A stretch of DNA of 64,000 nt from Saccharothrix ecbatanensis (GTDB lineage Bacteria > Actinomycetota > Actinomycetes > Mycobacteriales > Pseudonocardiaceae). The stretch lies in the NCBI RefSeq assembly GCF_014205015.1, contig NZ_JACHMO010000001.1, forward strand, positions 8,060,001 through 8,124,000, given 5' to 3'. Below, one piece after another: positions 1-64,000 of this stretch. The notes beneath the pieces are model-generated. The model was not told the DNA's origin. It saw only the letters and a list, made by a program, of their open reading frames with translations, and did no database searches. Every line of letters begins with the position of its first letter. Position 1 is the first letter of the stretch. Made by a program: the position numbers and the translations under genes.

Positions 1-881
1 TCCTGCCGCGACACCAGCGACGCCGCCGCCGCGAAGATGGTGGCGTACAGGAAGAACCCGAGCAGGTACCACAGCAGACCGGTGGCCAGCGCCCCTCCGG
101 CGACGCCCGCGACGTCGATCACCCCGGACACCGACGACAGCGCCAGGCCGATGCCGCCGATCAGCACGAGTTGCAGCAACCCCACCGCGCCCAGCCCGAT
201 GACCTTGCCCAGCAGCAGCTGCCACGGCCGCAGCGTGGCCAGCAGGATCTCCACCACCCGGCTGGACTTCTCCTCCACCACGCCCTGCGCGACCATCGTC
301 CCGTAGACCAGCAGCGAGTAGTACAGCAGCGCCGCGATCACCAGGCCGATCACCAGCCGTTGGCCCTTGCGGTCGTCCTCCGGCTCCAGCGCCACCACGT
401 CCACGCCCGCGCGCTCGACGTTCCGCGCCACCACAGCGGGATCCAGACCGGCCTCGGCCAACTGCGCGTTCAGCACCTGCTGCTTGACGATCAGGTCGAT
501 GGAGTTGCGCAGGTCGTCGCCCAGGGACTCCTTCACCACCACGCGCAACGCGTCCGGCGCGCCGGTGATCAAGGCGTCCAGGTCACCGGACCGCACCCGC
601 TCCTCGGCCGCCGCCGCGTCGGGGACGTCGACCGTCTCCACCTCGCGGCCGAACGACCGGGCGGTCTGCTTCAACGGCTCCGCCAGCACGGTCGCCTGAC
701 CGCTCAACGCGATCCGGTCGCGGCCCGCGTCGTCGAACAGCACGGCCTGCAACAGCACGTACCCCGCCATCACGGCGACGATCACCAGGGTGCCCAACAG
801 GAACGACTTCGTGCGCACCTTGCCCAGGAACTCCCGGCGCGCCACCAGGAACACCGCCCGGCCGGGGGTGAGGCTGCTCAT
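1..881 (-). CDS. ABC-2 type transporter permease (NatB-like), C-terminus cut by window edge
   Basis: Membrane subunit of an ABC exporter. The minus-strand frame opens with MSSLTPGRAVFLVARREF and has a hydrophobic segment near residue 30, a long extracytoplasmic stretch, then several membrane helices. The junction motif VVEEKSSRVVEIL is typical of NatB/YhaP-like permeases (ABC2_membrane_3). No stop is reached before base 1, so roughly the last 100 residues are missing. The ATG overlaps the stop of the upstream ATPase gene (ATGA), so the two are probably translationally coupled. The exported substrate cannot be told from sequence; sodium, a peptide or a lipid are all possible for this family. 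Confidence 0.85.
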   Translation of the reverse strand, partial: MSSLTPGRAVFLVARREFLGKVRTKSFLLGTLVIVAVMAGYVLLQAVLFDDAGRDRIALSGQATVLAEPLKQTARSFGREVETVDVPDAAAAEERVRSGDLDALITGAPDALRVVVKESLGDDLRNSIDLIVKQQVLNAQLAEAGLDPAVVARNVERAGVDVVALEPEDDRKGQRLVIGLVIAALLYYSLLVYGTMVAQGVVEEKSSRVVEILLATLRPWQLLLGKVIGLGAVGLLQLVLIGGIGLALSSVSGVIDVAGVAGGALATGLLWYLLGFFLYATIFAAAASLVSRQ

Positions 882-1804
882 GCCGCGGACTCCTCGGTCA
901 CCACGCTGCGGAACAACTCGGTCAGCGACGGCCGCTGCCGGGAGAACTCGTGCACCGGCCCCGTTTCCAGGGCGGCGCGCAACACCACCTGGTCGTCGGC
1001 CTCCGCGTCCAGGTCCACGACCGTGCGGCCGGAGGACGTGTGCGCGGACCGCACGCCGGGCAGGTGGTCGGCCCAGCCGAGGGGCGCTCTGGGTGCGTCC
1101 ACCACCAGCCGCGTCCGGCCGCCGGCACGCAGCTCGTCCACCGAACCGCAGGCGACGAGCGTGCCGCTGCGGACGATGCCGACCCGGTCGCACAACCGTT
1201 CCACCAGGTCGAGCTGGTGGCTGGAGAACACCACCGGGACGCCGCTCGCGGCCTTCTCGCGCAGCACCTGGCTCATCACGTCCACCGCCACCGGGTCCAG
1301 GCCGGAGAACGGCTCGTCCAGCACCAGCACGTCCGGCTCGTGCACCAGGGCCGCGGCCAGCTGCACGCGCTGCTGGTTGCCCAGGCTGAGCTTCTGCACC
1401 TCGTCGTGCCTGCGGTCGCGCAGGCCGAGGCGGGCGATCCAGTTGTCCGCCGAGCGGTGCGCGGCGTTGGTGGACAGGCCGTGCAGCTCCGCCAGGTAGA
1501 CCAACTGGTCGTGCACCTTCATCTTCGGGTACAGGCCGCGCTCCTCGGGCATGTAGCCGATCCGGCGGCGGGTCTCGAACGTGATCGGCGCGCCGTTCCA
1601 GCGGACCTCGCCCGAGTCGGCGGCGAGCACGCCCAGCGCGATGCGCATCGTGGTCGTCTTGCCCGCGCCGTTGCTGCCGACGAACCCGAACAGCTCGCCC
1701 GCCCGCACGTCGAAGGTCATCCCGTCCAGCGCGACGACCTCCCCGTAGCGCTTGGAGACCCGGTCGATCTCCAGCACGCCCGAAAAGGTGCGGCCCTGTG
1801 CCAC
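878..1804 (-). CDS. ABC transporter ATP-binding protein (NatA/DrrA type)
   Basis: ATPase partner of the downstream permease, 308 aa. It carries Walker A GSNGAGKTT, signature LSLGNQQRVQLAAAL, Walker B VLVLDEPFSGLDP and the H-loop VVFSSHQLD in the usual order, with a C-terminal extension typical of DrrA/NatA proteins. I chose the GTG at 1804 because GGAGGAG stands 6 bases upstream; an in-frame ATG 14 codons earlier has no such site. The gene lies between an XRE regulator and the permease, forming a three-gene export operon. Confidence 0.93.
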   Translation of the reverse strand: MAQGRTFSGVLEIDRVSKRYGEVVALDGMTFDVRAGELFGFVGSNGAGKTTTMRIALGVLAADSGEVRWNGAPITFETRRRIGYMPEERGLYPKMKVHDQLVYLAELHGLSTNAAHRSADNWIARLGLRDRRHDEVQKLSLGNQQRVQLAAALVHEPDVLVLDEPFSGLDPVAVDVMSQVLREKAASGVPVVFSSHQLDLVERLCDRVGIVRSGTLVACGSVDELRAGGRTRLVVDAPRAPLGWADHLPGVRSAHTSSGRTVVDLDAEADDQVVLRAALETGPVHEFSRQRPSLTELFRSVVTEESAA

Positions 1805-1852
1805 GGTGCTCTCCTCCTGTCGCGACCTGCGGTTCCCGGCGTGCACCCCGGC

Positions 1853-2110
1853 CTAGCGGTAGACCTGGGTGGACAGCGGCTCGAACGGCGCGCGGCTGAA
1901 CACCGCCTCGACGGGCAGGTCGAACACGTCGCAGATCCGCATCGCCAGGTCGAGGCTGGGGTAGTGGTCGCCCCGCTCCAACGCGCCGATCGTCTGCGGG
2001 TTGACCTCCACCGCCTCGGCCAGTGCCGCCCTCGTCATTCCCCGCTCGACCCGGAGCACCCCGATCCTGTTGTGGATGGGCTGACCGGGACCCCGGCGTA
2101 CCGGACTCAT
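1853..2110 (-). CDS. XRE-family regulator (YgzD-like), first gene of the ABC operon
   Basis: Small DNA-binding protein of 85 aa, nearly all of it a helix-turn-helix: RVERGMTRAALAEAVEVNPQTIGALERG, followed by SLDLAMRICDVFDLPVEAVF. It is of the short YgzD-like type often placed directly before ABC-2 exporters or DUF2975 genes. It probably controls its own operon, since the ATPase gene starts 48 bases after its stop. The start at 2110 is uncertain because no clear ribosome site precedes it; an ATG 12 codons upstream is the alternative. Confidence 0.8.
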   Translation of the reverse strand: MSPVRRGPGQPIHNRIGVLRVERGMTRAALAEAVEVNPQTIGALERGDHYPSLDLAMRICDVFDLPVEAVFSRAPFEPLSTQVYR

Positions 2111-2303
2111 GCTACGAAGTGTTGCGAAAACCCAACAGAACGGCAAGTAAACAATTCACGGAATAGGCCGGATGGTGGTATCCGCAGGTCGCGGTCACGG
2201 AAATCGCGTTTCGGTGAAACGATACGTCGCCGGGAACCGAATCGACTGTCGACGGGTCGGATGCGCAGTAGGGCCGCAAGCCCCGTTGCCGTGAGGGGTG
2301 AAC

Positions 2304-2747
2304 ATGGAGCCGGACCAGTGGCTCGCGCAGTACGGAGAGAAGATCGAGCAGGCCAAGCGGAACGCCGCCCAGGCCGAGTCGCAGCTGGGCGGTGTCGGCG
2401 GCAGCGCCACGTCGCCGGACGGCCTGATCACGGTCAGCGTCAACGCCGCGGGCGCGTTGACCGACCTGATCCTGCGGCCACAGCTGCGCGGTGAGGACCC
2501 GGAGCGGATCTCCGGCGCGATCATGACCGCGGTGGCGCAGGCGCAACGGGCCGCCGCGGGCAAGGTCGTCGAGATCATGACGGAGTTCGTCGGCGACAGC
2601 CCGGCGCTGGAGTTCGTGAAGTCCAAGATGCCGAACGGCTATTCGGGTGATGACACGGACGTGGTGGAACCGGAGCCTGAGATCCAGCGTCGAGACACCA
2701 GGCCCGACGACGACTACTTCACCAACCCACCAGATGTCATGGCCTGA
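2304..2747 (+). CDS. YbaB/EbfC family nucleoid-type protein, T7SS-associated
   Basis: 147-aa protein with a YbaB/EbfC core: an N-terminal helix (MEPDQWLAQYGEKIEQAKRN), then GLITVSVNAAGALTDLILRP and a long C-terminal helix. In actinomycetes diverged YbaB proteins commonly sit beside WXG100 genes, as EspK/EspL-region genes do in mycobacteria. GAGGGG lies 6 bases before the ATG; a GTG two codons upstream is possible. It is the first gene of a three-gene operon with two probable secretion substrates. The acidic tail after residue 110 looks disordered. Role inferred from context: chaperone or organiser for the neighbours. Confidence 0.85.
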   Translation: MEPDQWLAQYGEKIEQAKRNAAQAESQLGGVGGSATSPDGLITVSVNAAGALTDLILRPQLRGEDPERISGAIMTAVAQAQRAAAGKVVEIMTEFVGDSPALEFVKSKMPNGYSGDDTDVVEPEPEIQRRDTRPDDDYFTNPPDVMA

Positions 2748-2758
2748 GCAAGGGGTAG

Positions 2759-3073
2759 ATGACCATGTTCGAATCGTTCAACGTGAACCCGGCGGAGGTC
2801 CGGGCGCACGCAGGCACGGTCGACCAGTTGACGCAGCGGATGCTCGCGGCCACGAACACCGCCGACCCGTCGCTGTCGACCGACGCGTTCGGCGTGTTCG
2901 GCTCGTTCCTGGCCGAGTTCCTGCTCAAGGCCGCCGGTTCGTCCCAGGACATCCTCGGCCAGGCCACTGAGACCGTCGCCGACATGTGCCAGGGCCTCCG
3001 GGAGGTCGCCGACCTCTACGAGAACGTCGACCTCGACAACGCGTTCGGATTCACCGGAAAGGCACGCGGATGA
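2759..3073 (+). CDS. EspC-like / WXG100-like T7SS protein
   Basis: 104-aa helical protein resembling the ESX-1 secretion-associated EspC (DUF2580) family: NVNPAEVRAHAGTVDQLTQRM at the start and ADLYENVDLDNAFGFTGKARG at the end. The helix-loop-helix size fits the WXG100 superfamily although no WXG triplet is present. AGGGG precedes two possible ATGs (2759 and 2765). Its stop overlaps the next start (ATGA), so this protein and the large downstream protein are probably made together, perhaps as a secreted pair. Confidence 0.8.
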   Translation: MTMFESFNVNPAEVRAHAGTVDQLTQRMLAATNTADPSLSTDAFGVFGSFLAEFLLKAAGSSQDILGQATETVADMCQGLREVADLYENVDLDNAFGFTGKARG

Positions 3074-4725
3074 ACGCTCAAGCCACCACCGGGAACTCCG
3101 CCGGACAAGGCCGTGACCCGGCGCACCTGATCGGGGACGTGCAGGGCACCGTCGCCGCGGTCGAGCGCGGCGACTGGGTGCAGGCCGGGCTGGGCATGGC
3201 GAACACCGCCATGGGCATCGTGGGCATGGCGAGCAACCCGTTGTCGGGCTTCCTGTCCGCCGGGTTCAGCTGGGCCATGCAGCACGTCGACTTCCTGCGC
3301 GAGCCGTTCGACGCGCTGCTCGGCAACCCGCAGGCGATCCAGAAGATGTCCGACAGCTGGTCGTCGTCGGCCAAGCAGATCCAGGGCATCGTCGCCGACT
3401 ACCGGCGCACGTCGGTGGAGGAGACCCGGACCTGGCAGGGCCGTTCGGCCGACGGCTACCGCGCGGCGAGCAAGAAGCACGCCTCCGGGCTGGAGACGCT
3501 GGCCAAGGCGTCACAGGGGATCTCGCGCGCGGCCAAGGGCGCGGGCGAGCTGGTGGCGACCGTGCGCAAGACCATCATGGACCTGATCAGCCAGGCCGTG
3601 TCGGACATGGTCATGAAGATCATCCAGTGGCTCGCCGCGTCGTTCCTGACGTTCGGCGCGGCCATCGGGGCGGCGATCGCGGACATCGTGCAGATGGCGT
3701 GCAACTACGCCAAGAAGCTCGCGGACTTCCTCCAGAAGCTCGGCAACTCGCTCAAGAAGCTGATCGACCTGATCAAGTCGGTCGCGCAGATCGCCCAGAC
3801 CGCCAAGCAGATCCTCCAGGCGATCACCGCGATGACGTCGTCCAACAAGGGCGGGTCCGGCGGCGGCGGTTCGGGGCCGCGGTTGACGCAGGGCGGTGTG
3901 GGGCTGACGGAGCAGCAGTTGGCCGACATGCGCCGTGACGCGGACCGGCGTTACACGGCGCCTCCGGGCGGCACGACGAACCCGTCCGGCTCGGGCGGTG
4001 GCGGCGGCACGGGTGGACCCGTGGTGAGCCGTCCGCCGACGTTGGGCGGCGGGGGTTACGGGGGCGACACGAACGACTCCGGCTTCTACGCCGGTGGTCC
4101 GAGCGGGCCGGTGGTCAGCCGGCCGCCGACGGTCGGCGGTGGGTCCGGCGGTTCCGGCGGGTCCGGTGGCGGTGGCCACTGGGAGCCGGGTCGTTGGGTG
4201 GCGGACGGTGGTTCGACCGGTGGCCGCGTCTCCCCGCTGCCCGCGCTGGACGGGACGACCTACGCGACGGGTGGTGAGGCGCGGCCCGTGCCGGGTGTGC
4301 CGACGATGCCGACCGTTCCGCCGGTGCGTCCGATGGGCGACATGCCTCCCATGCCCGGTGGTGGCGGCGGCGGCGGTGGCGGCTTCGCCGGTGGTGGCGG
4401 TGGTGGTGGCTTCGCGGGTGGCGGTGCCGCCGCCGCCGGTGGCGGCGGCGCCGGTGGCGGGTCGACGCTCCAGGCCGGCGGCTCGTCCGGCGTGCTCGGT
4501 GCGGCGGGCAACCCGGCCGGTGGCGCGGGCGCCGGCGCGCCCGGTGGCGCCGGTGGCCGTCCCGGTGGTGCTGCCGGCGGCATGGGCATGATGGGCGGCG
4601 CGCCGATGATGGGCGCACCGGGCCAGGGTGGCGAAGGCAAGGACCACCAGCGCAAGGTGCGGCTCGAAGGCGAGCCTTTGATCGAGGAGCCGCCGAGGGC
4701 GGCGAAGCCGACCATCGGCGAATGA
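3070..4725 (+). CDS. large WXG-like T7SS substrate with Gly-rich tail
   Basis: 551-aa protein. Residues about 1-260 are helical: a Trp-containing segment (RTWQGRSADGYRAAS) resembles a WXG turn, and a hydrophobic helix lies near IIQWLAASFLTFGAAIGAAIADIV. After residue 260 comes a low-complexity region of Gly, Ser and Pro, including two copies of PVVSRPPT followed by long Gly runs, and a conserved-looking charged C-terminus (KVRLEGEPLIEEPPRAAKPTIGE). The layout (WXG/PPE-like head, disordered tail) suggests an ESX-type substrate, but no EccC or EccD gene is adjacent. The start overlaps the previous stop. Confidence 0.78.
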   Translation: MNAQATTGNSAGQGRDPAHLIGDVQGTVAAVERGDWVQAGLGMANTAMGIVGMASNPLSGFLSAGFSWAMQHVDFLREPFDALLGNPQAIQKMSDSWSSSAKQIQGIVADYRRTSVEETRTWQGRSADGYRAASKKHASGLETLAKASQGISRAAKGAGELVATVRKTIMDLISQAVSDMVMKIIQWLAASFLTFGAAIGAAIADIVQMACNYAKKLADFLQKLGNSLKKLIDLIKSVAQIAQTAKQILQAITAMTSSNKGGSGGGGSGPRLTQGGVGLTEQQLADMRRDADRRYTAPPGGTTNPSGSGGGGGTGGPVVSRPPTLGGGGYGGDTNDSGFYAGGPSGPVVSRPPTVGGGSGGSGGSGGGGHWEPGRWVADGGSTGGRVSPLPALDGTTYATGGEARPVPGVPTMPTVPPVRPMGDMPPMPGGGGGGGGGFAGGGGGGGFAGGGAAAAGGGGAGGGSTLQAGGSSGVLGAAGNPAGGAGAGAPGGAGGRPGGAAGGMGMMGGAPMMGAPGQGGEGKDHQRKVRLEGEPLIEEPPRAAKPTIGE

Positions 4726-4738
4726 CCTGAACGCCAAG

Positions 4739-4766
4739 GGGGACCTCCACGTCGGAGGTCCCCTTT
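4739..4766 (+). terminator. intrinsic terminator after the T7SS operon
   Basis: A perfect 10-bp stem, GGGGACCTCC pairing with GGAGGTCCCC around a 5-base loop, is followed by TTT. It lies 13 bases after the stop of the Gly-rich protein and between convergent genes, so it probably ends transcription from the left. Confidence 0.8.
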
Positions 4767-4790
4767 CGCATGTGCCGGTGCTGTCAGGAC

Positions 4791-4820
4791 GGTCAGGTGA
4801 GGGCGGTCAGGTGAGGGCGG
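4791..4820. repeat. short tandem repeat at the glpD 3' end
   Basis: Two adjacent copies of a 14-base unit (GTCAGGTGAGGGCG) cover the last codons of glpD and the bases just after its stop. Replication slippage is a sufficient explanation; it may explain the shortened C-terminus of the protein. Confidence 0.6.
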
Positions 4821-6252
4821 ACAGTTCTTCGGTGACCTGACGGGTGACGGCGGGTTCCGCGTCGGCGCGGTCGGTGGGGACCAGGCCGATGCGGGTGCGG
4901 CGGTCCAGGACGTCGTCGGCGTCCAGGGCGCCTTCGTGGCGGACGGCCCAGGCGACTTCGCCGATCTCGGCCACCTGGAGGGCTTCGGTGCCGTAGCGGG
5001 CGACGAGGTGTTCGGGACCGGTGGCCAGGCCCGCGCCTATCAGCGGGAGGTGGGCGGTGCGGGAGCGGACGGTGGTGAGGGCGGTGGCGTCCACGGCGTC
5101 GGCGGCCATGCGGCGGTAAGTGGTGAGCTTGCCGCCGACGATGGTGGTGACGCGGTCCCGGGTGAGCACGGCGTGGCGGCGGGAGAGGTCGGCGCTGGGG
5201 CCGTCGCCGGTGTCGAGCAGGGGCCGCAGGCCGGCGAACGAGCCCAGGACGTCGGCTTGGGTGAGCGGGCGTTCCAGGACGGTCGAGGCGACTCCGAGCA
5301 AGAAGTCCACATCGGACTGGGGAACCGTTGGGACGTCCGGGATCGGGCCGTCCACCGGTTCGTCCGTCAGTCCTATGTAGACGCGGCCGTCCTGTTGCGG
5401 CAGCACGAGGGCGAAGCGGTTGAAGGAGCCGGGCACGGGGACGGTCAGGGCGGTGTTGGCCAGGCCCACGGTGGACGCCGCCACGACCAGGTGCGAGCCG
5501 CGGGACGGGCGGAGCTTCACGTCCACCAGGTCGCCCGCCCAGACGCCGGTCGCGTTCACCACCGCCCGCGCCTTGATGCGCAGCGAAGCGCCGGTCAGGC
5601 CGTCCACGACGTGTGCGCCGTCGCCGGTCAACGACGTGACGCGGGCACGGGTGATGACGCGTGCGCCCAGGCCGGCGGCGGTGCGGGCCAGCGCGACCAC
5701 CAGCCGGACGTCGTCGATCACCTGACCGTCGAAGCTCAGCAGCCCGCCGCGCAGGTCGTCGCGTCGCAGGCCGGGCGCCAGGGCCAGGGACTCGACGGCG
5801 GACACGTGCCGGGGGCCGGGGAGGACGCGGGACGGGGTGCGGGCCATGCGGCGCAGCGCGTCACCGGCGCGCAGGCCCGTCATGACGATCAGGTCGCGCG
5901 ACTTGCCGTGCAGGGGCACCAGTTGTGGCAGCGCGCGGACCAGGTGCGGCGCGGTGCGGGTCATCAGGATGCCGCGCTCCACCGCGCTCTCGTACGCCAG
6001 GCCGATCTCGCCTTGGGCGAGGTAGCGCAGGCCGCCGTGGATGAGCTTGCTGGACCAGCGTGACGTGCCGAACGCCAGGTCGTGGGCTTCCACCAGGCAG
6101 ACGGACAGGCCGCGCGACGCGGCGTCCAAGGCCACGCCGACACCGGTCACGCCACCGCCGATGACCAGCAGGTCCACTTCGGACGAGGCCAGGTGGTCGA
6201 GGTCGGCGCGGCGGCGGGATGCGTTGAGTGAAGTGTTCGGGGCTGTCGTCAT
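4807..6252 (-). CDS. glpD: glycerol-3-phosphate dehydrogenase/oxidase
   Basis: FAD enzyme oxidising glycerol-3-phosphate to dihydroxyacetone phosphate, peripheral to the membrane. It shows the N-terminal dinucleotide site VDLLVIGGGVTGVGVALDAASRG, the GlpD motif SSKLIHGGLRYL, and near the C-terminus GGKLTTYRRMAADAV. At 481 aa it is shorter than many GlpD proteins (500-570), the shortening being in the C-terminal cap domain. The ATG overlaps the stop of the upstream tetR gene, so the two form an operon. The same order (glpD1, tetR, divergent flavoprotein) is known to me from Mycobacterium tuberculosis Rv2249c-Rv2251. Confidence 0.93.
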   Translation of the reverse strand: MTTAPNTSLNASRRRADLDHLASSEVDLLVIGGGVTGVGVALDAASRGLSVCLVEAHDLAFGTSRWSSKLIHGGLRYLAQGEIGLAYESAVERGILMTRTAPHLVRALPQLVPLHGKSRDLIVMTGLRAGDALRRMARTPSRVLPGPRHVSAVESLALAPGLRRDDLRGGLLSFDGQVIDDVRLVVALARTAAGLGARVITRARVTSLTGDGAHVVDGLTGASLRIKARAVVNATGVWAGDLVDVKLRPSRGSHLVVAASTVGLANTALTVPVPGSFNRFALVLPQQDGRVYIGLTDEPVDGPIPDVPTVPQSDVDFLLGVASTVLERPLTQADVLGSFAGLRPLLDTGDGPSADLSRRHAVLTRDRVTTIVGGKLTTYRRMAADAVDATALTTVRSRTAHLPLIGAGLATGPEHLVARYGTEALQVAEIGEVAWAVRHEGALDADDVLDRRTRIGLVPTDRADAEPAVTRQVTEELSALT

Positions 6253-6815
6253 GTGAGGGCCGCGTTCAGGTAGGCGGCGAGTTCGGTCAGGAGCTCGTCG
6301 AAGTCGAGGTCGGTGGTGGCCGGTCGGATCGACAGCACCAGCGACTGGGTGGTGAGCAGGATCAGGCGGGCCTGGGCGGCGGTGGAGCCGGGGCGGATGG
6401 AGCCGTCCGCGTGACCGGCCTCGATCTGCGCCACCAGGAACGTCTCGACCAGCCGTTGCGTGCTGCCCAGCCGCTGCACCAGGTACGGCAGCATCAGCTC
6501 GGCGTCCAGGTCGAGCACGCGCCGCATCAACGGGTCGGCGGCGAGCAGCCGGATGCCCGCGATGGCCTGCGTCACGAGCCGCTGCCTGGCGTTGTCGCCA
6601 CTCGGCGGGATGCGCCCGAGGAGCTTGGTGAACTCCCTGGTCATCAGGGCCCTGACCAGCGTGCCGACGTCCGGGAACCGGCGGTAGAGGGTCATCCGGC
6701 TCACGCCGGCGCGTTTGGCGATGTCCGTCAGCGTGGTGCGGCGGACCCCGACTTCGACCACGCAGTCGCGGGCGGCGTCGAGGAGGGCGTCATCACTGTG
6801 ACGTTGAGACGTCAT
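6249..6815 (-). CDS. TetR-family regulator
   Basis: 188-aa repressor. The N-terminal helix-turn-helix reads RRTTLTDIAKRAGVSRMTLYRRFPDVGTLVRALM; the rest is a helical ligand domain. It is co-transcribed with glpD (4-base overlap) and starts 16 bases from the divergent flavoenzyme gene, so it probably represses both directions from this short intergenic region. The ligand is unknown; a lipid or acyl-CoA would suit the neighbours. Confidence 0.9.
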   Translation of the reverse strand: MTSQRHSDDALLDAARDCVVEVGVRRTTLTDIAKRAGVSRMTLYRRFPDVGTLVRALMTREFTKLLGRIPPSGDNARQRLVTQAIAGIRLLAADPLMRRVLDLDAELMLPYLVQRLGSTQRLVETFLVAQIEAGHADGSIRPGSTAAQARLILLTTQSLVLSIRPATTDLDFDELLTELAAYLNAALT

Positions 6816-6824
6816 GTGTCACAC
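6816..6824. promoter_or_regulatory. candidate TetR operator between divergent starts
   Basis: The 16-base gap between the tetR ATG and the divergent GTG contains the odd palindrome GTGT-C-ACAC. An outer TGTGAC (6797) / GTCACA (6818) pair lies around it. The position fits an autoregulatory operator; both genes may be leaderless or start inside each other's leader. Confidence 0.5.
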
Positions 6825-6831
6825 TGTAGCG

Positions 6832-8493
6832 GTGACCGAGCGCATCGACCACACCCTCCGGGGCAGTTGGACCACGACCACGGGCTCGATCCCGCCGCAC
6901 GCGCTGAAGTGGCTGCGTGCGCGTACCGGGCTCGCGGACAGCCGAGCGGACAGCCGAGACGACCGGGTGGCGGAGGTGCGTGCGCCCGGGAGCCCGGAGT
7001 CGGCCTTGTCGGAGGCCGCGCACGCGGCGCTGGACGCCGTCGTCGGGCCGGGGTACGTCCGGGTGGACCGTGATTCGCGGCTCGGGCGCGCGGGCGGTTT
7101 GTCCTATGTGGACCTGCTGAGGCAGCGCGGCGCCGGTGACCTGGCAGTGCCGGACGCGGTGGTGCTGCCCGCGTCACCCGATCAGGTCACCGAGGTGCTG
7201 AAGGTGTGCGTCGAGCACGACGTGGCGGTGGTGCCGTTCGGCGGCGGCACGTCCGTGGTCGGCGGGGTGAACGCGTTGCGCGGCGACAAGGCGGCCGTGA
7301 TCGCGCTGGACCTGCACCGGCTGGACAAGCTGGTCTCGGTCGACCCGGTGTCCCGCACGGCCGTGCTCCAAGCCGGTCTGCCCGCGCCTCAGGCCGACCA
7401 GCTGCTCGCCCCGCACGGGCTGACGATCGGGCACGTCCCGCAGTCCTACGAGCGCGCCACCATCGGCGGGTTCGCCGCGACCAGGTCGGCCGGTCAGGCG
7501 TCCTCCGGCTACGGCCGGTTCGAGGACATGGTGGAAGGCCTGCGGCTGGCCACGCCGGTGGGTGAGTGGCGGTTGGGCCGCGCGCCCGCGTCGGCCGCCG
7601 GACCGGACCTGAAGCAGCTGGTGGTGGGCAGTGAGGGCGCGTTCGGCGTCATCACCGAGGTGACGCTCCGGGTCCGGCCGCTGCCGGAGGTCGAGCGGTA
7701 CGAGGGTTTCGTGGTCGACGGCTGGGCGCGCGGCTCGGCGGTGGTGCGCGAGCTGGCGCAGCGGCGGGTGTTGGCCGACGTGACGCGCCTGTCCGATGTG
7801 GACGAGACCGAGGTGTCGCTGGCGCTGGCCGGCGGCTGGAAGATCGACGCGTTGAAGGCGTACCTGAGGGCTCGTGGCGTCCGGCAGCCGTGCCTGCTGA
7901 TCCTCGGCTGGCACGGCGGCAGCAAGGGCGAGGTCAAGCGCAAGCGGGCGGAGACGTTGCGCGGGGTCAAGGCGGTGTCGCTCGGCACGGCGCTCGGCGA
8001 GGCGTGGCGGCACGGCCGGTTCAACGGGCCTCGGCAGCGGGACGCGCTGATGGGGATCGGCGTGTGCGTGGAGACGCTGGAGACGGCCACGCACTGGTCG
8101 AAGGTCTCCGAGCTGCGCACCGCGGTGCGCGAGGCGTTGGTCGACGCGCTCGGCGAGTGCGTGGTCATGTGCCACATCTCGCACGCCTACGAGACCGGCG
8201 CGTCGCTGTACTTCACCGCCTTGGCGGCACGGGACGCGGCCGATCCGATCGGACAGTGGCAGGTCGCCAAGGCCGCCGCGAGCGAGGCCATCACTGGCCT
8301 CGGCACGATCAGCCACCACCACGCGGTGGGCGCGGACCACGCGCCGTACCTGGAAGCCGAGATCGGCGGGCTGGGGCTGGACGTGCTGGCGTCGGTCAAG
8401 CGGACGCTCGACCCGACCGGGGTGCTCAATCCGGGCAAGCTCATCGCTGGCGACTTCAATCCGGCGGGGCTAGCGTCGCCTGGTGACCGGTGA
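6832..8493 (+). CDS. FAD-binding oxidase, alkyl-DHAP synthase-like
   Basis: 553-aa flavoprotein of the VAO/PCMH fold. FAD-binding motifs are VVPFGGGTSVVGGVN and VGSEGAFGVITEVTLRVRPLP; the C-terminal active-site region has TISHHHAVGADHAPYLEAEIG and ends TLDPTGVLNPGKL, as in alkyldihydroxyacetonephosphate synthases. It resembles mycobacterial Rv2251/AgpS-like proteins, for which true ether-lipid synthesis is not proven. Divergent glpD would make DHAP, the parent of an alkyl-DHAP substrate, so a link to glycerol-ether or glycerol-phosphate lipids is reasonable inference. Start GTG chosen to match the family N-terminus. Confidence 0.85.
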   Translation: MTERIDHTLRGSWTTTTGSIPPHALKWLRARTGLADSRADSRDDRVAEVRAPGSPESALSEAAHAALDAVVGPGYVRVDRDSRLGRAGGLSYVDLLRQRGAGDLAVPDAVVLPASPDQVTEVLKVCVEHDVAVVPFGGGTSVVGGVNALRGDKAAVIALDLHRLDKLVSVDPVSRTAVLQAGLPAPQADQLLAPHGLTIGHVPQSYERATIGGFAATRSAGQASSGYGRFEDMVEGLRLATPVGEWRLGRAPASAAGPDLKQLVVGSEGAFGVITEVTLRVRPLPEVERYEGFVVDGWARGSAVVRELAQRRVLADVTRLSDVDETEVSLALAGGWKIDALKAYLRARGVRQPCLLILGWHGGSKGEVKRKRAETLRGVKAVSLGTALGEAWRHGRFNGPRQRDALMGIGVCVETLETATHWSKVSELRTAVREALVDALGECVVMCHISHAYETGASLYFTALAARDAADPIGQWQVAKAAASEAITGLGTISHHHAVGADHAPYLEAEIGGLGLDVLASVKRTLDPTGVLNPGKLIAGDFNPAGLASPGDR

Positions 8494-9679
8494 CCTCCTG
8501 ATCCGTTCCGTGCGGCCGTGGCCAAACCTCCCCGGCGCACCCCTGGTCGACGTGCTCTGCGAGGGCGGGCACGTCGCGGCGTTCGCCCCGGACCTCGACC
8601 CGCCGCCCGCCGTGCCGGTGGTCGACGGCCGGGGCGGCGTGCTGCTGCCCGCGTTCACCGACGCCCACGCGCACCTGGACTCCACCCGGCTCGGCCTGCC
8701 GTTCCGGCCGCACAGCGCGGGCGCCGGGCTGGCCGACCTGATCGAGAACGACCGGCGCAACTGGCGGTCCGCCGAGGCTTCGGTCGCGCAACGGGCCACG
8801 TACACGCTCGCCCGCACGATCGCCGGCGGCGCTACGCATGTCCGCAGCCACGCGCAGGTGGACGTCGACTCGGGGCTGGAGAAGCTGGAAGGCGTGCTCG
8901 CCGCGCGCGAGGAGCACCGCGGCCGGGCGCACGTCGAGGTGGTGGCGTTCCCGCAGTGCGGCATCCTGCGGGAGAAGGGCACGGCGGAGCTGCTGGAGGC
9001 GGCGCTGCGCGCGGGCGCGGACCTGGTCGGCGGGCTAGACCCGGCGGGCTACGACCGTGACCCGGTGGGGCACCTGGACGTGGTGTTCGGGTTGGCCGAG
9101 AAGCACCAGCGCGGGGTGGACGTGCACCTGCACGACGGCGGGACGCTCGGCGCGTTCCAGGTGGAGTTGATCTGCGAGCGCGTGCGGGCGCTCGGGATGC
9201 AGGGGCAGGCGACCGTCAGCCACGCGTTCGCGCTGTCCACTGTGGATGGTGAGCGGCAGCGGGAACTGGTGGAGCTGCTGGCGGAGCACGACATCGCGGT
9301 GACGACGGTCGCGCCGGGCGTGCGGGAACCGTTGCCGCTGCGGGAGCTGCGGCGCGCGGGCGTTCGGGTCGGCCTCGGGCAGGACGGCATCCGCGACTAC
9401 TGGTCCCCGTACGGCAACGGCGACATGCTGGACCGGGCCTGGCAACTGGCCTACCGCAACGGGTTCCGCCGCGATGACCTGGTGGAGATGTGCGTGGACA
9501 TCGCCACTAGGGGCGGCGCGGCCGTCATGGGGCGCACGCTGGGCCTCACCGAGGGTTCGCCGGCCGACCTGGTCGTGGTGCCGGGCGACACGGTGACCGC
9601 CGCCGTCATGGACCGGGCCCCGCGCACACTGGTCGTGCACGCGGGACGCGTCGTGGCCGCCGAAGGCGAGATCGTCTGA
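8483..9679 (+). CDS. amidohydrolase, cytosine deaminase-like
   Basis: 398-aa metal-dependent hydrolase of the CodA/TrzA type. Metal ligands appear in order: DAHAHLD near residue 55, DVHLHDGG near 213, VSHAF near 247 and GQDGIRD near 296; the C-terminal strand domain has GSPADLVVVPG. The family deaminates cytosine, isoguanine or related amidines; substrate not assignable. The GTG start overlaps the end of the flavoenzyme gene by 11 bases, so they are one transcript, though a metabolic link is not obvious. The last 22 bases are repeated 1.6 kb downstream. Confidence 0.87.
   Translation: MTGDLLIRSVRPWPNLPGAPLVDVLCEGGHVAAFAPDLDPPPAVPVVDGRGGVLLPAFTDAHAHLDSTRLGLPFRPHSAGAGLADLIENDRRNWRSAEASVAQRATYTLARTIAGGATHVRSHAQVDVDSGLEKLEGVLAAREEHRGRAHVEVVAFPQCGILREKGTAELLEAALRAGADLVGGLDPAGYDRDPVGHLDVVFGLAEKHQRGVDVHLHDGGTLGAFQVELICERVRALGMQGQATVSHAFALSTVDGERQRELVELLAEHDIAVTTVAPGVREPLPLRELRRAGVRVGLGQDGIRDYWSPYGNGDMLDRAWQLAYRNGFRRDDLVEMCVDIATRGGAAVMGRTLGLTEGSPADLVVVPGDTVTAAVMDRAPRTLVVHAGRVVAAEGEIV
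9658..9679 (+). repeat. direct repeat, left copy (end of amidohydrolase gene)
   Basis: The last 22 bases of the amidohydrolase gene, coding AEGEIV plus stop, recur exactly at 11,259-11,280. They bracket an XRE/DUF397/small-ORF module, as an insertion with duplicated target or a restored gene end would. Confidence 0.85.
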
Positions 9680-9698
9680 ACCGGGTGAACCCGTCGGA

Positions 9699-9893
9699 TC
9701 AGCGGGTCGATGACTTGATCATGGTCAGGAACGCGTGGGCCGCGCCCTTGCCGAACGTCAGCGTCGGCCGTTCGTCGCCGGGAAGCGCGGCCTGCTTGGT
9801 GTCGCGGTAGCCGACCACATCGCCGGTCCACCCCGTCTCCACGCACGTCCCGTTGTTGGCGGTGTACGTGGAAGTCCGCCAGTTCTCGATCAC
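9699..9893 (-). CDS. DUF397 protein
   Basis: 64-aa DUF397 protein: ENWRTSTYTANNGTCVETGWTGDVVGYRDTK and a C-terminal FGKGAAHAFLTMIK. Such proteins are paired almost invariably with an XRE regulator of the DUF5753 (Scr1, antitoxin-like) type and behave as small partners in developmental or toxin-antitoxin-like circuits in Streptomyces. Here the GTG start overlaps the stop of that regulator (GTGA). The biochemical activity of DUF397 is unknown. Confidence 0.9.
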   Translation of the reverse strand: MIENWRTSTYTANNGTCVETGWTGDVVGYRDTKQAALPGDERPTLTFGKGAAHAFLTMIKSSTR

Positions 9894-10759
9894 TGGATCT
9901 CCTTCCTCAACTTGGCGACGAGCGCCCGCGACCGCTTCGGGTTGAGGGCCAGGTGACGAAGGTGGTTCATCACCTTCCCGTAGTCTTCTACGGCCTCGGG
10001 GCTGTCGTAGTAGTGTGCCGATCGCCGTGCTTCCTCATACGCTACCCGCCAGTCGTCATCGAACCTGAGCAGGTAGAACGCGCCCGTGAGTGACGGATGC
10101 ACGCCCACCTCATGCGGGATGACCTGGAAATTGACGTTCGGGCGTGAGGTCGTCTCCAGCAGGTGATCGAGTTGGCCGGCCATCACGGCGGGACCGCCCA
10201 CCGGTCGCCGCAGCGTCTGCTCCTCGACGACGCACCACAACTCAGCCGGGCCGGCCTCACGCGTGATCACGGACTGCCGTCGCAGTCGCAGCGCGATGCT
10301 GTCCTCGACGTTGACGCCAAGGGTGATCGAGGCGTGGTAAGCGATCAGCTCGCGCGCATAGGCCTCGGTCTGCAACAGCCCGCTGACCAACATGGGGTCG
10401 AAGACCTCGATACCGGTGGCGACCGCTTCCAACCCGATGGCGAGTTCGAAGTCCTTCACCGTTGACGACGAGTCGATGTCCTGTCGCACGGTGCCGTGCT
10501 GGTCGGGCTTGAGCTTCGCCACGGCCAGCAGTTCCAACATCATCGGCAGGCGATCCGGCCGACCGAAGAAGTCCATCAGGACCTCCAGCGCGGGCTTCGA
10601 CGGGAGGTTCTTGCCGGTGATCAAGTGGCCGAACCCGACCCGCGACATGCCCAACCGCTCACCGGCCTGCGCCTGGGTCTTCCCGGCCTGCTCGCACAGG
10701 CGGTCGAGCTCGTAGCGCAGCACTCGCCGGGCCACCTGGGGGCCGAAGGTCACCTGCAC
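9890..10759 (-). CDS. XRE regulator with DUF5753 domain
   Basis: 289-aa regulator. Residues about 10-65 form an XRE helix-turn-helix (LDRLCEQAGKTQAQAGERLGMSRVGFGHLITG); the remainder is a DUF5753 domain with the hallmark VSGLLQTEAYARELIAYH and VVEEQTLRRPVGG. Forms a two-gene operon with the downstream DUF397 gene. GGGAAGGGA lies 7-8 bases before the chosen GTG. A second, homologous pair occurs at 46,499-47,748, suggesting a lineage-expanded family. Confidence 0.9.
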   Translation of the reverse strand: MQVTFGPQVARRVLRYELDRLCEQAGKTQAQAGERLGMSRVGFGHLITGKNLPSKPALEVLMDFFGRPDRLPMMLELLAVAKLKPDQHGTVRQDIDSSSTVKDFELAIGLEAVATGIEVFDPMLVSGLLQTEAYARELIAYHASITLGVNVEDSIALRLRRQSVITREAGPAELWCVVEEQTLRRPVGGPAVMAGQLDHLLETTSRPNVNFQVIPHEVGVHPSLTGAFYLLRFDDDWRVAYEEARRSAHYYDSPEAVEDYGKVMNHLRHLALNPKRSRALVAKLRKEIQ

Positions 10760-10949
10760 GTCGTCATCCCTTCCCGCTCGGAACCGGTGGCCGCCGCCGA
10801 GTCGCATCAGTACACGAAAGTAGCAGTGTTCGTTCCGGATGGAGCGCAATCCGCACGCTATCGTCTCTGCACGGAGCGCGCTCCCGTCATGGCGAGTTGC
10901 TGTCCGAGCACTGTGCGTAATGGTTTCACACGGGAAGAGAGGTACGGCG

Positions 10950-11009
10950 ATGAGGCCCACCAGGAAGGTGTTTCCGCCCTCGGGCGTCAGCGTGGGGGCA
11001 CGCCGATGA
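10950..11009 (+). CDS. possible 19-codon leader ORF
   Basis: A short ORF, MRPTRKVFPPSGVSVGARR, with GGAAGAGAGG 7 bases upstream. Its stop overlaps the ATG of the next gene (ATGA), so ribosomes ending here could start the 76-aa protein. High third-position GC is consistent with translation but cannot prove it at this length. Confidence 0.4.
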   Translation: MRPTRKVFPPSGVSVGARR

Positions 11010-11236
11010 TCTTCACGGAGCGTGACGTCGTGCCCTCGTTCGGCCTGCTGGTGGGCCGTGATGTGAAAGTCCGCTTCCTGGTGGACACGGACTGCCCGAA
11101 CTCGATCACGCTGGTGATCGGCGATTCGGTCGCCGAGATCAGTTTCGACCCGGCCACGGTCGAGCTGTTGGGCGACAAGGCCCGTGACGCCGTGCGCGAG
11201 TTGCGGGCAGGGGGCGTGGGCGACAGGACCTCCTGA
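11006..11236 (+). CDS. small protein of unknown function (76 aa)
   Basis: 76-aa protein, MIFTERDVVPSFGLLVGRDVKVRFLVDTDCPNS at the start, with alternating strands and a helical end (VELLGDKARDAVRELRAGG). I do not recognise a family. It is divergent from the XRE/DUF397 operon and lies inside the segment bounded by the 22-bp direct repeat, so it probably belongs to the same module; it may be controlled by the XRE protein. A predicted leader ORF overlaps its start. Confidence 0.6.
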   Translation: MIFTERDVVPSFGLLVGRDVKVRFLVDTDCPNSITLVIGDSVAEISFDPATVELLGDKARDAVRELRAGGVGDRTS

Positions 11237-11258
11237 TCCACGTCGCGTGGTGTCACGG

Positions 11259-11280
11259 CGCCGAAGGCGAGATCGTCTGA
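11259..11280 (+). repeat. direct repeat, right copy
   Basis: Exact copy of the last 22 bases of the amidohydrolase gene (9,658-9,679), ending in the same TGA but here in non-coding sequence just before the 216-aa gene. Sequence just upstream (CGCGTGGTGTCACG) is also loosely like the gene end, suggesting a decayed longer duplication. Confidence 0.85.
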
Positions 11281-11312
11281 GTTTTGTCGGTGGTGGCCGC
11301 TAGCCTGCGCGC

Positions 11313-11959
11313 ATGAGTCAGGACACCTGGGACGCCCTCAAAGCGACCCCTCTCGCCGAGGTGCGGCGGCGCGCGGCGATCGTCGGCGAGCTGACCGAAG
11401 TCCGGCCGATGGTGGTGGACGACGCGGAGCGGTTCGCGTGGAACGACAGCGGCGGGCAGTCGGCCGTCTGGTACTTCACGCCGGACGGCCTCGCGCTGCT
11501 GCTGGTCTTCGACCACGAGTCGGAGCTGAACCTGTACGCCGAAGGCGACTACGCCCTCCAGGAGTCGCTGTACCGAGGGGTGCCCGAGTCACTGGTGCGG
11601 CTGGTGCGCGACCGTCCCGAGAACTACGAGTCCCTGAACCTCGTCGACTCGGAAACCGGGCGGGCGATCCACTACGCCGGCGGCGTCTTCTGGTTCGACG
11701 GCGAGCGGTGGCGGGCCGCCGAGGGCTTCCTGGACCACTGCGAGCGGGAAGGGCTGGCTCCGCTGATCGAATCGGGGTTCGGCTACTGCCTCGGGGACTA
11801 CGCGTTCGGCCGGGAGTTCACCGCCGAGACGGTGATCGCGCTCAGGGACTTCGACGGCCGGTACGAGGAGGCCTCCGAGCGCGACGCCGCGCTGGTCGAG
11901 GCGCAGGAGGTCATCGACCGGCACGCGGCGTCGCGGCGAGAGGTGGGAGTGTCCGAGCG

Positions 11960-11963
<4 letters not shown>
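11313..11963 (+). CDS. hypothetical protein (216 aa)
   Basis: Soluble acidic protein rich in aromatic residues: SAVWYFTPDGLALLLVFDHESELNLY, GGVFWFDGERWRAAEGFLDHC. No signal peptide or membrane segment. The style (mixed strand-helix, acidic, Trp-rich) resembles SUKH/SMI1-type or immunity-like proteins, but I cannot assign a family. Its last codon overlaps the stop of the convergent oxidoreductase gene by a few bases. No clear ribosome site precedes the ATG, so it may be leaderless. Confidence 0.7.
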
Positions 11964-12970
<1,007 letters not shown>

Positions 12971-13024
12971 ATGGATCACGACGTTCCGAGGGCTCGCCGC
13001 TATTCCCGGGCGTACCGTCACGTC

Positions 13025-13432
13025 GTGGACATCCGCCTGATCACGTCACTCGAAGCGGTCATGGCCGCCGGTCACCTGTTCGACGACCTGCCGCGGGAGG
13101 ACGCGACGCGAGCGTTCCTCGCCGACGACCGGCACCACCTGCTGATCGCGTACGTCGACGGCGAGCCCGCCGGGTTCGTGTCCGGCGTCGAGACCATCCA
13201 CCCCGACAAGGGCGTGGAGATGTTCCTCTACGAGCTGGGCGTGGACGACGCCTACCAGCGCCGGGGCATCGCCACCGCGCTGATCGAGCGGCTGATCGGG
13301 CTGGCCAGGGAACGCGGCTGCACCGGCGCGTGGACCGGCACGGAGAAGGACAACGCCGCCGCCCTGGCCACCTACCGCCGGACCGGCGCCGAACTCGACT
13401 TCGACACCGTCGCCGTGTCCTGGGGCTTTTAA
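13025..13432 (+). CDS. GNAT acetyltransferase
   Basis: 135-aa GNAT protein. The acetyl-CoA loop is VDDAYQRRGIATALIERLIGLARERG, followed by TGTEKDNAAALATYRRTGAEL. The order of elements and the short N-terminus resemble AAC(3)-I-type aminoglycoside acetyltransferases, but the substrate cannot be stated. GTG start chosen because the family N-terminus (DIRLITSLEAV) begins there. Stands alone between a divergent oxidoreductase and a convergent operon whose stop lies 5 bases away. Confidence 0.85.
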   Translation: MDIRLITSLEAVMAAGHLFDDLPREDATRAFLADDRHHLLIAYVDGEPAGFVSGVETIHPDKGVEMFLYELGVDDAYQRRGIATALIERLIGLARERGCTGAWTGTEKDNAAALATYRRTGAELDFDTVAVSWGF

Positions 13433-13437
13433 GAGCG

Positions 13438-13869
13438 TCAGGAACCCTTGCGGCGCAAGAGGGTGCGTTTCTGCAACGACTCCTCCAACGCCTGGTAGGC
13501 CAGGTCCATCGCGGTGTTGTACTCGCGCTGGTCGCGCGGCGGGACCGACTCGTCCGGGTCGGGCACCGTGGTCATCTTCATCCACCGCTCGTCCCACAGC
13601 AGCTCGACCGCGGCCTCCCAGTGCACCGCGACGATCAGCTTGACCACCTGTTCCTGCTCGATCACCTCGGCCATCCGGTCCTGCGACGCGGCCAGCCGGG
13701 CCAGCAGGTCACGCACCCGGGCGCGATCCGTCGCACGCATCCGCTCGACCGACTCGGCGGCCAGCGCGACGATCTCCTTGTACCGCTCGACCGCGGAAAC
13801 CGTCCCGATCTCCGGCACGCCTTCCCCACTGGTGCGCTGCGCGGGCACTACGGAGATCTGGCTGGTCAT
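13438..13869 (-). CDS. unknown helical protein, last gene of the FtsK-like operon
   Basis: 143-aa protein with a disordered head (MTSQISVVPAQRTSGEGVPE) and a long helical body (ERYKEIVALAAESVERMRATDRARVRDLLARLAASQDRM...), then WEAAVELLWDERWMKM. I recognise no family. GGGAGGAATC precedes the ATG, which overlaps the stop of the FtsK-like gene, so it is made together with that ATPase and could be an adaptor or substrate of it. Confidence 0.75.
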   Translation of the reverse strand: MTSQISVVPAQRTSGEGVPEIGTVSAVERYKEIVALAAESVERMRATDRARVRDLLARLAASQDRMAEVIEQEQVVKLIVAVHWEAAVELLWDERWMKMTTVPDPDESVPPRDQREYNTAMDLAYQALEESLQKRTLLRRKGS

Positions 13870-16631
13870 GATTCCTCCCCGGTGTCGAACGGGATGACGA
13901 CCTGCGGCCGTGAGTGCTCGAACCGGTCGAAGAACAGGCCCCGGCGCGGTCGCGGTGACCACGCCATGACCTGCTCCGGTCCGAACGACAGCAGCTCCTT
14001 GCCCTGGATGTCGAACGCGACCCACGCGCCGATGTCGTCGTAGACACCGGGCGAAAGGGTGTTCTTCAGCCGCTGCGCGCCACGCCACCAGCCCAGCACG
14101 TGGGTGCGGTTCTCCGGGCCGTGTTTGAGCACTGTTCGCAGGTTGTCCACCCCGGAGACACGCGTCGTCGGGTTCTTCGCCTCCAACAGGGTGTGCGCCG
14201 CGTCCACCGCGTAAACCACCACGTAGTGCGGTTGCAATGGCGCGCCCGTCTCACCGGTGATGCTCGCGGTGATCCGACCGGCCACGCCCTCGACCAGCGT
14301 CCTGATGCCGTCGAGGCCCAGCAGGTCCACCGCGTGGCCCGCGTCGCGCAGCTGCTTGGCCAGCTTCTCCGCGTGCGGCCAGGCGTCCTCGGCCAGGCAC
14401 GCCAGGGTGAACTGCGCGTCGTTCGGCTCGTGCTGCCGGGCCAGCGACAGCGCCGCGCCGGCCAGCACGTCCGCCGCGTCCTCGGCCAGCGACCCGAGCA
14501 CGGCGATGTTCCGGCCCGGCGTGCGGGCGAAGCGCACCTTGGCCGCGCTGCCCGCCACGTCGATCACCTGGCCGAGCAGCACGGTCGGGTTGCCCGCGCC
14601 CGGCGCCAGCGCCCGGAAGTCCGGCAGCGCCTGGAGCGCGGGCACCTTGCTGCCGTCGAACAGGATCGGCTCGGCCAGGTCCGGCGGCCGACGCCGGTGC
14701 AGCTCCGCTTGCAGCTTGTCGAACGTGCCCTTGGCGGTGGCGTCCGGGATGCGCGCGACCTCGTTGCCCGGCCGGACGCCCGACTCGTGGTTGACCACCG
14801 CGTGCCAGCGGGGCAGCTCCACCGCGGCGTCGTTCTGCGGCTCGGCCAGCACCCGCCGTGCCTTCGGCAGCGCGATGCGCACGGTGAACTGCTCGAAGAT
14901 CGCCGACTTGCCCCAGAAGCCCTCGATGCCGGACACGTCCTGGCTGGACAGCACCAGGTGGATGCCCTGCGACCGGCCGCGCCGGGCCACGTCCTCCAGC
15001 AGTTGGGTGGCCTGCGCGGTGACCTGGTCGCGTTCGCCGAACAGGTACTGGAACTCGTCGATCACCGCGACGACCCGCGGCCAGTGGCCGAGCGGGTCCT
15101 CCTCGCGCAGCTGCTCCAGCTTGGTGACCTCGTGCCGCTTCGCCGCGTCCGCGCGCCGGCGCATCTCGTCGGCCAGGAACGCCAGCAGCGCCACGCCGAA
15201 CTCGCGGTCGGTGTTGACGTTCACGCCGACCAGCCGCGCGTGCGGCAGCCACGTCGGGTCCTTGCGGCCCGGCGCGAACTGGGCGAACGACACGCCCTCC
15301 TTGAAGTCCAGCAGGTACAGCTCAAGCTCGTCCGGCTCGTACCGGGCGGCCAGGCTGCCGAGCATGGCGTAGAGGAAGTTCGTCTTGCCCGAACCGCTCG
15401 GCCCGCCGATCAACGCGTGCGGCGACGTGTCGCCCAGCGCCACGTGCACCGGCTCGCCCTCCAGGAAGCCCACCGGCGCGACGACGCCCGCCGACGAGTC
15501 CTCCCGCCACAGCTGCTCCGGCAGCAGGTCGGCGAACGTGCTCAGCCGGTTCCGGCGCTCGTCCCGCTTGTCGGCGATCGCCGCGCACGCGCGGGGCACC
15601 AGCGCGCGGGGGAACGGCGGGTCGAGCGCGACCGTCACGTGCTTGCCGGTCATCGTGCAGGTCGCGGTCTGGTCGGCGGCGATCGTGACGGTCTCGATCG
15701 GCGAGTTGACGGTGACCGGGATGTCGACGACGACGAGCTGGATGCCGGCCGCCAAACCGTTGCGCGCCACCCGTTGCAGCTGCTGCTGGTGCTCTTCCCG
15801 CAACGCCTGCCGGTTGCCGAACAGCACCGCCACCCGCCACGGCTCGGTCCGCCGCCCGCCCGCCGCCGTCACCGACTGGTGGCCCTCGACCAGCACGCCG
15901 GTGTGCACCCGGCGGATGTGGTCGGACAGCTCGTCCAGCAGCTCGTGCAGCCGGGCCGGGTCGTGCACGGTCAGCAGGCCCGCGCGGGTCAGCGGGTAGA
16001 GGCCGGGCAGCGCGCCGGTGAGCTGGCCGACGTCCCACACGTGGACGTGCACCAGACCGGGCTGGAAGTGGCTCAACAGGCGCAGCAGCAGGTTCTCCAC
16101 CAGGCCTTCGGCCGCGGGCCTGCTCTCGTACGTGGAGGACACGTGCAGGTGCGCGTGGTCGAGCAGCGGCACCGCCACCGGGAACCGCTGCGGCTCGGGC
16201 GCGCTGCGGACCGTGCCGGTGCCGATGCGCCACAGCTCGGGCACGCCTTCGGTCGCGTCGGCCGTGCCCGGTGTGCCGAGCCACCTCTCGTGCGGCCACG
16301 ACGCCGGGCCGTCCGCCACCGCGTCGACCAGGCCGGTCAACGCGTCCGGCCCGTGCTCCGACCAGTCGCGGAACGCGGCCACCCGGTCGATCAGCGCCTG
16401 CGCCACCTGCTGCCGGAACAGCGGGTTCGCCAACGCCTCCGCCAGCAGCGGATCTTCCTTCGCGCGGTCGATCCCCTGCCCGCGCACCATCACCTCGACC
16501 ATGTCGCGGGCGCGTTCGGCGGCGAGTTGGCGCTGCTCGCGCGAGGCGTTGCCCAACGCGGCGGCGACGGCCCTGCGGAACTCCTCGAAGGAGCTCTCGA
16601 TCCTCTTCCGGCGCTCGTCACGCCTGCTCAC
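13866..16631 (-). CDS. FtsK/SpoIIIE (EccC-like) ATPase, soluble
   Basis: 921-aa ATPase. The first about 110 residues are charged helices; a degenerate domain follows. The active FtsK/SpoIIIE domain has Walker A IGGPSGSGKTNFL near residue 410, VVAVIDEFQYLFG (Walker B) near 522, and SQGIHLVLSSQDV. A third domain with a Walker-like but degraded start (NIAVLGSLAEDAADVLAGA) occupies the C-terminus. Three RecA-like domains in a row recall EccC of type VII secretion, but the two N-terminal membrane helices of EccC and the gamma DNA-reading domain of FtsK are both absent. Start GTG lies 1 base after the stop of the previous gene. Confidence 0.85.
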   Translation of the reverse strand: MSRRDERRKRIESSFEEFRRAVAAALGNASREQRQLAAERARDMVEVMVRGQGIDRAKEDPLLAEALANPLFRQQVAQALIDRVAAFRDWSEHGPDALTGLVDAVADGPASWPHERWLGTPGTADATEGVPELWRIGTGTVRSAPEPQRFPVAVPLLDHAHLHVSSTYESRPAAEGLVENLLLRLLSHFQPGLVHVHVWDVGQLTGALPGLYPLTRAGLLTVHDPARLHELLDELSDHIRRVHTGVLVEGHQSVTAAGGRRTEPWRVAVLFGNRQALREEHQQQLQRVARNGLAAGIQLVVVDIPVTVNSPIETVTIAADQTATCTMTGKHVTVALDPPFPRALVPRACAAIADKRDERRNRLSTFADLLPEQLWREDSSAGVVAPVGFLEGEPVHVALGDTSPHALIGGPSGSGKTNFLYAMLGSLAARYEPDELELYLLDFKEGVSFAQFAPGRKDPTWLPHARLVGVNVNTDREFGVALLAFLADEMRRRADAAKRHEVTKLEQLREEDPLGHWPRVVAVIDEFQYLFGERDQVTAQATQLLEDVARRGRSQGIHLVLSSQDVSGIEGFWGKSAIFEQFTVRIALPKARRVLAEPQNDAAVELPRWHAVVNHESGVRPGNEVARIPDATAKGTFDKLQAELHRRRPPDLAEPILFDGSKVPALQALPDFRALAPGAGNPTVLLGQVIDVAGSAAKVRFARTPGRNIAVLGSLAEDAADVLAGAALSLARQHEPNDAQFTLACLAEDAWPHAEKLAKQLRDAGHAVDLLGLDGIRTLVEGVAGRITASITGETGAPLQPHYVVVYAVDAAHTLLEAKNPTTRVSGVDNLRTVLKHGPENRTHVLGWWRGAQRLKNTLSPGVYDDIGAWVAFDIQGKELLSFGPEQVMAWSPRPRRGLFFDRFEHSRPQVVIPFDTGEES

Positions 16632-16632
16632 G

Positions 16633-16884
16633 TCACAGCTCCACGGCTAGGCGTTGGACCAGTTCCAGGCTGCCGACGATCAGCTCGAGCTCGTCGGCGA
16701 ACAGCTCACCCGCCTTCACGAACCCGGCGGGCACCAGGGACTCGTGGTGGTCGGCGCTCGCCGAGACCAGGATGTCGACCGCCTCGTCCAACGCGTGCTG
16801 GGCCTCCCGGACGCTGCGATAGGCGTCCCGGAGTAACTCGCAGCTCTGGTCGAGCGCGAGCCTGATCTCGCCTACCGAGGTCAC
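16633..16884 (-). CDS. small helical protein of the FtsK-like operon (83 aa)
   Basis: 83-aa, almost entirely helical: VGEIRLALDQSCELLRDAYRSVREAQHALDEAVDILVSAS then GELFADELELIVGSLELVQRLAVEL. Size and helix-turn-helix layout resemble WXG100/ESAT-6-class partners though the WXG triplet is missing. It sits between another small coiled-coil gene and the ATPase with 1-base gaps, the stop-start junction reading TGACGTGA on both sides. Function unknown; a secreted or structural partner of the ATPase is the simplest idea. Confidence 0.75.
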   Translation of the reverse strand: MTSVGEIRLALDQSCELLRDAYRSVREAQHALDEAVDILVSASADHHESLVPAGFVKAGELFADELELIVGSLELVQRLAVEL

Positions 16885-16885
16885 G

Positions 16886-17146
16886 TCACAACCTGGAATT
16901 GATGCTCTCGGCCTGGGAAATCCCGGCGCCGAGGTGCTGTTGCAAGTCGGAGACGCCGCTGACCACCTCGGCGAACCGGGCGTTCGCCTGCTCCACGTCG
17001 GCCTGGACGCTGCCCTGGGTGGCTGTGCTCAGCAGGGCTTGCGCGTCTTCGGCCAGGTCGGCGGCCTGTTGCAGGGCGTTGACGCTCTGGCCCGCCTTGT
17101 CGACGGCCTGGGCGATCGCGGCGCGGACCTCTTCGATGCTGGCCAT
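16886..17146 (-). CDS. small coiled-coil protein, first gene of the FtsK-like operon (86 aa)
   Basis: 86-aa acidic helical protein: MASIEEVRAAIAQAVDKAGQSVNALQQAADLAEDAQALL, then a second long helix. It has no Cys or Trp, a size typical of WXG100-class proteins, and abundant Ala/Gln heptads. GAGGGG stands upstream of the chosen ATG; an earlier in-frame start would add a poorly conserved-looking segment. It leads a four-gene operon with the FtsK/EccC-like ATPase. Confidence 0.78.
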   Translation of the reverse strand: MASIEEVRAAIAQAVDKAGQSVNALQQAADLAEDAQALLSTATQGSVQADVEQANARFAEVVSGVSDLQQHLGAGISQAESINSRL

Positions 17147-17282
17147 GTCGGATCCCGACCCCTCCCGCAAAGCGTTTGCGTTCCTATAGTTGAAAGTAGT
17201 ACCTAAAGAATCACGATTCACAAGCAAGATCGGCTGACCGGGTGGCGTCGAAATCCACTCGATCGGGTCAGCGTTGTCGATC

Positions 17283-18575
17283 TCAGTCCGGCGCCGTCCA
17301 CACGAATGCCGAGGCCGGTGTCGCTGTCAGTTCCAGCGCGGCGATCCCGGCAGGTGGCACGGGTGTCGCCGACCAGCGGATCGAGCCGGAACCGTCCGAC
17401 CACTCGACCGCGGACCATCCCGAACGGCCCAGTGACGCCACCGCGTCGTGTAGCGCGACCGTGGGCGAATTAACGCTCGATCCAAGGTCGATGTGCACGC
17501 TCAGTAGGTGCCCATGAGGAGCCACTCGGGTGATCTTGCCATTGCGCGTGACCCGGCTCGCTACCGCCCGTGCCTGCCATTCGGCGCCCGCGGACCGGTC
17601 CGCGGCCACGTCGACGCGCAAGGACAGCCGCGTGCCGGGTTCGGGCACGTCGGCAGGGTCCGCGGCGGCGTCCGCACCGGGATTCGCGGCGGGGTTGACA
17701 GTGGGGTCTGCGGCGGGATTCGCGGCGGGATTGACGGCAGGGTCCGCGGCGGGATTCGCAGTGGGGTTGCCGGTGGCGTCCGCAGCCGGGTTCGCAGCCG
17801 GGTTCGCGGCGGGGTTGACGGCAGGGTCTGCGGCCGGGTTCGCAGCGGGGTTGCCGTCGGGGTCCGCCGTGGGGCTCGCAGTGGGGTTGCCGGCGGGGTC
17901 CGCCGTGGGGTTCGCAGTGGGGTTGCCGGCGGGGTCCGTGGTGCGGTGGGCCGCGGTGGGCCGCGGTTCGCCCGGCTCGGATCTGTACTCGGCGTGGCCC
18001 GCGTGGCCCGCGTGGCCCGCGTGGCCAGGGTCGGTGTGGCGCGGGTCTGCGTGGCCCGGGTCGGTGTGGCGCGGGTCTGCGTGGCGTGGGTCGGTGTGGC
18101 GTGGGTCGGTGTGGCGCGGGTCGGTTTGGCGCGGGTCGGTGGGTCGCGAGTCGTTGGGCTGGGAGGCCTTGTGCGGTGAGGCTTTCTGTTGGGGGTCGCC
18201 GCCGGCCCACGCCTCCACCAACAACCGCTCGCCGCCCGGCACCGGTCCGTCCAGCAGGGCCGGGTCCTCCAGCACCGTCCACGCGGTCGGCGGCTCGCAG
18301 GCGACCCGCGGCGTGGGGAACTCGTCGCCCAGTCGGCGGACGAACGTGCGGACCGCCCGGGCGAGCGCGCCCGCCACGTTCTGCGTCACGCGTTCGCCGC
18401 TGACCCCGCTGATCGTCACCGACCAGCAGCCGGGTTCCTCGTCGGAGCAGTCGACGGCGCGCACGACCCGCCCGCGGACCTGGCGCAGCAGTCCGGCGCA
18501 GGCGGCGCGCGCCTGCTGCTCGTCGTCCGCCGCCACCACCGCGGTGATCAGCAATTCCAGGTCTTCTTCAACCAT
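17283..18575 (-). CDS. protein with two conserved-looking ends and a long repeat linker
   Basis: 430-aa protein. Residues 1-125 form a folded domain (LELLITAVVAADDEQQARAACAGLLRQV... with CWSVTISGV), 310-430 another (LSLRVDVAAD..., HLLSVHIDLGSSVNSPTVALHDAV). Between them residues 143-195 are pentapeptide PRHTD-type repeats ending in GHA triplets, and residues 213-308 are NPxAN/DPA-type repeats. The ends resemble each other in strand pattern and may be paired sensor or binding modules. It lies 137 bases upstream of the FtsK-like operon on the same strand, so it may belong to it. No family recognised. Confidence 0.75.
   Translation of the reverse strand: MVEEDLELLITAVVAADDEQQARAACAGLLRQVRGRVVRAVDCSDEEPGCWSVTISGVSGERVTQNVAGALARAVRTFVRRLGDEFPTPRVACEPPTAWTVLEDPALLDGPVPGGERLLVEAWAGGDPQQKASPHKASQPNDSRPTDPRQTDPRHTDPRHTDPRHADPRHTDPGHADPRHTDPGHAGHAGHAGHAEYRSEPGEPRPTAAHRTTDPAGNPTANPTADPAGNPTASPTADPDGNPAANPAADPAVNPAANPAANPAADATGNPTANPAADPAVNPAANPAADPTVNPAANPGADAAADPADVPEPGTRLSLRVDVAADRSAGAEWQARAVASRVTRNGKITRVAPHGHLLSVHIDLGSSVNSPTVALHDAVASLGRSGWSAVEWSDGSGSIRWSATPVPPAGIAALELTATPASAFVWTAPD
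17652..17939 (-). repeat. coding minisatellite, NPxAN/DPA units
   Basis: About 24 imperfect copies of a 12-base unit coding Asn/Asp-Pro-Xaa-Ala within the linker of the 430-aa protein. Units vary mainly at third bases, so amino-acid sequence appears kept while DNA drifts. Confidence 0.85.
17991..18149 (-). repeat. coding minisatellite, PRHTD units then GHA units
   Basis: Tandem 15-base units coding Asp-Pro-Arg/Gly-His-Thr/Ala, followed by four 9-base units coding Gly-His-Ala, in the His-rich part of the linker. Length variation between strains is likely by slippage. Confidence 0.85.
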
Positions 18576-18792
18576 CGCGACGGATTCTCCACGACGGCGC
18601 TGTGGCGCGTGTGGGTGCCACCGGTGTCACCCACAAGCAGGGGCTTCCGCACACCCCTTGTGATGTCCGCTGATCAGGACGTTTCCGCCGGTTCAAACCA
18701 GCCGTCACACGATGCGGTCTGCACCGTCCGACAGCCCGCCGACCAAGGTAACGATGTGGGCGCAGGGCCAACCCATTCAAGGAGGTTCCACA

Positions 18793-19146
18793 ATGCGCAG
18801 CATTATCCGAGCCATCGCCGCGGGGGCTCTCTCGCTCCCGATCATCATCGGCGCCGCGGGCATCGCCTCGGCCGACGTCGAATACGGCCAGGACCACGTG
18901 GCCGCCACCCATTATGGCGCCGCGGTCTACGACCAGGCTTCGGGCGCCGACGACTACGGCAACGCGTACTTCTACGAGGCGTGGCAGGTCGCCGGCCCGG
19001 ACGGTGCGGGCTCGGCGTTCACGGTGTCGTGGGTGTTCGACGGCAGCGCGGGCCACGTCGACGGGTACTCCTGGGCGGATGGCCACGGTGCCTGGACAGG
19101 CGGGACCGAGGCCTACGCCGACAGCCCGGACTACTACGAAGAGTGA
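18793..19146 (+). CDS. small secreted protein (117 aa)
   Basis: 117-aa protein with a Sec signal peptide, MRSIIRAIAAGALSLPIIIGAAGIASA, probably cut before DVEYGQ. The mature part is acidic and rich in Tyr, Gly and Asp (YDQASGADDYGNAYFYEAWQ, ending DSPDYYEE), with no Cys. I recognise no family. AAGGAGG stands 7 bases before the ATG, giving one of the best ribosome sites in the window. It is followed by a strong hairpin terminator and stands alone, divergent from the repeat-linker gene. Confidence 0.82.
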   Translation: MRSIIRAIAAGALSLPIIIGAAGIASADVEYGQDHVAATHYGAAVYDQASGADDYGNAYFYEAWQVAGPDGAGSAFTVSWVFDGSAGHVDGYSWADGHGAWTGGTEAYADSPDYYEE

Positions 19147-19177
19147 TCCGTGACGACGACTGATCCTTGACAGGTCG

Positions 19178-19208
19178 GGTGGGACGGTGCCGCGTGGACC
19201 GTCCCACC
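19178..19208. terminator. hairpin between convergent genes
   Basis: An 11-bp perfect stem, GGTGGGACGGT pairing with ACCGTCCCACC around a 9-base loop, stands 32 bases after the secreted-protein gene and before the stop of the convergent hydrolase gene. No long T tract; probably works in both directions. Confidence 0.7.
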
Positions 19209-19235
19209 TGACCGCCCTTTCCGGGCAGGTCGAGT

Positions 19236-20021
19236 TCAGGGCAGGTCGAGCACCCGGTGGACGAACTCGACCACGTCGGCCAGGACTTCGTCGGAGTTGA
19301 TCTCGTTGAACACCTCGTGCCGGGCGCCGGGGTAGACGCGCTCCTCGAACAGCAGGCCGCGCAGGCGGTCGGTGCCGGTTCGGGTGTCGGCCAGGGGCAC
19401 CAGGTCGTCGGCGTCGCCGTGCAGCCACAACGTCGGCAGGTGTTCCAGCGCCGGCCCGTAGTTGACGTCGTCGATCGCGCGTTCCAACGCCTCCAACGTC
19501 TCCCGCCGGTACGGGCCGTGCCACACCAACGGGTCGGCCGCGTACCGCTTGCCCACTTCCGCGTCGCGCGACAGCACGTCCGGGTCCAGCGGCACGTCCG
19601 GAATCTCCTTGCGGCCCAACAGGTCCAGCCCCTGCCAGGTGCCCAGCACCGGCGCCGACAGCACCAGCGCGGACAACGGGTTCCGCTGGGCGTACCGGGC
19701 CGCGACCAGGCCGCCCTCCGCGTGCCCGATCAGCACCGTCGGCAGGTCGGACGACGCCGAGCTGATCGTCGCGCCGACGTCCGCGACCACGCCGTCGAAG
19801 TCGGTGATCAGCGCCCGTTCGCCCTCGGACCGGCCGTGCCCGACGTGGTCGGCCGCCACGACCAGCGCGCCCGCCCCCACCAGCGCCTCGGCGACGTGCG
19901 CGTATCTGCCGCTGTGCTCGCCGTACCCGTGCACGAGCACGGCCAGCCAGCCGGCGTCCAGGTTGGGCCAGGTGCGGACCGCGAGTTCACCGGCGTGGCC
20001 GGGGACGTTCGACTCGATCAC
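19236..20021 (-). CDS. alpha/beta hydrolase (monoacylglycerol lipase-like) lacking the nucleophile Ser
   Basis: 261-aa alpha/beta-hydrolase of the Hydrolase_4 type: VLVHGYGEHSGRYAHVAEAL, ADHVGHGRSEG, acid WLHGDADDLVP and His in ARHEVFNE. At the nucleophile elbow, where the family has GHSMGG, this protein reads GHAEGG; the codon is GCG (Ala). All other catalytic parts are kept. It is therefore either non-catalytic or uses another mechanism. The GTG start touches the stop of the upstream lipoprotein gene, indicating co-translation. Confidence 0.9.
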   Translation of the reverse strand: MIESNVPGHAGELAVRTWPNLDAGWLAVLVHGYGEHSGRYAHVAEALVGAGALVVAADHVGHGRSEGERALITDFDGVVADVGATISSASSDLPTVLIGHAEGGLVAARYAQRNPLSALVLSAPVLGTWQGLDLLGRKEIPDVPLDPDVLSRDAEVGKRYAADPLVWHGPYRRETLEALERAIDDVNYGPALEHLPTLWLHGDADDLVPLADTRTGTDRLRGLLFEERVYPGARHEVFNEINSDEVLADVVEFVHRVLDLP

Positions 20022-20630
20022 CTAGCCAGCGTAGAACGCGCTGATCTCGATCTTCCCGCCGCCGCACACCGGACCCAGGTTCCACGCGAGGCTCACCGGC
20101 TGCGTCTCGTCCGGCGGGATCGCGGCGGCGCTCGTCGCCTCGGGCTGGCACGGGCCCTCCACCGGCTCGTCACCGGTCGGCACCACGGTCCAGTGCAGGT
20201 TCGCCGCCGCCGCCGTGCCGGGCGCGACGGTCACCGGCGACGGACCGGGGTCCGGCTTGCGCTGGAGGTTCGTCGGCACCGGGTTGCCCGCCGCGTCGAG
20301 CAGTTGCAGGCCGCTGTAGCCGTTGAGCGTGCACGGCGCCGACCCGTTGTTGGTCACCACGAGCTTGCCGTACCGGTTGCCCGCGCCGGCGTCGGTCGTC
20401 TGGACCGATCCGGCCAGCACCGCGGCCGTGCACCTGGTCGACCCCGCGGCCGTCGTGGCCTGCGTCGGCGGCACCGGCTGCTCCGACGCCGGCGGGGCCG
20501 TCCCGGCGGTCGTCGTGGAGGCCGTCTCCGTCTCCGAGGAGGGCGCCATGACCTGGTCGGCCGTCGGTTGGGGGCTCCCGCACGCGGTGAGCGCGACCGT
20601 CAGGGCGCCGTACGCCACGAGTCGCCTCAT
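20022..20630 (-). CDS. DUF4232 lipoprotein
   Basis: 202-aa lipoprotein. Signal MRRLVAYGALTVALTACGS ends in lipobox LTAC, so the protein is anchored outside by its Cys. A Thr/Pro-rich linker (to about residue 65) leads to a DUF4232 domain with the pattern RCTAAVLAGSV...GKLVVTNNGSAPCTLNGYSGLQLLD; four Cys could form disulfides. AGGAGG lies 5 bases before the ATG. Function of DUF4232 is unknown; it is a common actinomycete cell-surface domain. Followed directly by the serine-less hydrolase gene. Confidence 0.9.
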   Translation of the reverse strand: MRRLVAYGALTVALTACGSPQPTADQVMAPSSETETASTTTAGTAPPASEQPVPPTQATTAAGSTRCTAAVLAGSVQTTDAGAGNRYGKLVVTNNGSAPCTLNGYSGLQLLDAAGNPVPTNLQRKPDPGPSPVTVAPGTAAAANLHWTVVPTGDEPVEGPCQPEATSAAAIPPDETQPVSLAWNLGPVCGGGKIEISAFYAG

Positions 20631-20674
20631 GTCCACCTCCTGGCTCGGATTCGTGGTCCTTATCAGGAGGACGT

Positions 20675-20697
20675 ACCCAACCCGGGATCGGTTGGGT
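20675..20697 (-). terminator. hairpin after the GGCT-like gene
   Basis: Perfect 8-bp stem ACCCAACC / GGTTGGGT with a 7-base loop, 33 bases past the stop of the upstream minus-strand gene and 45 bases before the lipoprotein start. Acts as terminator or as an operator in the lipoprotein promoter; no T tract follows. Confidence 0.5.
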
Positions 20698-20729
20698 GGG
20701 TCGGCGAAGAATTCACCGGATCGGGCGCA

Positions 20730-21791
20730 TCATGGGCGGTTCTCGACCCAACCGTCCGGGAGCACCGGCATCCGGCCCACCTCGGCCGTCCACACGTAGG
20801 TCCAGCAGACCTGCCCGTCGGGCAGCGTGACGCGCACCCGGCGGTACTCGTCGCCCTCGTACTCGTCCAGCACGGGCAGGGCGTCCTCGGGGTTCTCCAG
20901 CCGCAGCACGTGCCCCGGCACGCCCGGTCCGTCGCCGGGGCGCAGCGCCGGGTAGCCGCGGCCGGTGTCGTGCACCGTGCCGGGCAGCGCGGCGGGCTCC
21001 GGGTCGCCGGTCACGAACGGCGCCACCAGGTGCCACGCGCCCATCCCCGGCTGGAGGGTGCCGTAGGTGAAGAGGCGGTCCGGCCAGTCGTCGGGCGTCG
21101 GCTCGCCGTGCACCGGGGTCACGTCAAGGCCGTCGTTGGCGGCGGGCCGTCCGCCCAGCCGTCGCGCGCCGCGCTGGTCCACGTCGGCGCAGCGCACGGG
21201 CTTGTCGTTGATCAGGAGCGGCATCCGCCTGGTGCCCGCTCCGGTGTACGCGAGCACGGAGTCGACCACGCCGCCGTCGAACAACGTCACCCGGCCGGTG
21301 TGCACCCGGACGAGCCGGTACCGCAGGCCGCGGCCCTCGCAGCGGTCGAGCACCCGCAGCTGTTCGGCGGTGGCGAACCACACCGCGTGCTCTTCTTCGA
21401 CGCCGGGCGCCGCCGCGAGGGTGGCCGGCCGCTGGCCGTCGGTCTTGCGCAGTCCCGCGGCCCAGACGGCGGCGAGGCCGGTGCACCGGGCCCTCAGCAC
21501 GACCGCCGGGCCGGTCAGTCCGAGTTCGTCCCGCAGCCACGTGACCTTGGCCGGGTTGGCGTTGGAGCCGTAGGCCAGCACCGGCATCCGGCCCGTGAGG
21601 GGCGGTTCGCCGTGCGCCGCGAGCCAGTCGTCCAGGTCCTGCCCGTCCGGGGCGACGCGCCACCCGGAATCGGCGCCGGGGTCGGGCGTGACCGGCCAGC
21701 CTTCGCCGTTGAGGTGCACGAAGCAGTGTCCCGGCCGAGCTCCCGGATAGGGCTCGGCCGGGTGACTATCGTCCGTGAAGGGCTGAGTCAT
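20730..21791 (-). CDS. double gamma-glutamylcyclotransferase-like protein
   Basis: 353-aa protein made of two related halves. The N-terminal half has PVLAYGSNANPAKV and a Glu/Asp-rich core, and the C-terminal half RLFTYGTLQPG, with LDEYEGDEYRRVRV, the marks of the GGCT/AIG2 fold. Enzymes of this fold release 5-oxoproline from gamma-glutamyl compounds. Single-domain versions are usual, so this tandem is somewhat rare. The start ATG at 21791 (MTQPFTDDSHP) is preferred over one 3 codons upstream. Confidence 0.82.
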   Translation of the reverse strand: MTQPFTDDSHPAEPYPGARPGHCFVHLNGEGWPVTPDPGADSGWRVAPDGQDLDDWLAAHGEPPLTGRMPVLAYGSNANPAKVTWLRDELGLTGPAVVLRARCTGLAAVWAAGLRKTDGQRPATLAAAPGVEEEHAVWFATAEQLRVLDRCEGRGLRYRLVRVHTGRVTLFDGGVVDSVLAYTGAGTRRMPLLINDKPVRCADVDQRGARRLGGRPAANDGLDVTPVHGEPTPDDWPDRLFTYGTLQPGMGAWHLVAPFVTGDPEPAALPGTVHDTGRGYPALRPGDGPGVPGHVLRLENPEDALPVLDEYEGDEYRRVRVTLPDGQVCWTYVWTAEVGRMPVLPDGWVENRP

Positions 21792-21853
21792 GAATCCCAT
21801 CCTGGCAAACCACACCTCGAATTCACCCGGTGTTGGGTTCGGGAGGTGACGTG

Positions 21854-22225
21854 TCACACGTTCTGGCGCCGCGCGTCGTAGTCGTCCTGCGCGGCGCGGA
21901 AGTTCGGCACGTTCTCCTCGATCCACCCGAACAGGTCGCTGATCCGCTTCGCCGCCTGGGTGCCCAGCGGGGTGAGGGAGTAGTCCACCCGCGGCGGGAT
22001 CACCGGGTGCACCTCGCGGTGCACCAGCCCGTCCCGCTCCAGCGCCTGCAACGTCTGGGCCAGCATCTTCTCGCTCACCCCGGCGACTTCCCGGCGCAGC
22101 TCGCCGAACCTCAGCGTGCCGCCCAGGAGCTTGGCGAGCACCAGGCTGCCCCACTGCCCGGTCGCGTGGTTGGCGATCACCCGGGACGGGCAGTTGTGGT
22201 CGTACACGTCACCTCGGTTCTCCAT
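21854..22225 (-). CDS. HxlR-family redox-type regulator
   Basis: 123-aa winged-helix protein: CPSRVIANHATGQWGSLVLAKLLGGTLRFGELRREVAGVSEKMLAQTLQALERDGLV. The single Cys at residue 12 corresponds to the sensor cysteine known in QorR, YodB and HypR, which lose DNA binding when it is oxidised or alkylated. Divergent from a QorB-like quinone reductase gene, the same arrangement as qorR/qor2 in Corynebacterium. Probably represses both genes until quinone or disulfide stress appears. Confidence 0.92.
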   Translation of the reverse strand: MENRGDVYDHNCPSRVIANHATGQWGSLVLAKLLGGTLRFGELRREVAGVSEKMLAQTLQALERDGLVHREVHPVIPPRVDYSLTPLGTQAAKRISDLFGWIEENVPNFRAAQDDYDARRQNV

Positions 22226-22260
22226 GGCACCGACTCTACCTGGATGCTTTCCGAGCAGTT

Positions 22261-22285
22261 AGTACCTGACATTCAGGTAGGTACT
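22261..22285. promoter_or_regulatory. HxlR operator candidate
   Basis: Nested inverted repeat between the divergent genes: AGTACC...GGTACT outside and TACCTGA-CAT-TCAGGTA inside. It lies 36 bases from the hxlR start and 35 from the qorB-like start, a good place for repressing both. Confidence 0.75.
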
Positions 22286-22319
22286 GTCGAATAGTTAGCG
22301 AGAGATCTAGCTTGGCCCC

Positions 22320-23123
22320 ATGAAGACCTTGATCACCGGTGCTACCGGCCAGCTCGGCTCCCTGATCCTCAAGCACGCCCTCACCCGCATCCCGGCCGAC
22401 CGGCTCGCGGTGTCCGTCCGCGAACCGGAGAAGGCGGAAGGCCTCGGCGTCGAGGTCCGGCACGGCGACTTCGCCGGCCCGCTCACCGACACGTTCGCCG
22501 GGGTGGACACGCTGCTGCTGGTGTCCGTCGACGGGCCGGACGAAGTCCGCATCGGACTGCACCGGAACGCCGTGCGCGCGGCGGCGGAGGCGGGCGTGCG
22601 GCACATCGTCTACACGTCGGTGACCGACGCGGACACCTCGCCGCTCAGCCTGGCCGGGGTGCACAAGGCGACCGAAGAGGAGATCCGGGCCACCGGCATC
22701 CCGTTCACGTTCCTGCGCAACGGCATGTACCACGAGAACTACCTCCCGCAGGCCCCCGGCCCGATCGTCAGGGCCGCCGGCGACGGGCGGGTCGCGAGCG
22801 CGGCCCGCGACGACTACGCGGTGGCCGCGGCCGTCGTGCTGAGCACCCCCGGCCACGAGAACGCGGTCTACGAGCTGACCGGCTCGCGGGCGTGGAGCTT
22901 CGACGAGCTGGCCGGACTCGCGGGCACCACGCACGTGAAGGTGAGCCAGGAGGAGCGCGTCGCCGGTCTGAAGGGCTTCGGCCTGCCCGACTTCGTCGCC
23001 GAGCTGCTCGCCGACATCGAGGTCAACATCGGCCGCGGCGTGCTCGCGGACGTGCGGCCCGACCTGGAGAAGCTGATCGGCCGCGCGCCCACCACGATCG
23101 AGGACGCCGTCGGGAACAGGTGA
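22320..23123 (+). CDS. NAD(P)H:quinone reductase-like SDR (QorB type)
   Basis: 267-aa atypical SDR: MKTLITGATGQLGSLILKHAL (NAD(P) site) and the family pieces VREPEKAEGLGVEVRHGDF, GVRHIVYTSVTDAD, FTFLRNGMYHENY. QorB/YtfG reduces quinones with NADPH. Here it is divergent from an HxlR regulator that carries a sensor-type Cys, supporting a role in quinone or electrophile stress. Ends cleanly before the next, same-strand F420-type gene, 46 bases away. Confidence 0.92.
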   Translation: MKTLITGATGQLGSLILKHALTRIPADRLAVSVREPEKAEGLGVEVRHGDFAGPLTDTFAGVDTLLLVSVDGPDEVRIGLHRNAVRAAAEAGVRHIVYTSVTDADTSPLSLAGVHKATEEEIRATGIPFTFLRNGMYHENYLPQAPGPIVRAAGDGRVASAARDDYAVAAAVVLSTPGHENAVYELTGSRAWSFDELAGLAGTTHVKVSQEERVAGLKGFGLPDFVAELLADIEVNIGRGVLADVRPDLEKLIGRAPTTIEDAVGNR

Positions 23124-23169
23124 CCTCGCGCGGCGTGCCGGGTGCGCGTGGTGTGGGTAGCGTCGGGGT

Positions 23170-23601
23170 ATGGCAGTAGTGGACAGCCCCGTCGGCTGGG
23201 TGAAGAAGCACATCCAGAAGTACGTCGAGTCGGGCGGCGCGGAAGGCCACGAGTGGCGGCCGGGCGTCTTCACGCTCCTGCTGACCACGACCGGCCGGAA
23301 GTCCGGTGAACCACGCCGCACCGCGTTGATCTACCAGCCCTACGGTGACGCGTACGTGGTCGTGGCGTCGCACGGCGGCGCTCCGGAACACCCCTCCTGG
23401 TACCGGAACCTGCTCGCGGAGAACCGGGCCGAGGTGCAGGTCGGCCCGGACGTCTTCCCCACCACGGCGCGCACCGCCACCGGTGAGGAGCGGGCGAAGC
23501 TGTGGAAGCTGATGACCGAGGTGTGGCCGGACTACGACGGCTACGTGAAGAAGACCGACCGCGAGATCCCAGTGGTGGTGCTGGAGCGCGCCCAGTCCTG
23601 A
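23170..23601 (+). CDS. deazaflavin (F420)-dependent nitroreductase family protein
   Basis: 143-aa DDN-type split-barrel protein: FTLLLTTTGRKSGEPRRTALIYQPYGDAYVVVASHGGAPEHPSWYRNLLAENRAEVQVG, the standard F420-binding pattern of the mycobacterial Ddn/FQR family. These proteins reduce quinones or nitro compounds with F420H2, which fits the preceding quinone reductase gene. Ends inside a five-fold 16-bp tandem repeat. Confidence 0.93.
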   Translation: MAVVDSPVGWVKKHIQKYVESGGAEGHEWRPGVFTLLLTTTGRKSGEPRRTALIYQPYGDAYVVVASHGGAPEHPSWYRNLLAENRAEVQVGPDVFPTTARTATGEERAKLWKLMTEVWPDYDGYVKKTDREIPVVVLERAQS

Positions 23602-23672
23602 CCGGGCTCAGTCCTGACCGGGTTCAGCTCTGACCGGGTTCGGTGCCGACCGGGTTCAGCTCTGATCGGGTT
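23593..23672. repeat. five 16-bp tandem repeats bridging two convergent gene ends
   Basis: Five head-to-tail units of CAGTCCTGACCGGGTT or close variants. The first unit holds the stop codon of the F420-type gene, the last runs into the stop of phzF on the other strand. Each unit contains CTGA...TCAG half-palindromes, so transcripts from either side could fold into serial small hairpins. Slippage-prone; likely variable between strains. Confidence 0.9.
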
Positions 23673-24508
23673 CAGTCGGGGATGGGCACGGCCGCGCCCG
23701 TCACCGTGACCCGCGGGTCGTCCGGTGACACCCCGATCGTCAGCACGCTGGGTCGGCCCATGTCGTCGCCCTGGTGGATGGTGATCGTCCTCGGCCCGGT
23801 GACCTCGCCGATCGTCCGCAGGTAGCCGCCGAACGCCGCCGCGGCGGCCCCGGTCGCCGGGTCCTCCACGACCCCGCCGACCGGGAACGGGTCGCGCGCG
23901 TCGAAGACGTCGTCGGAGCGCTGGTGCACCAGTTGCGCGGTCAGCGCGTCGTTGGCCCGCAGCAGGTCGCCCAGCGCGTCGAACTCGTAGTCCAGCGAGG
24001 CCAACCGCTCCCGCGTCCGCACCGCCAGCACCAGGTGCCGCGCGCCGCCGGACGCCCAGTGCACGGGGTAGCGCGGGTCGAGGTCGTCGGCGGACCACCG
24101 CAGTGCCCGCAACGCCTCGGCGACGTCCGACTCCGGCGCGGGCGTGGAGGACGTCGGCACGCTGGTCAGGGTCGCCGTGCCCGGCGTCGCGGCGATCTCC
24201 ACCAGCCCGGCCTTGGTGTGGAACCGCAGAGTGCCGGGCCGTTCCAGGGCGACGGCGGTGGCCACGGTGGCGTGACCGCAGAACGGGACCTCCGCCAACG
24301 GGCTGAAGTACCGCAGGTCGAAGTCGTGCCCGCCGGTCCGGGGGAACGCGAAGGCGGTCTCCGAGTAGCCGAGGTCGGCGGCGATCTCCAGCATCCGGGC
24401 GTCGTCGAGCCCGGTAGCGTCCAGCACGACACCGGCCGGGTTGCCGCCCGCCGGGTCGGTGGTGAAGGCGCTGTAGCGCAGTACTGCCGGGTGAAGTGCG
24501 TCGTTCAT
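23672..24508 (-). CDS. PhzF-family isomerase
   Basis: 278-aa PhzF-fold protein: FTTDPAGGNPAGVVLDA, the catalytic Glu motif LGYSETAF, EVPFCGHATVATAVAL and C-terminal GGVVEDPATGAAAAAFGGYL. PhzF enzymes isomerise small metabolites (dihydro-hydroxyanthranilate in phenazine biosynthesis); most genomic copies have unknown substrates and no phenazine genes are near. Divergent from a LysR regulator, 76 bases away. Confidence 0.92.
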   Translation of the reverse strand: MNDALHPAVLRYSAFTTDPAGGNPAGVVLDATGLDDARMLEIAADLGYSETAFAFPRTGGHDFDLRYFSPLAEVPFCGHATVATAVALERPGTLRFHTKAGLVEIAATPGTATLTSVPTSSTPAPESDVAEALRALRWSADDLDPRYPVHWASGGARHLVLAVRTRERLASLDYEFDALGDLLRANDALTAQLVHQRSDDVFDARDPFPVGGVVEDPATGAAAAAFGGYLRTIGEVTGPRTITIHQGDDMGRPSVLTIGVSPDDPRVTVTGAAVPIPD

Positions 24509-24565
24509 GGGCACAGCGTCCGCCACCACCCGGCATCGAGTCCAACGATTCCCTGTGATGCGTTC

Positions 24566-24582
24566 GATCGGTATTGTCGATC
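24566..24582. promoter_or_regulatory. possible LysR box
   Basis: GATCG-N7-CGATC, an interrupted dyad in the 76-base region between phzF and the divergent lysR, close to the lysR GTG. It fits the general T-N11-A layout only loosely. Confidence 0.35.
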
Positions 24583-24584
24583 CA

Positions 24585-25400
24585 GTGGACACCCGCCTCC
24601 TGCGCACACTCCTGGTGCTCGCGCGCACGGGCAGCTTCACCGCCACCGCGGCGGAGCTGCACCTCGTGCAATCCACGGTGACGAGCCAGGTCAAAGCCCT
24701 GGAACGGCACCTCGGCGCACGCCTGTTCGACCGGCTGCCCAGCGGCGCCCGGCTGACCGAGGCCGGCCGGCAGGCCGTCGAGCACGCCAGGGAGGTGCTG
24801 TCGGCCGAACAACGCCTGCGCGACGCGGTGCGCGGCAGCACCGCCGTGGAGGGCGACGTGCGGATAGCCGCACCCGAGTCGGTCTGCGCCTACCGGCTGC
24901 CGCAGCGGATCGCGGACGTCGCCCTGCGCTGGCCGGGCATCTCCGTGCACCTCTCGCCGTCGGGCACCCGGCAGGCGATCACCGGTGTCCGCAACGGCAC
25001 GCTGGACCTGGCGCTGGTGCTGGAGGACGCGGTGGTCGCGCCGGGTCTGAAGGTGACCGCGATCGGGGCCGAGCCGATCGAGCTGGTGTCCGCGCCGGGC
25101 GTGCTGCTGGACGAGCGGTACTTCCTGCTGGAGGAGGGCTGCTCGTACAGCGACCGGTTCGTGCGGGAGCTGTCCGCGACGCCGAGCATCACCCGGTTCG
25201 GCAGCATCGAGGCCGTCCGGTCGTGCGTGGTGGCGGGGCTGGGCTGGACCGTGCTGCCGCGCGTGGCGGTCGCCGAGCAGTTGGACGCCGGCACGCTCCA
25301 GCGCGTGCGCGAACTGCCCGACAGCACGCTGTTCCTGGTCACGGACCCGCGTCGGACGCCGTCGGCGGCGGTCCAAGCGGTGGCCGCCGCCCTGAACTGA
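24585..25400 (+). CDS. LysR-family regulator
   Basis: 271-aa activator/repressor: N-terminal winged helix TRLLRTLLVLARTGSFTATAAELHLVQSTVTSQVKALERHLGARLFDRL, then a periplasmic-binding-type effector domain (GDVRIAAPESVCAYRLPQRI). Start GTG matches the family N-terminus; an upstream ATG at 24,558 would add 9 residues. Divergent from phzF and therefore its likely regulator. Confidence 0.9.
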   Translation: MDTRLLRTLLVLARTGSFTATAAELHLVQSTVTSQVKALERHLGARLFDRLPSGARLTEAGRQAVEHAREVLSAEQRLRDAVRGSTAVEGDVRIAAPESVCAYRLPQRIADVALRWPGISVHLSPSGTRQAITGVRNGTLDLALVLEDAVVAPGLKVTAIGAEPIELVSAPGVLLDERYFLLEEGCSYSDRFVRELSATPSITRFGSIEAVRSCVVAGLGWTVLPRVAVAEQLDAGTLQRVRELPDSTLFLVTDPRRTPSAAVQAVAAALN

Positions 25401-25436
25401 CAGCCCTCAACCGACAGCCCAGAACCCGACAGCCGC
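25401..25436. repeat. imperfect 15-bp triplet repeat between convergent genes
   Basis: Three degenerate units of the form ACCGACAGCC(C/G)TCAA fill the short gap between the lysR and iniC-like stops, similar in character to the repeat at 23,593. Confidence 0.45.
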
Positions 25437-26819
25437 TCAACCGAGCTGGGCGAGCATGCCCTCGCAGCTGCGCACGACCACGGACGCGGCCCGCCGTTGC
25501 CCGTGGTCCAGCGCCGGGTCAACGGAGTGGTCGCGCCACCGGCCCAGCGTGTCCAGCACGGCGTGCCGCAGCTCGCTCCCGGTCGGCTCGTAGTCCATGC
25601 CCAGCCGCACCACCGGGTTCGTGCCCAGGCCGCCGACCAGCCGGGACGCCTCGGCGTCCAGCTCGCCCGGCAGCCGGATCCGCCCGCCCTGCAACGACGC
25701 CAGCAGCCGCAGCTCCCGGAAGTCGTGGGTGGTGGCCAGAATCCGCTCGACCGCGGTGGCCAGGCCGATCGAACCGGGCCGCGGCTCGGCGCGCAGCACC
25801 ACGTCCAGGCCCAGCAACGCGGACCGCGCCTTCAGCACCTCGCGGCGTTCGGTGAAGTAGATGCCGACCGAGTCGCGCAGCTCGCCCAGACCGCTGCGCT
25901 GCACCAGCTGCCCGGTCAGCTTCACCTGCGTGTCGAAGCCCTGCCGGATCAGCGTGGTCGTCAGCCGCACGCCGAAGAGGCCGAACCGGTCCACCAGGCC
26001 GTGCCGCGCCGCCGGGTCCAGCCGGACCGGGAAGTCCTCGGCCACGAACCGGTCCGCGGACAGCAGGTGGTCCTCCAACTCGGTGCGCGCCAACGAAGCC
26101 AGCGACGCGAGCGCGGTGAACTCGTCCGGCCGCACCGTTCGCGCGGCCACCGCGAGCAGCCCCGCCACCGCGACCACGTTCTGGCACAACGGGGTCACGG
26201 TCGCCTCGCGCCGGTAGCGGCGGGCGATCTGCTTGGCCGACGACAGCGCGTCGATCCGGCCGCCGCCGATCTCGTCCGCCCGCGCCAGCACCAGCACGGT
26301 GTTCACCGGCGCGGCCCGTGCCACCGGGTGGTCGTGCGCGGTCTGGAGGTACCGCACGTCCGTGCTGTGCATGTGCCTGGTCAGGTAGAGCACCGCGTCG
26401 GCCTCGCCGTAGACCTGCTCGACCGGCGCCTCCGCCGGCGTGTCGATCAGGATCAGGTCGCGCAGCGAGCGGGACGGCCACTCGACCAGCACGCGTTCGG
26501 CGTCCGGCGCGTCCACGAACGCCTTGCCGTCACGGCGGGTCACCGGCACCTCGTACGGGCCGACGTGTGCCTTCGCCCGCGGTCCGTCCTGGTACCAGGT
26601 GGTCGCGCCGGTCGGCACGAACTCCTCGCCGATCAACGCGCTGACCACCGTCGACTTGCCCGACCGCGGCGCGCCCGCGACGGCGACGCGCACCGGTTCG
26701 GTGAACCGGGCCTGGTGCCCGCGCAGCCACGCGACCGCCCGCGGGCTGTCCCGGTAGATCGCCAGGGCGTCTTCGAGCAGCGCCCAGACCTCGTCCTCCA
26801 GCGTGGTGCCGTCGAGCAT
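25437..26819 (-). CDS. iniC: IniC-like dynamin GTPase
   Basis: 460-aa dynamin-like protein, third gene of an iniBAC-type operon. P-loop VAGAPRSGKSTVVSALIG is intact; the DxxG motif is LIDTPAEA (Gly to Ala) and the specificity motif is LARADEI, not TKxD, so nucleotide handling may differ from that of its partner. The rest is helical with no obvious membrane segment. In mycobacteria IniA and IniC work in membrane repair or drug tolerance and are induced by cell-wall inhibitors. Its ATG shares one base with the iniA stop. Confidence 0.88.
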   Translation of the reverse strand: MLDGTTLEDEVWALLEDALAIYRDSPRAVAWLRGHQARFTEPVRVAVAGAPRSGKSTVVSALIGEEFVPTGATTWYQDGPRAKAHVGPYEVPVTRRDGKAFVDAPDAERVLVEWPSRSLRDLILIDTPAEAPVEQVYGEADAVLYLTRHMHSTDVRYLQTAHDHPVARAAPVNTVLVLARADEIGGGRIDALSSAKQIARRYRREATVTPLCQNVVAVAGLLAVAARTVRPDEFTALASLASLARTELEDHLLSADRFVAEDFPVRLDPAARHGLVDRFGLFGVRLTTTLIRQGFDTQVKLTGQLVQRSGLGELRDSVGIYFTERREVLKARSALLGLDVVLRAEPRPGSIGLATAVERILATTHDFRELRLLASLQGGRIRLPGELDAEASRLVGGLGTNPVVRLGMDYEPTGSELRHAVLDTLGRWRDHSVDPALDHGQRRAASVVVRSCEGMLAQLG

Positions 26820-28630
26820 CAGGCGCTGATCCCCAGTGGCGGCGCCTGACCTCCCGCGAGTGCCTGGACCCGCTGGTAGAGCGCGACGAGGTGGTCGAGT
26901 TCGCGCTTGGCCTCCAGGCTGCGGCGCTCGCGTTCGGAGTTGTCGTCCTGGACGGCGCGGCGCGCGCTGCGGGCCGATTCCAGCAGGGTCTCCTGCAACT
27001 CCTCGGCCAGCGTGGAGAAGTGGTTGCGCAGGCTGCGCTGGATGTGCCGGCCCGCGTCACGGCAGTCCTTGCTGAACTTGATGAAGAAGTCGTCCACGTG
27101 CCGGGCGGCGGCGGCCTTCGCGGCGGCCTGCCTGCGGCGCAACCGCTGGTCGCTCTCGTCGATGATCGACTTGCCGCCGAAGAGCGCGCCCGCGCCGAGC
27201 GAGATGGCGTTGATCAGCGGCATGCCGGCGAGGCTGGTGGCGAGGCCGAACATCAGCACGCCGCCGTAGGAGCCCTTCAGGCCCGTGAACGCCTTCTGCA
27301 TCACGTTGAACTTCTCGATCACCGGCTTCTCCATCGGCGACACGCGGTCCAGCACGTCGTCCGGGAAGATCGACTCGGGCAGCAGGTCGTCCCGGACCAC
27401 CGGGAAGCTCTTCGCGACCTTCTCCGCCACCCACCCCGACCGGTCCAGCAGCCAGGCGAAGTTCGTCGTGGCGGCCTCCGTGAGGTTGTCCTCCAGCCAG
27501 GACTCGAACTGCTCCCAGCCCAGCGCCGGATCGGCCGTCTCGAACGTCTTGTCCACCTCGCGCATGATCTTGCGGGTCCGGTCGCGCAGGTCGTACTCGA
27601 TGTCGGACACGAGGTCGGCCATCTCGTCGGCCAGCACCGTCTGCCAGCGCGCGGACCGGCGGCGCAGCTCGTCGATGCGGCGCTGGGCCTCGTTGAGCGC
27701 GGCGATGGTGTTCTCCGGCCCCTTCTTCGAGCCGCGGGCGGTCAGCTCCTCGCGCACCGGCGCCACCAGCTGCTTGATCGCCGACGCGGCGGTGACGGCG
27801 ACCGTGCGGCGGGCCAGCAGGTCGGCGGCGGCCACGATGTCCTGCCGCACGCACGCCAGCAGCTCGGGGAACCCGGACTCGGCGTTGAGCGCCTTGTCGC
27901 CGGTCTTGGCCGCGCGCAGCCGCAGCGCGGCGGACACCGGGATCAGCTTCGCGGCCACGCCCGCGCGGGCCAGGTGCGCCCGGTTGCGCTCGACCACGCG
28001 CCGCCACTGCGCCGCGATGTCGATCTTCGTCAGCACCACGATCACGTTGGGGCAGGACGTCATGACCTGCTTCAGCAGCTCCAGCTCGGAGCCGGTCAGC
28101 TCGGCCGTCGCGTCGGACACCATCAGCACCGCGTCGGCCTGGAGGAGCGCGGCGAACGTGCTCGCGGTGTGCGCGGGCCGCAGGTCGCCGACGCCCGGCG
28201 TGTCGATCAGCACCAGGCCGGAGTCGAGCAGGGCCCGCGGGATGCCGATCTCGGCGCGCACCAGGTCACCGCCGCCGTGGTCCTCGCTCACCCGGCTGGC
28301 CAGCTGGTCGATCGGCACGGGGATGCGTTCGGTGGGGGTGTTCGCGATGGACGCGCCGCGCACGAGGGCGGCGGACGGCGTCTCCGCGTGCTGCACGAAC
28401 GTGGGAACGGTGGTGGTGGCGTCGTCGCCGACCGGGCACACCGGCGCGTTCACCATCGCGTTCACGAGCTGGCTCTTGCCCTGTCCCGGCTCGCCGATCA
28501 CGAGCACGCGGAGCTTGGGGTCCAGCTGCCGGGCGCGCTTCTCGCGCAACCGTTCGGCCAGGTCGGGCCGGTTGTGCGCAGCGCAAGCCCGGATCGTGTC
28601 GTCTAGCACGTCGAGCCAGGGCGCGGACAT
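26819..28630 (-). CDS. iniA: IniA-like dynamin GTPase
   Basis: 603-aa bacterial dynamin. G1 VIGEPGQGKSQLVNAM near residue 45, G3 LIDTPGVGD, G4 LTKIDIA; long coiled-coil stalk, then a hydrophobic paddle (YGGVLMFGLATSLAGMPLINAISLGAGALFGG) and a helical tail. IniA binds GTP and membranes and remodels them. I start at MSAPWLDVLDDTIRACAAHNRP, the family N-terminus; upstream codons lack coding character. Confidence 0.9.
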   Translation of the reverse strand: MSAPWLDVLDDTIRACAAHNRPDLAERLREKRARQLDPKLRVLVIGEPGQGKSQLVNAMVNAPVCPVGDDATTTVPTFVQHAETPSAALVRGASIANTPTERIPVPIDQLASRVSEDHGGGDLVRAEIGIPRALLDSGLVLIDTPGVGDLRPAHTASTFAALLQADAVLMVSDATAELTGSELELLKQVMTSCPNVIVVLTKIDIAAQWRRVVERNRAHLARAGVAAKLIPVSAALRLRAAKTGDKALNAESGFPELLACVRQDIVAAADLLARRTVAVTAASAIKQLVAPVREELTARGSKKGPENTIAALNEAQRRIDELRRRSARWQTVLADEMADLVSDIEYDLRDRTRKIMREVDKTFETADPALGWEQFESWLEDNLTEAATTNFAWLLDRSGWVAEKVAKSFPVVRDDLLPESIFPDDVLDRVSPMEKPVIEKFNVMQKAFTGLKGSYGGVLMFGLATSLAGMPLINAISLGAGALFGGKSIIDESDQRLRRRQAAAKAAAARHVDDFFIKFSKDCRDAGRHIQRSLRNHFSTLAEELQETLLESARSARRAVQDDNSERERRSLEAKRELDHLVALYQRVQALAGGQAPPLGISA

Positions 28631-28685
28631 CACTCGGCAGAGTGTGCCGGTAAAACCCGTTCGGGTGAAAGCCCCGGGCACCGGC

Positions 28686-28722
28686 GAGGGCCGGCGCCGT
28701 CCAGTGGACAGCACCGGCCCTC
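28686..28722 (-). terminator. hairpin between iniB and iniA
   Basis: A 9-bp perfect stem, GAGGGCCGG pairing with CCGGCCCTC across a 19-base loop, extended by CCGG/CGG outside, lies in the 108-base gap between iniB and iniA. No T tract; a partial terminator or processing site could lower iniA and iniC relative to iniB. Confidence 0.45.
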
Positions 28723-28738
28723 CGGTGGTGGATCAGTC

Positions 28739-29710
28739 TCAGAAGAGCAGGTCGTCCACGCCGAGGCCGTCCACGACCGGCAGGTCGAGACCGTCCACGG
28801 TGCCGGTGACGTTGCTCACCACGCCGCCGACACCAGCGGTGTCCGCGACGCCCGCGACGGTGTCCGTGACACCGGACAGCGGCGCGGCGCCGTGGGTCTC
28901 GAACTGCGCCGAACCCTGCGCGGAGCCGGAGACGCCCAGGGAGTCGCTGACGTCGCCGACGACCGGCAGGTTGCCGAGGTCGCCCACACCGCCGAGGTCG
29001 CCGACGCCGGGCAGGTCCCCGACGACGGGCAGGTCACCGGTGAGGCCACCGGTCACGTTGCCGACCACGCCGGTCAGCGTGTCGACGGTGCCGAACGCGG
29101 TGCTGGTCAGGCCATCCGCGTCCGGCAGCGAGCCGGCGACCCCACCGGCCGTGGCGAGGGCACCGTCCAGCGTGCCGGTCGCCGTGCCGGCCAGGCCGTC
29201 CACCGGGCCGGAAACGGTGGACAACGTGCCGTCCAGGGTGTCGGTCACGTCACCCACCGCGGAGAAGTCGCCCTCGATCGAGAGCTTCGAGTGGGCCGCG
29301 AAGTCGAGCAGACCCCCGTGGCTCGACACGCCGCTGAACACGGCCAGGTTGTCGGCGTCCGCGGTCAGTCGGCCCGCTACGGCGGCCTTCACGTCGCCCG
29401 CGCTGACCGCACCCGACGTCGCGAGCTGGTCGGCCACGGTCCTGAGCTGGAAGATCGCACTGGCCGGGCCGGCGTCGAGCACGTCGATCGGCAGGTCTTC
29501 GAGGACCGAGCCGTCGAGAGCGGGCAGGCTCCCGGTCGGCACGTAGTCGAGGACCAGCGGGATGACTTCCTGCACGTCCAGAGCGCTGATGTCGCTCAGG
29601 CCCGCCTTCGCCAGGGTGCCCGCCGCGTCGGACCGGAAGTCGGCCAGGGCGGTCGGGTCGCTGAGCAGGTCGAGGACGAAGTCGTGCAGCGTGGTGGGGC
29701 TGGAGCCCAT
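28739..29710 (-). CDS. iniB: IniB-like protein
   Basis: 323-aa protein with an IniB N-terminal domain, LHDFVLDLLSDPTALADFRSDAAGTLAKAGLSDIS, followed by Gly/Asp/Val-rich repeats (GDLPVVGDLPGVGDLGGVGDLG and DTVAGVADTAGVGG types). No signal peptide. Same head-plus-low-complexity plan as mycobacterial IniB, first gene of iniBAC. AGGAGAAC stands before the ATG. Confidence 0.9.
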   Translation of the reverse strand: MGSSPTTLHDFVLDLLSDPTALADFRSDAAGTLAKAGLSDISALDVQEVIPLVLDYVPTGSLPALDGSVLEDLPIDVLDAGPASAIFQLRTVADQLATSGAVSAGDVKAAVAGRLTADADNLAVFSGVSSHGGLLDFAAHSKLSIEGDFSAVGDVTDTLDGTLSTVSGPVDGLAGTATGTLDGALATAGGVAGSLPDADGLTSTAFGTVDTLTGVVGNVTGGLTGDLPVVGDLPGVGDLGGVGDLGNLPVVGDVSDSLGVSGSAQGSAQFETHGAAPLSGVTDTVAGVADTAGVGGVVSNVTGTVDGLDLPVVDGLGVDDLLF

Positions 29711-29973
29711 GATGGAGTTCTCCTGGTCGAATCGGACGCGGGGAGCGGGACCGGCAGGGGTGGGTCCGGCCCTGGTGATCAAGGTATGGGCGGGGGGATC
29801 ACCCGCCATCGGGGATTACTCCCAGTAGATGCCGCAACCCCAATGGGGTGGTTCTCGTTCACTCCCTAGGGGGTTAGGGGATGGCCTTGTGACCTTTCCG
29901 TAACCCGTGTAGGTACTGCCCGTACTTCGGATCAAGCGCGTACTTCGATCAGGCGAATGAGGAGGCGTACGAG
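29711..29973. promoter_or_regulatory. divergent promoter of iniBAC and the Hsp70-LuxR pair
   Basis: 263-base gap. Two close palindromes lie near its middle: ACCCC-AAT-GGGGT (29,837-29,849) and CCCTAGGG (29,864-29,871), followed by GGTTAGGGGATGG. They are the best candidates for binding sites of the large LuxR regulator encoded downstream. The region is otherwise without repeats or ORFs. Confidence 0.55.
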
Positions 29974-31245
29974 TTGCCGTATGTCCTCGGGGTCGACGTC
30001 GGCACCACGCGCACCGCGGCGGCGGTGTGCAGGCTGGGCGGCGCCGGACGGGCCGAACCCGAGCCGGTCGGCCTCGGCGGTCCCGGCGGCGGCGTGGCGT
30101 CGGCGCTGCACCTGACCTCGGACGGCGTGTTCGCGGTCGGCGAGCCGGGCGACCCCCGGTGGACCGCCACCGGCTTCAGCCGCCGCGTCGGCGACACCGT
30201 CCCGATCGTGCTCGGCCCGGAGACCGCGGGCGCGCAGCGGTGCGCGGCCGAAGAGCTGACCGCGCTCATGGTCATGTGGGTGGCCGACCAGGTGGCCGCC
30301 CGTGAAGGCGAACGGCCCGCGCACATCGTGCTGGCGCATTCCCCCGGTTGGGGGTCGCACGCCAAGGGGCTCATGCACCGGGCGCTGCGGTCGGTCGGGG
30401 TGGAGGCGTCGTTGGTGCCGGAGCCGGTCGCGGCGGCCGAGAACCACGCGTTCAGCCGGTCGTTCGCCGGGTCGCTCGGCGTGTTCAGCCTGGGCAGCCA
30501 CGCGTTCAGCGCGTCCGTCGTCGGGCGGGGGTTCGAGCTGGTCAACTCCGTCGAAGGGGTCGACCAGGCGGCCGGCGTCGATTTCGACGACGCCGTGTTC
30601 TCCCACGTCCGGGCGTCACTCGGGCGGGCGCTGGCCGAGTTGGACGCCGACGACCCGCGCACCCGCGGCCTGTTCGGGCGGCTGCGGCGGGACTGCGAGG
30701 CGGCCAAGCGGGCGCTGTCCGGCACGGTGGAGACGTCGATCTCCGTGCACCTGCCGTCCGGGCCGGTGGACGTGCCGATCACCAGGGCGAAGTTCGAGGA
30801 GCTGATCCGGCCGTCGGTGGACCAGGCCGTGGCCGCGTTCGCCCGGGTCGCCACGGGCGTGGAGATGACTGTGCTGGTCGGCGGCAGCGCCCGGATCCCG
30901 CTGATCGCGGCGTCGGCGCCGGGCCGGGTGGTGCTGGAGGCCGCGCCGGAGACGTCGGTGGTGAGGGGCGCGGCGCTCGCGGCCCGCCGGCTGGTGCTGG
31001 GGCCGGACCGGGAACCCGAGCCCATCGAGACTTCGATCATGCTGCGGGACGACGACCCGTCGCTGAGGTTCCCCGTGGGCGGCCTGGACGCGGCGGACGC
31101 GGAGTTCACCGCCCCGCCGCCCCGGCCGCCCGTCGACATCACACCGCTGGACCTGCCGGAACGACGCTCGGTGAAGCGCGTCGTGCGCGGCCTCGCGTTG
31201 ACCGGTGGGCAGCGTCGTGCCCGTGACTCAGAGGATGGCCGTTGA
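29974..31245 (+). CDS. Hsp70-like ATPase (nucleotide-binding domain only)
   Basis: 423-aa protein with the actin-like fold of Hsp70: YVLGVDVGTTRTAAAV, LVPEPVAAAENHAFS, and TVLVGGSARIPLIA. The substrate-binding domain of DnaK is missing; a Pro-rich acidic tail replaces it. Starts at TTG with GGAGG 9 bases upstream; the family sequence begins exactly there. It overlaps the next gene (TTGA) and is divergent from iniBAC. In several actinomycetes Hsp70-like genes precede large LuxR regulators, so it may gate the activity of that regulator. Confidence 0.88.
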   Translation: MPYVLGVDVGTTRTAAAVCRLGGAGRAEPEPVGLGGPGGGVASALHLTSDGVFAVGEPGDPRWTATGFSRRVGDTVPIVLGPETAGAQRCAAEELTALMVMWVADQVAAREGERPAHIVLAHSPGWGSHAKGLMHRALRSVGVEASLVPEPVAAAENHAFSRSFAGSLGVFSLGSHAFSASVVGRGFELVNSVEGVDQAAGVDFDDAVFSHVRASLGRALAELDADDPRTRGLFGRLRRDCEAAKRALSGTVETSISVHLPSGPVDVPITRAKFEELIRPSVDQAVAAFARVATGVEMTVLVGGSARIPLIAASAPGRVVLEAAPETSVVRGAALAARRLVLGPDREPEPIETSIMLRDDDPSLRFPVGGLDAADAEFTAPPPRPPVDITPLDLPERRSVKRVVRGLALTGGQRRARDSEDGR

Positions 31246-33662
31246 GCCCGAGCATGACCGCGCGCCCCGTGTTGTCCCGGCACGTCTCGCAGGTCCTGGA
31301 GGTCGTCACGGCGGCAGCCACCGGCTCCGGGGCCGTCGTGCGACTCGGGATCGTCGCGCCGGGCGGCTACGGCAAGACCACCGTGCTGCGGGAGGTCGAG
31401 CGGGCGTTCGAGGACGCCGGCACGTCCGCCGCCGTCGTGGACGACGCGCACCTGCTGCCGGACGCCGACCTGCTGGCCCTCCGCGCCCGGGTCGAACGCG
31501 GTGACGAGAGCGTCGTGGTCGCCTACCGGCCCTGGCCTCGGTCGCGGGCGCTGGCGGCGTTGGCCGAGTCGCTCGGGCGGGCGCGCCCGTCGTTGATGCT
31601 GGAGCCGTTCACCCGCGAGCAGGTGCGGGCGGTGCTGCCCGCGTCCGCGCGGGGGCTCGTGGACTTCGTGCACCAGCAGACCGGCGGCGTGCCGCGGTTC
31701 GTGCGGCGGCTGGCCGGGCTGACCGCGGCCGAGGTGCCGCCGGACGTGGTGGCGTCGTTCCGGGCCGACCTGGACTGGCTGGACCCCGACGTGCAGAAGT
31801 ACCTGCTGGCGGCCGAGGCCGGCGCGGCGCTGCGGCTGGATCTGCTCGGCGGGCTGCTCGGCGGTGACGCGGACGCGGTCGGCGACGTGATCGAGGCGGG
31901 CCGGGCCACCGGGCTGGTCGCGGCCGACGGGACGTTGCCGCCGATCGCGCGGACGGCGGTGGCCGCGTTGAGCCGGACGGACCGGCGGATCGCGGTGCGG
32001 CAGCGGCTGGCCGAACTGCAACTGCGGTCCGGCGGTCCGGTGCTGGAGCTGGTCCGGCCGTTGATCGACCTCGGCGAGACCGGCGTCGGCACGGGCGGTC
32101 AGGCGGGCGTCGCCGGGCCGGAACTGGCGGCGGCGTTCCGGGCGGCGGCCGACGAGGCCCTGGCCACCGACCCGGCGTTGGCCGAACGGCTGTTGGCGGC
32201 CATCGGCACGCCGAGCGCCGAGGTGGCCGTGCGGCGGGCGACCGCGGCGGCGATGGCGGGGGACCTCGACGCGGCGATGCGGCTGGCGGACCACGTGATC
32301 TCCAGTGGCGACACGGAACACCGGGGCACGGCGGCGGAGGTCGCGGCGATCGCGTTGGCGCACCGGGGGCAGTTGGCGCGCAGCACCGAGTTGCACCGCT
32401 GGTCGCCGAGTTCCACCTCGGCGGCGTTCGCGGTGATCGGTCAGGTCGGGACCGGGCGGCTGCCCGCGGAGGCGTTGCCCGTCGCGCCGCCGACCATGCT
32501 CGAAGGCGGCGCTTCCCTTATGGCACAAGGGGTTGTCGAGTCGGTCACGTCGTCCGCGACCACCTCACTGTCCACTTTGGTCCGTGCGGCGGGGTTGCTG
32601 GAGCCGGCCGGGAAGGCCGTGCTGCTGCCGGACACGCCCGCCGCGTTGGCCGCGCTGGTGGCGTTGCACAGCGGTGAGCCGGGGGTCGCCGAATCCGTGC
32701 TGGACCGGGCGGCGGCGACGTCGTCGGGCGGCGCGCTGATGGCCGTGCGGCACCGGCTGCTGCGGGGCTGGATCGCGATGCAGCGCGGCAACCTCGCGCA
32801 GGCGCGGGAGACGTTGGTGGCGCTGCGGAAGGTCGGGCGGCCGTTGGAGCCGCGCGACTGGCTGTTCGCGGTGGCGCTGGAGATCGGCATCGCCCGGCGC
32901 AACAGCGACCTGGCCACGTTGAAGCGCACGTGGGAGCAGGCGTGCGAGGCGGTGCTGCGGCATCCCGTCGACCTGTTCACGTTCCTGCCGCTGGGCGAGT
33001 TCGCCACCGCCGCCGCCCGGCTGCGCGACCAGCACCGGCTGGCGCCGCACCTGCTCGCGGCGCGGAACCTGTTGCGGGACTTGGGTGATCCGAGCCTGTG
33101 GGCCGTGCCGCTGCACTGGAGCGCGCTGCACGCGGCGATCATCGCCGAGGAGACGTCGGTCGCCGAGGAGCACGCGGCCTCGCTGGCGGCGTGCCGGGAC
33201 CGGAGCAGGTACGCCGGTATCGTGTCGGTCGCGGCGGAGAGCTGGCTGGACGTGCTGGCGGGCAAGGTGGACGCCGACCAGGTGGAGGAGTCCGCGCGCG
33301 GGCTGCACGCCGTCGGCCAGTGGTGGGACGCCTCCCGCCTGGCCGGTCAGGCCGCGATAAGGACGTCGGATCGCCAGGCGATGGTGCGGCTGCTCGACTG
33401 CGCGCGGCTGCTCCAGGGCCGGCCGACGGGCGCGGCGCGCAAGCAGCCCGAGCCGGTGGTGGAGGCGGACGCCGGGAAGCTCAGCGACCGCGAGCGCGAG
33501 GTGGCCGAACTGGTCGTCGGCGGCCTGACGTACAAGCAGGTCGGCGACCGGCTGTTCATCTCGGCGAAGACGGTCGAGCACCACATGGCCCGGATCCGGC
33601 AGCGGCTGGGCTGCGGCAGCCGGGCGGAGCTGCTGGACCAGCTCCGCCAGATCGTCGGCTAG
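31242..33662 (+). CDS. large ATP-binding LuxR regulator (LAL/MalT type, IniR-like)
   Basis: 806-aa regulator. N-terminal P-loop IVAPGGYGKTTVLREVERAF, Walker B-like AVVDDAHLLPDAD, a long helical repeat region, and a C-terminal LuxR domain LSDREREVAELVVGGLTYKQVGDRLFISAKTVEHHMARIRQRLG. Mycobacterial IniR, which activates iniBAC on cell-wall stress (trehalose-sensing reported), has the same architecture. With iniBAC divergent from this operon, control of that operon is a strong inference. Start may be the TTG given here or an ATG 4 codons later. Confidence 0.9.
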   Translation: MSPSMTARPVLSRHVSQVLEVVTAAATGSGAVVRLGIVAPGGYGKTTVLREVERAFEDAGTSAAVVDDAHLLPDADLLALRARVERGDESVVVAYRPWPRSRALAALAESLGRARPSLMLEPFTREQVRAVLPASARGLVDFVHQQTGGVPRFVRRLAGLTAAEVPPDVVASFRADLDWLDPDVQKYLLAAEAGAALRLDLLGGLLGGDADAVGDVIEAGRATGLVAADGTLPPIARTAVAALSRTDRRIAVRQRLAELQLRSGGPVLELVRPLIDLGETGVGTGGQAGVAGPELAAAFRAAADEALATDPALAERLLAAIGTPSAEVAVRRATAAAMAGDLDAAMRLADHVISSGDTEHRGTAAEVAAIALAHRGQLARSTELHRWSPSSTSAAFAVIGQVGTGRLPAEALPVAPPTMLEGGASLMAQGVVESVTSSATTSLSTLVRAAGLLEPAGKAVLLPDTPAALAALVALHSGEPGVAESVLDRAAATSSGGALMAVRHRLLRGWIAMQRGNLAQARETLVALRKVGRPLEPRDWLFAVALEIGIARRNSDLATLKRTWEQACEAVLRHPVDLFTFLPLGEFATAAARLRDQHRLAPHLLAARNLLRDLGDPSLWAVPLHWSALHAAIIAEETSVAEEHAASLAACRDRSRYAGIVSVAAESWLDVLAGKVDADQVEESARGLHAVGQWWDASRLAGQAAIRTSDRQAMVRLLDCARLLQGRPTGAARKQPEPVVEADAGKLSDREREVAELVVGGLTYKQVGDRLFISAKTVEHHMARIRQRLGCGSRAELLDQLRQIVG

Positions 33663-33686
33663 CGCCTACTGCCTAGTGCCGGCCCC

Positions 33687-34589
33687 TCATTGCTGCCACA
33701 GCCAGAACTCGACGCCCTGGTTGTCCACGCATTCGCTGGAGAGCCCGTACGGCTGCCGTTCGGGCTCCTTGGCCGTGCCGCCCTGCTCACGCACCCTGGC
33801 CATGGCGGACGCCAGGTCGTCGACCGAGTACATCAGCTTCCAGCCGGCCCACCGCTGCCCGCCCCACAGCCCGGACATGGGCAGCCCTGCGCCCTCGACG
33901 CCCCAGCCGCGCTCGGCGTTCCCGGGCGGGAACCGCCAGCCCAGCACGGCGCCGTAGAACCGCTTCGCGGCCTCGTCGTCCGGCACGGTGAGCGTGTAGT
34001 AGCCGACTTCGCCGTGCTTCGGCTGCGCTTCCCCGCCAGTTGTCCCGCCCGCAGGAGCCCCGGACTGAGCAGCCCCGGTCTGGGCGGCCACCATCCACCG
34101 GTACCCGAACGGGTCCAGCACGGTCCCGCTGTACCCGTGCCCGGTGTCCGCGGCGGGCCGCAGAAGGGAGCCGCCCTCCTCCACCGCCTTCCGCACCGCC
34201 CCGTCCACGTCCGGCACCTCGATCCGGTGCATGGGCTGGACGCCGTTCCGGCCCGGCGCGATGTGCCCGTACTCGGGCGACTCGTCCGCCAGCATCAGCA
34301 CCGAGTCCCCGATGGCGATCTCCGCGTGGCCGACCGACCCGTCGGGCATCACCACCTCCTCGCCACGCCGGACGGCCCCGAAGACCTCCACGTAGTACTC
34401 GACGGCGGCCCTGGTGTCCCGGACGGCCAGATAGGGGACCACGGTCCCGTACGTCTCCATGACAGCTCGCACGTCTCCTCCTCCGATCAGCACTTCCCGC
34501 TCCAACCGCTCGCGCAACCGGGCGGCGAAACCGGGATCCGGATCGACGGCCCGGTCGGGCAGCCGAAGCCCTTCGAACGGGTCAGTCAT
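33687..34589 (-). CDS. VOC-family protein with sigma-linked N-terminus
   Basis: 300-aa protein with two glyoxalase/bleomycin-resistance folds: TYGTVVPYLAVRDTRAAVEYYVEVFG and GYYTLTVPDDEAAKRFYGAVLGWRF. The first 40 residues (DPFEGLRLPDRAVDPDPGFAARLRERLERE) are of a type found on VOC proteins that accompany ECF sigma genes, and could act as a small anti-sigma-like tail. It overlaps the sigma gene by 8 bases. Ligand unknown. Confidence 0.85.
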   Translation of the reverse strand: MTDPFEGLRLPDRAVDPDPGFAARLRERLEREVLIGGGDVRAVMETYGTVVPYLAVRDTRAAVEYYVEVFGAVRRGEEVVMPDGSVGHAEIAIGDSVLMLADESPEYGHIAPGRNGVQPMHRIEVPDVDGAVRKAVEEGGSLLRPAADTGHGYSGTVLDPFGYRWMVAAQTGAAQSGAPAGGTTGGEAQPKHGEVGYYTLTVPDDEAAKRFYGAVLGWRFPPGNAERGWGVEGAGLPMSGLWGGQRWAGWKLMYSVDDLASAMARVREQGGTAKEPERQPYGLSSECVDNQGVEFWLWQQ

Positions 34590-35097
34590 CGCAACCCCCG
34601 GTCCACGCGCGGCGGAACGCGACCCTGGCCCGGACCAGCAGGGCCTCGGTCGCGTGCACGGTGCGGCCCATCACCCCGGCCACCTCGGGCACCGGCAGGC
34701 CGTCCAGGTAGCGCAGCGTCAGCGCGCACCGGTGGTGGGCGCCCAGCGACTCCAGCACCTGCCGGGCCTGGATGGCGTCGAGCTCGACGTCCCACGGGTC
34801 CTCCACCCCGGGCTCGTCGCGGACCAGCCGGAAGCCGCGTTCCTCCCGCTCCCGCCGCCGCCAGTGGTCGACCAGCTTGTGCCGCGCGATCCCGATCAAC
34901 CAGCCGACGCCGATCGGACCCGTCCCGGGCTTGCGCGCCGACTGCACGGCCGCCAGGAACGTCTCCGACGTCAGCTCCTCCGCCTGCGTCCGGTCGCCGC
35001 ACCTGGCCAGCAGGTACCCGTACACCTGCGGTAGCGCGGTGTCGTAGAGGTCCAGCAGCGCGAACGCCGGATCCGGACGAGCCTGCGGTGAGCTCAC
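34582..35097 (-). CDS. ECF sigma factor (SigJ/ECF41-like small type)
   Basis: 171-aa sigma factor: region 2 (DLYDTALPQVYGYLLARCGDRTQAEELTSETFLAAVQ) and region 4 (LESLGAHHRCALTLRYLDGLPVPEVAGVMGRTVHATEALLVRARVAFRRAW). GTG start is chosen because the upstream in-frame ATG would overlap the neighbouring DUF2165 stop. It is followed by and overlaps a VOC gene, preceded by a membrane-protein gene. I see no classical anti-sigma gene, so the neighbours are the candidates for its control. Confidence 0.9.
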   Translation of the reverse strand: MSSPQARPDPAFALLDLYDTALPQVYGYLLARCGDRTQAEELTSETFLAAVQSARKPGTGPIGVGWLIGIARHKLVDHWRRREREERGFRLVRDEPGVEDPWDVELDAIQARQVLESLGAHHRCALTLRYLDGLPVPEVAGVMGRTVHATEALLVRARVAFRRAWTGGCDD

Positions 35098-35104
35098 ACC
35101 CCCA

Positions 35105-35632
35105 TCATCGCTCGGGCGCGGCACTCTCCGACGGGTGAACGGCGCGCGATTTCGTGCCGTGCAGCAGGACGAGGCACAGAGCGGCGATCACGAAGTTCTG
35201 GAACGCGGCCGACAGCCCGTTCCAGTCCTTCGACTGCCACATGACGAACCACTCGCCGCCGATCGCGATGAACCCGCCCCCGAACAGCAGCACCTGCATC
35301 ACCCAGCCGGTGGACGACAGCCGCCGCGCGGTCTCCTCCCGGCCGCGCAGCCAGGCGCCCAGCCCGGCCAGCAGGACCAGCGCCGTGACCGTCTCCCACG
35401 CGATGATCATCAAGTACGCGATGGTCACGAGCGTCGGGTTGGTGATCGCGCGCCACGCCGTGTTGGGCGAGCCGAACGTGGTGTCCATCGCGAACACGTG
35501 TTGGACGAACGCGTGGTTGGTGTCGTAGTCGGTGATGTTCCCGAACGCCACGAAACTCATGTACAGCGCGGTGATGCCGGTCAGCGCCGTGATCGCCGCC
35601 TGCGGGCTCCCCACCCTGGCAAGTAAACGCAT
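35105..35632 (-). CDS. DUF2165 membrane protein
   Basis: 175-aa four-helix membrane protein of the DUF2165 family: LTGITALYMSFVAFGNITDYDTNHAFVQHVFAMDTTF, AYLMIIAWETVTALVLLAG, and VMQVLLFGGGFIAIGGEWFVMWQS. Function unknown. First gene of the operon with the ECF sigma and VOC genes (7-base gap); a membrane partner for the sigma factor is possible. Confidence 0.9.
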   Translation of the reverse strand: MRLLARVGSPQAAITALTGITALYMSFVAFGNITDYDTNHAFVQHVFAMDTTFGSPNTAWRAITNPTLVTIAYLMIIAWETVTALVLLAGLGAWLRGREETARRLSSTGWVMQVLLFGGGFIAIGGEWFVMWQSKDWNGLSAAFQNFVIAALCLVLLHGTKSRAVHPSESAAPER

Positions 35633-35685
35633 GATCTGTAGAACCTAGTCACGATCGGGTGGTTGTCCATCGATTCAGGGGCGAT

Positions 35686-38600
35686 TCAGGGGCACGGGGG
35701 TTCGTAGTCGAGCTGGGGCAGGTGCTCGCTCCACCGCTCCTCCGGCAGCACGCCCTTCGTCTTGGCGCAGATTCGCCCGATCGAGTGTTCGAGGTCGAGG
35801 TCCCACACCCGCACCGTGCTGTCGGAGCTGGTGGACGCCAGGGTCCGGCCGTCCGGGCCGAACGCGAGGTCGCGCAGCCCGCCGTCGTGCCCGGTCAGCA
35901 CCTGCCCGAGCGGCGCGGCGCGGCGCAGGTCGTGCACGTCCCACAGCCGGATCGAGCGGTCCTCGCCGCCGCTGGCCAGGGTCTGCCCGTCCGGGCTGAA
36001 GGCCACCGCCACCGCGCCCTCGACGTGGCCGGAGAGCGGCGCGCCGATCGGCTTCACCCGGCTCGGCGCGGTCAGGTCCCACAGCCGGATCGTCCGGTCG
36101 TCGCCCGCGGTGGCCAGGGTGCGGCCGTCGGGGCTGATGTCGCCCGCCCGGACGGCCGCGGTGTGCCCGGTCAGCGGTTGCCCGAGCGGCTGCGCGGTGG
36201 CCGGGTCGTCGACGTCCCACAGCCGCACGGTCTGGTCCGCGCCCGCCGTGACCAGCGTGTTGCCGTCCGGTGTGAACCCGGCGTAGTGCACGTACTCGCC
36301 GTGGCCGACGAGCGGTCGCCCGAGCGGCTTCGGGCGCTCCCGGTCCTCGATGTCCCACAGCTGCACGGACTCGTCGTCGTGCCCGGTGACCAGCACCTTG
36401 CCGTCCGGCCGGAACGCCACCGGCGAGCTGTACCGGGTGCCCACGGCGATCGGCTCGCCCAGCGGCCGTGGGCGGTCCGGGTCGGCGAAGTCCCACAGCC
36501 GCACCGTCTTGTCGCTCACCGTGGCCAGCGTCCGCCCGTCGTCGCTCAACGCGAGCGACCACACGCCCGCGCCGTGCGTGAACACGGCGGACGACTCGGG
36601 GGTGCGCGGGTCGGTCGTGTCCCACGTCCGGATCGAGTGGTCCTCGCTCGCCGACACCAGCCGGTGGCCGTCGGGCGTGAAGCGGGGGCCGACCGTGCGA
36701 CCCGAGTGGCCGACGAGCACCCCGCGCGGCAACGACCACAGCCGGACGACGGCGTCGTGGCTGCCGGTGGCCAGGGAGGCGCCGTCCGGGCTGAACGACA
36801 CCGCGTACGCGATGCCGTTGCGCCCGGCCAGGGGCTCGCCGAGCGGCACGGCGCGCGCCGGGTCGGTGATGTTCCACATCCGGGTGGTGCCGTCCGCGCC
36901 GGCTGCCGCGAGGACCCGGCCGCCAGGGCTGAACGCCACCGACCACACCCCCTCGGTGTGGTCGGTCAGCGGCCGGCCGAGCGGCTTGGGCAGCGCCGGG
37001 TCCGCCATGTCGAACAGCCGGACGTGGTGGTCCTCGCTGCCGCTCGCCAGCACTCGGCCGTCCGGGCTGAACGCCAGCGAGCGGACCGTGTTGTCGAACC
37101 CGGTGACCGGCTCGCCCAACGGCCTGGGGTTGTACCGGTCCCGCATGTCGAACACCACCACGGTCCGGTCGTCGCCGCCGGTCGCGAGCAGCGTGCCGTC
37201 GTGGTTGAACGCCACCGACCGGACCTGCCCGGTGTGCCGGCCGAGCGGTTCGCCCAGCCGCTTCGGCGCGGCCGGGTCGGACACGTCCCACAGGCGGGCC
37301 GTGTTGTCGCCGTTGGCGGTGACCAGCGTCCGCGAGTCCGGGGTGAACGCGAGCAGGTAGATGGTGCCGTTGTCGCCGTTCAAGGGCTCACCGAGCGAAC
37401 GCGGGCGTTCCGGGTCGCCGACGTCCCACAGCCGGACCGTCTTGTCGTCGCCCGCGGTGGCCAGCGTGCGGCCGTCCGGGCTGAACACCGCCGACGTCAC
37501 CCAGCTGGTGTGGCCGGCGAGCGGCGAGCCGAACGCCTTCGGGTCGTCCGGGTCGCGCAGGTCCCACAGCCGGACGGTCTGGTCGAAGCTGGCGGTGGCG
37601 AGGGTTTTGCCGTCGGGCGAGAACGACGTCAGGTACACCGGCCCGGTGTGCCCGGTCAGCGGCATCGCCAGCGGCGAGGTCTGGGTGGACAGCAGCCGGG
37701 TGCGCACGTCGCGGTCGTCGGGCCGCATCCGGTGCGCCACCAGGGCGAGCTGCGCGGACAGCGACGGGTCGGTCTCCTTCAGTCGGTCCGCCTCGGCCAC
37801 CACCTGCCGGAACACCGCGTCATCGCGCTGCCGGACCGCCAGCACCGCGGCGGTGGCGGCGATCAGCGCGAGCACGACCACGCACGCCACCGCCGCGCGT
37901 CTGCCCCACGCGGCACGCCGGCGGGACTGCATCGACACGGCCAGGAAGTCCTGGGCGGTGCCGGTCAGGCCCTGGGGACCGGCCGCGTCCGCCCAGTGCC
38001 GCGCCGTCTCCAGCCGGGCGCCCCGGTAGAGCAGCGACGAGTCGCGGTCCTGGCCCGACCACGTCGCCGCGTCCTCCTCCAGCCGTTGCCGCAGCAGCTG
38101 CCCCTCCCGGTCCTGGTCGATCCAGCTGCGCAGCCGCGGCCACGCCTGGAGCAGCGCCTCGTGGGTGATCTCCACCGAACCGGCGTCGAGCGTGACCAGC
38201 CGGGCGCGGGCCAGCACCTCCAGCGCCTCCTCGCCCGCGGCCCGGTTCGCGGCCTGCTCGACCAGCTCGTGCCGGGTCGACCGGCGGCGGGTGTCCTGGG
38301 TGTCCTCGCCGACGCGCACCAGGCGCAGCAGCAACGGCCGCGCGGCCTGCTGGGCGTCCGGCGCGAGCTCCGCCCACGCCCGTTCGGCGGTCGCCGCGAC
38401 CGCGCCCTGGATGCCGCCCGCCGAGCGGTAGCCCGCGATGGTCAGCTTGCCCGCCTGCCGGCGCTGCCACGTGGCCAGCAGGGCGTGCGACAGCAGCGGC
38501 AACGCGCCCGCGTCGTACGCGCCCTGCCCGGCCCTGGCCTGCGCCCGGCCGCTGCGCACGCCGAGGTCGCGCAGCATCAGCTCGATCAGGCCCGGCTCCA

Positions 38601-39744
38601 GTTGCAGGCCGGCAGCCTTCGCCGGCCGCGACACCGCCTCGCGCAACTCGGCCGACGTCATCGGCCCGAGCACCATCTGCCGGTCCTGCAACGCGTCCGC
38701 GAGCTCCGGGAACGCCAGGCAGCGGCCGTAGAAGTCGGCACGCACGCCCACCAGCACCACCGCGGGCGGCATGCCGCCGGGGACGGCCGGCGTGCAGGCC
38801 ACGTGCAGCGCCTGCACGAACACCTGCACCCGGTTCTCGTCCGAGGAGAGCGTGAACGCCTCCTCGAACTGGTCGATCACGATCACCACCCGGTCGCCGC
38901 CGTGCCGCTCGGCGTAAGCCGCGAACGCCGCCCGGATCTGCGCGGCGAACCGCAGCACGCCCATCAGCGTCTGCCCGAGGAACGTGTCGGGACCGTGCCC
39001 GGACGCCACCAGGTCCTGGTCCATCCCGTCCAGGGTGAGTGCCATGTCCAGGATGTCGGCCAATTCCGGCACTTCCCGGACCAATTCGCGCACCGGGTCC
39101 GCGCCCGGCGTGATGACGACCGAAGGCCATTTCGTGGAACCGTGAATCGCCAAGGCGCCGTCCTGAATGGACGGGATCACGCCCGCGCGCACCAATGACG
39201 ATTTGCCGGCGCCCGAAGCCCCTACCAGCATCACGATTCCGCCGGTTTCCGCGGCACTGCCCAACCGGGACACCAACGCGGCGGTGCTGCGTTCCCGGCC
39301 GAAGAACCAGCTGGAATCCTCCGGCTGGAACGCGGCCAATCCCCGGTACGGGCACACGCCGATGCCGTCGGAACTCGGCGGGTCCTCGTCCTCGCCCGCC
39401 GACGCCGGGCTGGCCAGCGCCTCCTCCCACAGCGCGCGCCACGCGTCCAGGTCGTACAGACCGGCCGCGGGCGGCTGCGGACGGGTCTTGCGGGCCTCGC
39501 CGATCAAGACTTCGAGCACTACGGAGAGTGCCGAGAACCGGGCCGGCACGTTCCGCCCGCGGCGCCAGTCGCTGACCCGCTGGGCGGTCGCCCGGACGGG
39601 CCGACCCCGCTCGTCCGTGCGCCGGGCACGGCCGACCGACTCGGTCACCTTCTTCAGCGGTGGGTCGCCCGCTTCCGCGTAGAGCAGCGCGAACCGCTCC
39701 GCGAACACGACGCGGGGACCCGACCCCTGACCGGAACCAGCCAT
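35686..39744 (-). CDS. nSTAND1 NTPase with HTH head and 14 WD40 repeats
   Basis: 1352-aa protein. Residues 1-85 include a helix-turn-helix-like segment (RATAQRVSDWRRGRNVPARF); a linker leads to GVCPYRGLAAFQPEDSSWFFGRE and an nSTAND1 NTPase with Walker A VGASGAGKSSLVRAG near residue 176 and VVIVIDQFEEAF near 290. A transmembrane helix (AAVACVVVLALIAATAAVLAV) lies near 621. From about 690 to the end there are 14 WD40 units (SPDGRTLATAGDDKTVRLWD type), enough for two seven-blade propellers. Such proteins are actinomycete sensors or defence/cell-death scaffolds. Confidence 0.92.
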   Translation of the reverse strand: MAGSGQGSGPRVVFAERFALLYAEAGDPPLKKVTESVGRARRTDERGRPVRATAQRVSDWRRGRNVPARFSALSVVLEVLIGEARKTRPQPPAAGLYDLDAWRALWEEALASPASAGEDEDPPSSDGIGVCPYRGLAAFQPEDSSWFFGRERSTAALVSRLGSAAETGGIVMLVGASGAGKSSLVRAGVIPSIQDGALAIHGSTKWPSVVITPGADPVRELVREVPELADILDMALTLDGMDQDLVASGHGPDTFLGQTLMGVLRFAAQIRAAFAAYAERHGGDRVVIVIDQFEEAFTLSSDENRVQVFVQALHVACTPAVPGGMPPAVVLVGVRADFYGRCLAFPELADALQDRQMVLGPMTSAELREAVSRPAKAAGLQLEPGLIELMLRDLGVRSGRAQARAGQGAYDAGALPLLSHALLATWQRRQAGKLTIAGYRSAGGIQGAVAATAERAWAELAPDAQQAARPLLLRLVRVGEDTQDTRRRSTRHELVEQAANRAAGEEALEVLARARLVTLDAGSVEITHEALLQAWPRLRSWIDQDREGQLLRQRLEEDAATWSGQDRDSSLLYRGARLETARHWADAAGPQGLTGTAQDFLAVSMQSRRRAAWGRRAAVACVVVLALIAATAAVLAVRQRDDAVFRQVVAEADRLKETDPSLSAQLALVAHRMRPDDRDVRTRLLSTQTSPLAMPLTGHTGPVYLTSFSPDGKTLATASFDQTVRLWDLRDPDDPKAFGSPLAGHTSWVTSAVFSPDGRTLATAGDDKTVRLWDVGDPERPRSLGEPLNGDNGTIYLLAFTPDSRTLVTANGDNTARLWDVSDPAAPKRLGEPLGRHTGQVRSVAFNHDGTLLATGGDDRTVVVFDMRDRYNPRPLGEPVTGFDNTVRSLAFSPDGRVLASGSEDHHVRLFDMADPALPKPLGRPLTDHTEGVWSVAFSPGGRVLAAAGADGTTRMWNITDPARAVPLGEPLAGRNGIAYAVSFSPDGASLATGSHDAVVRLWSLPRGVLVGHSGRTVGPRFTPDGHRLVSASEDHSIRTWDTTDPRTPESSAVFTHGAGVWSLALSDDGRTLATVSDKTVRLWDFADPDRPRPLGEPIAVGTRYSSPVAFRPDGKVLVTGHDDESVQLWDIEDRERPKPLGRPLVGHGEYVHYAGFTPDGNTLVTAGADQTVRLWDVDDPATAQPLGQPLTGHTAAVRAGDISPDGRTLATAGDDRTIRLWDLTAPSRVKPIGAPLSGHVEGAVAVAFSPDGQTLASGGEDRSIRLWDVHDLRRAAPLGQVLTGHDGGLRDLAFGPDGRTLASTSSDSTVRVWDLDLEHSIGRICAKTKGVLPEERWSEHLPQLDYEPPCP

Positions 39745-40383
39745 CCGCGGCGTGCCTCCTCAGGTCCGGTGTTCCGGACCGGAAAACCGGATGTGAGCGC
39801 GTGAACAGGTCGTTTGCCGACCGGTGGTGCTCTGGGCAGTCCACCCTAACGACTTGCGCTGCCAAGCTGACCAGGACGTTCCGGTGACGTCGTCAAGTTG
39901 TGCGAAGGGACCGGTCAAAGTGGTTTCGCAGGCAACTACCGCGAGTGGCAGCGCGTTCTCCGCTGAGGAGTCCTGGGGGTCTTCTCAGCAGTGTTCGCCG
40001 AACCGGCCCGGTCGGTGGAACGGTGCGGCGACCTGCCATGCCGACCGGGGTTGACGGTGAGTGGGCCGGCCGCGCGCCGGTCACGGCCCGTGAGGACCGG
40101 GGCTTTCCCGGTGAAGCACGGGTCTGCCGGATCCTGCGGACGGTGCTGGACGCGCAGCGGCGCGACCGGTCCGAGGTGAGGCTGGACCTGCTGGCCCGGC
40201 TCGCCGGCCCGCCGGTCGTCCCGGTGTCTGCTTCCCGGTGCTTCGACTAGACCCGGCGCGCGACCCCTCGGGTAGTGCCGCACTCCGTTGTGTGGCGCTA
40301 CCGGGTCGGGCGCCGCGGTGCTGTTTTCCTCCCTGTCGTATTTCCGCCGGCCATCGGCCCGTCCGGTGACCGATGCTGGTCCG
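39745..40383. other. 639-base region upstream of the nSTAND and Ada-AlkA genes
   Basis: Divergent region. It contains a hairpin (CTGAGGAGTCC near 39,963 with GGTCTTCTCAG, two mismatches) and one doubtful ORF at 40,038. Base composition is a little less GC-rich than the genes. I see no RNA gene or mobile element. Confidence 0.5.
40038..40250 (+). CDS. doubtful small ORF (70 aa)
   Basis: 70 codons with high third-position GC: MPTGVDGEWAGRAPVTARED and RVCRILRTVLDAQRRDRSEV in the middle. The codon pattern suggests translation, but there is no clear ribosome site and I recognise no family. It would be transcribed toward the Ada-AlkA gene, 133 bases away. Confidence 0.35.
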   Translation: MPTGVDGEWAGRAPVTAREDRGFPGEARVCRILRTVLDAQRRDRSEVRLDLLARLAGPPVVPVSASRCFD

Positions 40384-41841
40384 GTGCACGAAGACGCGGA
40401 ACGCTGTGTCCGAGCCGTCCGGTCCAAAGACGCCCGGTTCGACGGGTGGTTCTTCACCGCCGTCCTGACCACCCGGATCTATTGCCGGCCGAGTTGTCCG
40501 GTGGTGCCGCCCAAGGTGGAGAACATGCGGTTCTACCCGAGTGCGGCGGCGGCCCAACAAGCCGGATTCCGGGCGTGCAAACGGTGCCGCCCGGACGCGT
40601 CACCCGGATCTCCGTTGTGGAACCACCGCGCGGACTCGGTGGCGAAGGCCATGCGGCTGATCGCGGACGGTGTGGTGGACCGCGACGGCGTGCCGGGCCT
40701 GGCCGTCCGACTCGGGTACAGCGTGCGGCAGGTCGAACGGCTGCTGCTCTCCGAACTGGGCGCCGGGCCGCTGGCGTTGGCCAGGGCGCAACGCGCGCAG
40801 ACGGCGCGGCTGCTGATCGAGACGACCTCGCTGCCGATGGCCGAGGTCGCTTCGGCCGCCGGGTTCGCCAGCGTGCGGGCGTTCAACGAGACCGTGCGCG
40901 AGGTGTTCGGGCTGTCGCCGACCGAGCTGCGCACCCGTCGACGTCCCGCGCCGGACACGCCCGGCGTGCTGTCGCTGCGGCTGCCGTTCCGCGCGCCGCT
41001 GCGGCCGGACAACCTGTTCGGCCACCTCGCGGCGACCGGCGTGCCGGGGGTGGAGGAGTGGCGTGACGGCGCGTACCGGCGGACCCTGCGGCTGCCGCAC
41101 GGGCACGCGGTGGTGTCGTTGAGCCCTCAGACCGACCACGTGGCGTGCAAGCTGGCGTTGAGCGACCTGCGGGACCTGTCGATCGCCATCGCCCGGTGCC
41201 GCCGGCTGCTCGACCTCGACGCCGACCCGGTCGCGGTGGACGACGAACTGCGGTCCGACCCGCTGCTCGCGTCCGTGGTGGACGAGGCGCCTGGACGGCG
41301 GGTGCCCGGCACGGTGGACGCCGCCGAGTTCGCGGTCCGCGCGGTCCTCGGGCAACAGGTGTCCACGGCCGCCGCCCGCACCCACGCCCGTCGACTGGTG
41401 GAGGCGGTGGGCGACAAGATCGAGGACGTCGGCCTCACCCACCTGTTCCCGACGCCGTCCGCCCTGGCCGACCTCGATCCGGCCGTGCTCGCCATGCCGC
41501 GGTCCCGCAAGATCGCGTTCCGCGCGTTGGTGGAGGCGCTGGCCGACGGTTCGCTCGACCTGGGCGTCGGCGCGGACTGGGCGAAGGCGCGGTCGGATCT
41601 GTCGGCGCTGCCCGGATTCGGGCCGTGGACGGTGGAGGTGATCGCGATGCGGGCGCTGGGCGATCCCGACGCGTTCCTCCCCACCGACCTCGGCATCCGG
41701 ATCGCCTCCCGCGCGCTCGGCCTGCCCGACACCCCCGCCGCCCTCGTGCGGCGTGCCCAGCGGTGGCGCCCCTGGCGGGCGTACGCCGTCCAATACCTCT
41801 GGGCCACCGGTGACCACGCGGTCAACCGGCTGCCCGCCTGA
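40384..41841 (+). CDS. Ada-AlkA fusion: methyl-sensing regulator and DNA glycosylase
   Basis: 485-aa three-part protein. Ada N-terminal domain with zinc cysteines in YCRPSCP and CKRC (residues about 35-75); AraC-type HTH (VPGLAVRLGYSVRQVERLLLSELG, then MAEVASAAGFASVRAFNETVREVFG); C-terminal AlkA with the HhH-GPD GFGPWTVEVIAMRALGDPDAFLPTDLGI, whose Asp in LPTDLGI is catalytic. It would sense methyl phosphotriesters and excise alkylated bases. GTG start gives the family N-terminus (HEDAERCVRAVRSKDARFDG). Followed 32 bases later by ogt. Confidence 0.95.
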   Translation: MHEDAERCVRAVRSKDARFDGWFFTAVLTTRIYCRPSCPVVPPKVENMRFYPSAAAAQQAGFRACKRCRPDASPGSPLWNHRADSVAKAMRLIADGVVDRDGVPGLAVRLGYSVRQVERLLLSELGAGPLALARAQRAQTARLLIETTSLPMAEVASAAGFASVRAFNETVREVFGLSPTELRTRRRPAPDTPGVLSLRLPFRAPLRPDNLFGHLAATGVPGVEEWRDGAYRRTLRLPHGHAVVSLSPQTDHVACKLALSDLRDLSIAIARCRRLLDLDADPVAVDDELRSDPLLASVVDEAPGRRVPGTVDAAEFAVRAVLGQQVSTAAARTHARRLVEAVGDKIEDVGLTHLFPTPSALADLDPAVLAMPRSRKIAFRALVEALADGSLDLGVGADWAKARSDLSALPGFGPWTVEVIAMRALGDPDAFLPTDLGIRIASRALGLPDTPAALVRRAQRWRPWRAYAVQYLWATGDHAVNRLPA

Positions 41842-41873
41842 AGGGACAATCACCCCATGTTCGGACACCGCAG

Positions 41874-42368
41874 ATGAGCCACACCACGGTCGACAGCCCC
41901 GTCGGACAGCTGACGCTGGTCGCGCACGACGGCGTGCTGTCCGGGCTGTACATGACCGGGCAGCGGTACCGGCCCGCCGACGACGCGTTCGGCCCCGAGG
42001 ACCCCTCGTTCTTCGGGGACGTGATCACGCAGGTCGCCGAGTACTTCGACGGCACGCGGACGTCGTTCGACCTGCCGCTGGACCTGATCGGGACGCCGTT
42101 CCAGCGGACCGTGTGGGAGGCGCTGCTCGAGATCCCCTACGGCGAGACCGTGTCGTACGGGGAGCTGGCCCAGCGGCTCGGCCGGCCCTCGGCGGCACGC
42201 GCGGTCGGGCTGGCCAACGGCCGCAACCCGATCGGGATCATCGTGCCGTGCCACCGGGTGGTGGGGTCGAGCGGCGACCTCACCGGGTACGGCGGCGGGC
42301 TGGAGCGCAAGCGGCACCTGCTCGACTTCGAGCAGGGGTCACACGCCGACCGGCTCCCGCTCGGCTGA
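41874..42368 (+). CDS. ogt: methylated-DNA-protein cysteine methyltransferase
   Basis: 164-aa O6-alkylguanine repair protein. Active-site IVPCHRVVGSSGDLTGYGGG and DNA-binding YGETVSYGELAQRLGRPSAARAVGLANGRNP. It lies just downstream of the Ada-AlkA gene and would be induced with it. A 6-codon ORF (MFGHRR, 41,857) overlaps the start in ATGA fashion. The 3' end overlaps the convergent DUF2306 gene by 30 bases. Confidence 0.95.
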   Translation: MSHTTVDSPVGQLTLVAHDGVLSGLYMTGQRYRPADDAFGPEDPSFFGDVITQVAEYFDGTRTSFDLPLDLIGTPFQRTVWEALLEIPYGETVSYGELAQRLGRPSAARAVGLANGRNPIGIIVPCHRVVGSSGDLTGYGGGLERKRHLLDFEQGSHADRLPLG

Positions 42369-43046
42369 GGACACGGGGGCGCGGCGCTTGCGGGCGCCGC
42401 CCCGTTCCACCAGCCACCACTCGGCGATCAGCGCCGGGACGACCCACCCGAACCACGCGGCGAAACCGGCGATCGCCTGCGTCATGGCGATCGTGCTGCC
42501 GCCGAACGTGGTGTCGAGCCGCGGAATGAGCGTGATCGACGCGACGGTGCCCCAGATCCGGTTGCTCATGATCGACGCGGTGAGCGCGAAGCTCCGGATC
42601 ATCCACCGCCGGTGGTCGGCGAACCGCTTCTGCCGGGCCATCCGGTAGCCCACCACGGTGAACGTGAGCCACAGCGAGCCCATCAGCACGGTGCCGGTCT
42701 GGTTGAGCGGCCCGAACGGCGAGACCGTCCCGATGGCCACCGCCAGCACACCGCCCGGCAGCACACCGCCGAACACGTAGACCCGCCCGAGCCGCCGGTG
42801 CGCCACCGGGTGCCGCTGCCGGAACCAGGGCCAGACCTGGAGGACGCAGGTCAGGATGGCGACCGAGCCGAAGATCACGTGCGCCACCAGCGCCGGGAAG
42901 TACCACGCGTAGTCGCCGGGCTGCTGAACCCGCGAGTCGGCCGGGTCGAGGGTCAGGTACGGCGGCAGCGAGAAGGCCACGAACGCCACCACCACGAACG
43001 CGAACGGCGCCACCCAAGGACGCCGGTACCACTTCGTCTTCGCCAT
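42339..43046 (-). CDS. DUF2306 membrane protein
   Basis: 235-aa multi-helix membrane protein: WVAPFAFVVVAFVAFSLPPYL, ALVAHVIFGSVAILTCVLQVWPWF, RRLGRVYVFGGVLPGGVLAVAIG, and HHRRWMIRSFALT-type motif DHRRWMIRSFALTASIM. DUF2306 proteins have unknown function. Start ATG gives a positively charged head (MAKTKWYRRPW), usual for membrane insertion. It is divergent from the ArsR operon and shares its 3' end with ogt. Confidence 0.88.
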   Translation of the reverse strand: MAKTKWYRRPWVAPFAFVVVAFVAFSLPPYLTLDPADSRVQQPGDYAWYFPALVAHVIFGSVAILTCVLQVWPWFRQRHPVAHRRLGRVYVFGGVLPGGVLAVAIGTVSPFGPLNQTGTVLMGSLWLTFTVVGYRMARQKRFADHRRWMIRSFALTASIMSNRIWGTVASITLIPRLDTTFGGSTIAMTQAIAGFAAWFGWVVPALIAEWWLVERGGARKRRAPVSSAEREPVGV

Positions 43047-43188
43047 GGACCGCACTCTCCGCGCGCCCGCTGACGAGCCGCGCACCAACCGCGCACCGCC
43101 ACCGCGCCCCCGGCCCCGCGCACCGCCCCAGCCCGCCGCCCGCCGCCTCCGCGCACCGCCGCCGTCCGCGCGTCACCGACAAGTCAAA

Positions 43189-43198
43189 CTGTCTTGAC
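43189..43198. promoter_or_regulatory. -35-like element inside a TGTC-TT-GACA dyad
   Basis: TGTCTTGACA is a 10-base dyad containing a consensus TTGACA; an AAATAAAAT stretch follows, the lowest-GC piece nearby. It stands 31 bases before the ArsR start and can be both promoter and repressor site. Confidence 0.5.
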
Positions 43199-43228
43199 AA
43201 ATAAAATCGTCGGTGAGAAGGTTCTCCC

Positions 43229-43813
43229 ATGCTTGACGTGGAAGTGATCGAGGACCCGGCGACAGCCGAGGTCTCGCTGGACCCGGTGCGGGCCCGGCTG
43301 CTGGCCGAGCTGGCCGAGCCGAACTCGGCGACCATGCTGGCGGCGAAGGTGGGCCTGCCCCGGCAGAAGGTCAACTACCACCTGCGCACCCTGGAGCAGC
43401 ACGGCCTGGTCGAGCTGGCCGAGGAGCGTCGGAAGGGCAACATGACCGAACGCGTCATGCGCGCCACCGCCGCGTCCTACGTCATCTCGCCCACCGCGCT
43501 CGCCGCCGTCCAGCCGGATCCCGAGCGCGCCCCCGACCGGCTGTCCGCCCGGTGGCTGCTGGCCGTCGCCGCACGGCTGGTCCGCGACGTCGGCAACCTC
43601 ATCACCGGCGCCGCCAAGGCGGACAAGAAGGTGGCCACCTTCGCGCTCGACGGTGAGATCCGCTTCGCGACCGCTGCCGACCGAGCGGCCTTCGCCGAGG
43701 AGCTGGCCACCGCCGTCACCACGCTGGTCGCCAAGTACCACGACGAATCGGCAGCCGGCGGGCGGGCGCACCGCGTCGTCGTCGCCGTCCACCCCAGCAT
43801 CCCCAAGGAGTGA
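43229..43813 (+). CDS. ArsR-like winged-helix regulator
   Basis: 194-aa regulator: LAELAEPNSATMLAAKVGLPRQKVNYHLRTLEQHGLVELAEERRKGNMTERVM, followed by a helical C-terminal half. It lacks metal-site Cys residues, so a metal sensor role is unlikely. Forms an operon with an SRPBCC gene 2 bases later and an alpha/beta hydrolase gene; ArsR-SRPBCC pairs are common and their ligands are unknown. Confidence 0.9.
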   Translation: MLDVEVIEDPATAEVSLDPVRARLLAELAEPNSATMLAAKVGLPRQKVNYHLRTLEQHGLVELAEERRKGNMTERVMRATAASYVISPTALAAVQPDPERAPDRLSARWLLAVAARLVRDVGNLITGAAKADKKVATFALDGEIRFATAADRAAFAEELATAVTTLVAKYHDESAAGGRAHRVVVAVHPSIPKE

Positions 43814-43815
43814 CG

Positions 43816-44526
43816 ATGGGTCACGCGTTCGAGGGCGTCGACGAGGTCGAGCTGGCCGGCGTCACGCCGGATCAGGTCTGGGAGGCCATCGCCACCGGCC
43901 CCGGCATCGACTCGTGGTTCATGGGCGCCAACGAGGTCGAGCCCGGCGCGGTGGTGAAGCAGGCCTTCGTCCAGTACCAGGCCGCGCACCCGGTCACCGC
44001 CTGGGAACCCGGCAAGCGCCTGGCCTACGGCGGCGAGAAGGGGCCCGACGGCCGGTTCATCGCCTACGAGTTCCTGATCGAGGGCCGGGACCAGGGCAGC
44101 ACCGTCGTCCGCATGGTCGCCAGCGGCTTCCTGCCAGGTGACGACTGGGCGGACGAGTTCGAGGCCATGACGGCCGGTGGCGCGATGTTCTGGAACACCT
44201 TGGTCACCTACCTCCGCCACTTCGCCGGCCGCACCGCCCGTCCCGTCACGGTCGTCGGACCGTCCATCGAGGACTGGCCCGCGATGTGGACGAGGCTCGG
44301 CCGCAAGCTCGGCCTCGACGCCGCCCCCGGCGCCGGCGACCGCGTCGACCTGGACGACGGGGTCGTCTACTACGCCAACTCGCAGACCGTCGGCATCCGC
44401 ACGGAGAACGCGATGTACCGCTTCTTCCAAGGACTCAACGGCGCCTTGATCGCCATGCACCACGTGTTCACCGACGACCACCGCGACGAGCGGACCTGGT
44501 CGACCTGGATGGGAGACCTGTCATGA
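43816..44526 (+). CDS. SRPBCC-domain protein
   Basis: 236-aa START/AHSA1-like protein: FEGVDEVELAGVTPDQVWEAIATGPGIDSWFMGANEVEPG, GDDWADEFEAMTAGGAMFWNTLVTYLRHF. The hydrophobic cavity fold suggests binding of a lipid or aromatic ligand. AAGGAG lies 5 bases before the ATG. Its stop overlaps the hydrolase start (ATGA). Confidence 0.9.
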   Translation: MGHAFEGVDEVELAGVTPDQVWEAIATGPGIDSWFMGANEVEPGAVVKQAFVQYQAAHPVTAWEPGKRLAYGGEKGPDGRFIAYEFLIEGRDQGSTVVRMVASGFLPGDDWADEFEAMTAGGAMFWNTLVTYLRHFAGRTARPVTVVGPSIEDWPAMWTRLGRKLGLDAAPGAGDRVDLDDGVVYYANSQTVGIRTENAMYRFFQGLNGALIAMHHVFTDDHRDERTWSTWMGDLS

Positions 44527-45335
44527 TCGCCACCGATGTCAAGGGACACGCCGTCTCCGAGGACGGCACCAAGATCGCCTACACGCGCGTCGGGTCCGGA
44601 CCGGCGCTGGTCGTCGTGGACGGCGCGATGTGCTACCGCGAGTTCGGGCCGTCCAAGGCCCTGGCGGAGGCGTTGTCCGAGCACTTCACCGTCTACACGT
44701 ACGACCGGCGCGGCCGGGGTGAGAGCGGCACGGGCGCCGAGTACGACGTCCGGCGCGAGGTCGAGGACATCGCCGCGCTGATCGAGGTGGCCGGCGGGTC
44801 GGCGCACCTGTTCGGCATGTCCTCCGGCGGCACGCTGGTCGCCGAGGCGGCGCACCGGGGCGTGGCTGCCGGGCGGATCGCGATCTACGAGTCCCCGATG
44901 ATCCTCGACGGCACGCGCGCCCCGATGGACGCCGACCTCCCGGCCCGGGTGGAACGCGCGGTGGCGGAAGGACGTCCGGGCGACGCGGTGAAGATGTTCA
45001 TGCGTTACGTCGGCACGCCGGGCTTCTTCGTGGTGGCGCTCCAGCTCACCCCGATGTGGAAGAAGCTGAAGGGCGTCGCGCCCACGCTGCCGAACGACTT
45101 CGCGGTCGTCGGCGAGTTCCAGCACGGCACGCCGCCGGCCGCCGACCGGTGGGCCGGCGCCGAGGTGCCCGCGCTGGTGATCGCCGGCGGCAAGAGCCCG
45201 GACTACCTGCGCAACGCGCAGCAGCACCTGGCCGCGGCCCTGCCGCAGGGCGAGCTGACCGTCCTGCCCGGGCAGACCCACATGGTCAAGCCGAAGGCGA
45301 CGGTCCCGGTGCTGGTCGAGTTCTTCCAGCGCTGA
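44523..45335 (+). CDS. alpha/beta hydrolase
   Basis: 270-aa hydrolase: AYTRVGSGPALVVVDGAMCYREFGPSKALAEAL, YDRRGRGESG, nucleophile elbow FGMSSGG (Ser present), and His in LPGQTHMV. No signal peptide. Last gene of the ArsR-SRPBCC operon; followed by a strong 10-bp hairpin. Substrate unknown. Confidence 0.88.
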   Translation: MIATDVKGHAVSEDGTKIAYTRVGSGPALVVVDGAMCYREFGPSKALAEALSEHFTVYTYDRRGRGESGTGAEYDVRREVEDIAALIEVAGGSAHLFGMSSGGTLVAEAAHRGVAAGRIAIYESPMILDGTRAPMDADLPARVERAVAEGRPGDAVKMFMRYVGTPGFFVVALQLTPMWKKLKGVAPTLPNDFAVVGEFQHGTPPAADRWAGAEVPALVIAGGKSPDYLRNAQQHLAAALPQGELTVLPGQTHMVKPKATVPVLVEFFQR

Positions 45336-45359
45336 GAGCGGTTCCGGGCAGGGCGAAAC

Positions 45360-45392
45360 CCGGTGGTGGGCGAGGACGCCGTCCACCACCGG
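45360..45392. terminator. hairpin after the hydrolase gene
   Basis: Ten-base perfect stem CCGGTGGTGG / CCACCACCGG around a 13-base loop, between convergent genes. It can terminate transcription from both sides. Confidence 0.7.
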
Positions 45393-45449
45393 AGTGTCCA
45401 CATCGGACTCCGGCTCGCGCCGCCCCCGCGGGGCACGAGCCGGAACCCG

Positions 45450-46283
45450 TCACGGCTTGCGGGCCACGCCGCCGGCGATGCAGTAGCTGACCGCGTCCAG
45501 CTCCTTGAGCCGCGGCCCGTCCGGCCACCAGTCCGCGCAGATCACCAGGCCCGGCTCGACCAGCTCCAGGCCGTCGAACAGCCGGTGCAGCTCGGCCATC
45601 GTGGCGAACCGCCCGCTACCCATCGCCGAGTGCAGGAACGTCTCCTCCATCCGCCGCGCGATCGCCGAGTGCTCCTCGGTCTCCGGGTCGAGGAAGTGCG
45701 AGATCGCCACGTACGAACCGGACGGCAGCGCCTCGATGTACTCGGCCATGATCTCCGCCGACGTCGGCGAATCACCGTTGTAGTGGTGCAGCGTGCCAAG
45801 CTGGAACAGCGCCATCGGCTCGTCGAAGTCGATGTGCCTGCGCACGATCTCGTCTTCCAGGATGTCCTGCGGCTTGAAGATGTCCGCCGCCGAGAAGTGC
45901 GTCTGGTCGTTCTCCTCCAGCAGCGCCCGGCCGTGTGCCAGTACCACTGGGTCGTTGTCGACGTACACGACTCGTGCGTCCGGGTTAATCCGTTGCGCCA
46001 CCTGGTGTGTGTTCTCCGCGGTGGGCAGACCGGACCCGCAGTCCAGGAACTGGTTGATGCCCGTCTGGCTCGCGACGAACCGGGTGGCCCGGATCAGGAA
46101 GCTCCGGTTGTCCACCGCGAGGGTCGCCGCTTCGGGCGCGACCTCCTGCACGCGCCGCAGCACCTCGCGGTCGATCTCGTAGTTGTCCTTGCCGTTGAGG
46201 AACGCGTCGTAAACCCTGGCGATACTGGCTTTTGTGGTGTCGATGTAGACGGGGGCGGCGGCGTCCGAGGACGTACCCGGCAT
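45450..46283 (-). CDS. SAM-dependent methyltransferase, DUF574 family
   Basis: 277-aa protein: TTKASIARVYDAFLNGKDNYEIDREVLRRV, FLDCGSGLPTAENTHQVAQRINPDARVVYVDNDPVVLAHGRALL (SAM site), AISHFLDP. The DUF574 family is expanded in Streptomyces and Pseudonocardiales; substrates are unknown. Divergent from the XRE regulator of the second DUF397 set. Confidence 0.93.
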   Translation of the reverse strand: MPGTSSDAAAPVYIDTTKASIARVYDAFLNGKDNYEIDREVLRRVQEVAPEAATLAVDNRSFLIRATRFVASQTGINQFLDCGSGLPTAENTHQVAQRINPDARVVYVDNDPVVLAHGRALLEENDQTHFSAADIFKPQDILEDEIVRRHIDFDEPMALFQLGTLHHYNGDSPTSAEIMAEYIEALPSGSYVAISHFLDPETEEHSAIARRMEETFLHSAMGSGRFATMAELHRLFDGLELVEPGLVICADWWPDGPRLKELDAVSYCIAGGVARKP

Positions 46284-46498
46284 TGTGGTGACCTCGCATT
46301 ACGGGGGAAGTAGGACTGGTGGCTGTGCACCGCGTCACAGTCCGCTTAGCGTAAGGGTATGGGCTGGGCGCATGAGCGGACCGCGTGCGGCTGACCGGGC
46401 AAGATCATGGGTGTACGTTCAGTGACGATGCGAGTTCGCCCGCCCCAGGCGCAACCGCTGTTCGGGTGGACAGGCATGACGGTCGGGAGGATCGGCAG

Positions 46499-47374
46499 AT
46501 GGCGACTGGCGAACCCGCGCCGGAGCGGGAGAGCGGCCCCACCGCGTTGCGCATCGTGCTCGGGGCCCAGCTGCGCCGGCTGCGCGAGGCCGCGGAGATC
46601 AGCCGGGCGGACGCGGGCTACGCGATCCGCGGCTCCGAGTCCAAGATCAGCCGGATGGAGCTGGGGCGCGTCGGTCTGAAGGAACGCGACGTGAGCGACC
46701 TGCTGACCATGTACGGGATGAACGACGAGGACGCCAAGGCGAAGTTCCTGGAGATGGTCCGCCGGTCGAACTCACCGGGGTGGTGGCACCGCTACACCGA
46801 CCTGATGCCGGACTGGTTCCAGGACTACGTCGGCCTGGAGGAGGCGGCGTCCCGGATCCTGACCTACGAGACGCACTTCGTGCCCGGTCTGCTCCAGACC
46901 GAGGAGTACGCGATGGCGATCTCCAGCCATGGTCGCCCGGAGTTGGCCACGCCCGCGGTGCGGCGGCGGGTGTCGTTGCGGATGCAGCGGCAGAAGGTCC
47001 TCGCCCGCCCGGGTGCTCCGCGGGTGTGGGCGGTGATCGACGAATCGGTGCTGCACCGGCCGATGGGCGGCCGTCGGGTGCTGCGCGATCAGATCGACTA
47101 TTTGCTCAGCGTGACCAAGGACGGGCCTGTCACTCTTCAAATCATTCCCTTCGCGTTGAGCGGTTACGCAGCGGAAGGGCCGTTCACGATGCTTCGGTTC
47201 AGTGAGTCCGACCTGCCGGACATCGTCTACCTCGAACACCTCGCCGGCGCGCTCTACCTGGACAAACTCGAAGAACTCGAAATCTACAGCCGGGCTTTCG
47301 ACCGGCTGACGGTCGACGCGGAGACGCCCGATCGCAGCCGTCAGCTGCTCACGAAGATGCGAGCCGACCTCTAA
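46499..47374 (+). CDS. XRE regulator with DUF5753 domain (second copy)
   Basis: 291-aa regulator, homologous to the one at 9,890: XRE part LRRLREAAEISRADAGYAIRGSESKISRMELGR, then DUF5753 with FVPGLLQTEEYAMAISSHG and WAVIDESVLHRPMGGRRVLRDQIDYLL. GGGAGG stands 8 bases before the ATG. Followed by a promoter region with palindromes and then the DUF397 gene on the same strand. Confidence 0.92.
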   Translation: MATGEPAPERESGPTALRIVLGAQLRRLREAAEISRADAGYAIRGSESKISRMELGRVGLKERDVSDLLTMYGMNDEDAKAKFLEMVRRSNSPGWWHRYTDLMPDWFQDYVGLEEAASRILTYETHFVPGLLQTEEYAMAISSHGRPELATPAVRRRVSLRMQRQKVLARPGAPRVWAVIDESVLHRPMGGRRVLRDQIDYLLSVTKDGPVTLQIIPFALSGYAAEGPFTMLRFSESDLPDIVYLEHLAGALYLDKLEELEIYSRAFDRLTVDAETPDRSRQLLTKMRADL

Positions 47375-47410
47375 TCTTCCTCCTTTCGAATGAGATTCGC
47401 GGCTTGCATC

Positions 47411-47475
47411 TGCACGTGCATTTACCCGTGCGGCCACTCAGTGCTACGGTCCGTGCACAGTCAGATGCACGTGCA
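47411..47475. promoter_or_regulatory. paired TGCACGTGCA palindromes before DUF397
   Basis: TGCACGTGCA occurs at 47,411-47,420 and 47,466-47,475, with a further GTGCAC at 47,453 and CTGCAC at 47,478. The copies are 55 bases apart (about five helix turns) in the 128-base gap between the XRE and DUF397 genes; probable operators. Confidence 0.7.
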
Positions 47476-47502
47476 GCTGCACCACTCGCGGTTGGAGGGC
47501 TG

Positions 47503-47748
47503 ATGTCGATGGCCAGCAAGGTTCACAACGGCATGTCCGCTGCAGACTTGTCCGGCGTGACATGGCGCAAGAGCGTCCGCAGTGGCGCGCTCGGCAACTG
47601 CGTCGAACTCGCCGTGCTCCAAGGTGACGCCATCGCCATGCGCAACTCCCGCTTCCCCGACGGTCCCGCGCTCGTCTACACCAGGGCGGAGATCGCGGCC
47701 TTCGTGGCCGGTGCCAGGGACGGTGAGTTCGATGACCTCCTCAACTGA
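47503..47748 (+). CDS. DUF397 protein (second copy)
   Basis: 81-aa DUF397 protein: LSGVTWRKSVRSGALGNCVELAVLQGDAIAMRNSRFPDGPALVYTRAEIAAFVAGARDGEFDDL. GGAGGG precedes the ATG. Partner of the upstream XRE regulator, but here separated from it by a promoter with palindromes. Its 3' end overlaps the next gene by 17 bases. Confidence 0.93.
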   Translation: MSMASKVHNGMSAADLSGVTWRKSVRSGALGNCVELAVLQGDAIAMRNSRFPDGPALVYTRAEIAAFVAGARDGEFDDLLN

Positions 47749-48040
47749 TTACTCCACCCGCACCACGTTCCAGCTGCGTGAGCTGATAGCGCGGGGTTTC
47801 CAGTTCCTCCACCCGCGCGACGCGAGGGGGGAGCTGGCGGCGGTGGTCGGCGTGCGCGCGCACGACGCCGTCATCGACGTGGTGCGACTGCACACCGAGG
47901 ACGACGCGCTCGCGATGCGGATGCCCGCCGACGAGGTGAACGTGTTGTCCCCCAGCCGCTTCTCGTGGCGTCGCCACGGGCCGGCCACGCACGTGCTCGA
48001 AGAACTGCTCGAACTGCCCGACGAAGATCGCACCGTCTGA
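47732..48040 (+). CDS. small protein after DUF397 (102 aa)
   Basis: 102-aa protein: RTTFQLRELIARGFQFLHPRDARGELAAVVGVRAHDAVIDVVRLHTEDDALAMRMPADE..., ending RRHGPATHVLEELLELPD. Strand-helix pattern, no signal or membrane segment, no family recognised. It overlaps the DUF397 gene and so belongs to the same transcript. Two strong hairpins follow within 100 bases. Confidence 0.75.
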   Translation: MTSSTDYSTRTTFQLRELIARGFQFLHPRDARGELAAVVGVRAHDAVIDVVRLHTEDDALAMRMPADEVNVLSPSRFSWRRHGPATHVLEELLELPDEDRTV

Positions 48041-48093
48041 CGGTCGGATTCCCCTTACCGGGCAATGGCTTTGTCAGGCACACTTCAAGTCTT

Positions 48094-48143
48094 CCCGTCC
48101 ACTTCCGCGGTGGTGGACGGGTCGAGGGGTTTCGGTCCCCCTC
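48094..48143 (+). terminator. two successive hairpins
   Basis: CCCGTCCAC/GTGGACGGG (9-bp stem, 10-base loop) is followed at once by GAGGGG/CCCCTC (6-bp stem). They lie in the 240-base gap after the DUF397 operon and probably end its transcription. Confidence 0.65.
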
Positions 48144-48280
48144 AACGGCGAACCTGACCTGGAGACGCAGCGGGAGTCGGCTCCGCGCCGGTTGTCGACA
48201 CCACGCTCGGAGCGCAACTCCGTGTTCGTCGCGTTGTACGGCGCGGAGGTCGAGGTCGGCTTCGACCTCCGCGCCGGCCA

Positions 48281-48892
48281 CTAAGGGCGGCGCAGGCCGG
48301 CGAGCACGACTTCCAGGCCTCGGCGGAACTCCACGTCGGACGGGATTCCCCTGGCCACGTCGGCGGTTTCGGCCAGCAGCGGGTACTCCTCGCCCAGTCC
48401 GGCCATGGCCTCGGTGGCCTGGCCGACCAGCGGGCTCCGGTACTCCAGCTCGGTCGCGCCGATCAGGTAGGCGATCACCGCGCGCATCGCGATCACCCGG
48501 TCCTCGCCGGTGAACCCGGCCCTGGTGAGCACCCCGAGCACGGCCTCGCTCCACCGCAGCAGGAGCGGGCACCGGTGCCGGTGCGTCATGGTGAGCGGCA
48601 CCGCGTTGGGGTGTTGGACGATCGCCGCGCGGACCCGTTCGACCAGCACGGCGATCTGCTTGTCCCACAACGCCTTCTTCGGCGGCTCGACATCCACCAG
48701 GGAAAGGATGTGATCGACCGCAACGGCTTCCAGCTCGCCCCGGTCGGCCACATACCGGTACAGCGACATGGTGCCCACGCCGAGTTCGGCGGCGACGGCG
48801 CGCATCGACAGCGCGGCCAGGCCGTCACGGTCGAGCACGGCGAGCGTGGCGGCGGCGAGCGCTTGGTGCGTGAGTGACTTCGGTCTTGGCAT
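48281..48892 (-). CDS. TetR-family regulator (TetR_C type)
   Basis: 203-aa repressor: N-terminal SLTHQALAAATLAVLDRDGLAALSMRAVAAELGVGTMSLYRYVADRGELEAVAVD, of the tetracycline-repressor subclass. Divergent from a thioredoxin-fold gene, with two clear dyads between them, so it probably represses that gene and itself. The ligand is unknown. Confidence 0.92.
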   Translation of the reverse strand: MPRPKSLTHQALAAATLAVLDRDGLAALSMRAVAAELGVGTMSLYRYVADRGELEAVAVDHILSLVDVEPPKKALWDKQIAVLVERVRAAIVQHPNAVPLTMTHRHRCPLLLRWSEAVLGVLTRAGFTGEDRVIAMRAVIAYLIGATELEYRSPLVGQATEAMAGLGEEYPLLAETADVARGIPSDVEFRRGLEVVLAGLRRP

Positions 48893-48902
48893 GGCGCTTG
48901 AC

Positions 48903-48938
48903 AGCGTACAAGGTACGCGTACGCTACGGTAAGCGTAC
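48903..48938. promoter_or_regulatory. two TetR operators
   Basis: AGCGTAC-N3-GTACGCG (48,903-48,919) and a perfect GTACGCT-N6-AGCGTAC (48,919-48,938) lie side by side, sharing a base, between the divergent genes. They have the size and symmetry of TetR sites. Confidence 0.8.
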
Positions 48939-48981
48939 AGCGCACGCCTACGCTGCCGTTGACGTCGGAGGGGGAACGAAC

Positions 48982-49524
48982 GTGAAGGTCAGCGCACGTG
49001 AATGGGAGGCCGTCCTGGGCGGCACGGTGCGGGTGCCCGACCCGGACCGACTGGTGCACCTCCAGTTCCGCCGCTTCGCCGGGTGCCCGGTGTGCAACCT
49101 GCACCTGAGGTCGGTCGTCCAGCGGCACGACGAGATCGACGCGCACGGGATCACCGAGGTCGTGGTGTTCCACTCGACGGCGGACGAGTTGCGCCCGTAC
49201 GTCGCCGACTTCCCGTTCGCCGTGATCGGTGATCCGGACAAGCGGCTCTACGTGGAGTTCGGCGTGGAATCCGCGCGACGCTCAGTGCTCGACCCGCGGG
49301 CGTGGGGCGCGATGGTGTTCGGCATCGTCCGCGACCTCGGTCCGGTGCTGCGCGGCCGGCGTCCGCTGCCCAAGCCGACCGGCGGGCGACTGGGGCTGCC
49401 GGCCGACTTCCTCATCGCGCCGGACGGTCTGGTCGTCGCCGAGAAGCTGGGGCAGCACGCGTACGACCAGTGGTCGGTGGACGAACTGCTCACCCATGCG
49501 CAGGCTCTGACCAGCAAGAACTGA
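48982..49524 (+). CDS. peroxiredoxin-like thioredoxin-fold protein
   Basis: 180-aa AhpC/TSA-like protein: LVHLQFRRFAGCPVCNLHLRSVVQRHDEIDAHGITEVVVFHSTADEL, FPFAVIGDPDKRLYVEFG. The CPVC active site is that of PRX-like2 proteins. GGAGGGGG lies 7 bases before the GTG. Divergent from and probably repressed by the TetR gene; a reductive detoxification role fits. Confidence 0.88.
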   Translation: MKVSAREWEAVLGGTVRVPDPDRLVHLQFRRFAGCPVCNLHLRSVVQRHDEIDAHGITEVVVFHSTADELRPYVADFPFAVIGDPDKRLYVEFGVESARRSVLDPRAWGAMVFGIVRDLGPVLRGRRPLPKPTGGRLGLPADFLIAPDGLVVAEKLGQHAYDQWSVDELLTHAQALTSKN

Positions 49525-49525
49525 C

Positions 49526-49557
49526 TTGTCCACAGGGTTGTCCCCAGCTGTGGACGG
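49526..49557. promoter_or_regulatory. cluster of DnaA boxes in a hairpin
   Basis: TTGTCCACA (49,526), an exact copy of the actinomycete DnaA-box consensus, TTGTCCCCA (49,538) and TGTGGACGG (49,549, reverse, 7 of 9) lie within 32 bases. GTCCACAG/CTGTGGAC also forms an 8-bp stem, so the site may act as a terminator between the convergent genes. Confidence 0.6.
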
Positions 49558-49579
49558 ATCGAACACCCGTTCGATCGGC

Positions 49580-50206
49580 CTAGCGGACCAGTCGCAGGAG
49601 GTCGGGATCGCGCAGCGGGCGGCCGTGGCCGAACAGGACCAGCTTCGGCCGCAGCTCGGCGAGCCGGCGCATGGACGCCCGGTTGCGGAGGTCGTCGTAG
49701 CTGAGGAACTTCGGGGGCGCGCCGAGGCGCAGGACGTTGACGAACACGTCACCGCAGAGCAGCACGCCGTCGTGGTCGCGCCAGAGGGCGATGTGGCCGG
49801 GGGAGTGGCCGGGGACGTCGAGCACGGTGAACCCGGCGACCTCGTCGCCTTCGGTGAGGCCGCGGGCGACGGGGTGTGGCGCCGGCATCCGCATCCGCGA
49901 CACCACCGCCGCCGCGAAGCCCGAGCCGGTGACGGGTGTCGCGGTGGCCACCGCCGCGGCGTCCTTCCGCCCGATCCACAGCGGCACGTCGTACCGCTCG
50001 CAGACCGCGTGGCTGGCGCCGAAGTGGTCCGGGTGGGCGTGCGTGACGACGTGGGCGGCGAGCGTGCGGCCGTCGAGTTGGCGGGTGATCCGGCGGCGGG
50101 CGGAGCGCGTTCCGGCGTCCACCAGCACGTCCTCCACCAGGTAGGCGTTCACCAGGTGCGGAGGACGGCCGAGGAGCAGGTGGACGCCGGGAGCCAACTG
50201 ACGCAC
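49580..50206 (-). CDS. metallo-beta-lactamase-fold hydrolase
   Basis: 208-aa MBL-fold enzyme: THAHPDHFGASH (metal site), VLDVPGHSPGHIALW, LLCGDVFVN and LFGHGRPLRD. Typical of glyoxalase-II/lactonase-like hydrolases. GTG start. Stands alone between a convergent thioredoxin-fold gene and a small XRE gene on the same strand. Confidence 0.9.
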   Translation of the reverse strand: MRQLAPGVHLLLGRPPHLVNAYLVEDVLVDAGTRSARRRITRQLDGRTLAAHVVTHAHPDHFGASHAVCERYDVPLWIGRKDAAAVATATPVTGSGFAAAVVSRMRMPAPHPVARGLTEGDEVAGFTVLDVPGHSPGHIALWRDHDGVLLCGDVFVNVLRLGAPPKFLSYDDLRNRASMRRLAELRPKLVLFGHGRPLRDPDLLRLVR

Positions 50207-50231
50207 GTCGCCGATCGTAACCGCTAGTGGC

Positions 50232-50483
50232 TCAGTGTGACGGGTCGGCGACGTCGTCGCGGGTGGGCACCACCTCGAAGAGGTCGTCGAACTGCATCGG
50301 CGCGAGGGCCGTCAACGCGCCGCCGATGAACGCCGGGCCGGGCTGGAGTTCACCGGCGAGGACGCGTGCGACCGTGGACCGGTTGACGTCCATCGCCTTG
50401 GCCAGGGCGTAGTCCGACGTGAACCCCGCGAGTCGCGCGGACTTGCTGAAGGCGTCGGTGCGGAGCTTGATCTTTTTCGGCAT
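50232..50483 (-). CDS. small XRE-type regulator (83 aa)
   Basis: 83-aa protein, mostly helix-turn-helix: FSKSARLAGFTSDYALAKAMDVNRSTVARVLAGELQPGPAFIGGALTAL. Basic head MPKKIKLR. A long palindrome begins 11 bases upstream of its ATG. Paired divergently with another XRE gene at 50,638, together flanking a cluster of GTGCGCAC motifs that they probably bind. Confidence 0.82.
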   Translation of the reverse strand: MPKKIKLRTDAFSKSARLAGFTSDYALAKAMDVNRSTVARVLAGELQPGPAFIGGALTALAPMQFDDLFEVVPTRDDVADPSH

Positions 50484-50493
50484 GATCCGCCTT

Positions 50494-50533
50494 GTGTTGT
50501 GCGCACCCAACCAGTGGTGTGTGCGCACAACAC
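50494..50533. repeat. 40-base palindrome A
   Basis: Perfect 13-bp arms GTGTTGTGCGCAC / GTGCGCACAACAC around a 14-base spacer with its own ACCA..TGGT dyad. Nearly identical to palindrome B at 51,079. Further looser copies (GTTGTTCGCGCACAAC at 50,563; GTGCACAACACGCG at 50,605) lie toward the XRE gene at 50,638. Confidence 0.9.
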
Positions 50534-50637
50534 TAGCGGTGTGTGGTGCATTCGCAACTAATGTTGTTCGCGCACAACACGCAGGTCAGGCCTACCTGGG
50601 GGGAGTGCACAACACGCGTTGCGCCGACGCGCGTACG

Positions 50638-50976
50638 ATGACGCGGGTGACCACAGACGAGAGCGCGGACTCGACTTGGTGGGAGTGGGTCGAGCGCCAA
50701 CTCGAAGACCGCGCCATGACCACGGCCGACCTCAGCGAGCGGACCGGCCTTGACCGCAGCTGCTTCACCAGGTGGCGCAAGGGCGAACGCCCCACCATGG
50801 ACACCGCGCGCCTGGTGGCCAAGGCGTTCGGCATGAGCCCGCTGGAGGTCATGGTGAAGGCGCACCTGATCAGCGCCCAGGAAGCCCGCCTCAGCACCTC
50901 GGCCCCCGACCCGGCGGCGCTCACGGACCAGCAACTGCTGGCCGAACTGGGCCGCCGCCTGAAGCGCACACCCTGA
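50638..50976 (+). CDS. XRE-type regulator (112 aa)
   Basis: 112-aa protein: STWWEWVERQLEDRAMTTADLSERTGLDRSCFTRWRKGERPTMDTARLVAKAFGMSPLEVMVKAHLI is an XRE domain, followed by a short tail. Start ATG, or GTG three codons later. Flanked by palindromes A and B and facing the smaller XRE gene; lies just past the end of the biosynthetic operon. Confidence 0.82.
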   Translation: MTRVTTDESADSTWWEWVERQLEDRAMTTADLSERTGLDRSCFTRWRKGERPTMDTARLVAKAFGMSPLEVMVKAHLISAQEARLSTSAPDPAALTDQQLLAELGRRLKRTP

Positions 50977-51078
50977 AGCGCCGCCTCCGGAAACGGACGC
51001 GCCCCACGGGTACGTCCCGACATGGACTTCACGAAGGTCCGCTCCGTCGAGGCCCGCAGTAGCCGACCGCGATCATGC

Positions 51079-51114
51079 GTTGTGCGCACCCGACCAGTGG
51101 TGGGTGCGCACAAC
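51079..51114. repeat. 40-base palindrome B
   Basis: 13-bp arms GTTGTGCGCACCC / GGGTGCGCACAAC with a 10-base spacer. It differs from palindrome A by about 3 bases over 40. It lies 5 bases past the MFS stop codon, so it may also end the biosynthetic operon transcript. Confidence 0.9.
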
Positions 51115-51119
51115 ACAGC

Positions 51120-52355
51120 TCACGGGCTTGCCGACGCGAAATCGTTCCGCCGGGTCCGCGCGGATCTGATCCAGGAGAACACGGCGGGCACGGCGAGCAC
51201 GGCGGACACCCCGCACATGATCAGCATCAGGTGCTGCGCGCCCAACGCCGTGCCGAACAGCGACAACAGGACACCCGCGACCGGCGTGGCGGCGAGCACG
51301 GCGGCGACGAAGAACCCGAGCGCGCCGCCGACGGCGTCCGCCGGCAGGTAGTCCAGTCGCCTCGTGCGCAACCAGATCGTGAACACGGTGACTCCGGCCG
51401 TCCACAGGACGTAGGCGACGGTGAAGACGACCAAGGTCGGCGCGAGTGCCATCGCCGGACCGCTCGCGACCAGCGCGACACCGGCGCCCGCGACCACGGT
51501 GCCGATGGACGTCCTGCGGAGCAGCCGTTTCGTGAGCAGTGCGGCCACGAGGCTCATCACGCTCGCCGCGCCCGCCACCACGCCGGTCATGGACGGCGCG
51601 GCGTCGAAATCGCCGACGACGATCACCGGGAGCGCACCCAGGGCGAGACCGGCCACGAGGTTCACGATGACGGTCAGCGACACCAGCGACATCAACGGCT
51701 TGCTGCCCAGCACGACCCGTGCGCCGTCGACGAGGTTGCGCAGCGGCGACCCGGCCACAGGGCTACGGCGCACTTCCAGGGACCTGAGCGCGGCGAACGT
51801 CGCCACCGCCGCGACCACGAGCACACCCGCGATCAGCACGACGCCACCGGACAGACCCGGCCACAGCAGCAGTGCGCCACCCAGCGCGGGACCCGCCGTG
51901 AACGACAGTTGTTGCGCCACCTGCACCCTCGACTGGGCGTCCGGCATGAGCGGGCTCGGCACGCATCTCGCGAGCACGGTCTCCGTCGCGATCACCGCGT
52001 GCCCGTTGAGCAGGGTCATCACGGCGGACGCGGCCATCAGCGCCACCGGCTCCGCGACCACCGCCACCACCAGGAGGACACCCGCCCTGGCGAGGTCGTT
52101 GACCAGGAACTGCCTCCTGATCGGAAACCGGTCCACCAGCACGCCGAGGACGGGCAGCGCCATGACCCGGGGCAGCCACTGCACGGCGAACGCCAGCCCG
52201 GACAACTGGACGCTGCCCGTGGTCGCGTAGATGACCACGGGGATCAGGTACGTCGACATCTGATCGGCGAGCAGGCCGAGGAACCGCGCGGCGATCAGTC
52301 GTTGCACGGCGCGCGCGGTCGTGCCCGGAGTCTCCCGCACGGCCGTGGGGTTCAC
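51120..52355 (-). CDS. MFS transporter, last gene of the biosynthetic operon
   Basis: 411-aa MFS protein with about 12 membrane helices: LIAARFLGLLADQMSTYLIPVVIYATTGSVQLSGLAFAVQWLPRVMALPVLGVLVDRF and RTSIGTVVAGAGVALVASGPAMALAPTLVVFTVAYVLW. It resembles EntS/MdfA-like exporters of natural products. GTG start overlaps the stop of the ATP-grasp gene (GTGA), so it is coupled to the biosynthetic genes and is the probable exporter of their product. Confidence 0.88.
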   Translation of the reverse strand: MNPTAVRETPGTTARAVQRLIAARFLGLLADQMSTYLIPVVIYATTGSVQLSGLAFAVQWLPRVMALPVLGVLVDRFPIRRQFLVNDLARAGVLLVVAVVAEPVALMAASAVMTLLNGHAVIATETVLARCVPSPLMPDAQSRVQVAQQLSFTAGPALGGALLLWPGLSGGVVLIAGVLVVAAVATFAALRSLEVRRSPVAGSPLRNLVDGARVVLGSKPLMSLVSLTVIVNLVAGLALGALPVIVVGDFDAAPSMTGVVAGAASVMSLVAALLTKRLLRRTSIGTVVAGAGVALVASGPAMALAPTLVVFTVAYVLWTAGVTVFTIWLRTRRLDYLPADAVGGALGFFVAAVLAATPVAGVLLSLFGTALGAQHLMLIMCGVSAVLAVPAVFSWIRSARTRRNDFASASP

Positions 52356-53563
52356 GCCAGCACTAACGAGTCGTTGAGCCAGGCCATGGCGTGCTCGATT
52401 TCGTCCAGCACGACGCGGCGGCTGTCCCCGACGACGACCATCGCGGCCACGCAGTCCACGCTGGACGACGAGTCGGTCAGCTCGGTGCCGACCACGACAC
52501 GCAGGTCGTAGTCCTTCACGGCGGGCAACGGGCACACGCTCGGCACGGACGTGACGACACCGGGACGGGGCGGCGCCAGCAGCCACCCGGCCTGCGTGTG
52601 CGGCGCCGCGGCCGGCGTCGGCATGCGGTCACCGGTGCCGAACGTGTGCCGGACGTACCACTCCAGCATGTCGACCCCGAACGCCTGGATGAGCATGTCC
52701 CTGATCTTGCCGCCGCCCACGCGGCAGCCGATCTCGTTGAAGACCAGCTCACCCTCGGGAGTGCGGAACACCTCGGCGTGGAACAGGCTCACGTTCGGCG
52801 TCGGCAACGCCCTGATGGCGCTCGTGGTCAGCTCGACGAGGGCGGCTCGGTACGGGTCGTCGGGTTCGAGCGCCGACGACACCAGCGGGTCACCCGACTC
52901 GAACGCGAGCCCGTTGGTGATCTGCGACGGCCAGCACAACCGCACCTCGCCGTCACGCACGCAGCCGTCGACCGTGTACATCTCGTTGGGCACAAAGCGT
53001 TCCGCGATCAGGTGCGCGGGCTGGTCGGTCTTGATCGGACACCCGGGGCCGAGGAACCGCTCCAGCTCAAGCTGGTCCCGCAGCACGTGCACGTCGATGG
53101 ACGACGCGCCGGTGCGGGGCTTCACCACCACGGGGTAGTCGTGGCGACGGGTGAACTCGATGAGGTCCGTCGCGCTGTCGACCGCGCCGTACGCGGTCAC
53201 CGGCACGCCCGCCGCGCTGAGCACCTGCTTCATCACCAGTTTGTCGCGGTAGGCGGTGGCGCTGTGCACACCTTGCCCCGGCAGTCCCCACGCCGCCCGC
53301 AGCGTGGCGGCCCGCAGGATGTCGAACTCGGACATGGCGAGCACCGCGTCGAAGCGGTAGGTGTCGTGCAGGCGGTAGGCGTGGAACTCGACCATCGCCG
53401 TGCTGGTGTAGTCGTCCAGCGCCACGATCTCCGCGTACCCCTCCGGCTCGACGGGGGGCAGCGCGCCCGCGCGGGTCAGTAGCACCAGTTCGTGCTCGTC
53501 GTCGATCCACTCGCGGTAGGGCACCCGGTCGAGCACGTAGCGGTTGAGGATGAGGATCTTCAT
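52352..53563 (-). CDS. ATP-grasp ligase II
   Basis: 403-aa ATP-grasp enzyme: MKILILNRYVLDRVPYREWID, ATP site YPVVVKPRTGASSIDVHVL, metal site LVFNEIGCRVGGGKIRDML. Family members join a carboxylate to an amine with ATP (L-amino-acid ligases, BtrJ/DdaF-like). The C-terminal 110 residues form an extra domain. ATG overlaps the stop of the first ATP-grasp gene. Two ligases imply at least two amide bonds, or bond plus phosphorylated intermediate, in the product. Confidence 0.88.
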   Translation of the reverse strand: MKILILNRYVLDRVPYREWIDDEHELVLLTRAGALPPVEPEGYAEIVALDDYTSTAMVEFHAYRLHDTYRFDAVLAMSEFDILRAATLRAAWGLPGQGVHSATAYRDKLVMKQVLSAAGVPVTAYGAVDSATDLIEFTRRHDYPVVVKPRTGASSIDVHVLRDQLELERFLGPGCPIKTDQPAHLIAERFVPNEMYTVDGCVRDGEVRLCWPSQITNGLAFESGDPLVSSALEPDDPYRAALVELTTSAIRALPTPNVSLFHAEVFRTPEGELVFNEIGCRVGGGKIRDMLIQAFGVDMLEWYVRHTFGTGDRMPTPAAAPHTQAGWLLAPPRPGVVTSVPSVCPLPAVKDYDLRVVVGTELTDSSSSVDCVAAMVVVGDSRRVVLDEIEHAMAWLNDSLVLA

Positions 53564-54804
53564 GTCGGGAATTCCTGCCAGTCGAAGGACAACGCCCGCA
53601 CGGCGTCGTTCGCACGCTCAGCCGCTACCGCCGAGTTCTCGCCCGTGGCGATGACCGAGGCCACCCGGTCGCGGTTGGACCCGTTGCTCTCGTACGTCAC
53701 GCCGACTCCCTTGTACAGTCGCACTTCCGCCACGTCCGGCCGTGCCAGCACGTCGTCCACGCCCTGGATCGAACGCAACCGACCACTCGGCGGCGCCACG
53801 GCGAACGCGATGGCCGCGCCACCCGTTCCCGTGCCCGGCTCTCCCGGCGGCAGCCCGAGATGGGCGCGCACGAGCTCCGTGGTCAGGTCCACGCCGATCG
53901 CCAGCCGCACCAGTTCCGGGATGCGGTCGCCCGCGAGCCGCGGGTTGACCTCGATGATCTTCGTCTGATCGCCGGAGAGCCGGAGTTCGACGTGCGCGGC
54001 GCCCCACTCGAGGCCGAGCACGCGCAAGGCCGTCAACGCCGCGACCGCCGCCTGTCGGTGCACGGACTCCGGTTCCGGCGCGGGCACCAGGTGCCCGAGC
54101 TCGACGAAGTACGGCTCCGGTCCGATCACCTTCCTGGTGACGGCGACGGCGCGGCCACTCACGACCTCGACCGAGAACTCGGCGCCGTGGATGTACTCCT
54201 CGACCTGCACCAGCGGTCGCACCGCGAGCCCGACGTACTCGCCGACGGCCAGGATCAGCCGTGCCTGGTCCCGCACCTCCTCCTCGGTGGCGCAGAGCTT
54301 CACGAACGCGCTGCCGGTCAGGTGCACCGGCTTCACGACCACGGGGAAACCCAGCTCGGCCGCCCGCTTGGCGACGAGCACCGGGTCGTCGCCGACGACG
54401 TGCCCGACCGTCAGTTCCGGCGCGCGGTCCCGCAGCACGTCGCGCATCTCCGGCTTGTCGCGGCACCGCGCGACGGCGTCCGGATCCGGCCCCGGCACAC
54501 CGAAGACCAGCGCGGCGCGGGCGGCGATCTCCATCGTGTACTCGTAGAAGGACGCGATCCCCCGCAGTTCGTACTCTTCCGCCAGCTCACCGCACGCACG
54601 CAAGACCTCGTCGAGGTCGAACGTCGCGCACTTCACGACCGGCACCCCGAGTTCGGCGTAGCGGTCCAGCAGCCCCGCGGGGAGGTCTGCCGCCATCTGG
54701 CTCAGCAGCACCGGTTGGACGCCGCACTCCCGCATCCGCACGGCCGCCGACTCACCCGCGCCGGTGCGCGGGGTCTCGACGATCACACACGCGTCCGGCT
54801 TCAC
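53560..54804 (-). CDS. ATP-grasp ligase I
   Basis: 414-aa ATP-grasp enzyme: VKPDACVIVETPRTGAGES, MRDVLRDRAPELTVGHVVGDD, ATP site GFPVVVKPVHLTGSAFVKLC, VEEYIHGAEFSVEVV and IIEVNPRLAGDRIPELVRLAIG. The pattern fits L-amino-acid/peptide ligases. Only moderate similarity to the second ligase (different N-termini), so each probably has its own substrate. GTG start overlaps the HAD stop (GTGA). Confidence 0.9.
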   Translation of the reverse strand: MKPDACVIVETPRTGAGESAAVRMRECGVQPVLLSQMAADLPAGLLDRYAELGVPVVKCATFDLDEVLRACGELAEEYELRGIASFYEYTMEIAARAALVFGVPGPDPDAVARCRDKPEMRDVLRDRAPELTVGHVVGDDPVLVAKRAAELGFPVVVKPVHLTGSAFVKLCATEEEVRDQARLILAVGEYVGLAVRPLVQVEEYIHGAEFSVEVVSGRAVAVTRKVIGPEPYFVELGHLVPAPEPESVHRQAAVAALTALRVLGLEWGAAHVELRLSGDQTKIIEVNPRLAGDRIPELVRLAIGVDLTTELVRAHLGLPPGEPGTGTGGAAIAFAVAPPSGRLRSIQGVDDVLARPDVAEVRLYKGVGVTYESNGSNRDRVASVIATGENSAVAAERANDAVRALSFDWQEFPT

Positions 54805-55457
54805 GACGCGCCTCCGGCGAGCGCCACGAGGTCGGCGCACCCGAGCACCGCCAGGTCTGGGTCGACCCGCACGGCGGTGCCCTGAAAACGGCCGGGGTCG
54901 GGACCGATGCCGACGAAGGGGAGGCCGAGCGCGGCGGCGGCCTCGGCGTCCCACGCGCCGTCGCCGACCGACACCGCCCGCTCGTGCGCCGCCCGGCCGA
55001 CCGCCGCGGCCACGATCTCCACGCGGCTGAGGTGGTCGCTCGCGGTCACGACCGGGAACTTCTCGGCGGCGGGCCCGAGGTGCGCGAGCTTCATCGCGGT
55101 GACGCCGGCCATCCCACCCGTCGCCACCACGGCCGTGCAAGAGTCCGATTCGGACAGTTCGGCGATCAGCCGCGCCGCACCGGGCACCTCCTCCAGCGGA
55201 TCTCGCGCGAGTTCCTCGCCGAAGTACTCGGTGAGCAACGAGTCCAACCGCGCCAGTTCCTCCGGCGAGACACCGCGACCGACACCGGCCTCGAACAGCT
55301 CGTCGAGGATGCCCGAGTCCGTGTGGTGCCGGAACCGGTCCCAGCCGCCGGTCACCACGGGCACCGGGAAGTGCGCGTACGCGCGCACCAGCGCGGCCTG
55401 GTGCTGGCGCACGCTGAGCAGCAGGGTGCCGTCGATGTCCAGCACGACCGTCACCAT
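54801..55457 (-). CDS. HAD-family phosphatase
   Basis: 218-aa HAD hydrolase: MVTVVLDIDGTLLL (nucleophile and acid Asp), VVATGGMAGVTAMKL, SVGDGAWDAEAAAAL (GDGxxD). A helical cap of about 70 residues follows motif I. In this operon it could remove a phosphate or CMP-derived phosphate from an intermediate. GGAGG stands 6 bases before the ATG, and the gene overlaps the PssA-like gene by 7 bases. Confidence 0.88.
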   Translation of the reverse strand: MVTVVLDIDGTLLLSVRQHQAALVRAYAHFPVPVVTGGWDRFRHHTDSGILDELFEAGVGRGVSPEELARLDSLLTEYFGEELARDPLEEVPGAARLIAELSESDSCTAVVATGGMAGVTAMKLAHLGPAAEKFPVVTASDHLSRVEIVAAAVGRAAHERAVSVGDGAWDAEAAAALGLPFVGIGPDPGRFQGTAVRVDPDLAVLGCADLVALAGGAS

Positions 55458-56092
55458 GGTCCACCTCCGTCAAGGACGATCAGCATTGGCGCCGCTACGA
55501 CGCAGAAAGCGGTGAAAACGTACACACCCCAGCCGGTGATCTTCGGCACCGACAGCGAGGAGACGTGCAGCACCGCACAGCACACGACCACGGCGTAGAG
55601 GACGACTGGCAACGCGGAACCGAGCAACGGCGTGGCCAGCACCACCAGCGCTATCGCCGGGGTGTTGTGCACGATCGGCAGACCGCGGTAGCGGCCGGAC
55701 ACGTCGAGTCCCACCACGTTGAAGTAGGCGAGCCGGACCGCGCCGGCCACCGCCACCGCCAGCGCGCCCGGCCAGTACTGCGGCGCGAACCCGCCCGCGG
55801 CCAGCAGCACCATGGCCGGGTTGATCCCGCCGCTCACCAGGTCGGCGAGCGAGTCGAGCTGACCACCGAACTCACGGGTCAGCTGCGCGCGGCCCGCCGT
55901 GGCACGCGCTACGCGGCCGTCCCACCAGTCGCACAGCACCGCGAGCAGCGTCATCGCGACCGCGAGCTCGACCCGGCCGATCGCGGCGAACGCGGTGCCG
56001 CAGATCGCGAGCACCAACCCGCCGAGCGTCAGCAGGTTGGCGGGATCGGCGACAACGGCGCCGATGCCCGGCCGGCGGAGGTCGCCGCTCAC
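55451..56092 (-). CDS. CDP-alcohol phosphotransferase (PssA-like) with an altered motif
   Basis: 213-aa membrane protein. Motif DWWDGRVAR...GGQLDSLADLV carries the four Asp (55, 58, 80, 84) of CDP-alcohol phosphatidyltransferases, and EFGGQLDSLADLVS is PssA-like. Between AR and the following Gly there are 12 residues instead of the usual 8, a 4-residue insertion. Four or five membrane helices. These enzymes replace CMP of a CDP-alcohol with another alcohol. GTG overlaps the previous stop. In an operon that makes a CMP-activated intermediate its role could be to spend that activation. Confidence 0.88.
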   Translation of the reverse strand: MSGDLRRPGIGAVVADPANLLTLGGLVLAICGTAFAAIGRVELAVAMTLLAVLCDWWDGRVARATAGRAQLTREFGGQLDSLADLVSGGINPAMVLLAAGGFAPQYWPGALAVAVAGAVRLAYFNVVGLDVSGRYRGLPIVHNTPAIALVVLATPLLGSALPVVLYAVVVCCAVLHVSSLSVPKITGWGVYVFTAFCVVAAPMLIVLDGGGPW

Positions 56093-57945
56093 GCCGGCAC
56101 GACCAGCCGGTGACTGTCGTCCGCCGTGAGCCGCGCCATCCCGTCGAGCAGCCGGTAGTTCTCCTCGGCGGTCCGGGACGCGATGCGCAGGAACCGGTGA
56201 CCGTCCGCCATCGACTTCCCGGCGCAGTGCTTCACCATGGTGCCGTAGAAGGTGAACAGGTCCTCGGCGAGTGCGCGCCCGTCCATCGCCCCGGTCAGCT
56301 CGACCATCACGAAGTTCGCGTCCGGTCGCCACGCGGTGATGCCGTCGATGTCGACCAGGCCGTGGTAGAGCTGGTCGCGCTCGACGCGCACCTGGCGGCA
56401 GCTGAGGGTGAAGTCGTCCAGGAACCTCGGCAGCAGCCGCAGGAACGACTCGGCGAACCCGTTGACGTTCCAGATCGGCAGGTCGGCCCGGACGGCGTCC
56501 ACGAAGTCGGTGTCGGCCGACGCGAGGTAGCCGAGCCGCAACCCGCCGATCCCGTACACCTTGCTCATGCTCTTGAGGATCACGAGGTTCGGGTGCTGGT
56601 CCAGCTCACCGGCGAGCGTCTGCCGAGCCGGGTCCGCGCAGAAGTCCACGAAGGACTCGTCCAGCAGCAGGGTGCAGCCCGCCGACGCCAGCTCGCGGCA
56701 CAGCCTGCGCAGGTCGGCGGCGGGCACCGCCAGCGAAGTCGGGTTGTTCGGGCTGACCACGATCGCCAGTTTGGCGCCGCACCGCCGCGCCTCGGCGGCC
56801 AACGCGTCGACGTCCAGCTCGAACGACGGCCTCGGCAGCTCGTGCCGGACCAGGCGACCGGGCCCGACGCTGTTCTCGTACTCGTTGAACCCCGGCACCG
56901 GGATGATCACCGGGCCGGACGTGACGCGGACCAGCGCGCGGATCAGCTCCGAACCGCCGTTGGCGACCGCGAGCCGGTCCTCGTCGAGACCGAGGGCGAG
57001 GGACGCGAGCCGGGCCAGCTCCCGTTGCCCGCTCGGGTAGTGCGCGATGAGGTGGTCCATGTCCCGTGCCAGCGCCCGTTTCAGACCGCGCGGCGGGAAG
57101 TGCAGGTTGTACAGCAACGCGTGGTCGATCACGGGGTACCGCCAGTAACTGCCGTAGATCTCGTTGAGCCTGCGCAGTTGTGCCTTGCGGTCGGTGAGCT
57201 GGAACTCGGCCCGGTCGCGGTCGGTGTGGTCGTCGATCTCGAACCACTGCTCGGCCGGCCACACGACCTGGTGGAACTCGAACCGGCCCCGCTCGATGGA
57301 GCGTCGGAACACCGACTCGTAGTAGTCGCCGGTGTTTCCGGCGGCGATGGCCGCGTCCAGGTCCGGGACCAGCTCTTCGACGAGGTACTCCCGGCGGAGC
57401 AAGGAGATGTTGACGGTCTTGAACGTGCCGTCGAAGTCGAAGTCGTCGCCCTGGTTCGGCTTGTCGAACAGGCGGGCGACGCGCCCGGTCGGGTCCGCGG
57501 TGACGACCGTGCCGTCCATCGTGGACGACCACGGCGAGGTGGCGATCACGTTGCCGGCCGGCCTGGTCAGCAACGACCGCAGCAGGTGGCCGCGGTAGAC
57601 GATGTCGGCTTCGAGCAGCAGCACGTCCTCGGTGAGGTGCTCGCGGGCCAGCCAGAGCGAGTAGATGTTGTTGGTCGTGCGGAAGTCCTCCGACATGACG
57701 TACGTGACGTCGATGCCGGCGAAGCGGGCGCCGACCGCCTCCCGGATCTGTTCGTGCATGTGGCCGACCACGATCACGGCGGTTTCGACGCCGACGGCCG
57801 CGAGGTTCTCCAACGTCCGGTGCAGGATCGCCTTGTCGGCGATCTCGATGAGCGGCTTCGGGCTGGCACGGGTGGACAGACCGAGGCGGTTTCCCCTGCC
57901 TGCGGCCAGGATGATGGCTCGGGTGGGTGTCGTGGCTGTAGTCAA
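56089..57945 (-). CDS. cytidylyltransferase-PLP enzyme fusion (FrbH/PntC-like)
   Basis: 618-aa bifunctional protein. Residues 1-265: NTP transferase, AIILAAGRGNRLGLSTRASPKPLIEIADKAILHRTLENL, LEADIVYRG (Asp114), DFDFDGTFKTVNISLLRREYL. Residues 270-618: CobD/HisC-like PLP enzyme, NGGSELIRALVRV, SPNNPTS, LLLDESFVDF (Asp429), SKVYGIGGLRLGY (Lys462, PLP). FrbH of FR-900098 biosynthesis has the same fusion: it attaches CMP to 2-amino-4-phosphonobutyrate and decarboxylates it. TTG start, with GGAG 7 bases upstream; 64 bases after the N-oxygenase gene. Confidence 0.9.
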   Translation of the reverse strand: MTTATTPTRAIILAAGRGNRLGLSTRASPKPLIEIADKAILHRTLENLAAVGVETAVIVVGHMHEQIREAVGARFAGIDVTYVMSEDFRTTNNIYSLWLAREHLTEDVLLLEADIVYRGHLLRSLLTRPAGNVIATSPWSSTMDGTVVTADPTGRVARLFDKPNQGDDFDFDGTFKTVNISLLRREYLVEELVPDLDAAIAAGNTGDYYESVFRRSIERGRFEFHQVVWPAEQWFEIDDHTDRDRAEFQLTDRKAQLRRLNEIYGSYWRYPVIDHALLYNLHFPPRGLKRALARDMDHLIAHYPSGQRELARLASLALGLDEDRLAVANGGSELIRALVRVTSGPVIIPVPGFNEYENSVGPGRLVRHELPRPSFELDVDALAAEARRCGAKLAIVVSPNNPTSLAVPAADLRRLCRELASAGCTLLLDESFVDFCADPARQTLAGELDQHPNLVILKSMSKVYGIGGLRLGYLASADTDFVDAVRADLPIWNVNGFAESFLRLLPRFLDDFTLSCRQVRVERDQLYHGLVDIDGITAWRPDANFVMVELTGAMDGRALAEDLFTFYGTMVKHCAGKSMADGHRFLRIASRTAEENYRLLDGMARLTADDSHRLVVPA

Positions 57946-58009
57946 GAGTCTTCTCCGTGAGCGCGCGGACGGGCCGCAGGCGCACCTGCCGGCGGCGACA
58001 ACGATTTCG

Positions 58010-59293
58010 TCAGACGATGGCGGGGCGGCGCAGTGTCGAGGTGATGACGGACGCGACGTCGTGCTGGTAGAGCCAGACACCGTCCGCCCGGCCGCGGAAG
58101 CGCGGCTCGCCACCGACCGCGGAGGACACCCGCAGCCCGCAACCGAGCCCGAACGCGACGAGTTCCGGCACGGACCGCCCGGACTCGTCGACGAGGTGCC
58201 CGTCGGCGTCGACCGCGTGGCCGTCCGCCGTGGTCAGCAGGCGCAGCGACTCGCCGTCCCGTCCGGTGACGGGCGGGACGGCGCCGTCGAACCCGGTCGC
58301 CGCGACCACGAGGTCCGCGGCCGCCAGCACGTCGGTGTACGTCCGACGTGGGGCGTCCGGGGTGATCGGCAGCACGTCGAGCGTCGAGGGCCGCGTACCG
58401 GCCAAGCCCATCGTGCGGGCCGCGAGGTCCTTCGCCCTGCCGCGCAGGCCGCTGTACCGGTTGACCCTGCCGCTCAACGGGCACACGTCCTCGGTGTCGA
58501 ACGGGTAGCCCTCGGCGGCCGCCATGGCGGTGCTGGTGTAGAACAACCGCAGCGGGCTGCGGTGGAGCACCGTGACGTGCGGACGCTCGCCGAGTAGTTC
58601 CTCCTCCAGCAACAGATGTGCGACCGACCAGGCGCTGTGCGCGCCGCCGACGACGACCACGCGCGGGTTCGGACCCAGCGCGGCGAGTTCGGCGCGGCGG
58701 TCGATCAGGGCCGAGGAGTGCACCGACTTGTCGAGGTAGTGCCACAGGTTCAGGTCATCGCGCAGCTTGATCCGGTCCAGCGGACGGGGCTGCCCGCCGG
58801 TGGCGACGACCACGGTGCGCGCCGTCGCGGTGTCCGCCGCCCCGGTGGCCTCGTCGACCATCCGCACCTCGGCCCCGCCCGCCGGCAGCAGCCGGATGGC
58901 GTCGACCCGGGTGCCCAGGCGGACGTCACCGCCGGGGTGCGAGGCAATCGCTTCCCCCACAACGGTTCCGAGCTCGCGCAGGTACTCGCCCACCACCGGC
59001 AGCGGCGGCGTCGTGCCTGCCAACGCCCGCACGGCGGCCACTGACGAGTGGTCCCGCAGAGCGGCGAGCCGGGGGTCGACGCCATCGTCGTCCAGCGCCT
59101 CCAGGAACGCCCCGCCGAGCGAGTTGGCTTCGATCCGGTAGTGCGCCAGCGATCCCGCGCCGAGCTGCGCGGACCGCTCGACCAGCAGGACGCCGGGCGC
59201 CAGGAACGCGTCAAGTGCGTTGTGCCGCATGGCGTGCACGAAAAGGCCGGTGCCCGCCGGACCGCCACCGCAGACGATCAGATCGTGGATCAC
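58010..59293 (-). CDS. flavin-dependent N-oxygenase-like monooxygenase (FrbG-like)
   Basis: 427-aa FAD/NADPH enzyme of the ornithine/lysine N-hydroxylase class: FAD site DLIVCGGGPAGTGLF, NADPH site VVVVGGAHSAWSVAHLL, and VVAATGFDG (ATG[YF] motif). It probably hydroxylates a primary amine to a hydroxylamine, as FrbG does on CMP-bound 3-aminopropylphosphonate. GTG overlaps the stop of the acyltransferase gene (GTGA). Confidence 0.87.
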   Translation of the reverse strand: MIHDLIVCGGGPAGTGLFVHAMRHNALDAFLAPGVLLVERSAQLGAGSLAHYRIEANSLGGAFLEALDDDGVDPRLAALRDHSSVAAVRALAGTTPPLPVVGEYLRELGTVVGEAIASHPGGDVRLGTRVDAIRLLPAGGAEVRMVDEATGAADTATARTVVVATGGQPRPLDRIKLRDDLNLWHYLDKSVHSSALIDRRAELAALGPNPRVVVVGGAHSAWSVAHLLLEEELLGERPHVTVLHRSPLRLFYTSTAMAAAEGYPFDTEDVCPLSGRVNRYSGLRGRAKDLAARTMGLAGTRPSTLDVLPITPDAPRRTYTDVLAAADLVVAATGFDGAVPPVTGRDGESLRLLTTADGHAVDADGHLVDESGRSVPELVAFGLGCGLRVSSAVGGEPRFRGRADGVWLYQHDVASVITSTLRRPAIV

Positions 59294-60099
59294 GCGACGG
59301 TCTCCAGCACGCGGTTGGCGAGCAGCCAGCTCACCGCGAGGTCGACGAACGGTCGTTGCGGGAACAGGACGGCCTCGCCGTCACCGACCTTGCCCGTGCG
59401 GGCTTCGGGCAGGCGGTCGAGACACCACCGGCCCATCGGTTCGAAGTCCTCTTCGTACAGCTCGATGTCGTCGCAGGTCGTCCACTGGACGCGGCCTTCG
59501 CGCCGCACGGGCACCGACCTGGTGAGCGTTCTGCGGCCCGCGTAGTCGGCCCGGTTCTCGGCGAGGTGGAACGACGTGTTCTTCGCGAAACCGATGCCCA
59601 GCAACAACACCCATCCGTCCACGTCGTAGATCCGCGCCAACGGCGATCCCTCGCCGAAGCGGTAGGCCGGCGTGTGCTCGCCGACGATGTGCGCGGCCTT
59701 CGGTCCGCTAGCCGCGAACGAGTTCTGCGGATGCGGACTGCGCAGCACGTCCCGTCCGGTGCGGAAGCACTCGGCAACGGCCCCCATGCCACGGGTGGCC
59801 GTGCGCGCTTCGTCGTAGGCGGGCAACTCTTCCCGGATCGTGTCCCACCATTCCCGCGGCGCGGGCGGGTTGCGCCAGGTCGCCGGATCGGACAGTTGCC
59901 CCGAGAACGTCGGCATCACCAGCGTCCCAGCGGTTCCGACAGCCGTTTCGAGCGCGGTGACCACGGCGTGCGCGCCACCGCAGACCCAACCGAGAGCGCT
60001 CAGCGACGAGTGCACGAGGAGGGTGCTCCCCTCCACCACGCCAAGTGCACGCAGATCGCGTTCTAACGAGCGTGCCGTGACAACAGCAGCATCCTCCAC
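59290..60099 (-). CDS. AAC(3)-fold N-acyltransferase (FrbF-like), first gene of the operon
   Basis: 269-aa member of the AAC(3)/YokD family: LLVHSSLSALGWVCGGAHAVVTALETAVGTAGTLVMPTFSGQL, VLRSPHPQNSFAASGPKA, LLLGIGFAKNTSFHLAEN (catalytic His). AAC(3) enzymes acetylate aminoglycosides, but FrbF has this fold and acylates an N-hydroxyaminoalkylphosphonate. Alternative reading: self-resistance. GTG is chosen; a TTG one codon upstream suits the GGGGGGAG site equally. Confidence 0.88.
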   Translation of the reverse strand: MEDAAVVTARSLERDLRALGVVEGSTLLVHSSLSALGWVCGGAHAVVTALETAVGTAGTLVMPTFSGQLSDPATWRNPPAPREWWDTIREELPAYDEARTATRGMGAVAECFRTGRDVLRSPHPQNSFAASGPKAAHIVGEHTPAYRFGEGSPLARIYDVDGWVLLLGIGFAKNTSFHLAENRADYAGRRTLTRSVPVRREGRVQWTTCDDIELYEEDFEPMGRWCLDRLPEARTGKVGDGEAVLFPQRPFVDLAVSWLLANRVLETVA

Positions 60100-60130
60100 C
60101 AATGGCTTCTCCCCCCGTGGCCATCTGTGT

Positions 60131-60146
60131 GTAACCAAACGTTTAC
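60131..60146. promoter_or_regulatory. AAACGTTT dyad before the biosynthetic operon
   Basis: GTAACCAAACGTTTAC with a perfect AAACGTTT core, 32 bases upstream of the operon start. The region is the least GC-rich nearby. It resembles LacI-type operators (AACGTT core), but no such regulator is in the window. Confidence 0.45.
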
Positions 60147-60314
60147 CGCACGCATTGGTGCACCGCAAGCGAGTCGTGAAATCGAACAATGCGGGACTTC
60201 GAAGTTGTCCGGACAGCGTGATCGCCGGTAACGGACCGTAGCCGGGAGGGTGGCCTGGCGGGTGGCTCACATGGAGCTCGGGCAGGGCGGGTCCCGGCTG
60301 ACGGCGACTGCCGT

Positions 60315-60358
60315 AAAAGATCAGGCCCCGAGCGCGTTTCCGCTGCTCAGGGCCTGAT
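60315..60358 (-). terminator. strong intrinsic terminator after tRNA-Arg
   Basis: On the minus strand: ATCAGGCCC pairs with GGGCCTGAT (9 bp), with inner GAGC/GCTC pairing, and is followed by CTTTT. It ends the tRNA transcript and shields the biosynthetic operon from it. Confidence 0.88.
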
Positions 60359-60377
60359 TCACCCGGCGAAAGGTGAG

Positions 60378-60450
60378 TGCCCCCGGCAGGATTCGAACCT
60401 GCGACACACGGTTTAGGAAACCGATGCTCTATCCCCTGAGCTACGAGGGC
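60378..60450 (-). tRNA. tRNA-Arg (anticodon CCT)
   Basis: 73-base tRNA. Acceptor GCCCTCG / CGGGGGC (one G-U pair), D arm GCTC-AGGGGATA-GAGC, anticodon loop TTCCTAA giving CCT (reads AGG), T arm GCAGG-TTCGAAT-CCTGC, discriminator A, no encoded CCA. The first anticodon-stem pair is T-T. tRNA genes are common integration sites; no integrase or duplicated 3' end is seen here. Confidence 0.95.
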
Positions 60451-60653
60451 GCGTGGGCAGCCTACCGGGTCGCCGGAGCGGGTTCGGGTGGTGGGGTTGT
60501 CACTCGGTGGGCGTAGGAGTGCGCACCTTGGGTTAGCTGACGACGTCAGCACATCGGCTGTCCGGGGGAAGTGGGCGACCTCATCTGTTCCGCATCGGTC
60601 CAGTGAGGTACAGAAGGGGACATCCGGGCATCCCCTCCGACGAAAGCCATCCC

Positions 60654-61511
60654 ATGAGCAGTAGACCCTGGCCTGACTTCCGTCCCGGCCCGCTGGGCTC
60701 CCTCGCCGCCTGGTGGCGTCGGCGCCGCACCCGCGACCAGGACGAGCAGTACACGTTCGTCCCCACGCCGACCGCTCACCAGCACCCGTTCGAGACGCCG
60801 CTCCCCAGCGCGGTCTACGGCCTCGACTTCCGCGCCCGGATGACGATCCACTGGCGGGTCGACCTCACCACCGGCTCACGGCACGCGGCACCGCGCAGCG
60901 CCGCCGTCAACGACATCATCCACCGCGCCAAGACCCTCACCGAACGGTCGATGCTCGTCCACCACGCACCGCTCCAGCACCAACTCGGCGCGGAGCTGGC
61001 CGCTGAACGGCAGGTCGACGGGACGCACGTCTGGGCCCGCGCGGACGGGATCGAGCTGACGGTCGACGAAGCCGACATGGAGATGGCCCGCAAGCACATC
61101 GAACTCCTCCAGAGCACCACCATGCGCCAAGCCGAGCGGGACGCCGAGCGCGCCGAGATCAAGTACCTCCGCGACGAGGTCCTGACCGACCTCTCCACCG
61201 CCACGATCTGGTGGCTGGTCCGCAACGGCTACGAGGTGGAGCAGGCCGTCGCCCTGAGCCGGCACCTCGCCGAACTCGTCGGCATCGCCTCCCAGCGCCG
61301 CGACCACCACTGGGCCGACACGCTGGTCACGTCCTTCGAAAGCGCTCTGCCCCGCTTGGACGACGGCCACCGCGCCGACGTCCGCCTGCACCTGGCCAAA
61401 GCACTCGGCATCTACGGCGGCTCGACCGTGGCCGCCGAGTTCGCGGCCCAGGTCGGCCTCCAGAACGGCGCGAAGCCCCTGACTCAGCCGGAAATACCAC
61501 CCAGTCCCTAA
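60654..61511 (+). CDS. hypothetical protein (285 aa)
   Basis: 285-aa protein. N-terminal part has a basic stretch (GSLAAWWRRRRTRDQDEQ) then PFETPLPSAVYGLDFRARMTIHWRV, a strand-rich region; the C-terminal half is helical (MRQAERDAERAEIKYLRDEVLTDLSTATIWWLVRNGYEVEQAVALSRHLAELV). No clear signal peptide. The beta-then-coil layout is band-7/SPFH-like but I cannot confirm the family. Confidence 0.7.
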   Translation: MSSRPWPDFRPGPLGSLAAWWRRRRTRDQDEQYTFVPTPTAHQHPFETPLPSAVYGLDFRARMTIHWRVDLTTGSRHAAPRSAAVNDIIHRAKTLTERSMLVHHAPLQHQLGAELAAERQVDGTHVWARADGIELTVDEADMEMARKHIELLQSTTMRQAERDAERAEIKYLRDEVLTDLSTATIWWLVRNGYEVEQAVALSRHLAELVGIASQRRDHHWADTLVTSFESALPRLDDGHRADVRLHLAKALGIYGGSTVAAEFAAQVGLQNGAKPLTQPEIPPSP

Positions 61512-61521
61512 CCTGGTCCCC

Positions 61522-62268
61522 GTGACCCACAACCTGACCGAGGTGCGCGGCGCGGCCGTGGCGGGCGCGTTGCGCGTCCTCGCCCGGCTGACGCCGTTCG
61601 TCGAACCCGAGCTGATCGGCCTGCGCGACGTGGTGCGACCCGGTGACGTGTGCGTCGACATCGGCGCCGCGCTCGGCCTCTACACCGTGTCGCTGTCGCG
61701 CCTGGTCGGTCCACACGGGACTGTTCACAGCGTCGAGCCGCTGGTGTTCGCGCACCCGACGCTGTCGTACCTGCTCCGCCCGCGCGAGGCCCGCAACGTG
61801 GTGCGGCACTCAGTCGCGCTCGGCGCCAGCGAGGGCCAGGACGTGATGAGCGTCCCGGTCCGCCACGGCTCGCCGATCACCGGACGCTCGTTCCTCACCA
61901 CCGGCGCGGACGGGCTCGGCTCCAACGCCGAGTTCGCCGACCACCTCGAAGTCCTCGTCCGCACGGACACCCTGGACCGGTTCTGCGCGGCCAACGCGAT
62001 CGACCGGCTGGACTTCGTCAAGGCCGACGTGGAAGGCGCGGAACTCCGCGTGCTGCAAGGCGGTTCCGCGACCATCGAGAGGTTTCGACCGAAACTTCTC
62101 CTGGAGATCGAGGAACGGCACGTGCGGCGCTTCGGCTACCGCGCCAAGGACGTCCAGGACTGGCTCGCCGACTACGGCTACCGGATGCACGTCTGGCGCC
62201 GGAACACCTGGCGCCGCACCGACCGGATCGACGACCGCGTGCGCAACTACCTGTTCCAGCCACGGTGA
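61522..62268 (+). CDS. FkbM-family methyltransferase
   Basis: 248-aa SAM methyltransferase: VCVDIGAALGLYTVSLSRLVGPHGTVHSVEPL, LDFVKADVEGAELRVLQGG, LLLEIEERHVRRFGY, the FkbM pattern for O-methylation of sugars or polyketides. GTG start, 10 bases after the previous gene. Followed by a very strong terminator. Confidence 0.92.
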   Translation: MTHNLTEVRGAAVAGALRVLARLTPFVEPELIGLRDVVRPGDVCVDIGAALGLYTVSLSRLVGPHGTVHSVEPLVFAHPTLSYLLRPREARNVVRHSVALGASEGQDVMSVPVRHGSPITGRSFLTTGADGLGSNAEFADHLEVLVRTDTLDRFCAANAIDRLDFVKADVEGAELRVLQGGSATIERFRPKLLLEIEERHVRRFGYRAKDVQDWLADYGYRMHVWRRNTWRRTDRIDDRVRNYLFQPR

Positions 62269-62301
62269 TCGAAGCCGAGGAAGGCAGAACACGGTGAAAG
62301 C

Positions 62302-62339
62302 GGAAGACCCCGGTCCCTGGGGGTGGACCGGGGTCTTCC
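62302..62339. terminator. 15-bp hairpin terminator
   Basis: GGAAGACCCCGGTCC pairs perfectly with GGACCGGGGTCTTCC around an 8-base loop, between the FkbM gene and the convergent acylase gene. One of the strongest hairpins in the window; probably bidirectional. Confidence 0.88.
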
Positions 62340-62350
62340 TGTGGGCCGGT

Positions 62351-64000
62351 CTACGTCACGTAGACCTCAAGTTCGTAAACTGAGTATCCGTAACCCGTCG
62401 CCCGTTGGATACCCGTCATTCGTACGAATCGTGCCGCACCAGGGGCGAACGACGCAAGATCCCGGCCGCCATCACCCACGGATGTCGTATGAACCGTGCG
62501 CCACGTGCTGCCGTCGGTCGACAGCTCTATGCGATATGCCCTGGCATACGCGGCTTCCCAGGACAGCGCGACCCGGCCGACGGTGCGCGTCGCGCCCAGG
62601 TCCACCTGCAACCACTGCTGATCGGACCAGTCGCTGGCCCACCGCGTGTCCGGCTTGCCGTCGACCGCGTTGGACGGCGGCGACGGGTACCAGCCCCGCT
62701 CGTGGCTGCTGGCGGTCGCGGTGGCGCCGGCCGCGAGGTTGGCCAGGTTCGTACCGCGGCGGGACGGGAACTGGACGACCTGCTGGTACGTGGGCCGGTT
62801 CTGCCAGTTCACCTTGTCGTGCGTGATGCCGCCCATGGACCGGTGGATGATGGTGTCCGCGCACCACTGGTCGCCCGCCGCGCAGGACGCGTCACCGGGG
62901 TACACCGAGGTCGCGGGCTTGGCTGCCGCCGCACGCAGGCTGTCCAGCAGCACCTGACGGCACGCGGTGAGCGAGCCGCCGCCGCAGTACTTGGCGCCGA
63001 GCGGACCGTCCACACGATCGCCGAGCACCGCCCGCAGGTCCTTGTCGACATAGCTCCACCAGCCGTACTGGAACGAGGAGCCCTTGTGCGGCGCGGCGCC
63101 GTGCGCGTCCGACGGCGGCTCGTCCACCTGGATGGCACGTGTCAGCTGACCGTGGAGGCCGTCACCCAGTCCGGGCTTGAACTGCGCCTCCACCAGCATC
63201 GGCCACCACGCGTCCAGCACCCGGATCGCCTCGGCGTGCCCGTACGCCTTGCTGCCGCGTGACGTCTCCTTGCGCAGCGAGCCGGACCGTTGCCAGTCAC
63301 GCAGCTTCGTCACCGCCGACGCCAACGCCGGATCGGTCACCGCGGCCGTGTCGATCACCCGCAGGAGGTCCGGCAGCACCTGTTCGGCCCGCAGGTCGGC
63401 CACGCCCGCCTCGGCCATCGCGCGCGTCAACGACGCCCGCGTGACGGGACCGCGTGCGATCAGCGCACGCACCCGGTCGTCCAGCAGGTCGCCGCGGTGC
63501 ACGGAGCCGTTGCCGTAGCCCGCCGCCGAGAAGTCCGCCGCCTGCTTGTTGTTCCAGCTGATGTAGTAGTCCTGGTTGATCGAGTTCGGGTGCTGCGCGA
63601 ACGGCGTGTAGGTCGCCGTGTTGCGGTCGGCGTTCCAGCCCTCCCACTCGTACGCGGGCTCGGCCTTCACCGGCAGGTGCGGGTCCACGGACGCCTTGCG
63701 CACGGGGTTCGCGCCGGAGTTGAAGTACGCGGTGTCGCGGGAGTCCACGTAGAACCAGTTGAACGCGTACCCGATGTGCTCGGCGGCACGCTGGAAGTCG
63801 GCCGCAGACCTGATCGCGTCGGGGTCGTTGAACTCCTGGAACCCGACGATCGAGTCCACCTCGTGCAGGTAGGTCGACCGCAGGGACGTGTACGCGACGA
63901 ACTTCCCGTCCACCTTCGCGCGGCTCTGCACCAGACCGTACTTCGTGCGGTACATGACGAGCGTGTACGAGCCGGCGGGCGTCGGATCGGCCACCGTGGG
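62351..64000 (-). CDS. penicillin acylase-family hydrolase with F5/8 (discoidin) domain, N-terminus cut
   Basis: About 549 residues before the window ends. The main part resembles penicillin/acyl-homoserine-lactone acylases: DSRDTAYFNSGANP, HPNSINQDYYISWNNKQAADFSAAGYG, then helical RALIARGPVTRASLTRAM and GGITHDKVNWQNRPTYQQVVQFPSRRG. The last 140 residues form an F5/8-type discoidin carbohydrate-binding domain (NLAAGATATASSHERGWYPSPPSNAVDGKPDTRWASDW). The catalytic Ser and signal peptide lie outside the window. Probably a secreted amidase with a surface- or sugar-binding tail. Confidence 0.88.
   Translation of the reverse strand, partial: PTVADPTPAGSYTLVMYRTKYGLVQSRAKVDGKFVAYTSLRSTYLHEVDSIVGFQEFNDPDAIRSAADFQRAAEHIGYAFNWFYVDSRDTAYFNSGANPVRKASVDPHLPVKAEPAYEWEGWNADRNTATYTPFAQHPNSINQDYYISWNNKQAADFSAAGYGNGSVHRGDLLDDRVRALIARGPVTRASLTRAMAEAGVADLRAEQVLPDLLRVIDTAAVTDPALASAVTKLRDWQRSGSLRKETSRGSKAYGHAEAIRVLDAWWPMLVEAQFKPGLGDGLHGQLTRAIQVDEPPSDAHGAAPHKGSSFQYGWWSYVDKDLRAVLGDRVDGPLGAKYCGGGSLTACRQVLLDSLRAAAAKPATSVYPGDASCAAGDQWCADTIIHRSMGGITHDKVNWQNRPTYQQVVQFPSRRGTNLANLAAGATATASSHERGWYPSPPSNAVDGKPDTRWASDWSDQQWLQVDLGATRTVGRVALSWEAAYARAYRIELSTDGSTWRTVHTTSVGDGGRDLASFAPGAARFVRMTGIQRATGYGYSVYELEVYVT

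Follow-up and report, generated by a model that had tools for sequence, protein, structure and literature searches.

The triad of enzymes that finishes the antimalarial antibiotic FR-900098 has counterparts in Saccharothrix ecbatanensis in an eight-gene operon without PepM, the enzyme that forms the carbon-phosphorus bond of FR-900098 (Table 1). This finding points to a family of fosmidomycin-like antibiotics based on phosphate. Judging from the sequences, the operon very probably makes an N-acyl-N-hydroxy amino-phospho compound. We slightly favor a specific version of this product, namely, an exported and conjugated fosfoxacin-type inhibitor. As a phosphate ester, it would mimic fosmidomycin and act on the fosmidomycin target, 1-deoxy-xylulose-5-phosphate reductoisomerase (DXR).

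Table 1. Features of the operon, numbered within the 64,000-nt stretch of DNA analysed (the window)
Feature	Assignment	Position	Strand	Remarks
Operon	Eight genes, Saccharothrix ecbatanensis	51120-60099	(-)	Order A to H in transcription direction
Gene A	AAC(3)-fold N-acyltransferase, FrbF homologue	59290..60099	(-)	269 aa from GTG 60099
Gene B	Flavin N-oxygenase, FrbG homologue	58010..59293	(-)	427 aa
Gene C	Nucleotidyltransferase / CobD-like PLP fusion, FrbH homologue	56089..57945	(-)	618 aa, TTG start
Gene D	CDP-alcohol phosphotransferase, phosphatidylserine-synthase type	55451..56092	(-)	213 aa
Gene E	HAD-superfamily hydrolase	54801..55457	(-)	218 aa; Pfam Hydrolase 49.5 bits
Gene F	ATP-grasp ligase, L-amino acid ligase type	53560..54804	(-)	414 aa
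Gene G	ATP-grasp ligase, L-amino acid ligase type	52352..53563	(-)	403 aa
Gene H	MFS exporter (putative)	51120..52355	(-)	411 aa; Pfam MFS_1 73.1 bits, scored on longer open frame

A first-pass annotation of this DNA had described eight overlapping minus-strand genes of these families, and both the positions and the families were confirmed, the latter by searches with Pfam and NCBIfam profiles. Six of the seven junctions indeed overlap by 4-7 nt, but the B/C junction is a 64-nt gap if gene C begins at TTG 57945, a candidate start preceded by GGAGAA, so that "eight overlapping genes" was slightly too strong. Gene A has an alternative start at TTG 60102. Some genes had been wrongly split by the gene caller.

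The same annotation had recognized three Frb enzyme types, consecutive and in the frb order, and had proposed comparing them with FrbF, FrbG, and FrbH. By tblastn against the frb locus of S. rubellomurinus ATCC 31215, the homology was confirmed, with the homologues in the same order and identities of 59% (FrbF), 38% (FrbG), and 44% (FrbH); in another search over-long frames were used for FrbG and FrbH, which left the matched segments unaffected. Gene A matched Pfam Antibiotic_NAT at 287.8 bits, and its best match among solved structures was FrbF itself (3sma, E 3.9e-96). Against the NCBIfam AAC(3) profile it scored 186 bits, below the cut-off of 270; this low score, together with FrbF as the top PDB match, rules it out as an ordinary aminoglycoside-resistance gene.

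Gene B exceeded the cut-offs for both Pyr_redox_2 and Lys_Orn_oxgnase. Among 7996 scored candidates, 39 were related to it at E ≤ 0.001, and UniRef gives one of these the name FrbG. At E 0.001, the PDB contained no match to either gene B or FrbG. Gene C matched NTP_transf_3, NTP_transferase, and Aminotran_1_2, carries the motifs AGRGNRL...PKP and SMSKVYGIGGLRLGY, and had as its top NCBIfam profile the CobD threonine-phosphate decarboxylase, with a score under that profile's cut-off. The gene C tree comprised 61 rows: the window and the loci supplied 14, and the remaining 47 were drawn from the 119 other homologues listed (every third after the first 13), P0004 and P0066 being excluded because of their odd length. 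This tree was computed quickly, had no bootstrap support values, and gave long-branch warnings.

Gene D matched Pfam CDP-OH_P_transf at 44.4 bits. Its best NCBIfam profiles were archaetidylserine synthase and PssA, both under cut-off, and its only PDB matches were to the M. jannaschii PSS. The CDP-alcohol phosphotransferase motif DWWDGRVAR...GGQLDSLAD is intact, as it is in all six D sequences aligned, where a single gap in the Priestia protein moves the spacing by one residue. At the serine-binding positions, the first Arg of RLARF and the serine of LDS are kept, and the second Arg (R189 in Candida Cho1) is replaced by Tyr, which gives a mixed picture of D as a serine transferase. Gene F scored clearly over the cut-offs for LAL_C2 (55.8 bits) and ATP-grasp_4 (51.1 bits; both on a longer open frame), and gene G barely above those for LAL_C2 (30.0 bits) and ATP-grasp (29.1 bits). 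Their best PDB matches were the L-amino acid ligases BL00235 and 4wd3, respectively. The gene E product is 42-44% identical to the HAD proteins of three loci that have an adjacent B-C pair and no PepM, and 38% identical to that of Erwinia.

From homology and gene company, on which all its steps rest, we propose the following pathway. Gene C would couple CMP to O-phospho-L-serine, with subsequent decarboxylation to CDP-ethanolamine; gene B would N-hydroxylate the CMP-bound amine; and gene A would acylate it, probably with acetyl, to a CDP-(N-acyl-N-hydroxyaminoethanol) resembling fosfocytocin. According to PMC7347517, FrbG recognizes the CMP part of its own substrate. Gene D, in place of the CMP-releasing hydrolase FrbI, would then transfer the phospho-N-hydroxyamide moiety to an alcohol; the most likely acceptors carry an amino or carboxyl group, as serine does. 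Genes F and G may attach amino acids, yielding a peptide-like prodrug and also masking the inhibitor from its producer, before gene H exports the conjugate; its outward direction of transport we infer. Gene E might clear stray active phosphate or trim a precursor. The part of this scheme in which gene D forms a phosphodiester for extension by F and G has, in our view, an even chance. O-Phospho-L-serine is the oxygen isostere of the known FrbH substrate.

The operon has Frb-like genes for N-hydroxylation and acylation in a cluster without PepM. In the window, PepM (PF13714) gave no match, the nearest PepM motif being 5 Mb away; no homologue of FrbC (2-phosphonomethylmalate synthase) was found there, and FrbI had no match at E 1e-5, although other hydrolase families could serve. 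The whole genome yielded no FrbC orthologue either, as the best match (34%) equals that of a paralogue in the FR-900098 producer. With no PepM in the operon and no FrbC orthologue found, a phosphate ester is likelier than a phosphonate, and we regard the product as probably a phosphate. PF13714 was searched in ten genomes, mostly drafts, that have B and C as an adjacent pair, the genome of locus L023 being outside this check; six of the ten showed no PepM motif. PepM was called by its motif in the loci examined, with weak PF13714 matches falling outside it (two in G778, one in G781). Three plasmid records with the pair, for which only the plasmid sequence was searched, had no PF13714 match, and two genomes with zero such matches have C-D pairs. 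We discarded the idea that the B-C pair marks phosphonates alone, since PepM lay within the examined stretch in just one of 14 B-C loci. S. katrae has both the pair and the PepM motif.

It is nonetheless conceivable, if unlikely, that the operon receives a true phosphonate, supplied by the distant PepM cluster (3.12 Mb) or from elsewhere, and finishes it into an FR-900098-like hydroxamate conjugate. The only characterized relatives of the triad act on phosphonates, gene A being as close as it is to the phosphonate-pathway enzyme FrbF; both known carriers of the whole operon, S. ecbatanensis and its congener G008, have a remote PepM motif (PepM, called by E-value and not by motif, occurs in 7 of 25 genomes of the genus); and in a relative, G153, homologues of D, F, and G adjoin PepM. 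However, the PepM locus of S. ecbatanensis looks self-contained, given its Ppd-like TPP-enzyme halves, aminotransferase, two ATP-grasps of its own, and MFS-like match. The PepMs of the two carriers are not close (44% identical), and the missing FrbC orthologue and the six B-C genomes that showed no PepM motif also speak against a phosphonate. So does a survey of PepM strains, which records no PepM common to two pathways within one organism (PMC12723261).

The neighborhood search proposed in the first-pass annotation found the gene set beyond S. ecbatanensis. Congener G008 has all eight genes in the same order, with protein identities of 90.0-95.5% over aligned residues and dN/dS of 0.19-0.45, so all eight are under purifying selection in this pair. 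Plasmid pBM700 of Priestia megaterium QM B1551 has all eight gene types: two ATP-grasps (ligase 1 pairs with gene F at 33%, ligase 2 with gene G at 30%) and homologues or equivalents of B, AAC(3), C, and D, along with HAD and MFS genes that correspond by type only, not being recognizable as homologues of E and H. The Priestia AAC(3) gave no match to gene A at E 1e-5. Partial sets occur together on Erwinia and Rahnella plasmids; on a second Erwinia plasmid (NZ_AP024334.1), the B homologue is in three pieces. The conservation of the whole ordered set in the congener, the dN/dS values, and the recurrence of the gene types on plasmids indicate that the operon is more than a chance assembly. ATP-grasp genes were present in all five B-C loci with D, versus one of nine without it. 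In Photorhabdus clusters, a formyltransferase follows C in place of the acyltransferase, as expected for N-formyl fosfoxacin; across 321 gammaproteobacterial genomes, there was no match except in the Photorhabdus centre genome. A B homologue without C was seen in 14 of 22 scanned loci, one of which (L028) has an adjoining nucleotidyltransferase domain. L024 and L049 have a split C homologue, and the one in L089 contains a single stop; B is cut, as are the contigs of L014 and L031.

On pBM700, a DXR gene lies 25 bp after the phosphotransferase gene D, which points to the target, and the contig of the frb cluster also has one. The window contains no DXR, and the single copy in the S. ecbatanensis genome is remote, at 5.9 Mb, so that this genome holds no resistance copy. 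We consider DXR a fairly likely target of the predicted product. To our knowledge, the DXR pathway is not used by humans. A review of analogues gives 19 nM for DXR inhibition by fosfoxacin and 2 nM for its acetyl form, and describes a phosphonate or phosphate group as necessary (PMC9782300). This requirement weighs against the improbable case in which phosphate is only a handle, N-acyl-N-hydroxyethanolamine being built CMP-bound and then stripped of phosphate by gene E to leave a phosphorus-free peptide conjugate: the DXR gene of the Priestia cluster implies a phosphorus-bearing inhibitor, and no obvious role would be left for gene D. The handle scheme would fit the missing FrbI and the gene E homologues in clusters lacking D (L010, L012, L014), which suggest that E acts on a shared part of the pathway. 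Slightly more improbable still is a modified lipid or surface polymer, in which case C and D would produce no secreted antibiotic but an N-hydroxyamide that is phospholipid-like or bound to a polymer. Two distant actinobacterial genomes do have C-D pairs unaccompanied by A or B, with a methyltransferase adjoining the pair in one of them, and B homologues sit in what appear, from gene company, to be sugar or polysaccharide loci of Mycobacterium and relatives; yet a secreted antimetabolite accounts better for the MFS transporter, the pair of L-amino acid ligase-type enzymes, and the Priestia DXR.

Extending the conjugated phosphate-ester reading, we tentatively envisage, at a little less than an even chance, a PepM-independent antibiotic class spanning Actinomycetota, Bacillota, and Enterobacterales. 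An FrbH-like enzyme would convert O-phosphoserine into CDP-ethanolamine, an FrbG-like enzyme and an acyl- or formyltransferase would build from it a warhead of the oxa-fosmidomycin kind, and some lineages would use a CDP-alcohol phosphotransferase and ATP-grasp ligases to turn this warhead into a peptide phosphodiester prodrug against DXR; FR-900098 would be a phosphonate offshoot of this phosphate-ester pathway. If true, the clusters would provide a genetic basis for fosfoxacin-type antibiotics. They would also illustrate how a charged DXR inhibitor may be masked by bacteria in peptide or ester form; synthetic prodrugs of fosmidomycin and fosfoxacin have not solved this delivery problem (PMC9782300, PMC10707747). 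Phosphonate genome mining commonly begins from pepM (e.g., PMC12723261), so clusters without this gene go unseen.

Among known systems, the frb cluster for FR-900098 of Streptomyces rubellomurinus shares the ordered FrbF, FrbG, and FrbH homologues, whereas our operon and window lack PepM, FrbC, FrbI, and DXR and add D, E, and two ATP-grasps. The pBM700 cluster, of which we found no description in the literature searched, differs from the Saccharothrix operon in carrying DXR. The L-amino acid ligases BacD, BL00235, and 4wd3 have the ATP-grasp and LAL_C2 domains in common with F and G, which are, in contrast, distant from them and paired beside a CDP-alcohol phosphotransferase. The O-phosphonoacetic acid serine pathway reportedly uses a CDP-alcohol phosphotransferase acting with serine, and we know of no N-hydroxylation in it. 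For this pathway in Streptomyces sp. NRRL F-525, a published report proposes a nucleotidyl-activated intermediate (PMC12288639), as we do for the operon, but its phosphonate comes from PepM. We found no biosynthetic genes for fosfoxacin, fosfocytocin, and fosfadecin in the literature searched. These phosphate congeners of fosmidomycin come from Pseudomonas, fosfocytocin being the CMP-linked form, and the predicted warhead of the operon would be of the same chemotype. Fosfoxacin is described as a natural DXR inhibitor in PMC9782300; relative to this group, the operon is predicted to add a further transfer and a peptide step.

Judged by its sequence, the eight-gene operon is a real unit (51120-60099, all genes on the minus strand). 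Neighboring genes overlap by 4-7 nt at six junctions, and the gap between B and C is 64 nt, given a C start at the TTG at 57945, which is preceded by GGAGAA. The same eight genes recur, in unchanged order, in the congener G008, with proteins 90.0-95.5% identical to those of the window over aligned residues and dN/dS values from 0.19 to 0.45 across the eight genes. Gene E of G008 (7877-8686 of its locus L041) carries a 51-residue repetitive insert, with ERAGH repeats, which is absent from the window copy. Gene D is rare, being found in 3 of 327 family genomes, these two among them. The window's genome is a single contig of 9.69 Mb.

Genes of the operon and features beside it, in window coordinates
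Feature	Position	Strand
Gene A, AAC(3)-fold acyltransferase	59290-60099	minus
Gene B, flavin N-oxygenase	58010-59293	minus
Gene C, nucleotidyltransferase/PLP fusion	56089-57945	minus
Gene D, CDP-alcohol phosphotransferase	55451-56092	minus
Gene E, HAD hydrolase	54801-55457	minus
Gene F, ATP-grasp ligase	53560-54804	minus
Gene G, ATP-grasp ligase	52352-53563	minus
Gene H, MFS exporter (predicted)	51120-52355	minus
tRNA-Arg (CCT), directly upstream of gene A	60377-60450	minus
FkbM-type methyltransferase, past the tRNA	61522-62268	plus
Penicillin-amidase-like protein with F5/F8 type C domains, past the tRNA	62351-63994	minus

Beside the G008 operon (L041, about 14245-14290), the last 46 bases alone of a tRNA-Arg are present, and ARAGORN reports no tRNA there; the remnant resembles an attachment site used by an integrated element.

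When an alignment of B relatives was scanned against species genomes, 22 loci were retrieved, including that of the FR-900098 producer Streptomyces rubellomurinus ATCC 31215 (L015). The Frb-like triad noticed in the first-pass annotation was borne out: identities to the Frb proteins of this locus are 59% for A with FrbF, 38% for B with FrbG and 44% for C with FrbH, the gene order is the same, and the top match of A among solved structures is FrbF. B has a small family, 39 of 7996 scored candidates reaching E<=0.001, with matches in 9 of 398 related genomes, 5 of them strong (the window's own included) and 4 weak. For C, 1566 of 7995 scored proteins reach the same threshold, a larger family, though one with full-length strong matches that are rare in Actinomycetota (4/396 sampled genomes at E<=1e-80). 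A quick tree of C (61 rows, with long-branch warnings) grouped FrbH with the C proteins of the window and of the L010 type in one large clade and left those of Erwinia, Priestia and Photorhabdus outside it.

We favor a conjugated, fosfoxacin-type phosphate-ester inhibitor of DXR as the operon product; the main alternative is a true phosphonate, whose C-P bond would be made by PepM. At the producer locus, a single gene separates FrbF from PepM, which is on its upstream side. Searching the window with PF13714 gave no match, and the single protein of this genome with the PepM motif (EDKxxxxxNS) is encoded 5 Mb from the operon. It belongs to a separate phosphonate locus (3.108-3.134 Mb; motif EDKQFPKLNS), together with two Ppd-like TPP-enzyme halves, a class-V aminotransferase, two ATP-grasps distinct from F and G, and NRPS-like genes. 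PepM-like matches occur in 7 of the 25 genomes of the genus, both operon carriers included. No orthologue of FrbC, the 2-phosphonomethylmalate synthase, was found in either carrier, the top matches (34% in the window's genome and 33% in G008) standing against a yardstick of 34% for a FrbC paralogue within the FR-900098 producer itself.

Adjacent B and C genes define 14 distinct loci (the window, L041, L010, L012, L014, L015, L022-L025, L031, L085, L086 and L087; L043 repeats L012, and the contigs of L014 and L031 are short), with PepM within the examined stretch at one, L015. Among ten searched genomes with such loci, the motif was found in four (the window's own, G008, S. katrae and S. rubellomurinus) and not in Streptomyces sp. 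MspMP-M5, a Kutzneria MAG, S. hydrogenans, Photorhabdus bodei, P. thracensis and P. luminescens; three plasmid records, searched as plasmid sequences alone, gave no PF13714 match. In Sporosarcina (L028), where the motif is present, B adjoins a nucleotidyltransferase only. Since B also occurs without C, e.g., in Mycobacterium, B alone is no marker of the pathway. In Mycobacterium and relatives (L016-L019, L030, L044), the FrbG homologue (34-38% identical to B, without C) has gene company resembling a conserved sugar or polysaccharide locus. In a member of the window's family, G153 (L111, 9754-17398), homologues of D (39% identity), F (45%) and G (52%) lie next to a PepM with EDKIFPKMNS, an aminotransferase and a FAD-NAD(P)-binding protein; A, B and C were not found in the 19.9 kb of this locus. 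D-F-G is thus a portable module that also accompanies phosphonates, which argues against tying it to phosphate esters.

Other relatives bear on the proposed phosphate-ester product. Plasmid pBM700 of Priestia megaterium QM B1551 (L087) encodes two ATP-grasps, pairing with F (33%) and G (30%), together with B, an AAC(3) protein and C. A D homologue at 11841-12449 of the locus, left without annotation, matches Pfam CDP-OH_P_transf and is 31% identical to D; a DXR gene follows it after 25 bp. HAD and MFS genes lie close by on the opposite strand; at E 1e-5 they did not match E and H, nor did gene A match the AAC(3) protein. DXR is the target of fosmidomycin. It is also encoded on the frb contig, the producer having two in total, and once, at 5.9 Mb, in the window's genome; among 72,556 plasmid records, 52 carry it, many of which are chromosome-sized. 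Plasmids of Erwinia rhapontici (pERA53) and Rahnella sikkimica carry B-C-D-HAD, MaoC/SDR genes, MFS and a single ATP-grasp, as well as an HAD-IIIC protein; the copy scanned, that of pERA53, also has an AAC(3) domain. The Streptomyces/Kutzneria loci L010, L012 and L014 combine B and C with AAC(3)/HAD and MaoC/SDR proteins, an E-like HAD and NRPS-type genes (Pfam scan of L010 only). Fosfoxacin is the N-formyl hydroxamate of ethanolamine phosphate, and Photorhabdus clusters L022-L025 look like candidates for making fosfoxacin itself: L022 (8553-14671) encodes MFS, B, C, a formyltransferase and HAD, and the formyltransferase recurs in L023-L025 (with a split C gene in L024, from P. thracensis). 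Ki values listed for Synechocystis DXR are 19 nM for fosfoxacin, 2 nM for acetyl-fosfoxacin and 57 nM for fosmidomycin (PMC9782300).

The whole route through A-D, F and G is proposed from homology and gene company. O-Phosphoserine, a general metabolite, is the oxygen isostere of the substrate of FrbH, which FrbH also decarboxylates. FrbH is described as joining CMP to 2-amino-4-phosphonobutyrate (PMC6697681), and FrbG as recognizing its substrate via the CMP part (PMC7347517). By the same chemistry as FrbH, C would convert O-phosphoserine to CDP-ethanolamine, which B would N-hydroxylate and A would then N-acylate. D would replace the CMP-releasing hydrolase FrbI as the step consuming the CMP ester, its acceptor alcohol supplying the group that the ligases extend; such a role is suggested by the presence of ATP-grasps in 5/5 B-C loci with D (three lineages) and 1/9 without (L010). 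C-D pairs lacking A and B in two genomes without PF13714 matches (G640, with C split, and G1122, with one stop in C) fit an older CDP-ethanolamine pathway, but D was not found at three further lone-C loci (L050, L051, L088).

Residues near the putative acceptor site of D are mixed with respect to serine, so serine is only a candidate acceptor. At the positions of Ala59, Ser63 and Arg101, named near serine in M. jannaschii PSS (PMC8633023), D has Gly, Ser and Arg, as counted along the alignment. In Candida Cho1, R189 is the second Arg of RLARF (PMC8727905); the D proteins of the window, Priestia, Erwinia and G153 have Tyr at this position, and those of the two lone C-D pairs have Tyr or His.

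Among the matches listed in mostly open-access literature on fosfoxacin, fosfocytocin/fosfadecin, Frb/FR-900098, CDP-serine, pBM700, fosmidomycin clusters and O-phosphonoacetic acid serine, no such cluster is described, although a prior description is possible. One paper (PMC10714395) counts CDP-L-serine and CDP-L-glutamine among known compounds and proposes CDP-L-threonine in C. difficile. The O-phosphonoacetic acid serine pathway has been suggested to pass through a nucleotidyl intermediate (PMC12288639), and its likeness to the present one could be an acceptor-borne group for extension.
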